Shown: positions 1 to 64,000 of the stretch, in pieces
Position numbering within the stretch: position 1 is the first letter of the stretch
Layout of the letters: each line of letters starts with the position of its first letter
NCBI GenBank assembly: GCA_030248295.1
Contig: JASANH010001481.1
Span: 310,001-374,000, forward strand
DNA length: 64,000 nt
Source of the DNA: Mesodorylaimus sp. YZB2_4
Taxonomy: Eukaryota > Nematoda > Enoplea > Dorylaimida > Dorylaimidae
Direction of reading: 5' to 3'
Notes under the pieces: model-generated
Told to the model about the DNA's origin: nothing
What the model saw: the letters and a program-made list of their open reading frames with translations, nothing else
Databases searched by the model: none
Translations under genes and position numbers: made by a program

Positions 1-9
1 TGGACTCAC

Positions 10-111
10 CATCGCCGGGTTTTTGAGTACTTGACTTCGCTCAGCTCCGACGTGGCCCGTTCGATCCCAACTTTCATTCGCCACGACGCGGCCAGTTTTG
101 CCATCGATCAG
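10..111 (-). CDS. Possible internal exon of an unidentified gene
   Basis: On the minus strand a 34-codon open stretch is bounded by a good acceptor (TTTTCAG, ending at 112) and a perfect donor (GTGAGT, starting at 9). It reads L-I-D-G-K-T-G-R-V-V at its start and ends K-N-P-A-M. The other two frames hit stops. I do not recognise the protein. A second stretch with a donor at about 246-250 on the same strand (exon-like from about 378) contains stops, so no model was extended. The gene would continue off the left edge. The support is splice signals and one open frame only. Confidence 0.3.
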
Positions 112-716
112 CTGAAAATGTCGGCTGAGATCTCCGAAGTTTCGATTTCAGACCGAGAGAATCGTAGTCCGGAATTCTTATTATCGATTTATAGCCAAAC
201 TAAATTGAACACGAACTTTTTTTTTGCGTATGAAATGCAACTTACCTGGAGAACATCCGTTTCTTTTCAAGCTTTTGACTTTTCTTTATCCGCTTGGAGT
301 CTTGACCTCACGCTCTCGTCGATGGGCAGGTTTTTTCGAATTTCGAATAAAGAAACGCGAACATGCCGAAATCGAAGCTAGAACTGTCTTACAGTTAGCT
401 AGAAAAAAAAACGCTCAGGGGAGCTCCTAATACTTCGATTCTAAACAAGATAACCCCACACTCTGTTGCACCAACTAGTAGAAGTGGAACTCACCCCAAT
501 CATCCTCCGATTTCCACATTTCTAATTCAGCTTCGCCTCAACAGCGTGCAAGTCGCGGATTGGCCAGAAGGGGCTTGTCACTTTTGATTCGCATGTTTAA
601 ATTAGCTGCTTATTCCCTAAAAAACACAAATTTACCCTGGGATCCCTGGGAATTCGCGTTTGAAGACTGCTTGGCGCGGTCAGTCAAAATTTTTGAGCCA
701 ATGCAAGAATATACAG
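112..716. other. Gene-free stretch, nothing recognised
   Basis: AT-rich sequence with short open frames on both strands that lack any family signature. It may be an intron of the edge gene or intergenic DNA. Confidence 0.4.
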
Positions 717-1205
717 TACAGTCGAGTCACTTATGGTCACACTGGATAATGTCACAGTCCGGTTATTATCACAGGCTTTAGAAGCCCCGAATTTATCCCC
801 TATACTTTGTGTGTATTTTGAGTTCGCTTATTTTCACGCTGAATTCGGCCCAGTCCGCTTATTGTCACATAAATTTCTTGTCCAGGCGGGATAAGCATGG
901 AAAAAGCGTCACATTTACAATCTTGGCAGTCTGAAACAAGTGCAAAATCGTCAAAAACTAGGATTTCTCAAGAGAAAACGCTTGCATGAAGGCGCATGAC
1001 CTTTACGCTTCAGCTTTGATCTGTCTGATCCTCAGGTTTGATTTCTTTGGTTACAAAAGCTTTGAAAATTATACGAAATGGCGATAACGCGCATAAAAGT
1101 AAAGTTTTGGCCATTTTAGAGTGTACTTCGGTTTTATTCACAGCCCGGATATTGTCACATTTTCTTCCCGTCCGGAGCTGGTGATATTAAGCGGACTCGA
1201 CTGTA
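717..1205. mobile_element. ~490 bp inverted-repeat transposon (MITE), Tc1/pogo-like ends
   Basis: The ends are TACAGTCGAGTC (717-728) and its complement GACTCGACTGTA (1194-1205). Each starts or finishes with TA, as expected for a TA target duplication. Inside, a short motif of the form CCGCTTATTGTCACAT is repeated at least four times near both ends, in both orientations. There is no transposase frame, so it is non-autonomous. The TACAGTCGA ends resemble pogo/Tigger-type elements. That family assignment is inference. Confidence 0.65.
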
Positions 1206-1593
1206 TAAAACATTTTCTTGGGGGGGAGGGGGTCTAGTTAGACTTCACCACATCATTAGCCCTCTCAGCCTTGCACGACAGCGCATGCAAGGCTTGCTTT
1301 TTACTTCGTGGTGCGCTGACGTTCATGGTCAAGGCTCTTTTATACTTCGTCTGGGATGAGGCGGATTTCTCGAAAACCCAGGCGGGGGCTACACAAGATC
1401 CGAGACGCGGGGCAAGTATGAAGTGACTTCTGGGGCGCCCCAGCTCCAGACCACTGTTTTACCACATCACAAAGCGTAAAGTATGCGCATAGTCAGCGTG
1501 AGGCGGAGACTTCTCAAAACCGAGTCTCTTTGCTCCCCTGCCTGCAGACAGGGACGGCAGCGTAAAGTCTGGTTAAGCCCAAAGAATAGTTCT
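1206..1593. other. Gene-free stretch with diffuse repeats
   Basis: Starts with a poly-G-rich run (about 1219-1232). It holds two loosely similar blocks, at about 1350-1385 and 1480-1530, each containing a GAGGCGGA-T/GA-TTCTC-AAA core. No coding signal is seen. Confidence 0.35.
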
Positions 1594-1696
1594 ATGCGAT
1601 GCGTCAAATAAGCGTGCGATGCGACATTTTGGGTCAACTGACAATGTAAAAAGGTGCCTAAAACGTCGCATCGCAAGCTTATTTGACGCATCGCAT
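1594..1696. repeat. Near-perfect 32-bp-arm hairpin
   Basis: The left arm (about 1594-1625) and right arm (about 1665-1696) are reverse complements with a single mismatch, separated by a loop of about 40 bases. Each arm itself holds the repeated word GCGATGCG. This could be a tiny foldback transposon or a hairpin RNA precursor. Only the palindrome is directly visible. Confidence 0.7.
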
Positions 1697-2149
1697 CGAA
1701 CTACAGTATACTTCCAGCTTTACTGCGGCAGTTTATGGGGCATATTAGCCTTAATGCAGATATGCTGTTCGCGGCCCCTGTTTGCAGTATCAAATGGCAG
1801 CTGTGCGATGCCTGCGCTAGAAGTTAGTTCTTCCTTTTGTACGATTAATGTTACAAGTGGAGTTATTCTTTTTGTGCACTTTTTAGGGGGTTTTGAGGGC
1901 GCCACTTAATGAATTTTGATAATTTTTGATGCTAGCATATCGTACCTGTCAACCAATGATCCTATCAAACGATTTTGCCAGATAATGGTGGATTATGGAG
2001 AGAGTTCGCACACGATAGAGCTAAGCATGTGCGCATGAGTACGATTCAAGTGCCACTTTTCACCTGGCTTTGCTCATGACTCCTACTGCATATGTGAGTG
2101 GTGCATAATTGATCATGAGCTGCTGGTCGGGTAAGGCTGTGCTCCCAAA
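1697..2149. other. Gene-free stretch, nothing recognised
   Basis: No splice-supported coding frame and no recognisable repeat boundary was found here. Confidence 0.35.
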
Positions 2150-2310
2150 ATGATGTCGCAGCTAATGTAACCTGACTGCCTGGCGGCCCGTGGCGAGAGG
2201 GAGAGAATTATTGATCTCCCCTGGTTGGGAGACGTCAACCCCTCGGGTTGATGTTTCAGCCTCAGGAAGTCGTAAGACTTGGCTGCTCCATTCGGCATTC
2301 TCTCCTTCGC
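2150..2310. repeat. Dispersed repeat family A, copy 1
   Basis: Contains the family core: GATCTCCCCTGG, then a palindrome around AACCC-CTCGGGTT-GATGTTTCAGCC, then AGACTTGGCTGCTCCA. Other copies of the same core lie at about 5821, 6190, 21230, 34190, 42085, 53440 and 59720, in both orientations. The class is unknown. Confidence 0.6.
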
Positions 2311-2837
2311 CTACCAGGCATGCTTGCACTCGTCCGCTCGTGCTGTCATAACAGCATGGGTAGCCAAATGACACTGTTTTACATTAAGTGTCATAACATG
2401 TGCGGTTACACCATTTTAAGACGTGGCCGAGACTGATTATGAACCCTACTCGACTGGCAATCTATACTTTGCACGGAGCCTGCAGCTAGGAGTGTCATCC
2501 ATCAGTCAGGGTAGTGTTTCAGCCATGGACTAGGTCGGAAGACTTGGTAGGCTGCCCTGGGTTTTTGGCGTGGTGCAAAAGCTCCACTGGCCACTCCCTC
2601 CAGTAATACTAACCCACCGTATTACGCCTGGTTGTCATGCTGTGACGATACCACACGTAAATAGCACACTGCACTGACTCACTGACTGATTCACAACTAC
2701 AACGCCATGCACTGTGTATGCCAGTGCAAAAGAGCGCACCAAGTCTGCTAAGCAAAATACGAGTACATCTTGCATCGGCTGTTCTAGGGGCCTTATCACT
2801 TCCATATACGTAGATACCCTGCTCTCCACACCCAAGC
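2311..2837. other. Gene-free stretch 3' of the MsrB gene
   Basis: Holds the 3' flank of the minus-strand reductase gene and a degenerate repeat with tRNA-like or family-A words (about 2505-2560). No gene is supported. Confidence 0.35.
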
Positions 2838-3356
2838 TCACTTCCCATTCTTCCCAACAGGCACGAAATCCAAGGCGGCACTGTTCACACAATATCTTTC
2901 CCTCGTTGGCCGTGGTCCATCATCGAACACGTGTCCCAAATGTGAGTTGCACCTTCGACAATACACCTCCGTCCTGACCAGTCCATACGAACAGTCCTTC
3001 CTCTTGCCCACACTCGACTGCCCCTCACCATCACAAGTGCCCGTCGGTCTGGTGAACGATGGCCACCCACATCGCGACTCAAATTTGGCATCAGAGTCGA
3101 ACAAGGCGGCTCCACACGCCCCGCAGTGATAAACACCCGTCTCCTTGGTCTTTACATATTGCCCACTACCCGCCCTCTCCGTCTGGGCATCGCGGAGTAC
3201 AGCGAATTGGAAAGGTGTCAGGATGCTCATCCATTCCTGCCTGGACACTTCGCTCGGCTCCTTGGTCACTCCAGCCCGTCGTAAAGCACCCACTCGCACT
3301 TCATTCATTTCAGTCAAATTACAGTTATCGTCCACACCACCTGAACACGCGGCCAT
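2838..3356 (-). CDS. msrB: Methionine-R-sulfoxide reductase B (SelR domain)
   Basis: Reduces methionine-R-sulfoxide in proteins back to methionine. From the ATG at 3356 it is 172 aa. The whole SelR fold is present. Two zinc-binding CxxC pairs lie in YHCGACG (C78, C81) and VYCRRCNSHLGHVF (C133, C136). RCGWPSF carries a possible resolving Cys (C96). RYCVNSAALDF carries the catalytic Cys (C156), so it is a Cys enzyme rather than a selenocysteine one. The frame stays open upstream to 3398 through a TTG, but the first ATG is at 3356. It is read from one uninterrupted exon while its neighbours have 5-19 exons, which hints at a retrocopy or intron loss. There is no clear targeting peptide, so location is unknown. 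The overlapping plus-strand frames are shadows. Confidence 0.93.
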   Translation of the reverse strand: MAACSGGVDDNCNLTEMNEVRVGALRRAGVTKEPSEVSRQEWMSILTPFQFAVLRDAQTERAGSGQYVKTKETGVYHCGACGAALFDSDAKFESRCGWPSFTRPTGTCDGEGQSSVGKRKDCSYGLVRTEVYCRRCNSHLGHVFDDGPRPTRERYCVNSAALDFVPVGKNGK

Positions 3357-3951
3357 CAGGACAAGTTTTGCAGGGAAATAGAAATAGCAGAAGCACAAAT
3401 GTAAAAATGCCAGCAGTTACTTTCCGAATATCCGGTCTTTTTTCAAATGCAATAGACTGGTTTGGGTTGCCGCAAATGACATCTACTTTTCGAAATACGA
3501 AACTAGACTGGCAGGCAATGCGAGGATGGCCGGGAAGAAGAGAACGGCTGCCATTCTACTCCTCCCTCGGCTTATGTATACTATTCAAGCGGTCGATGGA
3601 GGCCCGCCAGCCTAGTGCAGCTTACGTCACATCTAGCCTTCGAGAACTTTTCTAATCTACGCACTTTTTTATATGGCTAGGAAATTAGAGGCGGCTGCTC
3701 CAGAATCGAGCGCACAGGCTAGACACCCTGCCCTGATGCTACTATCAAATTTGCGGCTCTAGAATAACGAAACATGCGCGTTGATTCGATTTGCCCAGAA
3801 TTTTCATGCCAGGCGCACGCAAATCATGGCTTTTCACAGGGTACACAAAGCAATAACAGGCGATCAATGCCACTGCACATGGTTGCCAGTTCTGCTGTCA
3901 ACGTCAAACCAAGGAAACAAAAACATCTCGTTCTTGCAATGTGGAGTGAAA

Positions 3952-3971
3952 TGCGTAAAATACGGTTTCAG
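3952..3971. mobile_element. Solo terminal repeat of the CTGAAACC MITE family
   Basis: TGCGTAAAATACGGTTTCAG matches the right end of the MITEs at 4701, 8919 and 11268 with one difference. No left end is visible nearby, so this is a truncated or rearranged copy. Confidence 0.5.
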
Positions 3972-4700
3972 CTGAGCTTTCAAGATGTCATAGAAAATCA
4001 CTACGCATGGCCACAGCCTAAACAATAGTTGGACCAGAGGGTCATAGTGGCTGAGCGGCACGAGTTCCATCCCCTATCCAGCATTCGCAATACACGTACA
4101 CATGGCAGGTGACAGATTCCAGGCGACCAACCCTCACGCAGTAAGCATCTAAGCCCAGCTGACCCACAACACCGTTTATTCATCCAACCATATCAAGTAT
4201 ATCCAGGCCACAACTAACCTACTCGACCATCTGAGACAGATCATCAGAAAATGTCCCTTCCTCCTGACACCCCCAAGTGCCCTTGGCAGATCACAAATAA
4301 AGTGAATGTAGAAAGACCATACTGACCAGAACCACCAGAGTCTCCCAATGAGTCATGCACATTATGCAGGAAGAGAATATACGGAATCTTTGCATAAAAT
4401 AACCTCCGCCGACTACGATCCTTGTACCTAGCCCGCATCCCTCGTACCCACCATACGCAGTGTACAATAAATACTACCAGCACTCCTCTCAATTGGTCCA
4501 TTCCATAAATTTGGTCCCCGTTATAAATTGTGAATAATTTCGTACTTTTGCAGCAAACTCAACTGCTGTGTTCGCGGATCAGGTTTCTTATGTCGACTCA
4601 CTCGTTCGCGTAATTCGGCAGCCGATAAGTTCATCCAATCTTGATGCAAGAGGTGGGCTGCAAAGAGCAAACCAGGCTGTCTACAGAATAATTTTCCAAT

Positions 4701-4817
4701 CTGAAACTATATTTTACGCAATATGTGAAAGACTGGGGCAGTCCCATGACGGCAAGACATATCTGTATTTTCGATCATAAGCGCCACATTCTTTCAATGT
4801 GTAAAATATAGTTTCAG
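4701..4817. mobile_element. Short MITE (117 bp), CTGAAACC family
   Basis: Terminal inverted repeats are CTGAAACTATATTTTACGCA on the left and TGTGTAAAATATAGTTTCAG on the right, differing at one position. There is no coding capacity. The same ends flank elements at 8919-9079 and 11268-11377, which lie in introns of NHERF and V-ATPase C. Confidence 0.7.
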
Positions 4818-4984
4818 ATTCAGATACAAAGATTAGATTGAGCTGAGAGAGTCTCGCAAACTCGAGAAGATACTTCCAGGACTGGGACCAGCGGGTCAAA
4901 ACACACTAGGGCGAGGGCGTGCTGCGTCAGAGCGTAGCCACCGCATGAATTCCCAGTCCATCCCCATGGCCAGAGTGCCATGAA

Positions 4985-5035
4985 GCATGAGAGGAGCAAG
5001 TTCGATTCCCTCTCAAGACTGACTTTTTGTGTCAA
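4985..5035 (-). repeat. tRNA-like end (B-box) of a dispersed element
   Basis: The string CAAGTTCGATTCCCTCTCAA reads as a T-arm or B-box. Very similar strings occur at 5288 and 10289. No matching acceptor stem closes a tRNA cloverleaf, so it is called a tRNA-derived repeat and not a tRNA gene. Confidence 0.4.
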
Positions 5036-5368
5036 TTAGCAGCCTCTTTCTGTCAACGTTCGATAAGAACTTGCAGAACTTAAAAATCAGAGCATCTCAA
5101 AAACATACGCCCTGAGAAGGAATTGAACCTGTCTCTGGTATTCAGATTTCCAGATTTTCCAAGACTCTTACTAACCCCTCATCAAAATTTTCAAGCGGAC
5201 ATGGAATTCGTGACATGGCTTATTAGCTCGCTTCGTCGAGGCTGCTATGACAATGGGGTACGGAAAAACGACTAAAAGTCCACACATGCAAGTTCGATTC
5301 CCGCTCAGGGTTTGACTTTTGGAAGCCTCTACTTTTGGTTTTCGTTCTCCCCTGACCCATCCCCTTAC

Positions 5369-8300
5369 CTTGCACTTCTGGATTATGCTCTACCGACCCA
5401 CGGAAATGTGCCGCGCTCGTGTGTTCAGCTTTCGAAGCCTAAAGCCGCACATTTTCTCACTCCTTGCCCATCTTCGCCAAAATAGCACCACTCACCTTCA
5501 CATTAACTGGCACTTTTACTTCTTCGATCTCCTTCTAAAACAAAAACCCCAATGTTCCAATAGCTCACAGGACACACCTACAGTACACTAGAAAGTTACC
5601 TTGGGCTCTTCGATCGGCTTCGGCACTGGCACCACTTTCACGACCTCTGGTTGCTTCGTGACCACGATTTCTTTTTGCTACAAATTGAGGACGGTGTTAC
5701 TCGAGTTGATCAACAGACACTCCATTTGACATGAAAAAGGTGACACATGTACACAGGCCAAGTTCTGCATGATCCTGCATCAAAACCCAGTTGTACCCAG
5801 CATTCCTGGCGGTCGGGAGATGGATACCCTCCCTGGCTAGGAGACACCAACCACTTCAGTTGATGTTTCAGCCGCAGGTATAGCCGACAGGCTTGCCTTT
5901 GTCTTGCTGGAGGCTTTGTCCCTGAGACTTCAGTCTTTCACTTTCAATGTCTGGGCGCGCCAGTTACACAAAACAGTGTGCTAATCAGCAGTGACTGAAT
6001 CCCTGTATCCTCCATTTTGGTCAGCACGATGTGCATTCAGCACCTTATGATAGAGAGGTTTCCTCACAGATTTTCTATGCTGGAAGTTTTGGTCAGATCA
6101 GACCTGTGGTCCAGGACTCATCGACTGTCCCCATTGAATCGATCGATCTCCCTAACGGTGTACTCTACGCATGCTGTAGTCCACAGAGACTAGTGAAACA
6201 TCAACCCGACTGGTTGACGCTCACCAAGTGTAACCCTCGTGCCTAGTAGGCCATAGCAAGCTGGAGAGAATAATTGATCTCCCTTGGACGGGAAACATTA
6301 ACCTCTCGGGCCGACGCTTCACCCGCAGCTTACTAGTCGCAAAACTAGGCTGCTCCAGCCGGAGTTTTTGTCCCGCCAACTTTGGTTGGCTATCTCCCTC
6401 CACGCCTGCCAGGCTTGATAGGTCTGCCCTCTTTCCTCTTTCCCCAGCTTATCCCATCAAAAACATGATCCTCGTCACACAAAGCACTGGAAGACCCACA
6501 GTCAGTACCTATCCCATCCAGCCCAAGACAGTACATTGTCTCACCGGGACAGCAGGGGCTTGCACAGCCTCTTCTTCCTTGTGCACGCCATTGCTCGTCA
6601 CCCCGTTCTCGACTGGGCCAGGCGCGTGTATGGGCGACTGTCTCAGCTTGGCTGCCAGCGATATTTGGGCCAACTTTCCAACCACTGGCTCGAACACTTC
6701 AGCTTCTATGAAGCTGTACTCCTTCTCGTGCTTCTTGTACCATTGGTCCACTTCCGGCGACGCCACCAACAACTCGGTTCTCGATGGGTCGCCTTTGATA
6801 ATTTGCACCACCTCCTGCAAAAACAGGGCCTCAAGTAACAACGTGAAACAAGCTCAGGCAGCCAAGTCAGCACTATCAAGGCTACTTTTTTTGACCCATC
6901 CTGGTCGGTCCAGGGAAGTCAATTTTTCGCCCTTTACTCGCGCCCCGCGGGCTAGGTGGCTCGTTAATTGACCCTATCTTGCCATCGATTAGGGTCAAAC
7001 CAGGATGCATATCTGGCAAGAGTGCGTGTTAGTCCCCCTCCCGCGATGTCGGTGTTTACCTCAACCATACCCAGCCAGCGCCCCGTGAGGGCCTCCCGCC
7101 CGATAAGGCCTCTCCTCGTTTACCGACCTCAGAGGGATGAAGAGTGAGTCATCCACCGCCAGGCGTGCAAGGCGCAGAGAGAACTTCACCAAGTTCTCAG
7201 ACGGCCAGAGTTGAACTCAGAGCAGACCGGCTTCCAGCTCTGCTAAGCAAACTGTGACGGGCGCCTTTCACCGCTTCACCACCCAGGCGGCCGTATCCAG
7301 GTATTTGACCCGCACACTAACTACAGGAGCACTAGACCCAGTGGTATGAGTATCACCCATCTTCACTCATCCAACATTAAGCACCCATTTCCAAATTTTT
7401 TGTAACACACACCATCACTACATCCACCGGCTTATGACCTCCTGAGTCGAGGCGCTGACACCCGTCAGACGAATTCTTGGGGTTACAAGAGGGCTGTGCC
7501 CAAAAACTCTTGGCACTCTGACCTCTAGTCAAAGACTGGCCCCTAAGCAGAAGTCCAATGATGCCTATCGATAGGCACACCGCTAGCTCGCGAGCACATG
7601 CTGCACTTTTCATCCCGTCCCAGTCAGAAACATCGGTCAGCCATCCCCCTGGTCACCTGTTCCACTGGCCCAGCATTTGCATTCCAGAAGCTGCAGGCCC
7701 CACTGTCCCCCACTTACGGCCATTTCAGAACCTAAAACATCCAAGCAGACTGTCCGAGAAAGGCCGCCCGGGTCCAGTCTGGGATTCGCAGTTGGAGACA
7801 GAAAGAATGTGCTGTGTGACTTGCTTGTTTGGCTGCGAGCAGGCAGGATGACGGGCTACGGTCAAGTCAGTCAGTCAACAAAAAGGCCTCCTTCATCACC
7901 CCAAGTATGACTACGCAGGACTTCCGGTCAGACGAAGGAGTACTAGCTTGGTTATGGGACATGGCCACGACCCGCAACTCACCCGATTGGGAGTGGTCAT
8001 GTAGACCAGAGTCCCATTGACGCCCACGATTCGTTGCCCCTCTTCCAAGCCCGCCTTCTCGGCCACCGACCCCTTGTCCACCTTGCCGATGTAGTGCCCA
8101 TTATTCCTCTCCGCGTGCAAGTTGAATCCGAATTCGGCTTCTGGGTGTGGCTTGACCAATCGACATAGTCTCGGTCTCAAAATGGGCTTCTCGACTGGAG
8201 AATGCTCGATGGCCACAACTTCGTGGTAGGTCGGAGGTGCCGGTTTGGTCACAGCCTCTGCCCCCTGCCCACTGACTCGCCCGTTTTCCGTCTTTTCTGC

Positions 8301-9393
8301 TGTTCCATTCCCGAAATCTTGGTAGACGGGAATGGGCAATTTTCGTTCGCGATACCACGCTTCGCCCTGTTCGTCGATGACCAGCAGTGCGCATTCGAGG
8401 GGACGCTCTTTTATTCGCGCCACCACTTGTTTGTGAGGTTCGGCCGCCACACTCACTCCATTCACGGCCACGATACGGTCCCCGCTTCGCAGACCAGACA
8501 TCTCGGCCGCACTACCAGCGTCCACTGTACCGATGAACTGACCCTTGTTACGATCAGCGTGCAGGTTGAAACCTGAAGAATGCCTCCGTGCTCAAGGACT
8601 CCCTGAGCTGTCACACAGGGAATGTGGCACTTTGGTCGGCAAGTACTCCCCCAGCCGCCCTGGTCACTCACACGCATGGCTGTACTATCGAGTTCAATAG
8701 TATAGCCATGCCCGCAGAAACAGTGCAACCAACCAGAAGTGCCACATTACCTGTGCGTAAACTTGAGTTTCAGATAAGAGGTCATCCGAGTAGCAAATAC
8801 CCTCCTCAGCCTCCATGCAGATCTGCCGATGTTGTCACAGTGAAGCCCAAGATAAGGCAACAACAACCTCTTTCTCACATCATCATCTATCCTCTGCATG
8901 CACCTGAGAAACCCTCATCTGAAACCATATTTTACGCACATAAGGAAGCTACTGGCATTCCAGTCCCGGGAAGGCAAAAGGCCAAAACTGACCCAGCTAT
9001 CAGCAAGGAACACGGGCTCAATGGCGAAAAAACTGAAGATGTCACCAAATTACGCAGACTGGGTAAAATATGGTTTCAGGTGCAGTGAAAAGTGGATCAT
9101 CTTCCTCAAGGCTCCTTCATACGTTGTCTGTGGTCTGGGGTGCACCAGATGTCGCTTTATGCTTGCCCTGGGTCTTGGGTAGCCCGCTCCAGCCTGGGTT
9201 TTTGAAGAATCCGCCCGACCCCCCCGCCATTAATTTCCAACATAGGGACAAAATTCCCATTTTCAGAGCCCCATATCCAGATCATCTCTCTAATCATCAT
9301 ACCCCAACCCGACTCACCATAATCCTGGTCAGCAAAATCCTTTCGAATTCGACAGAGGCGAGGTCGAGGCGCGTCCGGTGGCAATGAGGCCAT
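5369..9393 (-). CDS. nrfl-1 (NHERF-like): NHERF-type scaffold with two PDZ domains (3' end incomplete)
   Basis: Links membrane transporters and receptors to ERM proteins and actin at the cell cortex. Minus-strand exons: 9318-9393, 7983-8572, 6545-6814, 5600-5677, 5496-5534 and probably 5369-5438. All phases join and all introns are GT-AG. PDZ1 spans about residues 10-92, with carboxylate loop D-Y-G-F-N-L built across the first intron. PDZ2 spans about 158-242, starting RPRLCRL with loop F-G-F-N-L. The two loops and the N-H/L-H-A-E/D-R-N words are near copies, as in NHERF1/2. After PDZ2 comes the linker W-Y-K-K-H-E-K-E, then Val/Pro/Lys-rich exons. The ERM-binding C-terminus and stop were not found, so the gene extends left of 5369. 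The known part is about 374 aa. Intron 1 holds a foldback and a MITE, and intron 2 a decayed SINE. The last listed exon is the least certain. Confidence 0.88.
5821..5935. repeat. Dispersed repeat family A, copy 2
   Basis: Contains CCCTGGCTAGGAGACACCAA followed by GTTGATGTTTCAGCCGCAGG and GACAGGCTTGCC, matching the family core. It lies in a NHERF intron. Confidence 0.55.
6190..6400. repeat. Dispersed repeat family A, copy 3
   Basis: Contains ACATCAACCCGACTGGTTGA, then GATCTCCCTTGGACGGGAAA and TAGGCTGCTCCAGCCGGAG. It is in the same intron as copy 2 and may be two nested copies. Confidence 0.55.
7060..7330 (-). repeat. Decayed tRNA-derived SINE in NHERF intron 2
   Basis: Contains GAGTGAGTCATCCACCGCCA, AGGCGTGCAAGG and GTTGAACTCAGAGC. 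These correspond in order to the body and B-box of the full SINE at 51335-51670 read on the minus strand. Strongly diverged. Confidence 0.45.
8614..8755. repeat. Foldback palindrome, ~142 bp
   Basis: The outer arms CACAGGGAATGTGGCACTT and AAGTGCCACATTACCTGTG pair (one mismatch), and so do the inner arms around GCATGGCTGTACTAT and ATAGTATAGCCATGC, leaving a tiny loop at about 8690-8697. It lies in intron 1 of NHERF. The structure is that of a MITE or a hairpin precursor. Confidence 0.6.
8919..9079. mobile_element. MITE (161 bp), CTGAAACC family
   Basis: Left end CTGAAACCATATTTTACGCA, right end TGGGTAAAATATGGTTTCAG. The same family as 4701-4817 and 11268-11377. Lies in intron 1 of the NHERF gene. 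Confidence 0.7.
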
Positions 9394-10033
9394 CGTGATC
9401 TCTCATGCGATAACTTTTCAGTAACACTAAAACAGCACTGTATTTCGCGACCGCAACGTAATCAACTGAACCAATCGTCACTATCGCCCATCCTACGCCT
9501 CACCCACTCACCCTTCGCCCGAACTGGCCTCCCGCCCGCACTAGCCCGACTAAAACTCTTCATCAGCACTCCAGCAAGGCATCCATCAGCGCAGCCTGCC
9601 TTCGCCTTGGCCAGCCACCTGTCGCAGAGCACACACGAACAAGATCCAAATATGCATAATGTAGAAGATACAGAACCTCGTCCGAGGACTCATTCCATTT
9701 CGTAAAGTCAATAGTCGCACACTCATTTCTTCAGATATTCATTTTCTAGCACATTATTCTCCTACAAAACTCCAAAGCCCGTACACTCGTAAGTAGAAAC
9801 ACAAAATGACCTGCCAAAACTTGGTTATTCCTAAACATCACAGTCGCACGAATTTATTCGTCTAAAAACTCTGAATCAGCATTTTCTACATATCAGCTAC
9901 TAAAAAGGAATTCTCACAAATCGTGGAATGACATAAACGCAGCGCATATCTATGGTCACCTACACTGTCCATGCACGATCCCTAGCGGACGTCCACCATT
10001 TAGTTATCGAATGAAAATCGCGCCTCGCTCAAA
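9394..10033. other. Intergenic spacer NHERF / V-ATPase C
   Basis: 640 bases between the NHERF start codon and the V-ATPase C stop codon, both genes on the minus strand. It should hold the NHERF promoter and the V-ATPase C 3' UTR. I see no distinct motif. Confidence 0.4.
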
Positions 10034-13000
10034 CTAACGCCCTTTCTGAGGACCCAGACCCTCGATCAAATCGATACCAATCTTGAAGAACACGTACGGA
10101 TAGTACTCCTGCTGACCCAGCGCCATCAAGCCCGGCATGTCATCCGCCTAAAAATAAAACCATTCTTCAGAAGACCAAAAAACTTTGCCTTGGGTGGGAA
10201 TCGAACCCGCGCCATTCCCATTCCAGTTCAAAAAAACCACCTACACCACACAGCGAATCGAAAAGCATGACTTGCCATACGAGACGCAAGTTCGATTCCC
10301 CCTCAAGGCTCAGGTATTTAAATTTTCCACCTATCCAGCAACCATTCTTCCAGAATCTAAAACCCAGTTTACCTCAGAATTGGACAATCCACCTCCGCTC
10401 ATACTACTGGCGTCCAAATGAGCGTACAATTGATTCAACGTGTCCCGCAACTTCTTCAACGACCTCTTGTTCGGTTGTAAAAGCATGGCCTGGAAGTTCA
10501 CCGGCAATCCATACCTACAGCACAAGTCCCAAAATGCACTCACCAAATCCACCCGCCCCCCCCTCGCCTCTTACCTCAACACCGACTCCACAAAAACGCG
10601 CAGCGCCTTGACGTGAATCCAAGCGGAAAACATTTCACTGAAATTGATCTTCAACCAACGTACCAATGGTCCGAACTGTTTGTTTTTCTCTTTTGCCAAT
10701 TTATCTCGCTCATTCTTGCCTTGCATCAATTGCTCTTCATCGTAGACGAAATCACGGACCATGAATCTAAACCATGACCAGAGATGAAAGCGAGTCTCCC
10801 AATGTCCCACATGCCATGTTCTACCACCTCATCCGACCCCGCCTCCCCATCCCGTCCACACATCTCAAGACACCCTTGATCAAACTAGCACATCCCATTG
10901 ATCGAACCCTGACCATGACACTCACCCCAGCACATGTCCTACAATGCACAGGTCCCAGCACCAACCCAACCAAACAACCCTATTCTATGCACACCAAACC
11001 TCAATGCGCAAAAAACCAAAATCGTTATCCGCGGCCGGGGATCGAACCCGGACCAGCTGTGAGTGCAATCGGACACCCGACCCGCTGGATCACGACCCAT
11101 TAAAACTCCCTGCTCACTTTTTCTCGCGGCAATGAACCTTATATTCGTCCACTACTTTCCTAAACAGCGTCACTGTGAACAAGCCGCCCTCAGTGTCCTC
11201 GTAGACAAGCCTGAAAAGAAACACCTCCAGTATCCTGTCCTTTTTCGCAACCATAGGAAATCTCGATCTCAAACCATATTTTACGCACTCGTGACAGCTA
11301 GAAACTAAAACTGCCACAGGCATCACACTGTACTAGCCAAGCACCATTCTTGCACGATGCGTAAAATATGGTTTCAGATAAGTTTTTAAGAGTGGTTGCG
11401 CCAGCGTACTTGGTGGATCTCGGCACAACCATATTAGCCAACGACTCGTAGTGCAATTCCCAATCTTTATAAAGTGATCTATAACAAACCAGTCATTATA
11501 CGACACCCGTGGAACACTCATATTCCCTGTGCCACGCAACAGCTTCCCGGTCTCACAGAGGCCCCCACACAAGGCCGTCCGGATCAGGACACTAGCCTCC
11601 TCAGAAAGTGAACCGCGTCAACCTTGCCCTCTCGTTTGGCGGTCTCTAGATCGGTCAGCCACCCACAGCTTGGCGTGCAAGCTAACTTTACCCCCGCCCC
11701 CAGATTCGAACCCAGGACGAGTGCAGCCGCCTGCTACCAAATAACTTGGGTGGACAAACACCAAGCCACCTGCATCCGAGCGGCTGCCCCATGTAACTGT
11801 TGGCACCTGGCTTACTTGGGCACCACAACGAGCAGCGTAGTCAAATATTCCGAACCCAACACGAAATCTTCTTTCTTCACCACGTCCGCCAAATCTTTCG
11901 TCATTAAACTTCCACTAAACAAAAGAAACAAGGGAAATTTTTCGAAGAATAGGTCTCCGACAGCTACTCTTGATGCGACCCTCAAGGGGACTGTCCAAAC
12001 TGTGAGGTTGAATTTGATACTCGGACAAAAACAGAATTGCAGCAGATGATAAAAGAATGCATTTGTGACACCCTACCATGAATATAAGGGCGACAAGAAA
12101 GCACGCACAGCCCCCCGCTCAACCTGGACTGGATTTCCGCCCCTTATTTGGAACTTCCCCTTTCTACAGTCCGCATGTGTCACCGAGGCTTCGTCACCCG
12201 GATGCTAGCGGGATCCTCCAGCCGAGGGACGCATGACGGTGAATGACATGCCATCCTCACATTAGACTGTGCATCTCCACACCCCAACAGTACGAGGCAA
12301 CTGTCCACCTGATTCCCCACGCACGATTTCAATGCACTCAGGTTTACACAAGTTTGAATTTTTCATTTTGACATAATTTTGATTTTCCCTCCGATTCCGT
12401 CCACACTCTCACACGATCATTATGCCAAATTTTGAACTGATTTAAAGCCTTCTTTGGCCTGATCATGAGCCTGATTATTCTTCCCTAGTCGAATGATTTT
12501 GCAACATCTGATCGATCTGATATCCTGCCTTTCCATAATGTTAACACCCTCAGAAAAGGCAGGCGATTCACACTTCGAAACCTCAAAATCCAACCTCAGT
12601 TTTCCCAAACCCTTCTCGGATCCCCGAAGTTTCCAGGTTTCCTAACCTCGTCCAACTTACGTGGCCTTGCGTTCGAGTGATGCCAAGTTATTTTTCAAAT
12701 TATTATACGCTGTCGCTTTCGATTTTAAATCGGCATCGATTTGAGTGATTTGCTAAAAATTCACTGTGAAATAAAAAATTCAACGCAAAAAATCAAAACA
12801 TTCAACTCACTTTGCTGATAATTTCGCTGATATTTCGCAACGATTGCTTCACTGGATATTTGGCCGTATCCCACTGGAATTTCGTCAGATATTGTACCAT
12901 ATCCTCTAAAACACACGCGAATCAAAAAAAAAGTTATTTTATTTTCTAGGTTTCTGCGCCACAAAAAAACCCAAATTGATTTCCCTTACTTCCTTGCACT

Positions 13001-13619
13001 TGCAGATTTTCGAAAAGTTTATCTTTCTGATCTTCCAAAATTTCCGAAAAATATTGGACTAATTTTCGGGTGATGCTACAAAATAATGATCGATTAAAAG
13101 TATAGATTCGATTCGATTTAAATACCTTTCTGCGTAATTGTCTAGTTTTGACAAATCGTCCGATAAGCCCACGAGCTGGTCAAGGGTACCCACCTAAAAT
13201 CGATAATGGTACTTATCTATCGGATAGACACTCCTGGATCGCTTCGACAATCAAACTGATCAATCGATAGATCAGTCCCGTGAGCAAGTCAATCGATCAA
13301 TCCATGGATGATATGACGGGATGATCGATCAGCATCGATCGAGTCCCTGATCAATCATACGCACTTGATCAGTTTTGTAAGAACAATTGTATCGACCGAT
13401 CGATTCTCCGACTGCATTAGTAGATCGATCGATCAACCAGGAACATAATCCGCAAACACGGGATTCCAGGCCACAGAATTCAGGATTCCGTACCTTCAAA
13501 TCTGGCAGATTGAATTTAAAACTGGCAGCCATCTCTGTGGTTGCTCGATACATTCGGTCCCACGTCTCCTGACATGTCTTCTCACCCGGCGCCGAAATCA
13601 ACCAATATTCGGTGTTCAT
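10034..13619 (-). CDS. vha-11 (ATP6V1C-like): V-type proton ATPase subunit C (complete)
   Basis: Subunit C joins the V1 catalytic head to Vo and the stator stalks and takes part in reversible V1-Vo assembly. Eleven minus-strand exons: 13494-13619, 13126-13193, 12990-13075, 12811-12905, 12661-12752, 11816-11914, 11410-11478, 11118-11210, 10575-10766, 10373-10514, 10034-10147. All junctions are GT-AG, every phase matches, and the total is 391 aa (animal subunit C is about 382-392). It starts [12 protein letters not shown]. Other hallmarks are [18 protein letters not shown], the F-Q-W-D-T-A-K-Y-P motif, [19 protein letters not shown] and [20 protein letters not shown]. It ends [11 protein letters not shown] before the stop. 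Intron 1 is GATC-rich, intron 6 holds a SINE fragment and intron 7 a MITE. This is one of the most certain calls in the window. Confidence 0.97.
11268..11377. mobile_element. MITE (110 bp), CTGAAACC family, in V-ATPase C intron 7
   Basis: Left end CTCAAACCATATTTTACGCA and right end TGCGTAAAATATGGTTTCAG are complementary apart from one base. The element fills more than half of the 199-base intron between 11211 and 11409. Confidence 0.7.
11650..11770 (-). repeat. Decayed SINE fragment in V-ATPase C intron 6
   Basis: Contains CAGCCACCCACAGCTTGGCG, GTGCAAGCTAAC and GATTCGAACCCAGGACGAGT, matching the head and body of the SINE at 51335-51670. Confidence 0.5.
13194..13493. repeat. GATC/ATCGAT-rich low-order repeat in V-ATPase C intron 1
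   Basis: The intron is crowded with GATCGATC and TGATCAATCGAT words without a fixed period. The composition resembles the minisatellites in the WNK and BBS2 introns. Confidence 0.5.
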
Positions 13620-15755
13620 CGTCTCCTCATCGAACGAATATCGACTCGATTGTCTCAACTAGTTTAGCTCAATCTCGAAATCGATTTCGACGAATCTGGA
13701 AATCAAAACAATTATTGAAGACAGTTTTGCAGTGGCCCAGCCTATCGTCATTGCTGTTCCAGTCCTGCACAACAAACTCTGCTTGAGCCTACGCGGACGA
13801 CGATATCAATGCGAAATTAATCACCCTTTTCTGACCATTCAACGAATGCTAGGCTAAACATCGTTTAGAATTCTAAATCACGTGCCTTCCGACCTCGTCA
13901 CTGCTCGAACCCGGGCCTAATTGCGAATTCAAACGTCATCAGTCACCCGCGACTGGACCAATTTCAAAAACAAAATTTCGCAAACCTACGCACTGAATTT
14001 GTTTTGCAAAACAAGCTAAAGCGTAGTAAAAGCTAACACAAAGTAAAAACAACAAGAATCAATCCAAATACCCGAAACCAGTTCTCGATTCCCAAAATCG
14101 TCGATCTCAAGACACGGTCACGAGGAGAGCACATAGTGGTAAAATAAAGTTTAAGACATAATCATATTGTTGTCGCCTAATTCGGGAACATAGGGCCCCA
14201 GAGCAGTTTCTCAGAAGAAATAGCTTGGAAATATTTTTTCAAATTATTGCATGGCAGATTACGCGGAAATTCTCTTTCTGAAGAATATCGGGCCATTCAC
14301 AGCGATTGCCTGAAACATTATTTTACCGAGTGCGCGACGGTTTTGCATACGTGCCGCGCCGAGGTGTGCGCGTTTCTCATTTCGTCCATTCGTCTGGCCA
14401 GTGTGTGGTGGTACCAAGGAAAACTGGAATTCTGAAATTTTTCTGTGTAAAGCCACCAACCATATTTATTTTATGGACATACTTTACCGCCTTTTTGAGT
14501 TTTGTAATCGTCTACTAAAAGTATAACTTCGAATTCGCTTTCCAAAATTGGTCATACTTGTCGGAGAGTACGTAACATTGATTTTCTTATTCACATGTTA
14601 GGTATGCCATGTGATATGTTATCTTCTCATTCGCGATGGGTGGCTTGCATTCCAAAATTTTCAACACCTTCGTCAATTTAGGAAGCAATCTGATTTTGAA
14701 AAAAAAAACAAAATTCGTGGGTGTTCTATAAATTTTTATCGGACCTTTGTCTCGGTCGGGTGGTTACAATGTTGCCTTAGCAATAAATGCTTCGTCGAAT
14801 GGCTAGCTTAGGATAAAAGTCAAGTTTTTCTTTCGTCGTTTTATGACTTTCAAATATTTTTCTACTTTTCCATTTTTCGTTCGCGTCTTTGCCACCGTTT
14901 CCTTATCGTTGATAAGATAAGACGTCACGATCGGTCGCAAGAGGATTTTAGGGCAGGCGCATTTGTTTTTGCTGTTTTGAATACTGTAATTTTTATGCTG
15001 AAGATTAGTTTTGAGAACCATTAGCTTTATCAGTTCGCTCTGTCCGTCAACCTTTTAACCTTTTTCTGGTTACGAAATCTTGTCAGTCATTGCGAGCTAG
15101 TCTGCCCGGGCAAGCACATTGTCGTATATATTCATTAGGCGTGACGTTGACGACGCGTTTTAGCTTCTTGGGATGAGTGCACGGTTGGTCGGAAGAGGCA
15201 GGGGGTCGGTGGCCTGAAGGAGGGTGGAGTCATCTGTACGTAGGAAATGCATTCTTTTATCGCATAGCAATAGTATTTTCCCAGGCGCCGGTTGCCACTT
15301 CCGCCGTGGGCGCTGCGTGGTACGGGCATCATGCCCGCGCGCGCAGCTAGTGTCTTGCGTCTTTTATGACAGAGACGAGCGTGAAATGAAAAAAAAGACG
15401 TCGCAAAATGATCCCGCAAGTAAGCATCTTAAAACCACTTGGATTCACTCCAGCCCGACTCGAAGTGCGCTTCGCTCAAAGTCGGTAACAAAAAGCGACC
15501 ATTCTCCTTTTCTTTACCTTGCGCTCAGATTCTGACGTCATTTTGACATTCTTTCAAGCATATTGAACGAAGTCGTCATAAAACGCGACCTAGCCCAACC
15601 ACTCGACTGGACTCGCCTTGTTTGAATACATATGCCATCTTAGCTATGAAGGAGCCCGCGATCATGAATAATTGATTGGTGGCCTAGTTAACTATTGCTT
15701 CCTCGTGTAGTGTCCACGTTTATCATTTTCAGAGAATCTTACTGGCCTATGCTGG
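13620..15755. other. Shared upstream region of V-ATPase C (-) and WNK (+)
   Basis: A divergent 2.1 kb spacer. A likely WNK 5' UTR exon ends at a GTAAGC donor (15420), and the acceptor TTTTCAG before 15733 opens the first coding exon. An ATG at 15386 in that UTR exon would start a frame that is not in frame with WNK. No other gene is supported. Confidence 0.45.
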
Positions 15756-18700
15756 ATGGAACAGCATCATCATCGTAGATCAGATACGATGGCCGATCCC
15801 CGTTCCGCTGCTACTAGTACAAGGGAACACGGCGGTGGAAGTAGTGGATCGGATTCGGCAAGAAAAAAATTCGCGTTACAAAAAATGGTACGAATTAATG
15901 AAACGACAACAGAAAACGTATCCGAACCCGATGTAGAAATTATTGGTGCCGAAGAAAAGAAGCGATTAAAACAATTGGAAGATGAATGGGAAAGAAGTTA
16001 CGCTTACGCTTATCGAAGACGTTTATTTCAAAAAGAACGTCGAAATCGACAAACATCGAGCGAATTCGTGCGCTCAGATGTGCCAATTGTCGTCGATGAA
16101 TTGTCAGAATTGACAAAAACGAACGATTTGACGACGACGACGAACTTAAATGACACGAAACTAACGTCTTCATCTTCGAATAATATTCTATCAATTACAC
16201 CGATACCAGTTACGACGAAAGCGGCATCGATACCGTGCGCTGCGGCTGCTGTGATCGGTACTTTAAAAAAGACGGATGAATTGAATGAGAAAATACAACC
16301 TTTAGTCGATACGACAATCGTCGTTTCGCAACAACCTCACGTCGTCGAGACGGAAACTAATAAGGAGGAAACGAAAGAAGATGTCGATGAAGTTGAAGAA
16401 ATCGAAGAAAAACCCGTCGATCGATCACCGGATAGTAGATTTTTGAAATTCGAAGAAGAACTTGGTCGTGGATCATTTAAAACTGTATATCGTGGTTTGG
16501 ATACCGAAACTGGCGTTTTGGTTGCTTGGTGCGAGTTACAGGTAAGCCGTGTGTGTGGGATGGGAGTTAAGGGAGGCCTCTCTCTGTTATGTGGACAATC
16601 TCACGGCTGAAGCCCGCATGCTGACGGCCAGATTTGGAGGGATGCCGCGCAGAGTACCAGATTGGAGACACCTTTAATAAGGCTGGTTCTAACAAGAGGA
16701 CCAGAGTAGAAGCACCAAGATTGGATCGTGCAGCATCTGAACTTGGGGGAGGTGGCAAATTTTTTTGGACAAAATTGGGTAGTTTTTGACCAGACCTCCT
16801 TGGGCTTGGTCACGTCTGGACCCCTCGCCCCTGATGGGAATCGAACTGACCTGAGTTTAAGACCCTATTCACGAAATGAGACCGACCTCCAGTGCCAAAC
16901 TGCCAGAATCGAAAGAAGCTGGGATGCTATGACCCGCGGGAGGCCTGCTCTGTCTAATTTTTATTGCTGCCCCCAAACCATGCGCGCACTCAATTGCATG
17001 CCGTACGATCGCAAAGCTCAGCAGGGTTCATTCAATTTGGGAAAACCGCGATGTGTTTGAAAAACCTGGGAAAATGGGAATCTTTGAGCCCAAATCAGGG
17101 AAAACTGAAAAGTTGCATTTTTAAGTTTAAAATTATGAGATTATCACGGGAAAATTTTAATTTTAATCCTGGAAATCCTGTAAAAATTATTGCGCCCCTT
17201 GTGTGAACCCTGTTAAGGTAATAGGTTCGTAACGCAATGGATACAAAAAGCTTGCGTTTTTACTTCCTGGACCCCCTCATCTTCAAACGCCCAAAAAATT
17301 ACATACCCACCTCGCCCTGGTGGCCAAGAGGTAAGGCTTCGGATGCTGTGTGATAATACAGACCAATGGAGGAATCTGAAAAGACGTGACCTGGGATCAT
17401 TATAAACTAGTAAACTTGAGAAAAGTGGGTCCTAAAACTGATTGGAAAAATGTGAAACTTTTTTGAATTGTCTTTCCAGACAGAAGCCTGGTGTTTTAAA
17501 GTCGAACAGTTTATAAAACCTGTCATTTCGTGTAATATGTCTGTTCGCCCTCAAATGAGTATAAGCGTTTGGTCATGTGGTAAAACGTGGACATAGCGCT
17601 GGTTTTTTGGAACATCTAACAGTGGGACTAATTTTCCTGAGACCTGAAACCCAACAAAAATGTGGAAATGTTTTAAATTTTCGTGACTTCAGTAAGTTTT
17701 TGAGGCAGGTAGCAATTTTTAATGTTGTTTTTGCTCGAAATTGTGGGCCTAATGGGGAAATTGCCTCCCATTTCCATTTCTTAGGCCTTCTTTTTCTTTT
17801 ATGGGAAATAAGATATCTGTAACCAAATTTATTGGGCATTTTGCTTCATCAGTCCACTTTACCCCGCGTTCCATCGTAAAATATGCCATCATCATATTCG
17901 GACACTCCTTTTTGGCTTATCCCATGATTTGACCCGAATATAATGAGACAAGAGCTGAATTTATGAATGTCTGAACTCTACAGCGTAGCCTGGTGGTTTT
18001 ACGAATATTATCACTGCCTGAATAATAAATTATGTAAAATCCTTGAAAACTGATTGTAATTATGTAAAAATGTTTATTAGCGTATGTGCATGCACCCTGA
18101 CCTTGGCCTAATGCAACCATCGTAATATGATGGATAGATTTGTGTAAACTTTGTGTCTGGCGCGAGGGAATATGTGGGCGGTGATTGGTTTGGCCAATTC
18201 GCTGTTTACTTTCGGTTGGCTGGTTATTCAAGCACTAAAGTTAAGCGAATATGCTGCGCGTGGGAATTGATGTTATGATAATTAGAATGTGACGATGTTT
18301 TGTGGTTTTTTAAGGAAAGCAAATTGAGTAAGGCGGAAAGACAACGATTTCGAGAAGAAGCGGAAATGTTGAAGACATTACAACATCCAAATATTGTACG
18401 TTTTTTCGATTATTGGGAATCGACGGGCAAACGAAAATGTATCGTGTTGGTCACTGAATTAATGACTTCGGGAACACTGAAAATGTAAGTTAGTCTGGGG
18501 CGCGGTGTAGTCATCTAGCCGCGAGTGGCTGGACTCGGCACGGGTTCGATCCCTGGCAAGGGAGGTCGGTTTGCGAACTGTAAACCCTCGCTTACCTTGC
18601 ACGCCAGGCTGTGGGTGACTCCGAGGGAGACACGGAAGCCACACGAGGAGACAGTTGCTTGTCCAACACCGACAGGCTGATGTTGGATTTAGTACTGTAT

Positions 18701-21700
18701 ATTCAAGGCGGGAGGATCACACTCAAATTTTATTTAGTTTTTTGTTCCTTACGATAATCCACCGGTGTTCCCTCACTCCCTCATCTTAGGCGCGAGCAAC
18801 TCCGTTATATGAAGGCCCCCTCCACCCGCCATCTCCAGTCAGGGATGCTTCCGTGTGGATGTGGTCCTATGAACTGTATGATTGCTGGCCTGTAATAGGC
18901 AAAACGGGCTTCAAGTCCTGTGGAACTGGGGTGGGGTCCCAGGGCTTGGTCGGCATGAAATCTGTGCAGGGCCTTGTCCTCTGTGTTGCGTGGAGTTCCC
19001 AATGCCTAAAATGAGGGAGCGAGGGAAAACGAGTGATTTATCGCTAAGAATGAACAAAACTAGAAAAAGTAAAGTCCCGTCCTTCCACTTTGCCACTCCA
19101 GCATCAGTTCAGGGAAACCGACCAAGCTGTCAAATCGGAATTTTTGAATTCCCGCCAAAATATCACTGCGGTGTCCTCTATCAACGAAAAATATACCATA
19201 AAACGTGAAAAGACGCAATAAAGGGTTGGGTCTGTTGGGTGGCCTCACATCCGGGTCCATCGATGCTGGAGTTAAGTTGTGAAGTGAGAGCAGTAGGCAT
19301 GGTTTGAAAGTGCTTCTCTGGAGAGTGGGGGGGGGGGGCTGACGTTGAGATATCGAAAATGTAAGTGGATCTTGTAGATATGAATGGGAAAGGCGGGGGG
19401 CGGAATCTGTGATAGCGGGGCTTCGAAGCGTGTGGGCAGAGCATGGGGGAGGCAGGTGGGGGAGATCTTATCAGAAGCAATATGAATAAGCGAGGGTTTT
19501 TTATTTTCAGGTACATAAAACGCTTTAAGAAAATCAATATCAAGGTGCTAAAATCGTGGTGTCGTCAAATATTGAAAGGCCTAGCATTTTTACATTCGCG
19601 CAATCCACCCGTTATTCATCGCGATTTAAAATGCGATAATATATTTATTACGGGCACAACTGGGTCGGTGAAAATCGGTGATTTAGGTCTGGCAACATTG
19701 AAAAATAAATCGTGCGCTAAAAGTATAATTGGTAAGAACTTATTGATTTTTTTGGTGAAGAAATAATATCACAATAATTTTTGTTTTCAGGTACGCCAGA
19801 ATTTATGGCGCCCGAAATGTACGAAGAGCATTACGATGAGAGCGTCGATGTCTATGCATTTGGTATGTGCATGCTGGAAATGATCACCGGCGAGTATCCA
19901 TATTCCGAATGCCAATATCCAGCTCAAATTTACAAAAAGGTTACACAGGTGAGTGCGGGAAGTTGGTATGCTCGGTTTGGGACCTAAACGAAAGAGGAAT
20001 TGGAATTTTGGAAAAATAATGAATAATGATATTTTTAGGGTGTAAAACCTCAATGTTTCGAAAAAATACCAGTTGAATATCCGGAGATCAAAGAAATTAT
20101 TGATCGATGTACTCGATTGCACAGAGAAGAAAGGTGAAAAACAAAGTTTCTTCATGTTTTGGTGCTGGGTTTTTTGAAAGAATTATATTTTTAGATACAC
20201 AGTTCGGGAGTTATTAATTCACGATTTCTTCATGCCGGAAGAATTAATCGGTTTGCGGGTGGAAATAAAAAGTCGGGAAACTACAATCACCAGTACATCG
20301 AGTGAGGTGAGTGGACTGGTTCGTTTGTTTGACATCAGTCAGTCGCTTGCGCTCATTTGGTTTAGATTAAAGGATGGAATTGTCCCCGATTCCATGTTTT
20401 AATTTGAAACTGGTAGAATTCGTGGTCGGTAGAACTGCTTAAGTTTCTCTTGGGAAAGGAAAAACTATGGCCAAATGATTTCTGTCGACCAGATATGACC
20501 GATTTGGGTCGTTCAGGGTTCATACAAGCCTGGAAAACTGGGAAAAGTCACGGGATCTGGGAAGTGTTTGGAAAACTAGGGAAAATTAGGAATTTTCGAG
20601 TTAAAATCATGGGAAAGTGAGAGATTCTATTTTGAGGTTCCAATTTTCGAATTACCCGCCCTGTCAATGTACCTGCTGATCAGGCTGTAAGCCAGGGAAG
20701 CAGTTGAAGTCGAGTTAGCAGATGGGAGCAAAAAATTAAATTTTTGTCTGGGAAAGTTGGAACAATAAAGGAACAACATTTTCTTCCTTGTATGAACCCT
20801 GTCGCAAATGGCAGGACGTAATGTGCTGAAAATATTGCGGTTCCTTTCCCGCCAGTTTTTGAATTTGACTAGATGAAAACATAAATTTCTCGTTGGTTTT
20901 TTTTAAAAAAAAGGGTCGTGCGATGAGGGACTCCGGTGCCCGAAATATTTTCGAAGGATGGATGAGATAAGTTTAATGTGCGTTTTATTTTATAGGTGCA
21001 ATTTTTATTACGTATCTTGGATCCAAAAAAGAGAAAAGAATATAAGCAAAAAGAGAACGAAGCCATACAATTCACGTTCGATATGGAAGTGGATAAAGCC
21101 GACGATGTGGTCAAGGATATGGTATGTCGGGTCTGGGAAATTGATTCAAGGGTCATCCGTAGAAGACGTCTATCTTATCCTGGGGGGGATATGGATGGGT
21201 ATAACCAAGCCTGGCAGGCGCAGGAGGCTGTGTGAGCCCGACTGATGTCGGCGGGAGCAAACCTCTGATGGAGCAAGGCAAGTTTTGCGGATATACCTGC
21301 CGCTGAAACATCAACCCGACGGGTTAATATCTTCCAGCCAGGAGTGAGCAGAGAGGATGCTGGTTACACTTTGTTGTTCCATCATTGGGATGTCAGTACC
21401 CGACAGATCCGACCCTAGACGAGAATGAAGTCCCAGCATCGACCGATCCGATCCAACCGCTTGATCAGCAGCTAAAATTTTTCGCTCTGTATCTTCTGAA
21501 GAATGATAAGGTGTGACATACTATGATGAGGAAATCCCTCAAATCATCATTCAATTCCACTTTAGGCTCGCCTTTTCTCTCCTGTGTCCTTTGGAGGACA
21601 GTAGACTGACAGAGAGTGACAGTGAGGGAACAGGACGCAGTTGGTGAGGACGCAGTGCCAAGTACGTTATAGTCATCAATCTAAAATTTTTTGAAGCGGA

Positions 21701-24700
21701 TCGGCCGGATCGTGATCCAGGCCTAGGGTTGGATCGGTCGATGCTGGAATGAAGTGTGAATGGGGTTGACTTCTTCGTCACCACGCCCTCGCCAGCCTGA
21801 TCTGTTTTCTCACTGTCTATCAGACTACTCCACAGGAGAGCTAAGCTGCACCTAAAGCGGAACTCAATACCGATTCGGGAGGGAAACTGGGATTTCTCAA
21901 TCAGAAATAGTGTGCTACACATTAATTTCAAAAAGAAAGAGCGCCAAAAATTGTAGTCGCTGATTCAGCTGATGCATCAGTCTGATCAGATTGAAGGCCG
22001 ATCCACCCATAGTTTCAGCGAATCTGGGAGCAATGCTGTTGCAGAGTGAATATTTGTGAAAGGGGGGGGGTCCGCTAAAGTGGACGTCCATTCCTGAAGC
22101 GGGGTCGAAAAAAGCATTTTTGATGGTCGTCGTTTATGGATGGCCCGTAATGTTTGATGTGATGTCTGCAGGACTGTTTAGTTTTGTTTGATGGTTTTTG
22201 TTTGCGTTTTCAGTTGAATTCGCAATTGATTCTCGAAGAAGATGCGAGGACGATAGCCAAATTGATTCAAGAGAAGATCGCTCAATTACGAAAGGATCGG
22301 GAATTTTATCAAAAAGAACAAGAAAAAATACGATTGGAAGAACAAAAGCAAAAAGAAGAACAACAATTGCAACAAGAATTGAAAGAATTAAAAGAGCATA
22401 AAGAAAAGGAGAAGGAAAAAGAACAACGGGAAAGGGACAAGCAAGCTATCGAACAGTTGGTAAGTGCATGTGGTTTTGGTTGGTGATCGATTTTGGATCA
22501 ATCAAAGTCGATCGATTGATCAAAGATCGATCATCACGAATTCGAGCAGTTGTGGGCGATTGATAAAAATCAAAGATCGTCATGATAGTTAATTAGAAGT
22601 TGGGGATCGATAAGAGATCGATATTGATTCGGTTGATCAGTAATCGATTGGAGTAATTAAATTGATGATGTTGCTGACTGATCATGGTCACGATAAGTGA
22701 CAGATGATTATCAGCGTGAACAGACGTGCTTGTCGTGATCACTGTGGTCGATGACCTGATCAGTGCGATCACGATAAATAGACCATCAATAGAGAGGTGA
22801 TCCGTAATCAGTTTGATCCGTATTCGGTTATTGAGCGGGTATTGTGATGACGACTTTGAGTATTAATCTCAAGTATAGTTCATTTCGATTATTTTGGCTA
22901 TTGATCACTTGTGAATAATCGTGATCGCTAATTGTCGCATTGATCACTGATTATAATTCCAAAAGTCTAAAGGCACCACGATTTGAACTGACAGTAGGGA
23001 GCAATAGGAATGACTATCATCTTAAACGACAAAAACTTATCTTTATACTAAACAGATCAGAAAAATCGATAATCGCGTTGACTTAGGATCATATTGATTA
23101 TCGAGGTCATATATTTTGATATTGATTTATCGTGACCCTGATCAGATGTGATCAGTAGTCGATAAGTCAATTTAGCCATAGCAGATTATCATAATTTCGC
23201 TCAATCTAGTCAATAATATAACAAAAAGACATCAAAAATAAAATCCTGTAATTGATAGTGATTTACTATCATTCCGAAATCGAGAATAATGAACAACTGT
23301 GATCACATGAAGTTTCGTAATCTCAGGGTTCATAGAAGGCTGTAAACCTGAAAAGCCAGGGAATTTTTCAAATGCGCCTGGAAATTTCTTTGTTTTGTCT
23401 GAGGGCTGATCATGCTTAATTGTTGTGCCGATTTTTGATAATATACCTGATTATCGATTGATCATTATGATTATGGTATATTACGTACCAACAATCATGT
23501 TATTGATATGATAATTAAAGTTATCAAACTTAATTACGATTGATCGACTTGATTGATTGAAGTTGATCGATCGTGATGGTGATCGATGAAGAAGCGGAAA
23601 TAAATTCTGTGACTGTAATAGACTGACAGTCGTGATCATGATTATCTGGATGATCGAGGACATCATGATCGAATGTGTCACCTTGTAGTTTAGGAATGCG
23701 ATTATCGATTTCTTCGTAAGCCTTTGTCTTTGCTGATCACCAGAGTCGACAATGTGAATTATCGATCATTTTTTGTTAATTGTCCATTGTGATCACTAAA
23801 ATCGATAATATTGATTATCAAGTTTTGCGCTTTAAATTAATCGTCTATGCTGATCATTGGAATCGAATTTATACCATTCCAGGTTAATCGTGTATCCTGT
23901 CACGAAAATCGTTAATGCTGGTTGCCCATTATCGATAACGCTGATTATCGATTATCGATAACGCTGATTATCAATTATCGATAACGCTGATTATCGATTA
24001 TCGATAGCGCTGATTATCGATTATCGATAACGTTGATTATCGATTATCGATAACGCTGACTATTGATTATCGATAACGCTGACTATTGATTATCGATTTT
24101 TCGTGACTGCTCTTGAGTATGGTAATATTAGCATGATTTTGGCATTTCTAGGAAGGTGCTCGAGCTCACCACGATGCTAATATAGGCGATCTATCAGTGG
24201 AAACAATGCAGGTAAGTTTCGGGGAACTGATTATTATTTTCTGATTGAGTTTTTTTTCGAGCACTTCACCGCTCATTGTAACGCTTCTGCCATCCCCTTT
24301 TGTTTTCTGGTCTCCTATTGTACATATTGAGCATATGCATTAAAAAACTGGACTCGATTGCACGTTTATACCAAATTTAGTCATAGTTGTTTTTTTTGCA
24401 ATTTTTTTCAAAGAAAATATTTCAAGTTAAAAAAATTTAGTTAACTTAAATTTTTCGCCTGCTTGTCATGAGTATAATTTTTTTAGACAGCAGCGGCTTT
24501 GATTCGTGAAAAATTGTTAAGGCAGCGTGGTGAATCATTGTATAAACAGAATCAGCAGGAGTCGTCGAATAGTGTGAGTAATAGGACTAGCGGGGCCGTG
24601 GGCATTGGTGGCCTGGTGAACACTGTCTCCTCATTCACCGCGCCATCGTCACCAACGGCCGTGCAGAAAACGTATAATCAAATATTAGAAAGCGGTTTCT

Positions 24701-27700
24701 CGCCGACCATAACATTATCACCGCCGAATGAGAATGATAAAGTTGGTGTATCTCGGACAGGGAGTTGGAGAAATGATGGGGAAATGGACGGGATTGGATC
24801 TCCGCAATCGATTCGACAATTTCTTTTACAAAACGGATCGTATAATACTATCGATTTGGCTCATATATCTCGTGCACGTCTAGCATGCTTAGGCGCCAAT
24901 TTGTTGTATTCGGCCGCTCAGTCGTCGTCGTTGACGCAATTGGATCAAGCGGCTTTGAATAAAATGGAAGAGGAGCCGATTTTGGTTAAGCCGCAACAGG
25001 ATAATCATAGAACGGCTGTTCGATCGAGAACACCGTCGCCCAGCGTCCAATATTTCCCCAGCACTCATGTATCGAGGAAACAGGTTAGAGCAGGGCGCAA
25101 AGACCAGTCGATTGAGTTCATTATGGCTGCTTGCAATGCCGTGCCGTGCGGTGGCCATTTCACCTCGGCTTGTAGAGCCTTGGGTAAATTTAGTGTAGAT
25201 GGAGGCTAGTCGAGATTATAACGCAAAGTAGATTAGGATAGTGGGATTTGGATTTTCTACACTAGTTGTCGAGTAGTTTTGTAGAAATTAGTTGATGGAT
25301 AGATGATTCTAGTAAACGAGACGATACGAAAGGCAGGGAAAAATGGAAAAAATGTTGCTTCGTGCGCTTTCTCTTGCTGGTGGACTTTTTCTGACTTAAC
25401 CCTTCACGCTTTTGCTTGGCTGTTTGTTGAGTTTGCTTGCGGGAGGTTGTTTTTTAGTTTGAAATTGAGGGGTTTATCAGGTTTTTTGATAAAATTTGTG
25501 TGTTTTTAGAATGCGGAACAACAGCAGGCATTGGCGGCGGAATTGCAAAGAAAATTGTCGGATCAAACGGTGTCGGCGTTACCGTCGGACAGGTGAGTAC
25601 TGACGAGGAGAACCGGGGGGGGGGGGGGTCCAGGAAGCAAATAAGCAAGTTTCCATTGTTACAAACTTTTTGCCTTAACAGGGTTCATACAAGGCGCGGA
25701 AAATAATACTTGCAGATTTTTTAGATGAACTTGAAAATTGTCCCCTGAAACTTACAAAATTTGAGCCCTAAAAATGCAACGTTTTAGTTTTCCCTGATTT
25801 CGGCTCCAAAAGTTTCTAATTTCTCCCCGTTTTTCAACACGCTTCTCCTATTCTCTGATTTTCGAACTCGACTGAACCCTGCTTACGATTAGCCGAAGGT
25901 TTTCGATCGTACTGCATGCACTTTGCGTGTACGCCCATTTTGGAGGCAGTAATATACAATAGCCAGGGGAGTTGCGGTCGCGGTGGTGCAGCGGCTCGGC
26001 ATTCTCCTCTCCGTATTGCTTGAGAGCGAGTGGCTGAACTCGTCCTGGGTTCGATCCCCGGTGATGGAGGTCGGTTTGCGAACAATAAACCCTCGCTGAC
26101 CTTGCACGCCAGGCCGTGGGTGACTCATTCGGTACCCTAGAGGTGCTACGAGTGGAGAGACGGAAGCCAAACGAGGAGACAATCTCGACGGTCGAACACC
26201 GACAGGGTTCAAAGCCCACCCGCCATCGTCCGAGGAAGTCGATGTGCAGTCCAAGATGCCCCGACGGTCCTGGGTGAGTCACCCACGGCCTAGCGTGCAA
26301 GGTCAGCGAGGGTTTGTGGTTCGCAAACCGACCGCCGCTGCTGCAGCGATTCGGCATTCGTCTCTCCGTATTGCTTGGGAGCGAGTGGCTGGACTCGGCC
26401 CGGGTTCGATCCCAGCTGATCTTGCTGGTGCCTCTTTATCACTACTGCTGTCAGCCTGCGAACTATTATCTCCTGGAACGATGACTGAGCCAATATCTTC
26501 TGCTTCCTCTGGCGAGATATGATATGATGGATCAGAATGTACCTAGCGTGCTCATGCCTATATGTATATCCTTAGGCCGGGGACTTGGCTCGCTTCGTGA
26601 CTAGGGTGTTCGACTTACGTCAGCTCGATTCCCACTGGGGGTCTAGACTTAGCCAAGCCTAGAGGTCTGGTCAAAAACTGGACTGAGATTTTGCCCGAAA
26701 ATGAACATTTTAATACAAAATAGCCGCAATCACATAGCCGACCCCCCCTCCCCCCCGGCTCGAATGCTGCAGGATCGGATCCTGGTGTTAACTCCGCCTC
26801 CAGGTACTACCAGCCTTATTACTGAAGTGCCAGAGAAAGGTGAGGATCGGCAATTGATCCCGATTTCCGATCCCGACTTTTAGGCATCGGGGTTCTGCAG
26901 AAAGAATAAGGCAAACGCACGCTAGGCTGGAAGGTGCATTCTGTTCATCATAGCCTGCAGCAGCCTTTCGCCTGGCCAAGCGGTCACGGAGGCGAGCCTC
27001 CGTTTTCGATGCTGGAAGTGGCTGGGATAAGATGAGGTTTTGACGTATGTGATCATTTAGGTGTGGATAGGAAATGAGTAGAGTGCAAAGCACATCGGAG
27101 AAGCTTTTTAGGGCCGGTTTTCATGACATTTTCGAAATGTAGGAATGTTGATGAAGGCTTATCTTCAGGATGTCATATCTCACATTATCAGGATTTAGTA
27201 TTTAGAACATGGTATTGCGTAGATGATGGCGAAACTGGCCCCTGCTGGTGCTTGGGGTAATTTTCCCGCAATTTTTGGAGTTTCAAGAAGAAACTGCATA
27301 CATGGCTGGTTTTTTATCCGAAAATCACATTTGTTTGCAATAAATTGCTGTTTTTATGTGAATCTGTAAACTTAGGAGCAAAACTTTGCTTTTTCATCCG
27401 GCTTTTGAATTGGGGGGGGGGGGGATCTTTGAAATGAGGCCCTAGAGGTGAGAGGGATGTAAAATATGCCTGGGGCCCTATGGCAGCTTTCTAGCTGGCC
27501 AAGCCTGCTGGTGCCTTTTGCCCATACATGGTAGAGTTTTAAATTCTGCAATCGTATAGAATCTGAGAGCTTACTTTCATCTATGAGCAAATGGACAGTG
27601 GAGGGAAGCAAATATATGAGAGGGGAACAAAGACAAATTGGACTTTTTTGTGAAGAAAACGTATTTTCAGTGACTTTTTCCAATGGCCCTGCGAAAGCAG

Positions 27701-30700
27701 CGCTATTCACTCGTTTTTTTCGAATCCATAATTTTTGGGGGGGGGTGATTTGTGTGGAACACATCCCTTGATCCAGACCATAGACCGTTTGCCTCACACC
27801 TTGGTCAGTCGATGCTGGTGTAAGGGATCAGAAAAAGATAATCGATTTGGTTTTAGCGATGGAGGTGAAGCTATGCAAAGAGCCAATGAAGAAGCCTCGT
27901 CGAAAGACAGGCGATCGTCGAGTAAAAAGAAAGGGAAAAGGCGAAATAGGAGTCAATTGCGGTTAAAAGTTTTGAAAGTAGAACAATCGGATGCTGCGTC
28001 GCCGGTGAGTGAAATTTTTGAAGTTTATTTATAAAATGAAAGGAATAAATGTTTTTTGGTTTTAGTTAGTAAACTGTCAATTAGAGACGTTGAAGCAAAG
28101 TATCACTTTTCAATTCGCTATCGATAACGATAATCCGGAACAAATTGCGGACACTTTGGTAAGTCGGGTTGATGGGAGAAGAAGAAGAGAGAGGAATAAA
28201 GTCAATTGTTTTCAGGTCAAAGCTGATTTGTTAGCTGAGCAACAAGCCGATGCGTGTATCGAACAATTGGAGAAAATCATTGAAATAATCAGAGAAGATC
28301 CAGAGAATACGGCCGGATTGACGTTGACTGAAGCGGATCGAAGTCCATCGGTGGCTAGAAAATCCTCGTCCTTGTATTCGGGTGCATCGTCGAGTGAGAA
28401 AGATGTGAGTTGTTGAATAAATTGAAAAAATGGCGGGAAATTGGATTTTTGAAATATTTTAGCGCGGATCTGCTCAAAGATTAGATCAAGGTGGACAGGA
28501 TACGTTGACCGAGGAGGATAAAGCAACGCCGCCGAGTAGCGCTGAACCGATCGTGCACAAACCGACGTTCCCGAATAGTTTGAGTATGCCCAGTTTTGGA
28601 GAAGGTGCGATACCGAACGGGCCTACGATGGTTCACGATCGGCCGTCGGCAACAGTCGTCGACAAAGGCGTCAAAAAGGAATCGCCGAATGTAAATGAGC
28701 AGAAAAAACCAATGGAGACGACTGCGCAAGCAAAATCGGAAGCGCAGGCAAAGGTAAAAAAGAAATTTAAAAAAAAGTTATAAAGGTAATGAAAATTCGG
28801 TGTTTTTTTAGAAAGGACGATTTGTCGTGAGCAGTGTTCAAGCGCAAGCGACTAATCAAACAACCGAATCGGCGTCAGAACCAGTGACTTTAGTTCAAGC
28901 CGATGCGTCGAAGATGGCGCAAGCGGCTACGGCCGTCAGTTCGACACTGCCGAACGCGCCGATCGGTCGTGATCATAGTATTCACGATTTGGAACAGAAA
29001 TTATTGGCGTTATCGCAAGAACGAACGTCGGGTAGTAACGCCGAGACGGATAACGTGGCGACGGTTGATGCTTTAATCGCAGCCGATTCGACGTCGTCCA
29101 AGCAACATCATATGGACGCATCGGCGGCGTTGATTGGTCAAGCGGCTACGATCGCGGCGGCTACGATGAGTACGGATCCGAGTCAATTGATGGGTGTGAC
29201 ATCGGCTATAAATAAGACACTGGCTCAAGTATCGTCGGATCGAGCGGCGACGAATACGAGCGGCGGAACGTCGTCGGCGCAAGCGACTTTGCATCGTGCG
29301 GAAGATTCGAGACCACCCGTGGCCGATATTGGGGAATTGGCCAAAGAATTGGGCAAATTGATCGAACCGAGACGAGAATTGAGTGCGTCGGGTGTCGGGT
29401 ATACGGCGAGCGACGGCCAAGCGACTACTGGCATTTTGTCAGCGGCGTCAGCGCCCTCGGTTTGCAATCCGGACGAACTGCAACAAGCGATGGCCATGTC
29501 GGATTCGGAAAAGAGTTCTGTTGGAACGAACACGTCGCCACCAGCCACATCGCACATGGCTATGGCGTTGGTAAGTGGATCGGTGGTTGTTTTTATGGGT
29601 TGTAAGCATCGTGGTGGTGTACTCCTACTTTCGATTGTTTTTGATGTTGTCTTTTTTCCAAGTTTTTCTAATTTAGAAATTCTTTCGCAAGTTTTATTCA
29701 GAATTTTCAGTTGAAAATCATGCGCAGTTTAATTTGATTCTTCATCCCCTTTAGTTAATTTGGTTCAGTTGCCTGTGACTGGTTGTTTGTTTCGTTAGGA
29801 AACGCAACAGCAACCGAGCAAAGTCTTATTCGAATCTGGTCCTCCTTGGGACAGCGTCGATGAAGCGCCGACGTTGTTGTCCCCGAGCTCGTCGACTGTG
29901 ACCCATTCGCAAAGTGTGGCCGCCTTGTGCTCTCTTGGTGAAAGCGGTATGGCCACTCCGGCGGATACGGAAGAAAGGTGTCGATCGCCGCGTGCTCGGA
30001 GTCCGCTCGTTCGTCGACACACAGCAGTGGAAACCTTGGAATCGTTGGAGACCGCCTTGGAGTCCACGTTTCACGCGCGTCGACCAGGCTTGGCTGCCGC
30101 GACCAATTCGATGAATGAACGTACGCCGATAACTTCCGGTTCGGAAAACGTTTTCCCATCGCCCGATGTTATGGAGATTGGAGAATCGACGGCGCCAACG
30201 CAAGCGACGACTTTACCTGCCAAATTGCAAAGAACGTTCAGAGATGTGGCTGTGCAAGATGTGACGTTGGAATCACTGCCAGTATTGAAGAAATATTCCA
30301 TGGATAGTTCGACGCAAACGTTGGATTCAATAGACTATTTGGAACCGTTTAGTTTGCAGTTTAATGCACGCGAACGTAAATGGTCGACTGTGTCGGAGCG
30401 AGCGCCAACGTGCGTGCGTTGCGCGTCTGAACAGCGAGAGGAATATATGGCCAAACCGTGCTCGGTACCATCGCAATTGAATAAAGTATGCACGAATGAG
30501 CTTAATGCTGAACGAGTACCGGTTAATGCAGCCTCTGGTGTCCCTTGTGTGCACGGCACCTGTTTGCCGCATGTAAGTAATTAGTAACGTTTCGGTTCTC
30601 ATTATGGTTTTTCTGCTTTATAATAACTGTTGTGGATGAAATTTTGAGTTTTCTGGGCATGGATTTGAGGGAAAGAGGAGAAAACAGATTTGGTTTGTAT

Positions 30701-31901
30701 TTAGGTTCAAGAAGCTGATTTGGAGATCGATGAAAATGATGACGAGTACGAGATGCTGGTGCAAAAGTAAGGAATTTCAAATGTACTTGTTAAATTAGGG
30801 AAAAGGAGGAAAAAATGATTTCTGTCTAGGCATCGAATGGAATTGGAACATTTGCGAGCAAGGCAATTACAAGAGTTGGAAATTTTCAAACAACGTTCGA
30901 GACAATCGAGATCGCTGAGTCGTTTGAGTGATGTGAAAGCGGCCGCTATTCATAGGGCGGCCATTGGAGCTCCGTTGGCGAATATAAACGGTATTCCGCC
31001 AGTTAGCGCGGCGACTCAAAGCGATTTTCGACCTGTGATGAGCGGGAATAATGGATTCGTTCCGGCGACTACGACGTCGCTTCCAGAAACGCCATCACCG
31101 ATCGCCGGTTGTGCGGACGATGGTGGTATTGTGCTACAATTTCCTTTACAATTGCCAAAGGCGCAGCAGCATCGTGGTGGTGGCGGAACGACAACGACGG
31201 GTTCGCAACATACGAGTATGGGTATGACGACGACGACGACGGTGAATGGCAAGCTCGGACATTCGACAACGCAACAACCTCCTCATTCGGCATCGGCCGC
31301 GGCGGCGACGAATGGAATCGGCGCTCCGATGATCTCGGACACGGTTGGGTCGATATCGGTGGATGAGAGTTTGATGTCGAACGCGAGCACGGGTGCGGCC
31401 ATTGTTCGTCCGAAGACAATCAATGATTATTTATGGAAAATGGCCGACGATTTGACGAAACCGAATAGTTTGCCATCGCGAACGGCCACCAAAGCGCCCA
31501 CTTTGAACGAATTGAGGCAAAAACAAGTTATGGATTCCATGATTAGTAGCGCTAGTGGAAATGTTAGAAACGCATCGCCGGCGCCGTTCGGTCATCAAAC
31601 AACGCAAGCGACGGGAACGCAATCGTTTTTGCCTGGCTCGTCATCGACGTCGTCGTTCGGGAATTCGCAAGCCAGCGTTCCTGGTCAATGTCAACAACAG
31701 CAACAGCAAGTCGGAGCGCCGACGGGCGCAACGACGACGTCGCCAAAAGCGGAGAGAAAATTCAGTTTACCAGATGGAGGCTCTTTGAATGCTTTGGTGG
31801 ATAATGGGATAACATTCCAAGCAACGCCTTCGACAAGTTCGCAAACACAAACGCGCCATCATAATATGGCCGGGCCGTCGATTTCGCAACCACCTTTTTG
31901 A
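15756..31901 (+). CDS. wnk-1 (WNK-like): WNK (with-no-lysine) serine/threonine kinase, complete
   Basis: Senses chloride and osmotic stress and activates SPAK/OSR1 kinases (GCK-3 in worms). Nineteen exons: 15756-16541, 18315-18484, 19511-19731, 19791-19948, 20039-20133, 20195-20306, 20996-21121, 22214-22459, 24152-24211, 24487-25083, 25510-25592, 27857-28004, 28066-28158, 28216-28404, 28463-28753, 28812-29570, 29799-30572, 30705-30766, 30830-31901; phases agree, about 2013 aa. Kinase domain about 229-495. The catalytic Lys sits in the glycine loop ([12 protein letters not shown]242) and Cys259 replaces the usual lysine, the WNK hallmark. HRDLKCDN (D357), DLGLATL (376-382, chloride-site leucines) and activation-loop Ser390 are kept. 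Then come an autoinhibitory PF2-like domain (515-580), a charged coiled coil, a second PF2-like domain (about 920-1000) and an R-F-V-V motif (1128-1131) that fits SPAK/OSR1 docking. A C-terminal coiled coil starts near [18 protein letters not shown]. The long tail is Ser/Thr/Gln-rich. The exon 10 donor (25084, GTTAGA) is weak. Confidence 0.95.
17022..17212. mobile_element. CAGGGTTCATA MITE, WNK intron 1
   Basis: Begins CAGGGTTCATTCAA and ends CCTTGTGTGAACCCTG. Inside are the family words CTGGGAAAATGGGAAT and CAGGGAAAACTGAAAAG. A short, internally deleted copy. Confidence 0.65.
18495..18690 (+). repeat. tRNA-derived SINE, WNK intron 2
   Basis: Head GCGGTGTAGTCATCTAGCC, then GCGAGTGGCTGGACTCGGCA and B-box GGGTTCGATCCC. 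The body GAGGTCGGTTTGCGAAC...CTTGCACGCCAGGC follows. Same order as the copies at 25975 and 51335. It begins within 10 bases of the WNK exon 2 donor. Confidence 0.7.
20514..20801. mobile_element. CAGGGTTCATA MITE, best copy (288 bp), WNK intron 6
   Basis: Perfect 15-base terminal inverted repeats CAGGGTTCATACAAG and CTTGTATGAACCCTG. The interior is rich in CTGGGAAAA words. CAGGG ends suggest the hAT superfamily, but I could not confirm an 8-bp target duplication. Confidence 0.75.
21230..21370. repeat. Dispersed repeat family A, copy 4, WNK intron 7
   Basis: Contains GGCAAGTTTTGCGGATATAC, GAAACATCAACCCGACGGG and CTTCCAGCCAGGAG, in the same orientation as the copy near 59720. Confidence 0.55.
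22460..24120. repeat. GATC/TTATCGAT-rich WNK intron 8 with a 23-bp minisatellite
   Basis: The intron is dominated by GATCGATTGATC and TTATCGAT words. From about 23925 to 24095 these form a regular array. ATCGATAACG recurs at 23931, 23954, 23977, 24000 (one change), 24023 and 24046, a 23-base period, followed by shorter units. A fragment of the CAGGGTTCATA MITE (about 23324-23400) interrupts the region. Confidence 0.75.
25679..25881. mobile_element. CAGGGTTCATA MITE, WNK intron 11
   Basis: Begins CAGGGTTCATACAAGG and ends GACTGAACCCTG. The interior is in the opposite orientation to the copy at 20514. Confidence 0.6.
25975..26220 (+). repeat. tRNA-derived SINE, WNK intron 11, copy 1
   Basis: Head GCGGTCGCGGTGGTGCAGCG, B-box GGGTTCGATCCCCGG, body GAGGTCGGTTTGCGAAC, then CTTGCACGCCAGGCCGTGGG and GAGACGGAAGCCAAACGAGG. 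Nearly full length. Confidence 0.75.
26225..26420. repeat. Rearranged SINE, WNK intron 11, copy 2
   Basis: The first half is an inverted SINE body (TGAGTCACCCACGGCCTAGC...GTTCGCAAACCGACC). It is joined to a forward SINE head ending CCCGGGTTCGATCCC. This looks like a head-to-body inversion junction. Confidence 0.6.
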
Positions 31902-33168
31902 TGCAAGGGTAGACGATTGAGATATTTTATTGATTGGACGAGGTTTCTTTTTCAATTTAAGCAAGCTCATAAGATCGGGTTGTTTTTCAATTAAAATTCT
32001 TTGATTTATTCGACTAAAAACATGGAAATAAGTCTTTTGTAACAGATTAGAATATTTGGGGTTTTGGGGGAAAAAACTACTTTCATTATCCAAAGCCTCG
32101 TCCAGCTCAAAAATTGATGAATCTCCGAGTTTTTTTGTTTGGTTTACAATCCAGCTTGTTTCTTTTGAGCAGCTGATGAGCGTGTATGATGGAAAATTAT
32201 TAGCGTCCAACGCAGAGAAGCTAATTGAAAGAGTGAGTGTGTTTGATTATTATGACTAATTGGAATGTGGGCATGGTGAATGCATTTTGTAAGTTGGCCA
32301 TTTCGTGTGAGGAATGTATTGACCTATGCTAATTTACTGGTCGTGGCGTTTTTCAATGTTTTGTGTGTGCGAAGTGAATTTGCTGCTTCCGATAAGCTGG
32401 TCGTAGGATGTGTTTGTGTGTGCACTATCCGCCACGTGCCTTGTACTTTGTTCTGAGTTCGGTGTCGTAGCGTCGACCGTCCTACTCGTCGGGATTGTAT
32501 AGGATGCTCCTACGGTTAGCTGTTCTTTTAATAGGCTTACAATGAGAACATGGTATGCGTTGTGGCGGAGGATATTCGGTATTTGCCATATTTGGTGTTA
32601 GTCTGAATTAGGGCCTATTTGATCGATTTTCGGGGTGAGTGATGGAGAAAAGTAGTGATTTTGTGCAAATCTATTATTTATGTGGCTTTTTTGAGCTTTT
32701 TTTCAGCTAGTATTGAAAATAATTGCAATGAAAATGTAACTTGTGCTGGGTGAAACAGTTTTGGGCGATTATGGTTTTTCTTTTATAAACTACTTTTTTC
32801 TAATTGTATATTGCAAAAAAATTTGGGCTTTTTTCATTTGGACTTGTTTTTTTTCAGTTCATGACCAGCCGCTTTCCCTTTTTTGGTTAACTTTTGTGGA
32901 TAAACCCAGTTTAGGTAATAATTTTTGTGATTTGGCGAAAGTACCAAGTGCTGGCCAAGTGCGAACAGTACGGCGGAATAAATGCGTTGTTTCGATTGCA
33001 TAGTTTGCTGGTCGAGGGCGTTCAGTCGCCTGTCTACTTGGATATTGCGGGGGGGGGGGGGTTTGTGTACCCCAGGGGAATTACTTATTCGAGGCTATGC
33101 CAAATAAGCGATGATTTTGTTCTCAAAACTCACTAAATAAGCAAAGTTGACTTCCCTCTGCTTTGTCT
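31902..33168. other. WNK 3' flank, gene-free
   Basis: AT-rich 3' UTR and intergenic DNA. A 13-base G run lies at 33049-33061. No splice-supported exon was found. Confidence 0.4.
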
Positions 33169-33576
33169 GGGGCCTAATTATAATCTGTCGTCCGACATGT
33201 GCGTGTGCGCCAAATTCGCGGAGTTGCCGCTCTGAAGCGATTTTTCTAGAAATTTTTAGCAAGAAGCAAATTTGATGTCAGCGACAATTTCACAGGGAAA
33301 AATGTGCTCTATCGACTGGTTTTCTTTGTTTTGTTTTAACTGCTTGTACAACAAAGGTTTTCCATTTTAATCGCAAAAAATTCAAGAAAATCTTTCAAAC
33401 TGAAAAACTGAAAACAGAAATGCAAGCCTCGAAATCACATCTGCTTGATGAAGCACATTTTTCTCTGCGTAATTGTCGCTGACATCAACTTGGGTTATCG
33501 CTAAAAATTTCGAGAAAAATTGCCCAAAAGCGGCGAAGGCGCAAAAACTCGTTTCGACAGGCGCATGATTAGGCCC
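33169..33576. mobile_element. Inverted-repeat element, first of a tandem pair
   Basis: Starts GGGGCCTAATTATAATC and ends GATTAGGCCC. Its interior matches the second element over most of its length, including GTGTGCGCCAAATT, ATGTCAGCGACAATTT and GTGCTCTATCGACTGG. No coding frame. Confidence 0.65.
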
Positions 33577-33665
33577 TATAAAACGTCATGTCAGCGGATG
33601 TCATGTACTCGCAGTGCATGCTGTAGGTAGGTGCCCCTGGGAAACTATTTGAGGGATAAAGTAAT

Positions 33666-34113
33666 GGCCTGATTATAGTCAGTCGCTCCCCTGATCGTAC
33701 ACAGCGGCGTGTGCGCCAAATTTGCGGAGTTGCCGCTTTCGGGCGATTTTTCTCGAATGTTTAAGCGATAACCAAATTTGATGTCAGCGACAATTTTACA
33801 GGGAAAAATGTGCTCTATCGACTGGTTTTCTTTGTTTTGTTTTTACTGCTTTTTTAATGCTTATACAACAAAGTTTTCCCATTTTAATCTCAAAAAATTC
33901 AAGAAAATCTTTCATGAATAAAAACTGAAAACAGAAATGCAAGCATCGAAATTACATCTGCTTGATGAAGCACACTTTTCTCTGCAAAATTGTCGCTGAC
34001 ATCAACTTGGGTTATCGCTGAAAATTTTGAGAAAAAAGCCCTAAGGCGGCACTCCGCGAATTTTGCCCCACATGTGTCTGCTGCACGCAGGGGGACCGAC
34101 TATAATTAAGCCC
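33666..34113. mobile_element. Inverted-repeat element, second of a tandem pair
   Basis: Starts GGCCTGATTATAGTC and ends GACTATAATTAAGCCC, which are inverted repeats with small differences. Very similar to the element 90 bases to its left and in the same orientation. Confidence 0.65.
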
Positions 34114-34189
34114 TACCGCATTCACGGTAGATGGCGAGTGGAGGCACTTGTATGGGGGGGGGGGGGCTCACAACCGAAAACAATATGAT

Positions 34190-34285
34190 CCACAGTGTGT
34201 GCAGGCCGTGGCGAGTGGAATAGGAATTGATCTCCCCTGGCTGGGAAACATCAATCCCTGGGGTATCATCAGCCCCAGATGTACT
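34190..34285. repeat. Dispersed repeat family A, copy 5
   Basis: Contains AGGCCGTGGCGAGTGG, GATCTCCCCTGGCTGGGAAA and CATCAATCCCTGGGG. A 13-base G run (34154-34166) adjoins it. It lies about 200 bases upstream of the BBS2 start. Confidence 0.55.
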
Positions 34286-34401
34286 GAAATAGACTTGCAC
34301 TTTCTGCGCCCTCTCGCGTGTACTCCAATCAGAGGAGTGTCACACAAAGGGAAGCCAATTCCTGTCCCTAGTATGGATTGCACCATAGTGTTCGCCGAGG
34401 T

Positions 34402-34415
34402 GTTTCCTGGGTGCC
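34402..34415 (+). promoter_or_regulatory. Weak X-box-like site upstream of BBS2
   Basis: GTTTCCTGGGTGCC, 73 bases before the BBS2 start codon, fits the RFX X-box consensus RYYNYYWWRRNRAC at 12 of 14 positions. Nematode bbs genes are RFX (DAF-19) targets with X-boxes at this distance. The imperfect right half makes it tentative. Confidence 0.3.
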
Positions 34416-34487
34416 GTGTGTGCCAAGAATGGCTGGCTGAGTGAGCGTGTGTATTATCTCCGACAGCATTTTAGGTGCCCCGTGGCC

Positions 34488-37400
34488 ATGAGCCTGCAAC
34501 CGTCTTTCACTCTGAAGCTCAACCACAAGATTTTGCCCAAAACAGTAGCTGTGGGCAATTTCGATGGAAATCGGTACTCGTTGGCTGCCGCTGCTTCAAA
34601 TGGAAAGGTAAGGTTTTTGTTGGGGCCCGCTTCATGATTAGTGCCATTTCAGGAGCGATCCTCACTTAGCATCAAACTGATAGAGGTGGTGATTTTGAGG
34701 AACAGGACGAGCGCACCCAAATTGATGGCGTAATGAAATGTGCTGAGAGAATGCAATTTTCCGCCATTTTTAAATTTGAATTTTTGTGAAAAAATGACCT
34801 TTCTGCTTCCGTAGATTTAAAAAATAGGCTTTCCGTTCTTACACAAAATGCATCCTGTAATGGCAGTTTCCATTTTCTCTGAATGCATTATCTGGGGGGT
34901 GCATACTCTTGGGACTTTGTTCTCCTGTGTCCATTAATGTCATTTTTCCGTAGCCAAGCACCATACAGCGCACTCGAGGGCTAAGGAATAAATTAATCGC
35001 CACTCATCTTTGGCCTAAGCGGGAGTCGAACTCAGCGAGAGAGGCAGGTGCCTTAACCCGCTAGGCCACAAACCGGTGCATGCTCGGCAGTGTACTGCGA
35101 TAGAGAAAGTTAGAACCCTGAAGAGTAGTACATATCAAAAACCCTAGATAAAAACCTTTAACCTTGAGTGGGATTCGAATCCGCGGCTCTAGGATTATCA
35201 GTGGAGCGCGCTAACCAGCTATACCACCAAAAACATCTACCGATTTGGTTGGCATAGCTGCATGGAAATCCGCCAGACTTTGATCCCCAGCTGAAAGAAG
35301 ACACAGTGAACCACTGTTCTTGCAGGTCTGATGAGACATGGGATGGGAGTAACCATCGAGACTGACATCAGACAATGCTCTCTATGGCCAGCTGGGGTCC
35401 TCGCAAGCAGCCCTTTAGCTGCAGGAAAAGGGTCACAAATCGATCCTCCTTTTTTTGAACTGCAAAATACATTTTGATCAGTGGTCAATCGCGATCAAAT
35501 GAATGTGAATACATTTCCTAGATCCTCCTGCACACGCCTCAAGGAAGGTCGGTGGAAGGCGGGCGTCTACTTCGATCGGACGACAGCGATATCAGTCTGC
35601 TCAATATCAACCAATCGGTGCGGGCACTGGCGGTTGGACGATTGAATCCGATGGTGGATCGCGATGTCATCCTGGTCGGCACTCCAACACACGTGCTGGC
35701 CTTCGATGTGGACAGTAACTCGGATTTGTTCTACAAGGAGGTACGCTGTAGGTGCTCTGACTGAAATGGAAATGAAAAATAATATTTGCAATGACAATTT
35801 TCTCGCCATTTTCAAAGTTGATTTTGAAACTCACTCCGGCATCTTGCACAATAAGCGTGCGATAACGTCGCGCGCACAGGCTCACTTAGGGACATTTCAT
35901 CCATGTATATCTGTCATAAGCGGCTAACAGCGGGAAATTCAAATTTTGCGTTGTATCCCGTGAACCGGTTTATGCTAGAGTGTAGAATCTATAGGTCACA
36001 TAGTGCTGCGCGTGGTCCCAGGAGAGGGTGTACCACGCTGTTGGGCGCCTGAGGGGTCGCTGTTAGCCTGCAGCACAGTATTGGACTAAGAACATTGCAG
36101 GTACCGGACGGTGTCAATTGCTTCGCTGTTGGTCGAATGAGCGGCATCGAGGCCGTGTTGGCAGTGTGCGGTGGCAATTGCGCCTTGCAAGGCTTCGACT
36201 GGCAAGGAAACGATGCTTTCTGGACAGTGACCGGCGATAATGTTTCGTCGCTGTGCTTTTGCGATTTTGATAGCGATGGGCAAATGGAGGTGAGAAAATG
36301 AGCGCAGTCGATTTTTGCTGAGAGGTCTATTCAAAATTGCTACGAGGCTGGAAAAATGGGAAGAGTTAGGGAATCTGAGAAAGTCCTAAAAAATCTGGAA
36401 AAATGGGATTTCGGAGCCAAAATCTGAAAAAACTGAAAAATGGCATCTGAAGAATTTGAATCATCCGCCTTTTCTGAGGATATACGATCTGGAAAAGTAG
36501 GATTTCAATCAGATCGATCACATTCTGCAAAATCGTTCGACCAAGGAAGGACGATCATGCTGTAAATCAGTTGAATTTGATGCCACAGCGGGGAAAAATT
36601 GAATTTTTGTGTGGAAGCCTGGGGAAATCAGTCCCGCTTCTTAAATAAATCCTGATTGCGCAGTTTTTTATTCTGAAAAGTTGAAGAAAACTGGGTGGTA
36701 AAAACATTTTCACGCCAGGGATGTATAGTGTGGCCATCACAGACAGTCTGCCTTAATATATATTTTGATTTCAGCTGATCGTGGGTTCGGACGATTTCGA
36801 TATTCGCGTGTTCAAAGGGGACGAAATTATTGCTGAAATGACTGAAACTGATGTAAATTAGGTTGGTTATCGATTGATCACGTGACTGATTAGATTGTCA
36901 TATCTAGGCTGTGACCAATTTGTATCCCATTTCGACCAATCGGTTCGCCTATTCCTTATCTAATGGCACATTGGGCGTGTATGAAGGCACAAATCGATTG
37001 TGGAGAATCAAGGTGATTACGATTGAAGGGGTCGATATCGATTGATCAGCTTACTGATCGATTGTGGGATCACTAGACTGATCAATTGACTATTTGATAA
37101 GCAGACTGATCGATCGATTGTGTGATCACTAGATTGATCAATCGAGTTTTGATAAGCAGACTGATCGATCGATTGTGTGATCACTGATTTATCAATCGCG
37201 TTTTTGAAAAGCAGACTAATCGATCGATTGTGTGATCACTAGATTGATCAATCGAGTTTTTGATGAGCAGACTAATCGATCGATTGTGTGATCACTGATT
37301 GATCAATCGAGTTTTTGATAAGCAGACTGATCGATCGATTGTGTGATCACTGATTGATCAATCGAGTTTTTGATAAGCAGACTGATCGATCGATTGTGTG

Positions 37401-40400
37401 ATCACTAGATTGATCATTCGAGTTTTTGATAAGCAGACTAATCGATCGACTGTGTGATTACTGGACCAATCGATCGATTTAGACTGAGTAAGAGTCACAA
37501 GACGGGTTCAGGATCTTTCTGCTGACATACTGATCGATCGATTGTGGTATCACCAGACTGATCGAGCTGTCCTGTAAAATTGTCAAACCAAGTACTTTGA
37601 CCATTTTAGTCAAAAAACCACGTCATGTCGCTGATTATGTACGATATTGAAGGTGACGGCGACCCGAAACTGGTCACTGGATGGAGTAATGGAAAAGTAT
37701 GTTTTCATGCACATTTTGTTGTATAGTTTCAAAATCTGGCGCATTTTCGTTTTAGGTTGACTTTCGATCGGCTATGTTGGGCGAAGTGATCATGAAGGAA
37801 ACTTATTCTTCGACCATTGCTGGCTTGGTGGCAGCCGATTATCGAATGGAGGGTCGATACGAATTGATCTGTTGCGCGACTGATGGCGAGGGTAAGATCA
37901 GATGTTCATGCTTCCTTAGCTGCAACTGACTTTTACCCTGGGGCCAAGTCATGTGCTTGCTCTGGTTGAAGAATACATGCAATTCAGTCAGCTCAGTCGT
38001 AGGCTGAGCTAGTAATGGCTACTGCACATGGCTCACCATATGACTCGTGTAGTGAAGCCATGCTATACACGTATAGGAGACTTGAAAAAAGTAGTAAAAT
38101 TGAGTTTCAGGCTGAGGTTTCAGACTGCTTGTGAATGGTGGCTGAATGATAATTTTTTACTTCAGTTCGTGGTTACTTGCCACCGAATGCGGGCGGAGTG
38201 GTGAAACCGATCGATGCTACTCAAGAGATTTTGAGAGATTTGAGTATGAAGAAGCAGGTGAGATTTGTTCTTTTTTCAAAGTTATGGGACGAGGAACGGG
38301 TTTTTGTTTAGAACTTGCTGTTGGAACTACGAAACTACGAGGAGAACTTGCGTGTGGCTGATATGGCAGCCCAGGCCATCAAAGTGGCCGAGGTACGTCC
38401 ATTGTTGGCCGTAGGCTATGATTCGTGTGCTGACTGTATCGATTTGTAGAATGAGGATAGAGAATTCGTGCCGATCGATCCCATGATTTTGGAGAAGGAA
38501 AATATCGGTGCCATACCGGTAAGCATGGACTACTGTGCCATAACGGATTGTTCAGGGGAGAGTAAGAGTTGAACCCAGGCATGCGTCAGGGATGAGCATG
38601 CTAACCATTATTCCATCAAGATTCTTGGCTCTGGAACACATCGACAAGTGCGAGTAGGCTTGATCACATGGCAGTATCCGAAACTTGAAATGGAGAAATA
38701 GCAATTGGATAGCATCGCAAAAATTTGAGGATTGAGTGTAGATCGAACTCACGCTATTTCAGTATTCTTGAACTCCTTTTTCATGGAGCCAAAAATCGAG
38801 CTCAGCCTTAATCGTTTTAGGCCAACACTCAACTGCAGACGACGTTGTACGTGAACCCGGGATCAGAGCACGAGCAGGTACGTTTCGAGATTGCTCGCAC
38901 AGACTGATAGTACTTTTAAATTTTCTCCTGTTTCAGCCGTGCGTGGAATTGTACGTGACATCGAGCAACGAGTCGCTCGTTCGCTTGGTCATGGTGTTTG
39001 CCGAGGGCATATTCCCAGGCGAGTCGTACGTGGTCCATCCACCACTCAAATCGGCCTCGAATAGCCTGAAAGTACAACTGCGATGCGAGAAGGACCTCGC
39101 TGTCGACTTGCACGTCAAGGCGTTGGTGGGATATCGGAAGAGGTAGGCTGGGGATTGCAAGATTGTCGTGCTGTGTGTGTGTGCAGAGAATAGCTTATGA
39201 TATTGCCAAATGGGCATGAAGATGGGAGCGCTTGGTCGCCCTGCGTCCTTTTCGACCTACCTTGCCCATATCTGATCATCGAGCTGGGTCGGCTGTGACT
39301 GAAGGATATTTAGAGGAGGAGTCTAATCGACAAAACTACAGCGAGAATAGACAAGCTGATGATGCATGCACGCACCAGGCACTACGCACGAAGGATACAG
39401 TGATAAAAACTTTGCCCTAACCAGCCATAAAAGTGGTTTAGTGACTACTGAATCGAAGCTGGGGGGTGAGGGCTCGATTTTTCCCCAAGCGTCATATTCA
39501 CTGTTCAGCTTCAGGATGGTATCTTTATCCTTACCGCTCTTGGAGACAGGGTTCATAGAAGACTGGAAAACCGGGAAAAGTTAGGGAATTCATGATGAGC
39601 CTGGAAAACCTGGGAAAATTTGGTAAAATGGGGATTTTGGAGCCGAATCAGGAAAAACTGAGAGGCTGCATTTTAAGGTTTCGAATTTCGAATCACCCGC
39701 CTTTTTTATGTGCTTGTTGATCATGCTGTAAGTCAGTAATTCAGTCGAAATTGATTTAGTGGTCGTGGGACTGTGTGAAAAATCAAATATTTGTCTGGAA
39801 AACCTGGAAAAACAGGGGAAATCCATTCCCGCTCCTTGTATGAATCTGTTCGTGCCTAACTTGGTTTTCCCTGTGACTGCATTTCTGGATCATTAGTTGA
39901 TGACTCTTGTAAGAATTCGCTGTGAAAAACACTGCCTTTTCTAGTGTCCAATATCACGTGTTCGAATTAAGTCGAACGTTACCGAAATTTTCAATGTACG
40001 CGTTGTGCAATGAGAACGCGCCGCAGCCGAATGGGTTCATCACGTTTAATGTGAACGAGAGGCCACAACGGGTGAAAGCAGTGTAAATTTGACTAGTTGC
40101 TGTGTCGATAAGGTTCTTTTTTTTTAAAGATCGCTTTGTGGATTAACGAGAACTTTCTTCTGCAAGAGGAGATAATGGTGAAGGACGGCAAGTTGGACGC
40201 TCGATTTTTTAGTCTTCGAGGGGCCGGCATGCTGTTCATTCAAGCCGAGGGGGCGTGCAAAGTGCACATTCGATGCGATGATATGGAACTGTGCGGAGAT
40301 GTGTTGGAGGCCATGGCCGAGTATTTGGGAATAACCGACTTGAATACCACCGCCGAATTCGCATCTGATATCGATCAGTTGATGGATTTGATGAATCAGG

Positions 40401-41706
40401 TGAGCAGGTCGAGGCGGACATGCTGATCTGGTGCAGCTATGTGATAAGCAGTCACTAGATGTGATAGGAGATTTATCTATCGATCAGAGATTAACGTTGA
40501 TCGATTGATCAGGTAATTGACACAGTGATCGATTGATCAGATGACTGACTCATTGATCGATTGATCAGACAGTTAACTCATTGATCGATTGATCAGACGA
40601 TTGACACATTGATCGATTGATCACTCAGATGGTTGACACATTGATCGATTGATCGCCATCAATCAATTCATCAGGTGTACTTGAGTAATCAGACATCGTA
40701 CATGTGGTGATTATATCTCTTCATTCGATAAATATCACACATGATAGTTGTATCCATCAAGATGTCAACTCAAGTTTTCTCTTATGTATTCGGATGGATA
40801 AAGGCAGATGTCCATATCTGATTGGAAGAGGATAAGTAGGCGCATCCCGGATGAAGACAGTCAGTCCTGACACCCAGTTTGCCCTCTCTCTGTCACTGAT
40901 GTACTTGCCTTTCAGGTCAACGACACTTACATGGTGAGGGATAAGATGATGGCCGACTCTGCCGACAACAGCGGCATGATCAAGGCCCTGTTGGTGCGCG
41001 CGGAAGATGCTCGACTGCTCGGGGATATGTACGTGCGCCTGGATCTGTCCGTGGCTTACATACTGTAGCACACGGTGTTTCGCTTTCAGGGCGACTATGA
41101 AACGATGCTATACGAATTTGTACAGCCTGAATCAAGAGATGATCGCTCAGTACAAGATACGATGCAGTCATCACGATCGATTGCTGCAGCAGTTGCGCAC
41201 GGTCAATAAGATAGTGCAGCGCGCTGGAAAATTGAGAGGTGAGGGACAAGTGTGACCTCGCTGATGAAGGTGATGCAACAGTGCACGGCAAGCTTAGGAG
41301 AGACTGTGGCGGGACAATAAGTCTGACTGGATCAAGGCAAGTCATACGACTATACCTATGGCTGGAACATGGATGAGAGAGTATCGATCATTCTCTCCAA
41401 CTTGCCAAAGGTTGCCAGCAGGGGGTAACTTGCTGATTTGGGCAAGGGAGAGCGTGGTGTCGCATGTGGCTGCGTGAATGGGCAGGAAACAGATAATTTT
41501 AGAATATAGGCCCAGAAGGTATAGAATTCTGGAGTGAGCAGGCTTCGTGGTTGGTCGTGCGCTAAAACATGACAAGGACGATGTAAGAGAACTACCCTTT
41601 TTTAGTCGGCAAACCAAAAACGGATGTTATCAGCGCCTGTCGCAACGCCATCAAAAATGGAAATACGGCTGCTTTGCCGAAGATCATTCGAGCTGGTGCG
41701 TCGTGA
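34488..41706 (+). CDS. bbs-2: Bardet-Biedl syndrome 2 protein, BBSome subunit (complete)
   Basis: Core BBSome subunit, which carries membrane proteins in cilia with intraflagellar transport. Seventeen exons: 34488-34607, 35522-35740, 36101-36289, 36775-36852, 36908-37012, 37610-37696, 37756-37891, 38166-38257, 38312-38392, 38450-38518, 38821-38877, 38937-39142, 39945-40071, 40130-40399, 40916-41028, 41090-41238, 41606-41706. All phases join to 732 aa (human BBS2 is 721). Family landmarks in order: [18 protein letters not shown], the propeller words [48 protein letters not shown] and [16 protein letters not shown]. Next are the coiled coil [12 protein letters not shown], the appendage words [16 protein letters not shown] and [12 protein letters not shown], and a helical C-terminus with [23 protein letters not shown] and IVQRAGKLR. 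Introns 5 and 14 carry minisatellites and intron 12 a MITE. Presence of BBS2 implies ciliated sensory neurons. Confidence 0.97.
35005..35080 (-). repeat. tRNA-like sequence in BBS2 intron 1 (first)
   Basis: Read on the minus strand it has an A-box-like GTGGCCTAGCGGGTTAAGG and a B-box GAGTTCGACTCCCG at tRNA spacing. The ends do not pair into an acceptor stem, so it is a pseudo-tRNA or SINE head. Confidence 0.45.
35158..35232 (-). repeat. tRNA-like sequence in BBS2 intron 1 (second)
   Basis: On the minus strand it reads GGTGGTATAGCTGGTTAGCG (a classic A-box), CTCCACTGATAATCC and the B-box GGATTCGAATCCCAC. The acceptor and anticodon stems do not close, so it is not called a functional tRNA. Confidence 0.45.
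36325..36650. mobile_element. Decayed CAGGGTTCATA MITE, BBS2 intron 3
   Basis: The interior matches the family (AATCTGGAAAAATGGGATTT, GAGCCAAAATCTG, GGGGAAATCAGTCCCGCTTC). Both terminal repeats are degraded. Confidence 0.5.
37060..37490. repeat. 55-bp minisatellite in BBS2 intron 5
   Basis: GCAGACT starts recur at 37101, 37156, 37211, 37266, 37322, 37377 and 37433, a 55-56 base period. Each unit holds GATCGATCGATTGTGTGATC followed by TGATCAATCGAGTTTTTGA, both partly palindromic. It occupies most of a 597-base intron. Confidence 0.85.
39547..39848. mobile_element. CAGGGTTCATA MITE (302 bp), BBS2 intron 12
   Basis: Begins CAGGGTTCATAGAAG and ends CTCCTTGTATGAATCTG. The interior runs in the same order as the copy at 20514 and is about the same length. 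Confidence 0.7.
40490..40665. repeat. ~28-bp minisatellite in BBS2 intron 14
   Basis: About six units, each with TTGATCGATTGATCAGA and a variable spacer such as CAGTTAACTCA or CGATTGACACA. It is built from the same GATCGATTGATC words as the other intron arrays. Confidence 0.8.
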
Positions 41707-42828
41707 ATTGTGGATCTTAAAGATTGGACCAAAGATAGTAGACCAACTAAATTGAACCAAAGATGCGGTTTCTTGTGTTTTGCATTGCATTTTAGAATTG
41801 TTCTGTGATTACGGTTGTCTAGTCCATTTTTTGTGCGTTGTGAAAGCATGCACTTGCATGGAAGGTGAAGTGGTTTTGAGAGTGACTGGGCAGAATGACT
41901 TGGGAAGGCTCTTGAGTGCAGCACTAGGTCGGTGGATGAATTGTTGTGTGAAACAGTTTTTCGAAGCATATTTCAAATGTAGCTGTAACACTGCACTGTC
42001 ACTTGCCAATCCCTGCTACTGGTCGCGTAAAACAGGCTTTGGATCCAGCCATGTTTTTCTCAGTGATGTGGTCCCTCGAGGGTGGACATACAGAAACTGG
42101 TAGGCCAAACAGTCTGGTTGATGTTTCACCAGTCTGTCACCGCTAGAATTCTGACCTAAGAACCTATCTGACTGCGGCAACCAAAATCAGGAAAAAAATA
42201 AAATCATCACAGATTACCTGCTAAATAATGTCCGTAAAATGGACCTAGACATAGGTGTGTAGTTGGGACTAGAAAATACAAACTTTCTTCTAAAAATATG
42301 AAAATTTCACCTTTTCACAAACTTCTCTAGTCCTAAGAGTGTGTAGTAAACTGGTGCTTAGCTCTACACTGAATTCCATAGGGACCACATGCAAAACATA
42401 CGGCACCACTTCGCGCCTACGGAGTGATATTCTAGTCGTAAGGTAAGATTACGAACGATTCCTGCCAAAACCCTGGCGATTGATTGACCCTTGAAAGTCG
42501 ATAACAGAAGCTGTGAAATAAACTGTGTCTGTACCTACTGAAACCACTTTTTAGCGCCATTTATTCAAATCACGGTGTAGTGCTAATTACCACTCACATC
42601 GCTCGAAATCAGTTTCTTCGAATCCCCTTTTGGCGGGAGGGCTAGAAAAAACCCCAGTTGAGCAAGTAGCATTACAACAAAAGCTCACCCATGGAATTTA
42701 CATACGTACCCTTCGATTCATTGTACCGACTCTGACCTATGCTGGCGCTGGCTGCATCAGGATTGCCCTCATTCGAAGTTTTTATCTCGTCTATAAGCAG
42801 ATACGAAGCAGGAGCCGAATCTCGGTCA
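41707..42828. other. Tail-to-tail spacer between BBS2 and the phosphatase-like gene
   Basis: About 1.1 kb with the 3' UTRs of both convergent genes. A family A fragment (about 42085-42140, with GGTTGATGTTTCACCAGTCT) is present. No gene is supported. Confidence 0.45.
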
Positions 42829-44767
42829 TCAAATCAAGACTTTACCACAGTCTTCCTCGGATTCACTAGACTCCCTGGGCAGCGCCAACAGCGATTTGTA
42901 ATAAACTATTTCCAACTCCTTGATCTCCTCTTTCGGGTATCCTTGCAGGGTCTCCAGTATTGGCTTCTCGATGCCCAGCCGGTGTTTGCCGATGCACTAA
43001 AGCAGAGTACTGGGTCAAACATATGGAAAAGAAACAGGATAAAAAATATGAGCTCGAAAAAATATGAAATCGAGCCCGCAATTCTGCCTGAGACTAAAAC
43101 TTCAGTAAACTATCATCGAGACCCAACACCGCGATGTACATACGCACTGGACATTGCCAAATACGAGCATACTGTACCATGCAGTCTTATTGACAATATT
43201 TGGATTAACGAAAGAAACGACAGATTGGAATAGAGAACAGAAATAGAATAAAAAGCTTTAGTCCCGAGTGGGAATAGAACCCATGCACCCAAGATTACCA
43301 GTCCAGGCATTCATACACCCAAACTATTAGCCCTCATCTACCTTCATTAGGCCAGGCATATTCACACGCCCCATCGTCTTCAACGATTGGTAAGAAAGGT
43401 AGGTGCAAGCGACCACGGGTGACTTGGTGAAACCAGTTTCGCAGAGGAACATTAAATCCTTCGGTTCCGTTTCGGGAGCCATATGGTAGTTGTATATGTG
43501 GAAGGCAGCCTGGGCCACGCCTTCACCGTCAAATGATTCATTTTCTTCACCATGAATATAAACCATGAAGATCTAGTAATTGAAGCAATTGCGTCAGGCA
43601 GCGACGACAAAAGCAATGGCTATAAGTATTCACCTTGAAGGTTTCGTCGATATCCTTCTCCCCCAAGCAAGTGACAGGCAATTCCTGATGGAATGATCCG
43701 CGTATGGTCCAGAAGGAAACTTTCCCGTTTTCTTTCACGAGCTCGCCCTTCAGCGTGTATTTGCCCCAGTGGCCTTTGTCGATCGTTATCTCTTCACCAT
43801 GATTGGTCGGACAAAACTTGTAGCAACTCCTTATCGGCTCGGTCATGCATAACACTGTCTTCTGAAACTGGTCGCTTGAAAGGCTCTGCAACAAAACAGA
43901 GGAAAATTTATTCAAGCTAAAAAACCAGAGGAAAGTCAATTAAAAATTTCACAATACCTTCCTTTTTACAATGTATTCATAGAGAGCGAATGCTTCAGTG
44001 TCCGTTTCTGGATATCCACCCACATGTGCCTTTCCACCCCAATAATCAAGCATTGAATTAAGGTTCAGGGGCACATCGATGACCTTGTAATCTGGATCAG
44101 CGATATCCACAATCTTTACGACCACCCTGCTGTCACTGCGGATGAGTTTGCACATCTCGGTCTTGAGATCAGAATCGATCTTGATTTGGTACGTTTTCTT
44201 TGCCTGATTTTCTTCATTCGCACCAGCGCTTTTATGAACACGCAAAATTTCCGTGCAGGGAAACTTTCCAATCATGTTTAACAGCCGAGCTTTTATTTCA
44301 GCGTCGGCAGCGTTCTGATTTTTGAATTCCTGAGTTTTCGCCAAATAAAGCTTAATATTTTTCTTCTGTTCTGGAAAAAGTACTCAGAACATCAAGCACT
44401 GCGTAGTCCAATAGGTCAAAGGTCAGCTTACTGTACTTCCATACGACGACAATGGTCACGGCGATCAAGGCCAGCGATAAGAGTACGAGGCCATCAGCAA
44501 CACCCCCGACACTGGTCCATATCAGTAAACTGTCGTGAAAAGTTAATTTTTCCAAAACAATTGCAGTCTGGACCTTCCAGTTCTTCAGCAGCTCTTTTAT
44601 ATAAGCTATCGAGTTAAAAAAGGTTTTGCCAAGTATTTGGCCTAAAATGATTTATACTGTACCCAGTATCACGCCCGCCTGAAAATAACCAATGGGTACT
44701 CACGATCTTCGTCCGCTAAGGCGATTTCGATCAAAATTATCAGCACGTAAAAAATAAACTGCAACAT
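42829..44767 (-). CDS. Receptor-type tyrosine-phosphatase-like protein, catalytically dead
   Basis: Six minus-strand exons: 44704-44767, 44432-44605, 43958-44370, 43634-43885, 43342-43572, 42829-42996. All phases join; 433 aa. It has a signal peptide (1-18, MLQFIFYVLIILIEIALA), a very short ectodomain (about 19-56), a transmembrane segment (about 57-76, ending VVVWKYKQKK) and a cytoplasmic domain of about 350 aa. The spacing follows a classical PTP domain: a YWGG...GGYPETDTEAFALYEYI segment where 'QGP...T..FW' is expected, CYKFCP for the usual 'YWP', and a P-loop-like C-E-T-G-F-T-K-S (345-352) in the place of H-C-x5-R-S/T. The His and the Arg are missing (Leu344, Lys351), and the WPD loop is replaced by VYIHGEENESFDGEG. 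So it should not be an active phosphatase, though it could still bind ligands or phosphoproteins. Homology to PTPs is inferred from motif spacing, not a search. Confidence 0.7.
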
Positions 44768-45439
44768 TTTTTGTGATTTCTTTGGAACTTGTAAAAAAAT
44801 TAGCGGAAGCGGCGAAGTACGGGCCGACAAAATTTCGCTGAAGAGAGAATGATCGCGTCGTGCGTGCCTTTTCCTTGGACTCCGCCTCTTTCTTCTGATT
44901 GGTTGAAAATGACGTGTGACGCTTGTGGATATTGTAAAGTATGTCCAGCATGTTTTGTGTGGCCTAGTGTTAAAAAGGATCAATTCCTCCCCAGGCTATG
45001 GCTGGTCTCACCCATTCACCAGAGTTGACAACAATGTTAATGAGAACTCTCACATATAGACCCTTCCCTAAGCAGGAATTACTCAGAAAATTTGGTCATT
45101 GTCGCATCCTACAATTTTGTCTGACATTCTTGAAAGTCACGCAGAAAAAAAACCGTTGTAATGCAAGGCTATATACATGCAGTCATGAAGCAAGCTCTCC
45201 AAATCCTTGAGTTGAGCAGATATGAGAAGGTTTCAGTAACGCAAATTCCGCACGCGTAGATACTTTCCACATGCCCACTTTCTACAAGCCTATGCTTTCT
45301 GTATAGGGGAAGCGTGCATAGTGTGCATACTCCATAGATGCCAGATGCAGTTTAAAATTTCCGCGAGAAAATATGCAATAAGTACTGATAGGAAAACTAA
45401 TAAATTAGCAAGACGGCGCTAATCTTCCAGAGTAGACGG
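44768..45439. other. Upstream region of the phosphatase-like gene
   Basis: Expected to hold the promoter of the minus-strand gene starting at 44767. No coding signal or clear core promoter was seen. Confidence 0.35.
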
Positions 45440-45654
45440 AACGCTGACTTTCGTCGTTTATAATTTTTTTTAAAATAGGATTTAAAAAAAAAAATATTAT
45501 AATTTTTTTATTATAAAAAAAAAATAAACACAAAAAAAAATAACAAAAATAATCTACAATACAAAAACCCAAACCCAATAAGCAATATCTTTTGCGAAGA
45601 CTAGATGCAATTTTAAACTTCTACACAAAAAACAACCCCTATATAAAAAAAAAA

Positions 45655-45690
<36 letters not shown>

Positions 45691-46040
45691 AGCCTGGGGC
45701 TCAGAAATATTTAGGTATTTCTTTGTTTAACCAAGGATAAGCTGTCCCAGACTCCAAATGTTATGACAGAGTTGTCTCTATTATTCACGCCTATTATTCG
45801 GATTGGTTAAATCGTGTCTCAAGTGGACAGACCCTCCAGTGGTCGGGTCTGTCCCCCCCCCCCCCCCCCCGACCCGACCCGACCCGACCCGACCCCGACC
45901 CGACCCGACCCGACCCGAAAGTCCCTAACCCGAAATTTCGGGTCGGGTTGACCCGATTCCAAAAAAATATAAATTTCAAAAAATTTCCTACAATAAAAAA
46001 TAATATATAAAAAAAAAAAAAAAAAAAAAGGTATAAGTAG
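45440..46040. repeat. Low-complexity block: poly-A/T, an 18-base C run and a CCCGA microsatellite
   Basis: A-rich runs fill 45460-45690. An 18-base C run lies at 45853-45870, followed by about nine CCCGA units (to about 45916) and an inverted GGGTCGGGTTGACCCGA. A second A run follows at 46010-46029. The frames reading through here code for nothing. Confidence 0.8.
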
Positions 46041-48670
46041 TTGAAGTTCCTCGCGATAAAAACCATTCACAAATGCTCAGAACGTGGTGGCGTTGGTGTA
46101 AAGGTGACTGTGAGAAAATATGCGGTGGAGACATCTGACGCACGCGAATCTTCATCTTTTGTTATTCCCTAGTTATTCTTAGTAAATGTTATAATGTTCC
46201 TTCCACTGGGTCTGTCCCCCTTTTTTCCCTGGGCGCCAGCCCCCTCCTCCCCCGATTCCGTCCCCCCCAAACTAACTTGTAAGCTTAGGTTTTTTATCGC
46301 GCGTGAATCCAAACTCAACAGTTGTTTGGCTGGTTTTAGTCACAAGGTTGCTCAAAAACGCAATCCTGATGGACTGCACAAGGATGCGCATCCACCATGC
46401 ATGACAGGACGCCTATCTGGTACTGCTGGGGAGTTCCCGGACGATCTCGGGCATTTGCCATACGCACCGGCGCCTCGTGACAGGACGGTATCGCATCAAG
46501 AAAATGATCGATTTTTGCCGTTTTGCTCGAACAAGTCCTCGAGTTGGGCAGAAATTCATAAATTTTGGTGTCCAAAAAACGAACGTAAAGATGATCGTCA
46601 TTTCAAAGGGTAATCATCCCACTCAACTTTATATCCATCACTTGCCCAAGTGCCTATTACGCCCGAAATTACAACTTATTCAAACCATTTTACGGATGCA
46701 ATAGCAAAAAACAAAGTTTTTGTTCATTTTTGTTGAGAGTCCTGCGCAAAATACTCACATCAGACATTGTGAAATGGACATGTAATGTAATGCCAGAGCC
46801 CAAACCAGGTCCATATTCCCACACATCTTTTTGCTATCCCAAACCAAACAAGGCATGCATTACAGCCTCCTACAATATGCATATTTTTGTTGACCTCAAT
46901 GCCGACTGCTTCACCAGGGCGTATCGTCTTCGAAAACACCCCTGAGCGAGTATTGTATACACCTACCAATTTTGGAAAGCCGGTTTCTAAGAGCAACAAC
47001 GACAAGGCGCTCGTGAAAACGAGTTCATGCACTAAAAAGATGAAAAACGGATACTAAATTGTACACAGTGGAAGAGCGCTGTGCGAAAGTGTCCTCGAGA
47101 CGATGCCACTGTACGTGGGTGGGTTCGAAAGACGCGGGCGCAAAATCCGCCATTGCACACCCACTTTTATAATGGACCTAGTTCGTCAGGCTTTCGGGTG
47201 GTAATCTCGTGATATTCCTTCAATAGCTGAAGCGGGCAATATTCACCAATTAATCGAACTAAGATTCTTAGTTGGAAATTTTGCGACCAAGTTTTTGCAA
47301 AGTTACCCCAATTTCCCAAAAAGGAATATTAATATTTAAAAATTTCTGACCTTAATTTTTTAATTTGAATTTCCCGCCGTTTCCATGAAACTAAATATAT
47401 CCAATTAGTTTTCCTTTTCAAAATGTTTCGAAAGTTTATATCACACGATCGCCAATTTTGGCCATTTGAATAGCGCGAGCGAGTGTACGAATCGACCTAG
47501 TGAACTTGGAGAAAGGGGAGCATTTCCGTCTGTCCAGTGCCGCACTGTCCTGCTCTGACGTGCATGCAGTGCGGATATTCTACTTTGTACTATTCGTCAC
47601 AAGTAGACGTTATAGGCCGACTTTAAAGACGTGAAAATTTTGATGAAAATTGGTGGTGGATTGGTTTTCTTGCGCCAGAATCGACATTTCTTGAATTCTC
47701 AAAAAAAAGTAAGTACCAGTAGTAACGGCTTTTGAAAATCGTTTTTGTCAGTTTGTTATTAGTGTAGCCGAGTATTAGCTGACTCCACATTCAAGTGCTG
47801 GGTTTTTATTTTGTGATCTGTCTTTCCTTATCAGCCTCTTCAGGCGGCCTATCAGCATGCTCACGATCACCACTTCGTAGTAACTGATCATATATGTCCT
47901 ACAAACCTGACAATCAAAAGAAGAATCAAGTAGTTTTGAATCAAATTTAACAGATAATCAACATTTTTGTGTTAGCATGAACAATTGAGATTATCATTTT
48001 CTGTCATCAAATATTTTTTGGCCTTTTTTACATTAGCTGCAGTGATTTGATATATTTGCTGCCTACAACCATTGAGTAGGTGTGCTAATTGTCGCCTCTC
48101 CTCGCAAGCAACTATATTTTGCTGGTTTCAACAGTCACATGACTCTGGATTTTTTGCGAAAAAGTAATTTATGAGGTGCAAAACTTGTCAGAAATTGTTC
48201 AAACGGATATTTCTTTTTGTATATTTGGTACGTGGGCTTTGATGTTGTGTTCGAACTGTCTGGGCGTGCTCGTGGTTCCAGCGAGAAGGCGGATCCGTTC
48301 AGGATGTTAAGATCTTATGACATCAAGTGTGGGGCAGGACTCTTCAGTAAAAATTTTTAAAAGCAGCACCAGCTGTCTTATCGAAGTGGCTTCCTTCAAT
48401 GGCGAGTCAGGCATAAGGATTGGCTCTCATCAGGAAGCAATTTTTGCTTGAAAGTTTCTCAGGGGACACGGAATTTCAATAGGGTCAGATGAGTGGGACT
48501 GGGGGGGGGGGGGGGATGACTATGTGAAAGGGAACTTGAATTTTGAAATTGTAGGCCGTAATTTTGTTGCAATTTTTTACAACACTGAAGGCGAAAAAAT
48601 GAAAATATTTCACTCTTAAAGGGTCTCACAAGGAAACATTGCCAACTGTTCAGTCGAACTTGAGAGAACC
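46041..48670. other. Gene-free 2.6 kb
   Basis: Several short open frames (for example 46194-46613 plus) lack splice support or family words. A 15-base G run sits at 48501-48515. I see no gene. Confidence 0.35.
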
Positions 48671-49000
48671 AACAGTTTTAATTTTTTACTTGGTGCAAAA
48701 GGAAGCTTTCTCTGCAAAAAATCAGAGGCGTCCAGCCAACTGGTCAGCGCCTAAAGTCCCGCAGATTTTTGAATTTTTGTGTGGTGAGGAACCTGCGAGT
48801 TAAAAGCTCCGAGTTTAGGCTTCCAACACTCAGGTTTTGTGTTTTTTCTTAAAAACCTCAAAAACTCCAGGGAAAATTCAAGTATTTTACAGGATTTTAG
48901 GCGCTGCACACTGCTGACCAGTTGGCCAGACGCAGCTGATATTTTGCAAAGAAAGCTTTCTTTTGCGCCTCACGTTAGAAAAAATTACAATTTTTGGTTT
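48671..49000. repeat. Foldback element with ~90-110 bp arms
   Basis: The left arm (about 48671-48762) and right arm (about 48890-49000) are inverted copies. Shared words are GGAAGCTTTC/GAAAGCTTTC, GCCAACTGGTCAG/CTGACCAGTTGGC and GCGCCTAAAG/TTTTAGGCGC. The loop is about 125 bases. A probable foldback transposon. Confidence 0.65.
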
Positions 49001-49375
49001 TGTCAAGCTCGATGTAATGGCTGGCGACGTTCCCTTGTCAAAATTAAAAATTAATTTGATGATAAGTTTTTGCCCCCGATGGTCTACCATTGCTCGCTTG
49101 CTAGCAAGCACAAGGCGGTTGGCCTCCGCTTTTTTTGAACCAAGGCCTTATTTGAGGGGCTTGCAGTCGGAATAAGGCCCCGCCAAGGAGGGGAGGGAAT
49201 TATCGAGTGGTAGACTTCAGCAACATGGTAAAATGACAGGGCCATAAAGCCCTGTCCCCTCACAAAGTATGTAATAAGTCGTGTCAGAGGAATTGATCAG
49301 CCCGAACAAAATGTGTAGACTCATACTTTCTTACTATACCGCTAACAATCATTCATTCGTCGCCCTTTTACAGGA

Positions 49376-50413
49376 ATGCTCGAACACAACTCAACTCATT
49401 CTGATTACGATATTTTCGTCTCGAGAAATGCCAATTTAGTCAACTGGGTTCATTTCTGTCGAGGCCTTATCGCTATCATTGCATGCTTGCCGAATCTGCT
49501 CGTAATTTTCTTATTTTGGCGTGCAGCTCGACGACGACCGATCACAGTGTGCACACAAATTAATTATGCCGTGGTCAATTTATTATTTACAAATATTCTC
49601 AACTGCATAATCTTATGTGTTTACAGTTTTCTAAAACGATACGCCAACGAAACTCTGTCCTTGGTGGCCCCTTGCCTCACAATCACTTGGTTCGCTGTAT
49701 TCGCCTCTTTCGAACCTTTGTGGGGAATGGCTTCGGTGGCATTTACAAGATTAGTCTATTTTGCACGAAGCGATCGATTGAATCGATTAGCCAGCAGCCG
49801 TCGTCTGCTGTGCGTACGGGTGGCCATCGTTGTCTTGGATGTGATCGCTGCCAGTATCATAATAGCCGATATATCCGAGGAGGCTTTGCAAACTCATTGC
49901 AACTATCAACTAATGCTGGACGATTCCAACAGATATTTGGCATATAGTTCCCTCCTTTTTATCATCCTGGTCGTCCTGGGTGTTACAAATTTCGTATATA
50001 GAATTATCCTCAGACAAGTCCTACTGAGGCAAGTACACGCCTCGGAGACAGGAGTGCCTGCAAATGTGGTGATCGATACAGCAAATAAATCGATAATCGA
50101 TAACTCAACAACTCCAATTCAACAACCAATACCCGGCTTGATATGGGAAAAACCTAAATTAATTGTAATCGCAATGATAGTGGTAGCATTATTTTTGCTG
50201 CCAAGAATAGCATTCTTCTGCGAATCTCGTCCTTTCTGGTTGATCAGCACATTATGCCCGGTCTTGATGGCCGGCGTTTTGCCATTAGCATTTTTGTGGA
50301 CGACCAAGGAATTCAGATGGGAGTTACGTTTCATTTTTTCCAAATCGGGTCCGAAATCCTATTCTGATAAGGCTGTTGTGAAGGGGGTAGAAAACGGGGT
50401 ATGTAAAAGATAG
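49376..50413 (+). CDS. Seven-transmembrane G-protein-coupled receptor (rhodopsin-like, orphan)
   Basis: 345 aa from a real ATG in one uninterrupted exon. N-glycosylation site N-S-T near the N-terminus. Seven hydrophobic segments at about 23-48, 57-86, 95-129, 149-168, 187-212, 260-283 and 288-312. A Cys at the start of segment 3 (A-P-C-L-T) and one in the second outer loop (T-H-C-N-Y) can form the usual disulfide. The end of segment 3 reads T-R-L-V-Y-F, a poor DRY motif, and segment 7 lacks a clear NPxxY. This fits nematode orphan or chemoreceptor-like families better than a known peptide or amine receptor. An acceptor-like TTTTACAG ends 2 bases before the ATG, so an upstream 5' UTR exon is likely. 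The ligand cannot be told from sequence. Confidence 0.8.
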   Translation: MLEHNSTHSDYDIFVSRNANLVNWVHFCRGLIAIIACLPNLLVIFLFWRAARRRPITVCTQINYAVVNLLFTNILNCIILCVYSFLKRYANETLSLVAPCLTITWFAVFASFEPLWGMASVAFTRLVYFARSDRLNRLASSRRLLCVRVAIVVLDVIAASIIIADISEEALQTHCNYQLMLDDSNRYLAYSSLLFIILVVLGVTNFVYRIILRQVLLRQVHASETGVPANVVIDTANKSIIDNSTTPIQQPIPGLIWEKPKLIVIAMIVVALFLLPRIAFFCESRPFWLISTLCPVLMAGVLPLAFLWTTKEFRWELRFIFSKSGPKSYSDKAVVKGVENGVCKR

Positions 50414-50714
50414 GACTGCTGTGGTAACAGTGAAGTAATGATAAAACAATTGGTGGCATCATGGTCGTGATGATGGAGTCGTTCAGATCACATGGGTGGT
50501 AGGATATTCTGCTGCGATAAAATATCATTTCTAACGACGGGCCACAAGATCTGTATACCGCATGATGTCATAACGCTTTTTCGATGTCGAGGAAGGGATT
50601 AGCTGTTGGTTCAGTGAATCGGGGGGGGGGGGGAGATGTGGCTGCAGATTAGCTGTTTCATTCATATGATGCTGGTGTACATAAAAGATGGGCTTCAGAA
50701 TGTTTGCAACTTAC

Positions 50715-50865
50715 AATCGTCAGCTTAAAACCAGAAATGGTCTTGCTGTTTTCATATCTCCCCAAGTACGGAGGGAGCTCAAAAAGTTCGTAGCCTGAGT
50801 ACCTTCCGCATGAGCTGCAGCAGTGAAATTTGTGCTTTACACTGCCGCACATCCCACTAGAATAC
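50715..50865 (-). CDS. Possible Cys-rich exon of an unknown secreted protein
   Basis: A 50-codon open stretch on the minus strand between a strong acceptor (TTTTTTGTAG) and a strong donor (GTAAGT). It contains M-C-G-S-V-K-H-K-F-H-C-C-S-S-C-G, then P-P-Y-L-G-R-Y-E-N. The Cys cluster and the splice sites suggest a real exon, but no partner exon was found and I do not recognise the family. Confidence 0.3.
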
Positions 50866-50949
50866 CTACAAAAAATCACGCTGATTCATCCATGTCTTGA
50901 TATATGGTCATCTATTTGGAAGTGGGTCAGAGAAATTACAAATTTGACA

Positions 50950-51170
50950 AATTTTGCGCGTCAGTCTGTCATCAAGTTTTGAACAAAAGAAGGCTTTAAG
51001 CCGACAGAAATTAGCGATCGGATTGTCTTAGTGTATGGCAATAATGCACCTAAATTGCCGTCAGTGAAAAAGTGGTTTGCTTTGCTCAAACATGGGGGGA
51101 GAATCGATTGAAGATGACCCAAGATCTGGACGACCAACCGAGGCGACACCGGCCAGTCCCGGTCATCAGT
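50950..51170 (+). pseudogene. Fossil of a mariner-family transposase N-terminus
   Basis: The translation shows the mariner helix-turn-helix words in order: E-G-F-K-P-T-E-I-S-D-R-I, then V-Y-G-N-N-A-P, V-K-K-W-F-A-L-L-K-H-G and, after a frameshift, ESIEDDPRSGRPTEATP. The frame changes at the GGGGGG run near 51094. The catalytic part and terminal repeats are absent, so this is a dead 5' fragment. Confidence 0.75.
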
Positions 51171-51334
51171 CCCTACAAACTGGCAGAATTTCTGCTAGAA
51201 AAACGGGGCCTCCCCTGCCTATTTTTTTCATTTTTGGTGGGTTGGGCTCCGCGCCGCCCCAGTTCCCCACGGGACTTCCAGCCGGCCAGCAGTCATGATA
51301 TGATAAGCAAGGCCGTGAGGTGACCAGCTCTCAC

Positions 51335-51670
51335 GGCAGCGTCCCTCTGCGCGTCTCCACTAGGAGCACCTCCACGCGAGGGCATCCTGGGCTGCACACC
51401 GACTTCCTCGGACAATAGCGGGCGGGCTTTGAACCCTGCCAGTGTTCGACAGCCGAGACTGTCTACTCGTTTGGCTTCCGTCTCTCCTCTCGGAGCACCT
51501 CGGCGGTACTGGGTGAGTCACCCACGGTCTGGCGTGCAAGGTCAGCGAGGGTTTATTGTTCGCAAACCGACCTCCATCACCAGGAATCGAACCCGGGACG
51601 AGTCCAGCCACTCGCTCTAAAGCACTACTGAGAGACGAATGCAGAACCGCTGCACCACCGTGACCGCACT
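51335..51670 (-). repeat. Full-length tRNA-derived SINE
   Basis: On the minus strand: head GCGGTCACGGTGGTGCAGCG, a long variable-arm-like GAGTGGCTGGACTCG, B-box GGGTTCGATTCC, body GTCGGTTTGCGAACAATAAA, CTTGCACGCCAGACCGTGGG and GAGACGGAAGCCAAACGAG. It ends near the GAAGTCGGTGTGCAGCCCAG tail. About 335 bases. It defines the family seen at 18495, 25975, 26225, 11650 and 7060. The long arm suggests a class II (Ser/Leu-like) tRNA ancestor. Confidence 0.75.
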
Positions 51671-54405
51671 TCTTTATAGTTGGATATAGTCACTTGACGT
51701 TACTAATAATTTGAATCTCGCGCCTGTTATTTGAATGAGTGGGCTGTTTGACGACAAATGTGTGGCCTGTGTCGATGTGCATGAGGACGTCTGCTCTAAA
51801 GTGGCATATTTTTCTTTACTGCCACCGGCAAGTATGATCGTGAGTGTAGTACAAAAATGGTATGAACTGCAAAGCCGAATTTTCACGGCTACCAATGTTT
51901 ATAAGCGGGAAATTCAAATCACCCAATTTTTCGTTGGTTTTGAAATGAATTGGTTTCCCTGTTAGCAAGAGACTTGTCCACATCATTAGACCTAACCATT
52001 TGCGTCCTGGGCAACTATTCCAGCCAACACTGTATTTTGGGACGTCTTCAAAGAATGTAACACTTCTAATCTTTGTTTCTATTACGTGGTGTCTAAAGTT
52101 CTCTTTTATGCATCTTTCCCATATGAAGGCCAATTTTATTTCAACTACCGTAGCTTGCCAAAGAGGATCTCGCCAATGCCCCAAGTCCCCATCGTAGCAA
52201 CAGAACATAAAGTAGAGCCTCACTTGTTGCGATACGATTTCAAATGGGTCAGACTGGGGGATGCAGGTATATTGTGCCTATCTGCTTCGATCCACAGTAC
52301 ACATTCCTACTAACGGCTTACTTCAGGCCTGGTTTCGTGCCTTTGTGCTAGGTATGTTCGTTGCGCCATATTAATGTGTGACCTTTCTCAAATCCATTTT
52401 CAGTGTGGATTAAAACCAATGTTTTGTGATTATAAGTTATGTACTTTACGTTCTGCGCTCCTGTCAAGTCTCCTGGTCAGGTCAGGTATGAAAATTATAT
52501 CAACACGACAAAGATGAAAAGCAGAAACAAAATATAAGATGACGTCTCCATTATTATATCTATTGGTGATAAAAATACGAACATATCTAGCCACTATCAT
52601 TTCCTTTGCGACTATCAAAGCACTATTTACAAAGTGTTGATGATATATCACTATCACTTTCTTATCAATGCTCGAAACATATCACAAATACATAGCAATC
52701 TATAGAGGTGTCCAAGTTTCTCACACTGCCTGTCCATTTTGCATGCAGCCAATTCAATACTGTACATACTTTCCAAAAGCATCTCTCATCACCTTATCAC
52801 TGTATATCTTTGTGAAACCGCAATATTAACCTTAATCAAATATAAACTACATCTCTGTTTTAGGTCCCTATAAACCACGTTTATCATCCCATATTAGTTC
52901 ACATATGTCCTTCCTTACCAAAAATGCGTCTAAAAATCACCTGCCGAAAAATGTCATAATCCCGAAGTAGAAAAATACTGTAGAATCCCAGCCTCTTATG
53001 CAAATTAATCAAATGGCATACACAAATTCAGCACTTTCTCTATCACTTTACAATACACTACTGTACCGCATGAGTATGTGCCATGGCAGCAAAAAGCTAT
53101 AAAATGAGCTTGTCACACCAATTGTACAAATTTTTTAGTGTGAGCGTAAAACTACCAGAAGAAACCAGTGAATAAAAAGAACGAATACTCCGTGTGACAA
53201 AATTATAATCGGTGACCAAGCCGAGGACGCGTTGCCACCTAAAAGCAGAATTTATAAACTTTTGCAGGTTATTCGAAGCTGAAATAGCGGGCAGAAGAAG
53301 CTTGGGACAAGCAGATATAAGGGGGAGAGTATGGTACAAATTCGGGTCGCAGATTTTGGCTGGTGCTTTCTACAATCTATTTGAAATGAGTTTCCCGCCT
53401 AAAATTCTTCTGACAAGATTCTTTCCCTTACCTCATTTGCCAGGGAGGTCCATACAGTGTTTCTCTGGCGATCGAGTCTCTGAAGGGAGGCCATGGAGGT
53501 CAACCAGTCAGGCTGATGTTTCACCAGTCTTTGACTACTAGAGGTCAAAGACTGCTGCCCTGCTCGTGAATTGTGCGGAGTGCAGTTAATCTCTGACTCA
53601 CAAAGACACCATCCTGGAGTCGCGGGTAACGTTGCACTGAGGGTTAACTTTATTAATTGTCTTTTTACCAGTAGGGCTTTGCAGGTTCCATGAAAAGAAG
53701 GTCGGGAAGCTTGACGTTATTTCCAAAAAAAATTAATGGGGACGCTTACTGACCATCTCAACAGTAAAATTTCAAATTTGTGCCAACTGTAATGGCACAT
53801 ACGCTTCAAATTGAAAATTTGAACCACTTATTGCCTTGATTCCACGAAAGCAGCTGAATCGGTTTTAACGCTGTTCAGGGAGCCCACGAAGTCCTAGTAG
53901 CCATGAGAAAGCCTCTTGTCGTCAGAAATGTAGGCAGGACATTTTTTTCACCCGACTCTCTCCCTAACCTAAACAATATCATAGAGTCATACAGCAGACG
54001 ACAGGAATAAATGAACCCGTTAGGCCCATCACTACTGGATGAGGAGTGCTTGCCAAGACATATTCTGTTGCCTATCTAATCAAACGGACACTTAACTGAC
54101 GTGAGTGGGACAGCAGCTAACTAGTTTATCAGTCAAATATCTATGCCTGCCGCAGTTTAGTGAAAAAAGGCGATTCTGGCAAGTTCGGCCAGCTCATCCC
54201 CATTCTTTGTGCATGAAAAATGAAAAGGCACTCATCTATGCATTAATCGTCAGATGGAAAAAACTGACCCGACAATCAGCCATCCGCCAGCAAGCCAGCA
54301 CTAAGCTCTTGTCTTCAACTCGCAATTGCATGCTTCTACCGCAAACCACTCGACCCTGTTGCAGGCTTCTGCACTCGGCACTGCATTGCAAGCGGACTAA
54401 CTTAC
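51671..54405. other. Gene-free 2.7 kb
   Basis: AT-rich. Contains a family A copy at about 53440-53540 (CCAGGGAGG...GGCTGATGTTTCACCAGTCT). It may include the missing 3' exons of the Ig gene to its right. No exon could be supported. Confidence 0.35.
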
Positions 54406-56318
54406 CATGCGCATGGCTTTTGGCTACTGTTATACCGTACTTCGTATTCTGATCTATATACTCCATGCCTACGATATGGAGCTCTTGTGCTGCACTTCCA
54501 AGGCTTTGAACAGTGCAAACAAAAACGAAAACGTCCAGCGCTGCAGTCAAACTTACCTTGCAAAATAACGTATTGGCGCGTTTTCGTGGAATCCTGATAT
54601 TTGATAGCTACTGTCGTCTCGCACATGTAAACTCCATCGTCTTTGTAGCTCGGCTTGACTATTTCTAACTTCATGTCTTTTTCACGAAACACATACTAAA
54701 AATTAAAAACAATTTATATTTCGAGCTTTCAAATAATTCTTACGCTAGGGTACCCCTGAAAAAGTGTGACAGGATTTATCTTCAATGGGCCTTTGCCACA
54801 GGTATGGTATGTCCATATTGCTATAGTAGGGGTGACATGTGTATTTGAACCTACTAACAGTTGAAGTCACAAGAAGCAAAAATTTGAATTCCCGCGTTTC
54901 GGATTATTTTCTTATATCCACTTGGAATGGAAAAAACGGACTTTACTGCTAAGCTATAAGTCCGATTCAAAAGATACGTCAATGTCTTCCTTGACTTTGG
55001 AGCAGGCGACTGCATGTTTACTGTGAGCACACCCAAAATGGTTTTCTGTCCATGTTAGAGACAACAAAAAATCACCTAGCTTTTTGCAAGATATGGAAGG
55101 CATTATCAACTCAAAAAGTTGCTAGCTGATTCTGAAGTGAGCTCTAGCCGATCTCCATCACTGGATGACGAATGAGTGCCTCCAACAGACGACAGTAGAC
55201 ACACAAATAGATTACCTTATAAGATGGCTTTATAATTTTCCCATCCCGATACCACAGAATTTTGGCATTTGCTGCCAAACTGATCACTCCAGCTCCAATA
55301 ACACATTCGAGAATAAACGGCTTTTCATCGCTTGGCCAAGCCCCTTCCAGCGGCAACTGGAAAGTTTTGTTCTGAGAAATCACCCCATTGACTCGAATTT
55401 CCAAGAAGCTGCCTGCAAAGCAGTCCAGTTTTGGTTAAAGTGTGTTAAGGGTGGCCTTACTTACGCTCCTCTCTCTAAACACCACTGACAGCCTACTGTA
55501 GCAGGTCCTAGATACAGAATCAACGCCCACCTCAGAATATCTCATCGGGGCTTGGGAAGTGGGAAGCAGTTATAGCTTCAGAGCGCAGCACTCTATCATT
55601 ACAACTTTCAGTCTGGTCCTCGCAATCAATATTAACACCTTGGGGCCTCATCAATTACATTACCATTTGGTCCCATGCACTTCGATAGTTCTATCAGTAT
55701 CCCAGACTCGGTTCCCCATGTGCCCTATCTACCCCAGTTTATTTCTATCACTCTCTTCGGATCTCTTTTCGCTCACCTGCAACCAGTAGCTTCGCGCTAA
55801 CAGGGGACCATCGATTTTGTGTATGATAACACGTATAAGTTCCAGATCCGAGTATGCCATTGGATGGATCATCATCTTCGCCCAGGAGCACACTCAAAAG
55901 TCTTGCTCCTCTCGAGAACATGTAATCTTCCCACGCGCAGGCCGAAGGGGAGAATGGATGGGCGCATATCTCCAAAGTGTCGTCTTTTCGCCATTTTAAA
56001 AAATGCCGTTCCCTTTCCCGCTCATCCGAACTGGTCGATTCTGGTACCATACAACCGAGAGTTAGCCGCAAGTTTGAGTCCCCATAGATAACATTGGAAT
56101 CTCGTGGACGATACAGATGAGAATTGATTTTGTCGTATGCTATTTCTAATGAAGCCGCAACAGCTGAAAAACGAAATCACGTGACAACAGGGTTCGAATC
56201 CGAGTGCCTCCATCACTTTTGCATTTAACCACTTGACGGTTCCAAGCTTACCCGTTTCGAACATATACACAGTCAGAGTGGCCAGTAGAATGACCATCCT
56301 CATTGTGGTACGAACCAT
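54406..56318 (-). CDS. Secreted or membrane immunoglobulin-domain protein (3' end not found)
   Basis: Minus-strand exons 56252-56318, 55777-56163, 55216-55412, 54557-54695 and tentatively 54406-54489. The first four junctions are canonical and in phase. A signal peptide opens the protein (MVRTTMRMVILLATLTVYMF). Ig domain 1 runs from L-T-L-G-C-M through K-W-R-K-D to GSGTYTCY, and carries two extra Cys (E-I-C-A-H and S-A-C-A-W). Ig domain 2 runs from I-L-E-C-V-I through I-L-W-Y-R-D-G-K to D-D-G-V-Y-M-C-E. The Cys-Trp-Tyr-x-Cys pattern is kept in both. The first four exons encode about 263 aa. The two-Ig secreted layout resembles the nematode ZIG proteins, but a longer adhesion receptor is possible because the C-terminus is unknown. 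Confidence 0.8.
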
Positions 56319-57275
56319 GGCCTGGACTGGGGTTATCACCAGAGAAAATCTGCTTGTTTGAAAATTGAAAAAGAATGATTTTGCATGGCCTAAAATCCCG
56401 AACAAAGTAATGCGCCTCAGCCTCAGGGGTCTAGATAAACGCATATAAAGCGGCAGACGTCCCTGGAGACACGCGTCGTCTTGAAGGAGCGCAATAGCCA
56501 ATTAGCGTGTTTTCTAGGTAAGGGCAGTACCCCGCTGGCAAAGATTCAGATAATCCTTTTATGGACTAGGAGGTGAATAGGCAATCACTAGTCCGTGTCA
56601 CCCTCCCATATTCGACGATCCACTGGCAAACTTTAGAGCCCTATTACTTCGACCTCCCTTCTAACATGTGCATGCCCTCATTATTCAAATGCATGCTCTC
56701 GATCCATCAACTTCATTCCATCTCCTCCTTCCACTTTCCTCCGCCTTCATCATGGCTTATTGCGCAAAGGTAATAAAATATTCACGATCACTCACTCGGA
56801 GTCTCGTGCAAGTGGCACTCGTTGTAGACACAACTCCATGACACTTGCAGACAATGACCAGAAAACGATCGCTTTCCCCATTTTGACACCGCCTCGCCCC
56901 ACACAAGGCCAATTGGAACTGGACCAAAAAGAGGTTCCTAGAGTGTTGTTATGGCTCCAGGCTCTAGATTAACTACTGTGCCATGCCAGAACGCCCGCAG
57001 AGAGGGAAACGACAGTGCTCGAGGCAGTAAAATGGGTCCGTCGATGGAAAAGTGACAGAGCAATGCCAGAAGAACAGGCAGCAGGGTATAATTAAAAGGA
57101 ATGCATGTTATGTTGAAAAAGAATGTGGAAGAAACTTATTCTAGACAAGTAAATGAGAAAAACCAGTTGGGAATAAAAAGCATAGGGGCCGTGGGATTTG
57201 AATCGCATGATAAAAAACATCAAATTTATGTTACACTATGTCAGTGGCCTTAGCACGCTGCCAGATGTTTGTAAA

Positions 57276-57430
57276 AGGCGTGGGCTAGTCTCTCCGCATC
57301 TATCAGTGCATTGGTACCCACCCTCAGCCACCACCAATAGCGACATCTCGACTCACACACTTAAGCCCCCTGTGCACTGATACCAGTATATCAGTATCTG
57401 GAGTAGGTGAGGAGAGACTAGTCCACACCT
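57276..57430. repeat. Foldback palindrome, ~155 bp
   Basis: AGGCGTGGGCTAGTCTCTCC (57276-57295) and GGAGAGACTAGTCCACACCT (57411-57430) are inverted repeats with two mismatches. Further pairing lies inside (TATCAGTG and CACTGATA). No coding content. Confidence 0.6.
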
Positions 57431-58397
57431 ATTACACCTTCAGTCAGGTGAAAGGACCTCGTTTACAGTTTTCACTCTCCAGTAAAGGGGCAGTGGGTTG
57501 GAATCAAGCTATATTCCAGAAACACTAGGACAGGATAAGACAACGCAGGAAACCCGTCCACTAGTGCTACCATACCTGCAGTATACTATAGGTCCTGATA
57601 CTCATGTCCGAATGTGTGGATGACTTGCCTGACTACTGAGAGACACCCGAGTCATCGCTGTTGGACGGCAGATCACGAATTTGGCTCACCAAAGAATGCA
57701 CACATCAACAGAAGACAGGTCAGCGTCTGTGCAAACCAAGGTCTTGCTGAAGTATCGCTCTACGGGAATCTGCAGCAGCGGACACAGACCAAGTGCTGTA
57801 CACCTACCTTGGTGCACTTGATGTGTGGCCGCTGCTGCATGTTCATGACCTCGAAGTGCTGTCAAACAACGCCTAAAGCGATCACGACCCTCGATTTAAA
57901 TAAGTTGATTTTTCGGAGGGCCTACAGCACAAACCAGGGCCATGATACTGAATCTGGGGATGCAAAATTTGCATCAGCTGGATCACAAGTTGCGTTTTGA
58001 TCACAAGAAATCTACAAATGATGCAACCACAGGGAACAGTGCGCTTATGCAAACATTAGAATAGAAGGACGCAGCTTCCCCTCAGATCACCCTCATCACC
58101 CCATTCACCAGTCCCTCCTTTCCACCAAGTACACTCAGTAAACATCCTTATTCCCTCCCTCTATCACAAGCACGCTCTGAAAAACCCGACCGATTTCCTT
58201 TGCGTCACAAAAAATTCCAATATAAGCAGCATACTCACGGACAAGTTTTTGCTGAAGGAAACCTAATAATTCCTCCCCTCTCAAACAAGCCGTAACCAAA
58301 ACGACGTCAAATGAGGTTCAGAGCCAATGAAGAAAATCCTATTTGCCTTGGCTCGTATCTCCTTGACGCTTTCTCTTCGACAGCGCCTCCTCGGCTT

Positions 58398-58411
58398 GTT
58401 GCTTTAGCAAC
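58398..58411. promoter_or_regulatory. Perfect-consensus X-box (RFX site)
   Basis: GTTGCTTTAGCAAC is a perfect inverted repeat and fits RYYNYYWWRRNRAC at all 14 positions. Such sites drive ciliary genes in nematodes, usually about 100 bases before the start codon. No gene starts that close here, so the target is unclear. Confidence 0.4.
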
Positions 58412-59509
58412 CGGACACTCGGTTAGCTTTAGTGGCCTCTTCTCATATGCTCAATGCTAAAAAACCGTCTCGCACAGCGAACCGAAAGCAGCATAGGAGC
58501 GCGGCGTGGGGTCCCCTTATTGCACATCTCGTTGAGCCTACGTCCATTTACGGTTCGCTCCCAACACTATAGCACAGCCACAAGCCAGAACTCGTTCTGC
58601 CTCTCGCCTTCTATAATCTGACAAAACACAACTACTAGCCATTGGAAAATCAATGACCCTAAGCCTAATAGCACACTCTCACGTCAAGGCCACCAAATCG
58701 CCCTCGGGCCTTCCAAGCAAAAACTCCGGATATGGAAATGGAAAAGTGGCAAAATAATTCTAATGCCCTCCATATTTGGCTAGGATAAGACCAAGCCACA
58801 CAAAAAAAGAGCTGGTCGATTCGAGCATCAATTCTGGTGAAGAATTGAAGGAAGAACTGGAGGAGAAGGCTCGGAGCCACCCATTCAATGACTAATTTAG
58901 ATAATAGAAAAATAGAGACTATTATCAATCCACTTTTGGAAAATGGTTCGATGCCTAGTTCTTCCACTTTCCCTCACGAACAGCCTCGAATACGTTGGGC
59001 GGTGAGCGACTATGGCACAAAGCAGAGAGGAGGCGTAGATGGCGCTTCAAATCTAAATAACTCCCATTTTACTCTCTGAGCCAGGCTGACGCTCTCGGCA
59101 GGATTAGTTACGCTTCCTTAAACGAAGATTCGACCAGCTGGAATAATATTCCTTTCAATTTAGCTTGCGATCCGACCCGTGTTTACTCCCGTCGCTCCTC
59201 CCTTTCTCTGCACACCTACTATCCAACTACACCTTGTATGGTCAGCACATGAAAATAGGGCGGATATACTGCGCGAACGATTGATGCGGCTTCCGATTTT
59301 CAAGTTTTTACTTTACCATAGAATTTATCATTGGCACACCTGATCGTGAGCAACCCGAGTTTCTAAACTACAGTTTCGACGGTCTTTTCGTGAACAAATT
59401 GTAAAACATAAAATTTTCGTAAGAAATAGTGAAGGGAGTAGTTTATTTCATAAAAGAATAGACATATTTATCAGCGCATTTCACGCTGACTTTGCGCCAA
59501 TGTAAAGTT

Positions 59510-60385
59510 TTACACGGTTTGAGTTGAAGTGGTGTTGTTGTCGTTTGGAGCGGGTTCCTCGATTTCTACGAATTCGCATGAACGCTCGAAGTCGACTATG
59601 CGCTGAAATGTAAAGATTACAGAAGAGAAGTACGGATGAAGGAGGGGAGGCAAAAGGGAAGTTGAGGCTGCGCAAGGGAGCAAGTCGGATGAAAAATTGA
59701 GTGGGGTCTGCAAGCTGGTTGCCATGGGTGTGCTACCCGCGGAGGCAGGCGCGGGAGAGAGTGTGGTCAACGGGACAAGACCTCCGACTGGAGCAGGCAA
59801 GTCTTGCGACTATACCTACGGATGAAACATCAACCCAAGAGGTTGACGTTTCCCAGCCAGGGGAGAGCATCGATTACTCTTTCCCACTCGCCATGGCCTA
59901 CCCGGTGGGGGTTACAGGTGCTTCAGTGCCTCGATTTCCAGCGTTGACAAATTCACTTCCCGGTGGTCTGTCCGTCCCTCACAGCCCAATGGTTGACTAG
60001 TCTGTAGCTTCTGTACGGCTTATCAGCCCATGCTCTAATGTGTCAGCGTAGGTCTCCCAACCCACCCAAATACAGGGCTCACCTTGATCATAGCCACCAA
60101 TGCAGTGGTGTATTCGTCCATAACCTCGTTTTTGCACGTCGATTCCAAGAACTTCTGATCTCGTGCAGCCATGTAGTATTCTTCGACTTCGGCGGCTCGT
60201 TTTCCAGGCCGAAAGAATGGACGCCCCGAAGCCAACGAACGGCCTGGTCGGAATGTGCGTCCAACAGCCAGGCTACGACCTGGTCTCATGTGTCGACCCA
60301 CGGCCAAACTGGCCGTGGACTCGTGGCATGCCAACATACATAGCAGAACACCAACAGCCAGCAGTGTGCATTTTGATACGGCCAT
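59510..60385 (-). CDS. nlp-22-like: RPamide neuropeptide precursor A
   Basis: Two minus-strand exons: 60083-60385 and 59510-59602; 131 aa. A 25-aa signal peptide (ending H-E-S-T-A) is followed at once by three peptides. They are SLAVGRHMRP (26-35, then G-R), SLAVGRTFRP (38-47, then G-R) and SLASGRPFFRP (50-60, then G-K-R). The Gly gives a C-terminal amide after cleavage. This matches the RPamide peptides of nematode NLP-2/NLP-22/NLP-23, which act on GnRH-receptor-like GPCRs in sleep and arousal (known for C. elegans). The C-terminal part (about 64-131) has two Cys 26 residues apart and an acidic tail. The ATG at 60385 is preferred because it opens the signal peptide. A TATA-like GATAAAAG lies 64-71 bases upstream. 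The gene is divergent from precursor B. Confidence 0.9.
59720..59900. repeat. Dispersed repeat family A, copy 8, in precursor A 5' intron region
   Basis: Contains GGAGCAGGCAAGTCTTGCGA, GAAACATCAACCCAAGAGG and CCCAGCCAGGGGAG. It sits in the intron between the two exons of neuropeptide precursor A. Confidence 0.55.
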
Positions 60386-60888
60386 CTTTGACGAGCGAAG
60401 TGCCGCGATTAGTACTGCGCGCAAGACAACCGTCAAACAGGTAGCAGACTTTTATCGTGTTTTCGACCCACTCACTTGCGCCATAGTGAAGCCAGTCAGG
60501 GCCATTGCGTCTTTGAGTAGGCCAGCATTCGCGACAAGAAACCTCGTAATGGCTGTCCAAGCTGCTTCTAATTGTAAGACGCACGAAGTCCATGCACACC
60601 GTCGAGAACTCACCCACGTGCAGTGCACTCGTAGGATTTCCGTGGACGGTGTCAGGCAACCTTAGCAGTGTCCGCCATCGACGAAGAATCTAATCAAAAT
60701 CTTTTCCGTTCAAGATTTCAGAACAGTTCCATAAACAAGAAACCTGTTACAAGTAGACTCGATCTTTCGGAGCCTATACGTGGGCGTTAGCTGCCGAATG
60801 ATGAACTTTATAAAGGCTGGCTGCCGGGCACTCTCGAAAGCACTCGCATTTGCATCCGACCACAAGTCAAACCAGGACCAAGACTGTC
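60386..60888. promoter_or_regulatory. Shared 503-bp divergent promoter of the two RPamide genes
   Basis: A TATA-like TTTATAAAG at 60807-60815 lies about 75 bases before the plus-strand ATG. A minus-strand GATAAAAG at 60449-60456 lies about 65 bases before the other ATG. The mirrored layout fits two core promoters back to back. No transcription start was measured. Confidence 0.5.
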
Positions 60889-61269
60889 ATGGCTGCTGTC
60901 CACTCTGCTCGTTTTCTCCTGCTTTCCCTGCTCGTCTGCGTGATCATCGAGCTGAGCACAGTCCAAGCGTCTGGTTATTACAGGAAACGTCAGTTGGTCG
61001 TTGGACGAGTCGGCTTTCGGCCAGGTCGCTCGTTGGCAATCGGACGCGGCGCCTTGTTGAAACCTTCGGGCAAGCGTGCCGCACCAGAAACAGCGGCCAC
61101 ACTGGCACCAACCCTGGATGATGTACTGATGCCCGGTTTCCGAACCACTTACTGCTCCACAGACAGGCAGGACCTGGCTGACGCCCTATTCTCCAATGTC
61201 GTTCAGGCAATGCAGGTAAGCGACTGTAAGGCTGTCGAATGGGCTAGTTTCTGTGCGCATAACCGCTAA
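60889..61269 (+). CDS. nlp-22-like: RPamide neuropeptide precursor B
   Basis: Signal peptide (about 1-27, MAAVHSARFLLLSLLVCVII...), then a K-R cleavage site and QLVVGRVGFRP (35-45, then G-R). The N-terminal Gln could become pyroglutamate and the peptide carries the canonical G-F-R-P-amide end. A second peptide, SLAIGRGALLKPS (48-60, then G-K-R), has lost the R-P end. The C-terminal part has two Cys 24 apart (TTYC...VSDC), close to the 26 of precursor A. Read without an intron it is 126 aa. A good donor (GTAAGC) at 61216 means the last 18 codons may instead be spliced out, with a possible last exon at 61945. It is head-to-head with precursor A and probably a duplicate of it. Confidence 0.85.
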   Translation: MAAVHSARFLLLSLLVCVIIELSTVQASGYYRKRQLVVGRVGFRPGRSLAIGRGALLKPSGKRAAPETAATLAPTLDDVLMPGFRTTYCSTDRQDLADALFSNVVQAMQVSDCKAVEWASFCAHNR

Positions 61270-63043
61270 AAGCCATGTCACCAGCTTATGTCCCCTCCTG
61301 AAATTCGATAAACCAGCAAAAACTTTTCATTGGGTCAAATTGAAACTTGTCAGAAGTTTTTTCATTCTACTAATTTTGCATTATTACATAGATTTAGCGG
61401 GTGAGGAATAAGCACTCTAATTTGGGTAATTGCTTGCGCAAATAACACATAGGCATTCAAAATCTAGGATGAAAGCTCGCACATTATTACAGGTTCGTTG
61501 GACCACAAACCAAATGTACACTACAGTAGCTCGCACCCTCTTCTTCACTCATACTGTAGTTACTGTAAGGGTTAGGGTAGGGTTACTGTAGGTTAAGAGG
61601 GTAGGGTCATGACACACAGGCATGTTTCAGTTTGTAATTACTTCGGCGAGGCACTTCGACTTTTCCTAAATCTAATTTTGAAGCCTGTCCAAGGATACCT
61701 GACAGACTCTGTAAACTATCATTCTGGGTGAAGCCATAGCAAATTCCTGTCTAATTAGAAAAAGGGACGCTGGTTCCCCGAATACGAGTGCATGCTTCTG
61801 TTTGACTTATCTAATCGTAAGTCTTCCCAATTTTCATTTGCACCTTTGCGACCCCTGTATGAAGCCTTTTGTTACTCTTTAGCAATTCACGCCAGCGACA
61901 GCAGGAAAGTGACTAAAATAGGCCTAACAGGCACACATTTTCAGTCTGGCAAATGTGCTTATAATGAACTACGACATCAACCAGCTTATCGTTAGACAGG
62001 AGTCAGGGGGGATCAAAAAGTGGGTCTGTTCAGCGGTTCATCTGTAAGGAATTACACCGCACTGCGAAATTTTCGCAACGACTGAATGCCTGAACGGCAA
62101 ATGCTAAATATTGTCAGTGAATGAGTAAAACTAAGTTTCAGATCCAAAGTCGCCTTACACAAGTCGTAGTAGCACATGCCGCTCACTCGCGCAGTTTTTG
62201 CACACAGATCCGCCCACTTCATTCGTTCGCTAGATTCCTAATTTGGCTCGTTTTTTGTAAGTTTAAAGGCTTCTTTCTTCGCCCATATTTCTTTTCTCGC
62301 CTCTCCAACTGCAGGAGGGCTTTTCAAACAAACTGCTCCTTTAATTCAGCTGCAAGTTTTGCACGCGCCTAAGCGTTTATCAGGGTCAATTCTCGAGGCT
62401 GTCCAAGCTCTGAGACTGCACTGCTTTCTGTCAGAGTTTGTCGACCTCGTATCCAAAAAGAAGTGACTATAGTTCGAGCCTTGCACCTTCCGATTTGTGG
62501 CCTGAAACTTGACAGACTGGGCATTCTTTTCAGGAGTTGCGCCAATTCGCCACAATTTGCTACGGATCTGACGAACCAGCCGAAATAAACTCGGTTCGAG
62601 ATCAAATCCAAGATTTGTACGAGTACTCTACAGAAGAAAAGTAATCACTTTCTCGGTGCATCGAACCAAACAATGATCGACAGTGTGAAGCAGCATGTCG
62701 GAACACAGTAAAATGTGATCTAAATAGTGAATTGTCAATGACATATCCAGATCTGATAAAATATTTGTTTTAATACACACAGAAAAACGAATTTTCCATG
62801 AACCCTCACACTAAACTTACACTTTTACATAGAACATATTTCAGAGAAATTATCAGCGAACGATGAATCAGATGCACCACGTCAGCTACATCAGTTAAAT
62901 CCTACATCTTCATCAGAAAAAACTTATGCCTGCAAGCAAATATTTCGGAGAAACATGTCAGCGAACATTCATACCAGCGAAGCGAAAAATCGCCTAGCAA
63001 CCTACAGAGCACAAATTTCAGTTACGCAAAAAATACCCGAGAA
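61270..63043. other. Gene-free 1.8 kb
   Basis: Possible 3' exon of precursor B at 61945-61995 (ends in TAG) and the 3' flank of the OGT gene. A short run of GGGTTAGGGTAGGGTTA occurs at 61568. Nothing else is recognised. Confidence 0.35.
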
Positions 63044-63378
63044 TTAGAGCTCGGTAATATGGTCTAGTTCTAATCCTTTCTCAAAGCGACTCCACATTTT
63101 CAACAGCAGCTCCTCCAAATTGCGACAAAATACCTTTATATCGAACAAAGAGTTGTTTTCGCGAAGAGCCCAAATTTTAGAGCGAATTTTCCGCAAACTG
63201 CAAAAAAGATTGTGACAGTCAAAAATATTCCTGGCGTAAATCATTTTTGCTCACTATTTCATGTCAGTCCCCAATTTGACAGCCACTTTGACGTAGTCAT
63301 CTCGATTCTGAGCGACCAATTCCGGGCATCCCAATGTGCTCAGTTGCGAGAATGATGTACGCGCATATGGCAATTCTC
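63044..63378 (-). CDS. ogt-1: O-GlcNAc transferase, C-terminal two exons (partial)
   Basis: OGT adds GlcNAc to Ser/Thr of nuclear and cytosolic proteins. Minus-strand exons 63255-63378 and 63044-63197 join in phase through a GTGAGC donor and TTTTGCAG acceptor. They read YARTSFSQLSTLGCPELVAQ, then DDYVKVAVKLGTDMKYLRKI, SLFDIKVFCRNLEELLLKMW, and end G-L-E-L-D-H-I-T-E-L-stop. This follows the end of animal OGT catalytic domains word for word in pattern (S-Q-L-x-x-L-G-C-x-E-L-V, A-V-K-L-G-T-D, L-x-x-M-W). Only phase 1 entry keeps the first exon open. The preceding exon was not found before the window edge, so the TPR repeats and most of the enzyme lie to the right. Confidence 0.88.
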
Positions 63379-63756
63379 CTACAAAAGGTGATCTGTTAGT
63401 GTAAAAAACTTCACATCTGAGTCTCTGGCACACGTCTTAAACCCAAAAGTAATCGAAAAACATCTATCGAATTATTTCTAGTTTCGATTACAGCGACAAG
63501 GCACCAGACAGAGCCATAAGAAAATTGAAATATGGTTCCAGAAAAGCCAAAAAAAATTTTAGCATCGATGCGTATGCTGTAACGTCTTCCTATTAGGGAG
63601 GGTGTTCCACAGTAAGTTGGCGCTATGACAAACGCACAGGCGCAGTGTAAAGTGAAGTACACCATTGTGTAGAGTCCATTTTTATGGATCCATGGCTTTT
63701 TCGATGTTTCCAGTCTGTGTGACTGGTGCGTCGCTTTCTTCAAAAGTTTGTTTATC

Positions 63757-63836
63757 CTGAAGAATTTCTGGAAATCTGGAAATCAGCTGGAATTCCAGAT
63801 TTCCAGGATTTTCCAGAATTCCAGAAAACCCAGCTG
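63757..63836. repeat. Palindromic CCAG/CTGG cluster
   Basis: CTGGAAATCTGGAAATCAGC...GGAATTCCAGATTTCCAG forms an imperfect palindrome made of repeated CTGGAAAT/ATTTCCAG words, probably within an OGT intron. Confidence 0.55.
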
Positions 63837-64000
63837 TAATTCGATGCGAACTAACGATAAGAGACACATTAAGCTATGACTGTTACTATGAAGCACGCCA
63901 CCACGCAATGTCAGCTTTGTTCTTTCGTCTCTGATATCGAATGCTCAATGGTCAATTTCAAAAAAAAGTTTTGAGCAAAGCGACTCACCTCACACAAGAT

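Follow-up and report, generated by a model that had tools for sequence, protein, structure and literature searches.

Two divergently oriented RPamide-type neuropeptide genes of a nematode and the two-exon layout they have in common with predicted AKH genes

Two RPamide-type precursor genes lie head to head

The window analysed here, a stretch of 64,000 bases on contig C97 of a 145-Mb genome, contains two predicted neuropeptide precursor genes in opposite orientation (Table 1). Gene A lies on the minus strand with its ATG at 60385, and its predicted precursor has 131 amino acid residues and three RPamides. Gene B lies on the plus strand with its ATG at 60889, and its predicted precursor has 145 residues with one RPamide and one decayed unit. 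The splice sites of both models were predicted from GT/AG signals and from the agreement between paralogues, using the sequence alone. The precursors of A, B and a third gene, C, all begin with a strongly hydrophobic stretch that resembles a signal peptide by its hydrophobicity. Judged by eye, the peptide block of gene A begins directly after the cleavage site of the signal peptide.

The initial annotation had named four RPamides, all of which are encoded, and its list omitted the decayed unit of gene B, SLAIGRGALLKPS-GKR. It had also let gene B end at 61269. This stop is reached only by reading through into the predicted intron, and the gene continues in a second exon. The head-to-head spacing of 503 bases between the start codons was confirmed. 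The intron of gene A contains a repeat at about 59765-59902; contig C424 has three stretches with 80-93% identity to it, at distances of 3 to 11 kb from gene C.

Table 1. Predicted features of the RPamide-type and AKH genes (window positions unless a contig is named)
Feature	Position	Strand	Description
Gene A exon 1	60083-60385	-	hydrophobic signal-peptide-like start, three RPamide units, phase-0 GT donor; homologous exon in gene C
Gene A peptide block	60197-60310	-	SLAVGRHMRP-GR, SLAVGRTFRP-GR, SLASGRPFFRP-GKR
Gene A first C-terminal Cys	60134-60136	-	codon in exon 1
Gene A intron	59603-60082	-	GT..AG, phase 0, predicted
Gene A exon 2	59510-59602	-	RIVDFERSC...; second Cys is exon residue 9 (59576-59578)
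Weak TATA-like element of gene A	60450-60455	-	ATAAAA, starts at -70 from ATG
Spacer between the A and B start codons	60386-60888		503 bases, candidate shared control region
TATA-like element of gene B	60809-60814	+	TATAAA, starts at -80 from ATG
Gene B exon 1	60889-61215	+	hydrophobic signal-peptide-like start, SGYYR-KR, RPamide, decayed unit, phase-0 GT donor
Gene B RPamide	60991-61029	+	QLVVGRVGFRP-GR, in exon 1
Gene B decayed unit	61030-61077	+	SLAIGRGALLKPS-GKR; A3, G5 and R6 kept, no RP-amide end
Gene B first C-terminal Cys	61153-61155	+	in exon 1
Gene B intron	61216-62533	+	phase 0, GT/AG, predicted
Gene B exon 2	62534-62644	+	ELRQFATIC...; second Cys is exon residue 9 (62558-62560)
Gene C exons	C424: 49656-49949 and 50004-50078		two-exon structure as in gene A
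AKH gene	G000:C31:338578-338808 and 340319-340390		QLTFSQNWG; long tandem repeat in the intron (by eye)
AKH gene	G000:C61:233134-233325 and 233642-233731		QLTFSSNWG

The genome is that of a nematode

The nematode cuticle collagen N-terminal family gave 133 matches in the genome (E up to 0.001). Four TTAGGC units matched exactly 1,893 times when overlapping matches were counted (972 forward and 921 reverse), compared with 0 and 1 for the control. These collagen matches and repeats identify the genome as that of a nematode. A genome search that allowed up to one mismatch did not detect the SL1 leader. SL1 is common to Rhabditida and Plectida, and the animal therefore probably stands outside both groups, unless the assembly lacks the SL1 genes. 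A tardigrade origin of such peptides was rejected, the genome being that of a nematode, and a literature search gave no paper on tardigrade RPamide neuropeptides. Fragments resembling cox1 gave 15 genome matches on several contigs, and a number of them had TAA/TAG stops besides TGA. They probably represent mitochondrial DNA copied into the nucleus, or a misassembly.

A third gene indicates selection on the peptide block

When the genome was searched with gene A, gene C was matched on contig C424 with E=7.6e-23 and 57% identity. When A is compared with C, the silent sites are saturated, with a differing proportion of 0.756, against 0.308 for the replacement sites. The stretch SLAVGRTFRPGRSLASGRPFFRPGKR, the last 26 residues of the peptide block of A, is identical in gene C. 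Since these residues were kept despite the saturation of the silent sites, genes A and C are under selection, as read from the comparison of their sequences. Gene B was matched weakly in the genome searches relating it to A (E=0.01 and 0.056). The two align with 33% identity, differ at 0.779 of the silent and 0.488 of the replacement sites, and agree in the intron phase and in the position of the cysteine that follows the intron. A genome search with gene C matched A and C itself, and B was not reported. With A, B and C as queries, no further intact gene was found among the best first-pass candidates that were scored. A GFRPG-type DNA pattern was discarded as a gene finder; it was useless, matching 43 times genome-wide and 180 times in the reversed control.

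That the reading frames are open by chance or belong to decayed pseudogenes is very unlikely. Such a reading could point to gene B, where the second unit has lost the RP-amide end, which escaped the search with gene C, and of which exon 2 has a broken, partial copy 12.7 kb downstream (G000:C97:385271-385378) that contains a stop and lacks the cysteine. The broken copy is part of a direct segmental duplication of 73-88% identity, in which C97:385233 onward corresponds to window position 62484 (approximately) onward, starting in the intron of gene B. Gene B nevertheless has an open frame, with GT/AG at the splice sites predicted for it. For A and C the reading is contradicted by the conserved paralogue itself, with its saturated silent sites, identical peptide block and matching exons.

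The pair had been described as an inverted duplication. The paralogues do stand in inverted order, but the inverted pairs listed by an ungapped repeat search of positions 59400-62700 had at most 21 bases, at 76% identity, so either the duplication is old or the orientation was acquired later.

The predicted peptides are of the RPamide type

The RPamide units follow the pattern xLxxGR...RP-G with a subsequent R or KR, and each gene has one to three of them. A C-terminal RP followed by the amidation glycine and a basic site was found in all three units of A, in all three of C and in one of the two units of B. Nematode RPamides typically have Ala3 and Gly-Arg at positions 5 and 6 (PMC7303124), and the same residues are present in every unit of A and C (3/3 each). 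In gene B, both units have G5-R6; position 3 is Val in the RPamide and Ala in the decayed unit. Members of the family are expected to have no N-terminal pyroglutamate. Ser1 is found in seven of the eight units of the three genes; the remaining unit, the gene B RPamide, starts with a Gln that could cyclise. The computed [M+H]+ values of the amidated peptides are 1122.631 (SLAVGRHMRP), 1102.648 (SLAVGRTFRP), 1233.685 (SLASGRPFFRP) and 1226.748, or 1209.722 in the cyclised form, for QLVVGRVGFRP. By these sequence features the assignment to RPamide-type precursors of the NLP-2/22/23 kind, made in the initial annotation, is right. The gene models and the paralogue C bear it out for two paralogous genes in opposite orientation. 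The joint expression of the pair and its roles in sleep and arousal are possibilities raised in that annotation.

The genes resemble nlp-2, nlp-22 and nlp-23 of C. elegans (PMC7303124, PMC10870154) in A3, in G5-R6, in the C-terminal RP-Gly and in the placement of related genes within a short stretch. They differ from them in forming a head-to-head pair with a third gene on another contig, in a genome where no SL1 leader was detected, and in the Gln1 and Val3 of the gene B RPamide. Sequelogues of nlp-22 and nlp-23 have been reported only in Caenorhabditis (PMC8764417). Five genes, nlp-12, -36, -47, -49 and pdf-1, are listed in that study as shared by every one of its nine parasites, so no RPamide gene is among those found in all nine. 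The RPamide-related precursors nlp-60, nlp-85, nlp-86 and nlp-87 of other nematodes have different peptide motifs, and a loss of the RPamides is reported for nlp-60 (PMC8764417), similar to that in the second unit of gene B. With the present genes, RPamides are placed in an animal that probably does not belong to the SL1-using nematodes.

The spacer may serve both genes

The TATA-like boxes had been placed 65-75 bases before the start codons. One box per gene was found, with the starts corrected to the positions given in Table 1. The only TATAAA upstream of gene A, at -427, is the box of gene B read from the opposite strand. The chance level of such elements was determined in the 51-base intervals of the window, where TATAAA or ATAAAA occurred in 4.4% and TATAAA alone in 1.9%. 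Upstream of gene C, TATAAA is found at about -117 and -189. The stretches covered upstream of the two AKH genes described below, 134 and 278 bases long, contained neither TATAAA nor ATAAAA. The sequences upstream of A, B and C were aligned locally with one another in six comparisons, for which between 26 and 297 of 500 shuffles reached the observed score, and no shared motif stood out. The lowest value (26/500) belonged to an inverted 11-mer of A and B and is unremarkable among six tests. The mirrored promoters proposed in the initial annotation are consequently weak: each gene has a TATA-like box, but the near box of A is only ATAAAA and no shared motif was conspicuous.

Control of A and B from the common spacer is plausible, the ground for this being the short distance between the two genes. 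A further step would be a true bidirectional promoter by which A and B are co-expressed in the same neurons. We regard this as possible but somewhat doubtful; it is compatible with a descent of the RPamides from AKH-type genes. The shortness of the spacer within a genome of this size and the TATAAA and ATAAAA elements ahead of B and A speak for it, as does a precedent in C. elegans, where one enhancer drives a head-to-head pair (PMC12239621). The alignments, in which no shared or mirrored motif was conspicuous, speak against it, and so does the deviating box of gene A. Gene C also argues against it: it has a TATAAA of its own, and a motif scan of the 14.5 kb upstream of it (35100-49655) detected no RPamide unit, so a gene of this kind does not depend on a head-to-head arrangement. 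The A/B pair is a natural test of whether closely spaced neuropeptide genes of opposite orientation share their control.

Two AKH genes are predicted in the same genome

In C. elegans, RPamides activate receptors of the GNRR-3/GNRR-6 type, and the link drawn from them to GnRH and AKH is based on these receptors and on a short motif, G[F/W]XPG (PMC7303124). Because of these receptor data, AKH genes were sought in the genome with the Pfam family PF06377 at its curated cut-off of 22.9 bits. Three matches were obtained, two of them above the cut-off (28.8 and 28.1 bits). The third (18.8 bits) was below it, contained in-frame stops and was left out of the count.

Both AKH models have a signal-peptide-like start, followed by QLTFSQNWG-KR or QLTFSSNWG-KR, a cysteine and a phase-0 donor. 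For the second exons, all phase-0 acceptors with a pyrimidine-rich stretch were compared over about 10 kb downstream of each gene, and a cysteine was not required. The exons chosen were the best of 26,068 acceptor pairs, with a score of 60 as against 26 for the next pair. A genome search with the AKH1 protein matched both exons of AKH1 and, with E=1e-4, exon 1 of AKH2. Exon 2 of AKH2 was not reported and is hence taken from the acceptor-pair comparison.

The AKH of this animal is predicted to be still a canonical amidated octapeptide. An amidated AKH has been known from one nematode, Globodera rostochiensis, and the others identified so far lacked the amidation (PMC5024129). The two AKHs with an amidation glycine found here add to the Globodera case. 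The AKH peptides start with Gln, end with W-G and are present in one copy per precursor. Their motif [FW]-[ST]-x2-W was found in none of the units of A, B and C, and among these an N-terminal Gln occurs only in the RPamide of gene B.

RPamide and AKH genes agree in their C-terminal layout

In all five gene models (A, B, C, AKH1 and AKH2) a phase-0 intron splits the C-terminal pair of cysteines, and the second cysteine is residue 9 of exon 2 in the three RPamide and the two AKH models alike. The distance from the first cysteine to the intron, counted by hand, is 16 residues in both AKH1 and AKH2, 17 in A and C and 20 in B. In a MAFFT alignment the first cysteine of B was not aligned with those of A and C, and its correspondence is therefore read from position alone. 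The residues of the C-terminal segments did not agree significantly between AKH and RPamide precursors, with shuffle fractions of 0.10 to 0.59 and 4138 of 20000 in a group permutation. Searched against Pfam with E up to 10, A and B matched no family, PF06377 included. The FMRFamide family, chosen as a control for the architecture, had no match in the genome, and the layout was thus compared in these two families only.

A phase-0 intron is often common to the AKH genes of insects and of an oyster, and the oyster AKH prohormone has a cystine bridge in its C-terminal part (PMC5024129). GnRH and corazonin genes of deuterostomes likewise have a first intron in phase 0 (PMC10321317). The RPamide genes are like the insect and oyster AKH genes in the early position of the peptide within the precursor, in the two cysteines of the C-terminal segment and in the phase-0 intron (PMC5024129). 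The words 'cystein', 'intron', 'exon' and 'disulfide' are absent from the main texts of PMC7303124 and PMC8764417, which does not prove that the scaffold is unreported.

The two-exon layout that the RPamide and AKH genes have in common supports, without proving, that the RPamides are paralogues within the AKH/GnRH family. The RPamide genes and the two AKH genes would descend from one ancestral two-exon prohormone gene of the AKH/GnRH type, as their architecture suggests. In the RPamide branch the peptide units would have multiplied and the peptide changed, while the C-terminal cystine scaffold and the intron were kept. With slightly better than even confidence we take nematode RPamides to be an offshoot of the AKH/GnRH prohormones, both branches of which keep the ancestral cystine scaffold and intron position in this genome. 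By analogy with known prohormones, the RPamide precursor would enter the secretory route, its two C-terminal cysteines would form a cystine bridge, and cleavage at R or KR with amidation at the glycine would release the peptides. Their targets may then be receptors of the GnRH/AKH-like kind, as they are in C. elegans.

Alternatively, the locus could be an ordinary RPamide cluster of tandem or inverted duplicates like nlp-2/22/23 of C. elegans, with a generic cysteine scaffold that arose independently or was kept. We consider this unlikely, though it deserves weight. A scaffold of a similar type is found in RGWamide/APGWamide precursors (PMC8557429), and the residues show no significant similarity to the AKH segment. 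It does not account well for the exact coincidence in the five genes, RPamide and AKH alike, of the phase-0 intron and of a second cysteine that is residue 9 of exon 2, nor for the GnRH/AKH-like nature of the C. elegans RPamide receptors (PMC7303124).

The spiralian RGWamide/APGWamide precursors could themselves be taken as the source, so that nematode RPamides would have come from a precursor of this type and not of the AKH type. These precursors have several peptide copies, followed by two C-terminal cysteines that are 20-30 residues apart, with a single phase-0 intron between them (PMC8557429). They differ from the RPamides in peptide motif, receptor group and phyla. The C. elegans RPamides act on receptors of the GnRH/AKH family (PMC7303124), whereas the RGWamide receptors belong to another expansion (PMC8557429), and we judge this origin to be very improbable.

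We therefore return to the AKH/GnRH descent, which is put forward as the more probable origin and not as shown. The explanation as a whole, in which paralogous RPamide prohormone genes of AKH/GnRH-type ancestry flank a spacer that possibly serves both, is held with moderate confidence. Its most valuable part is the gene architecture in common with AKH. If the descent is true, the architecture of the precursors, and not the receptors alone, ties peptides of sleep and arousal to GnRH/AKH. A two-exon cystine scaffold common to both families in one genome would be an independent and testable line of evidence for this.

Other features of the window

A single-exon open reading frame at window positions 49346-50410 (+) resembles a G protein-coupled receptor, having seven hydrophobic stretches. 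It had no Pfam match, and its matches in the PDB were weak, with the substance-P receptor at the top (E=0.0016). With no tie to the peptides, it was rejected as a candidate RPamide receptor. Scans of the window with Rfam at gathering scores and for tRNAs gave no match, nor did a scan for bacterial promoters and terminators, which is not meaningful for animal DNA. By their Pfam matches, exons of BBS2 (38772-40423, +), V-ATPase subunit C (13332-13658, -), a protein kinase (19416-19763, +) and a PDZ protein (7914-8591, -) also lie in the window.
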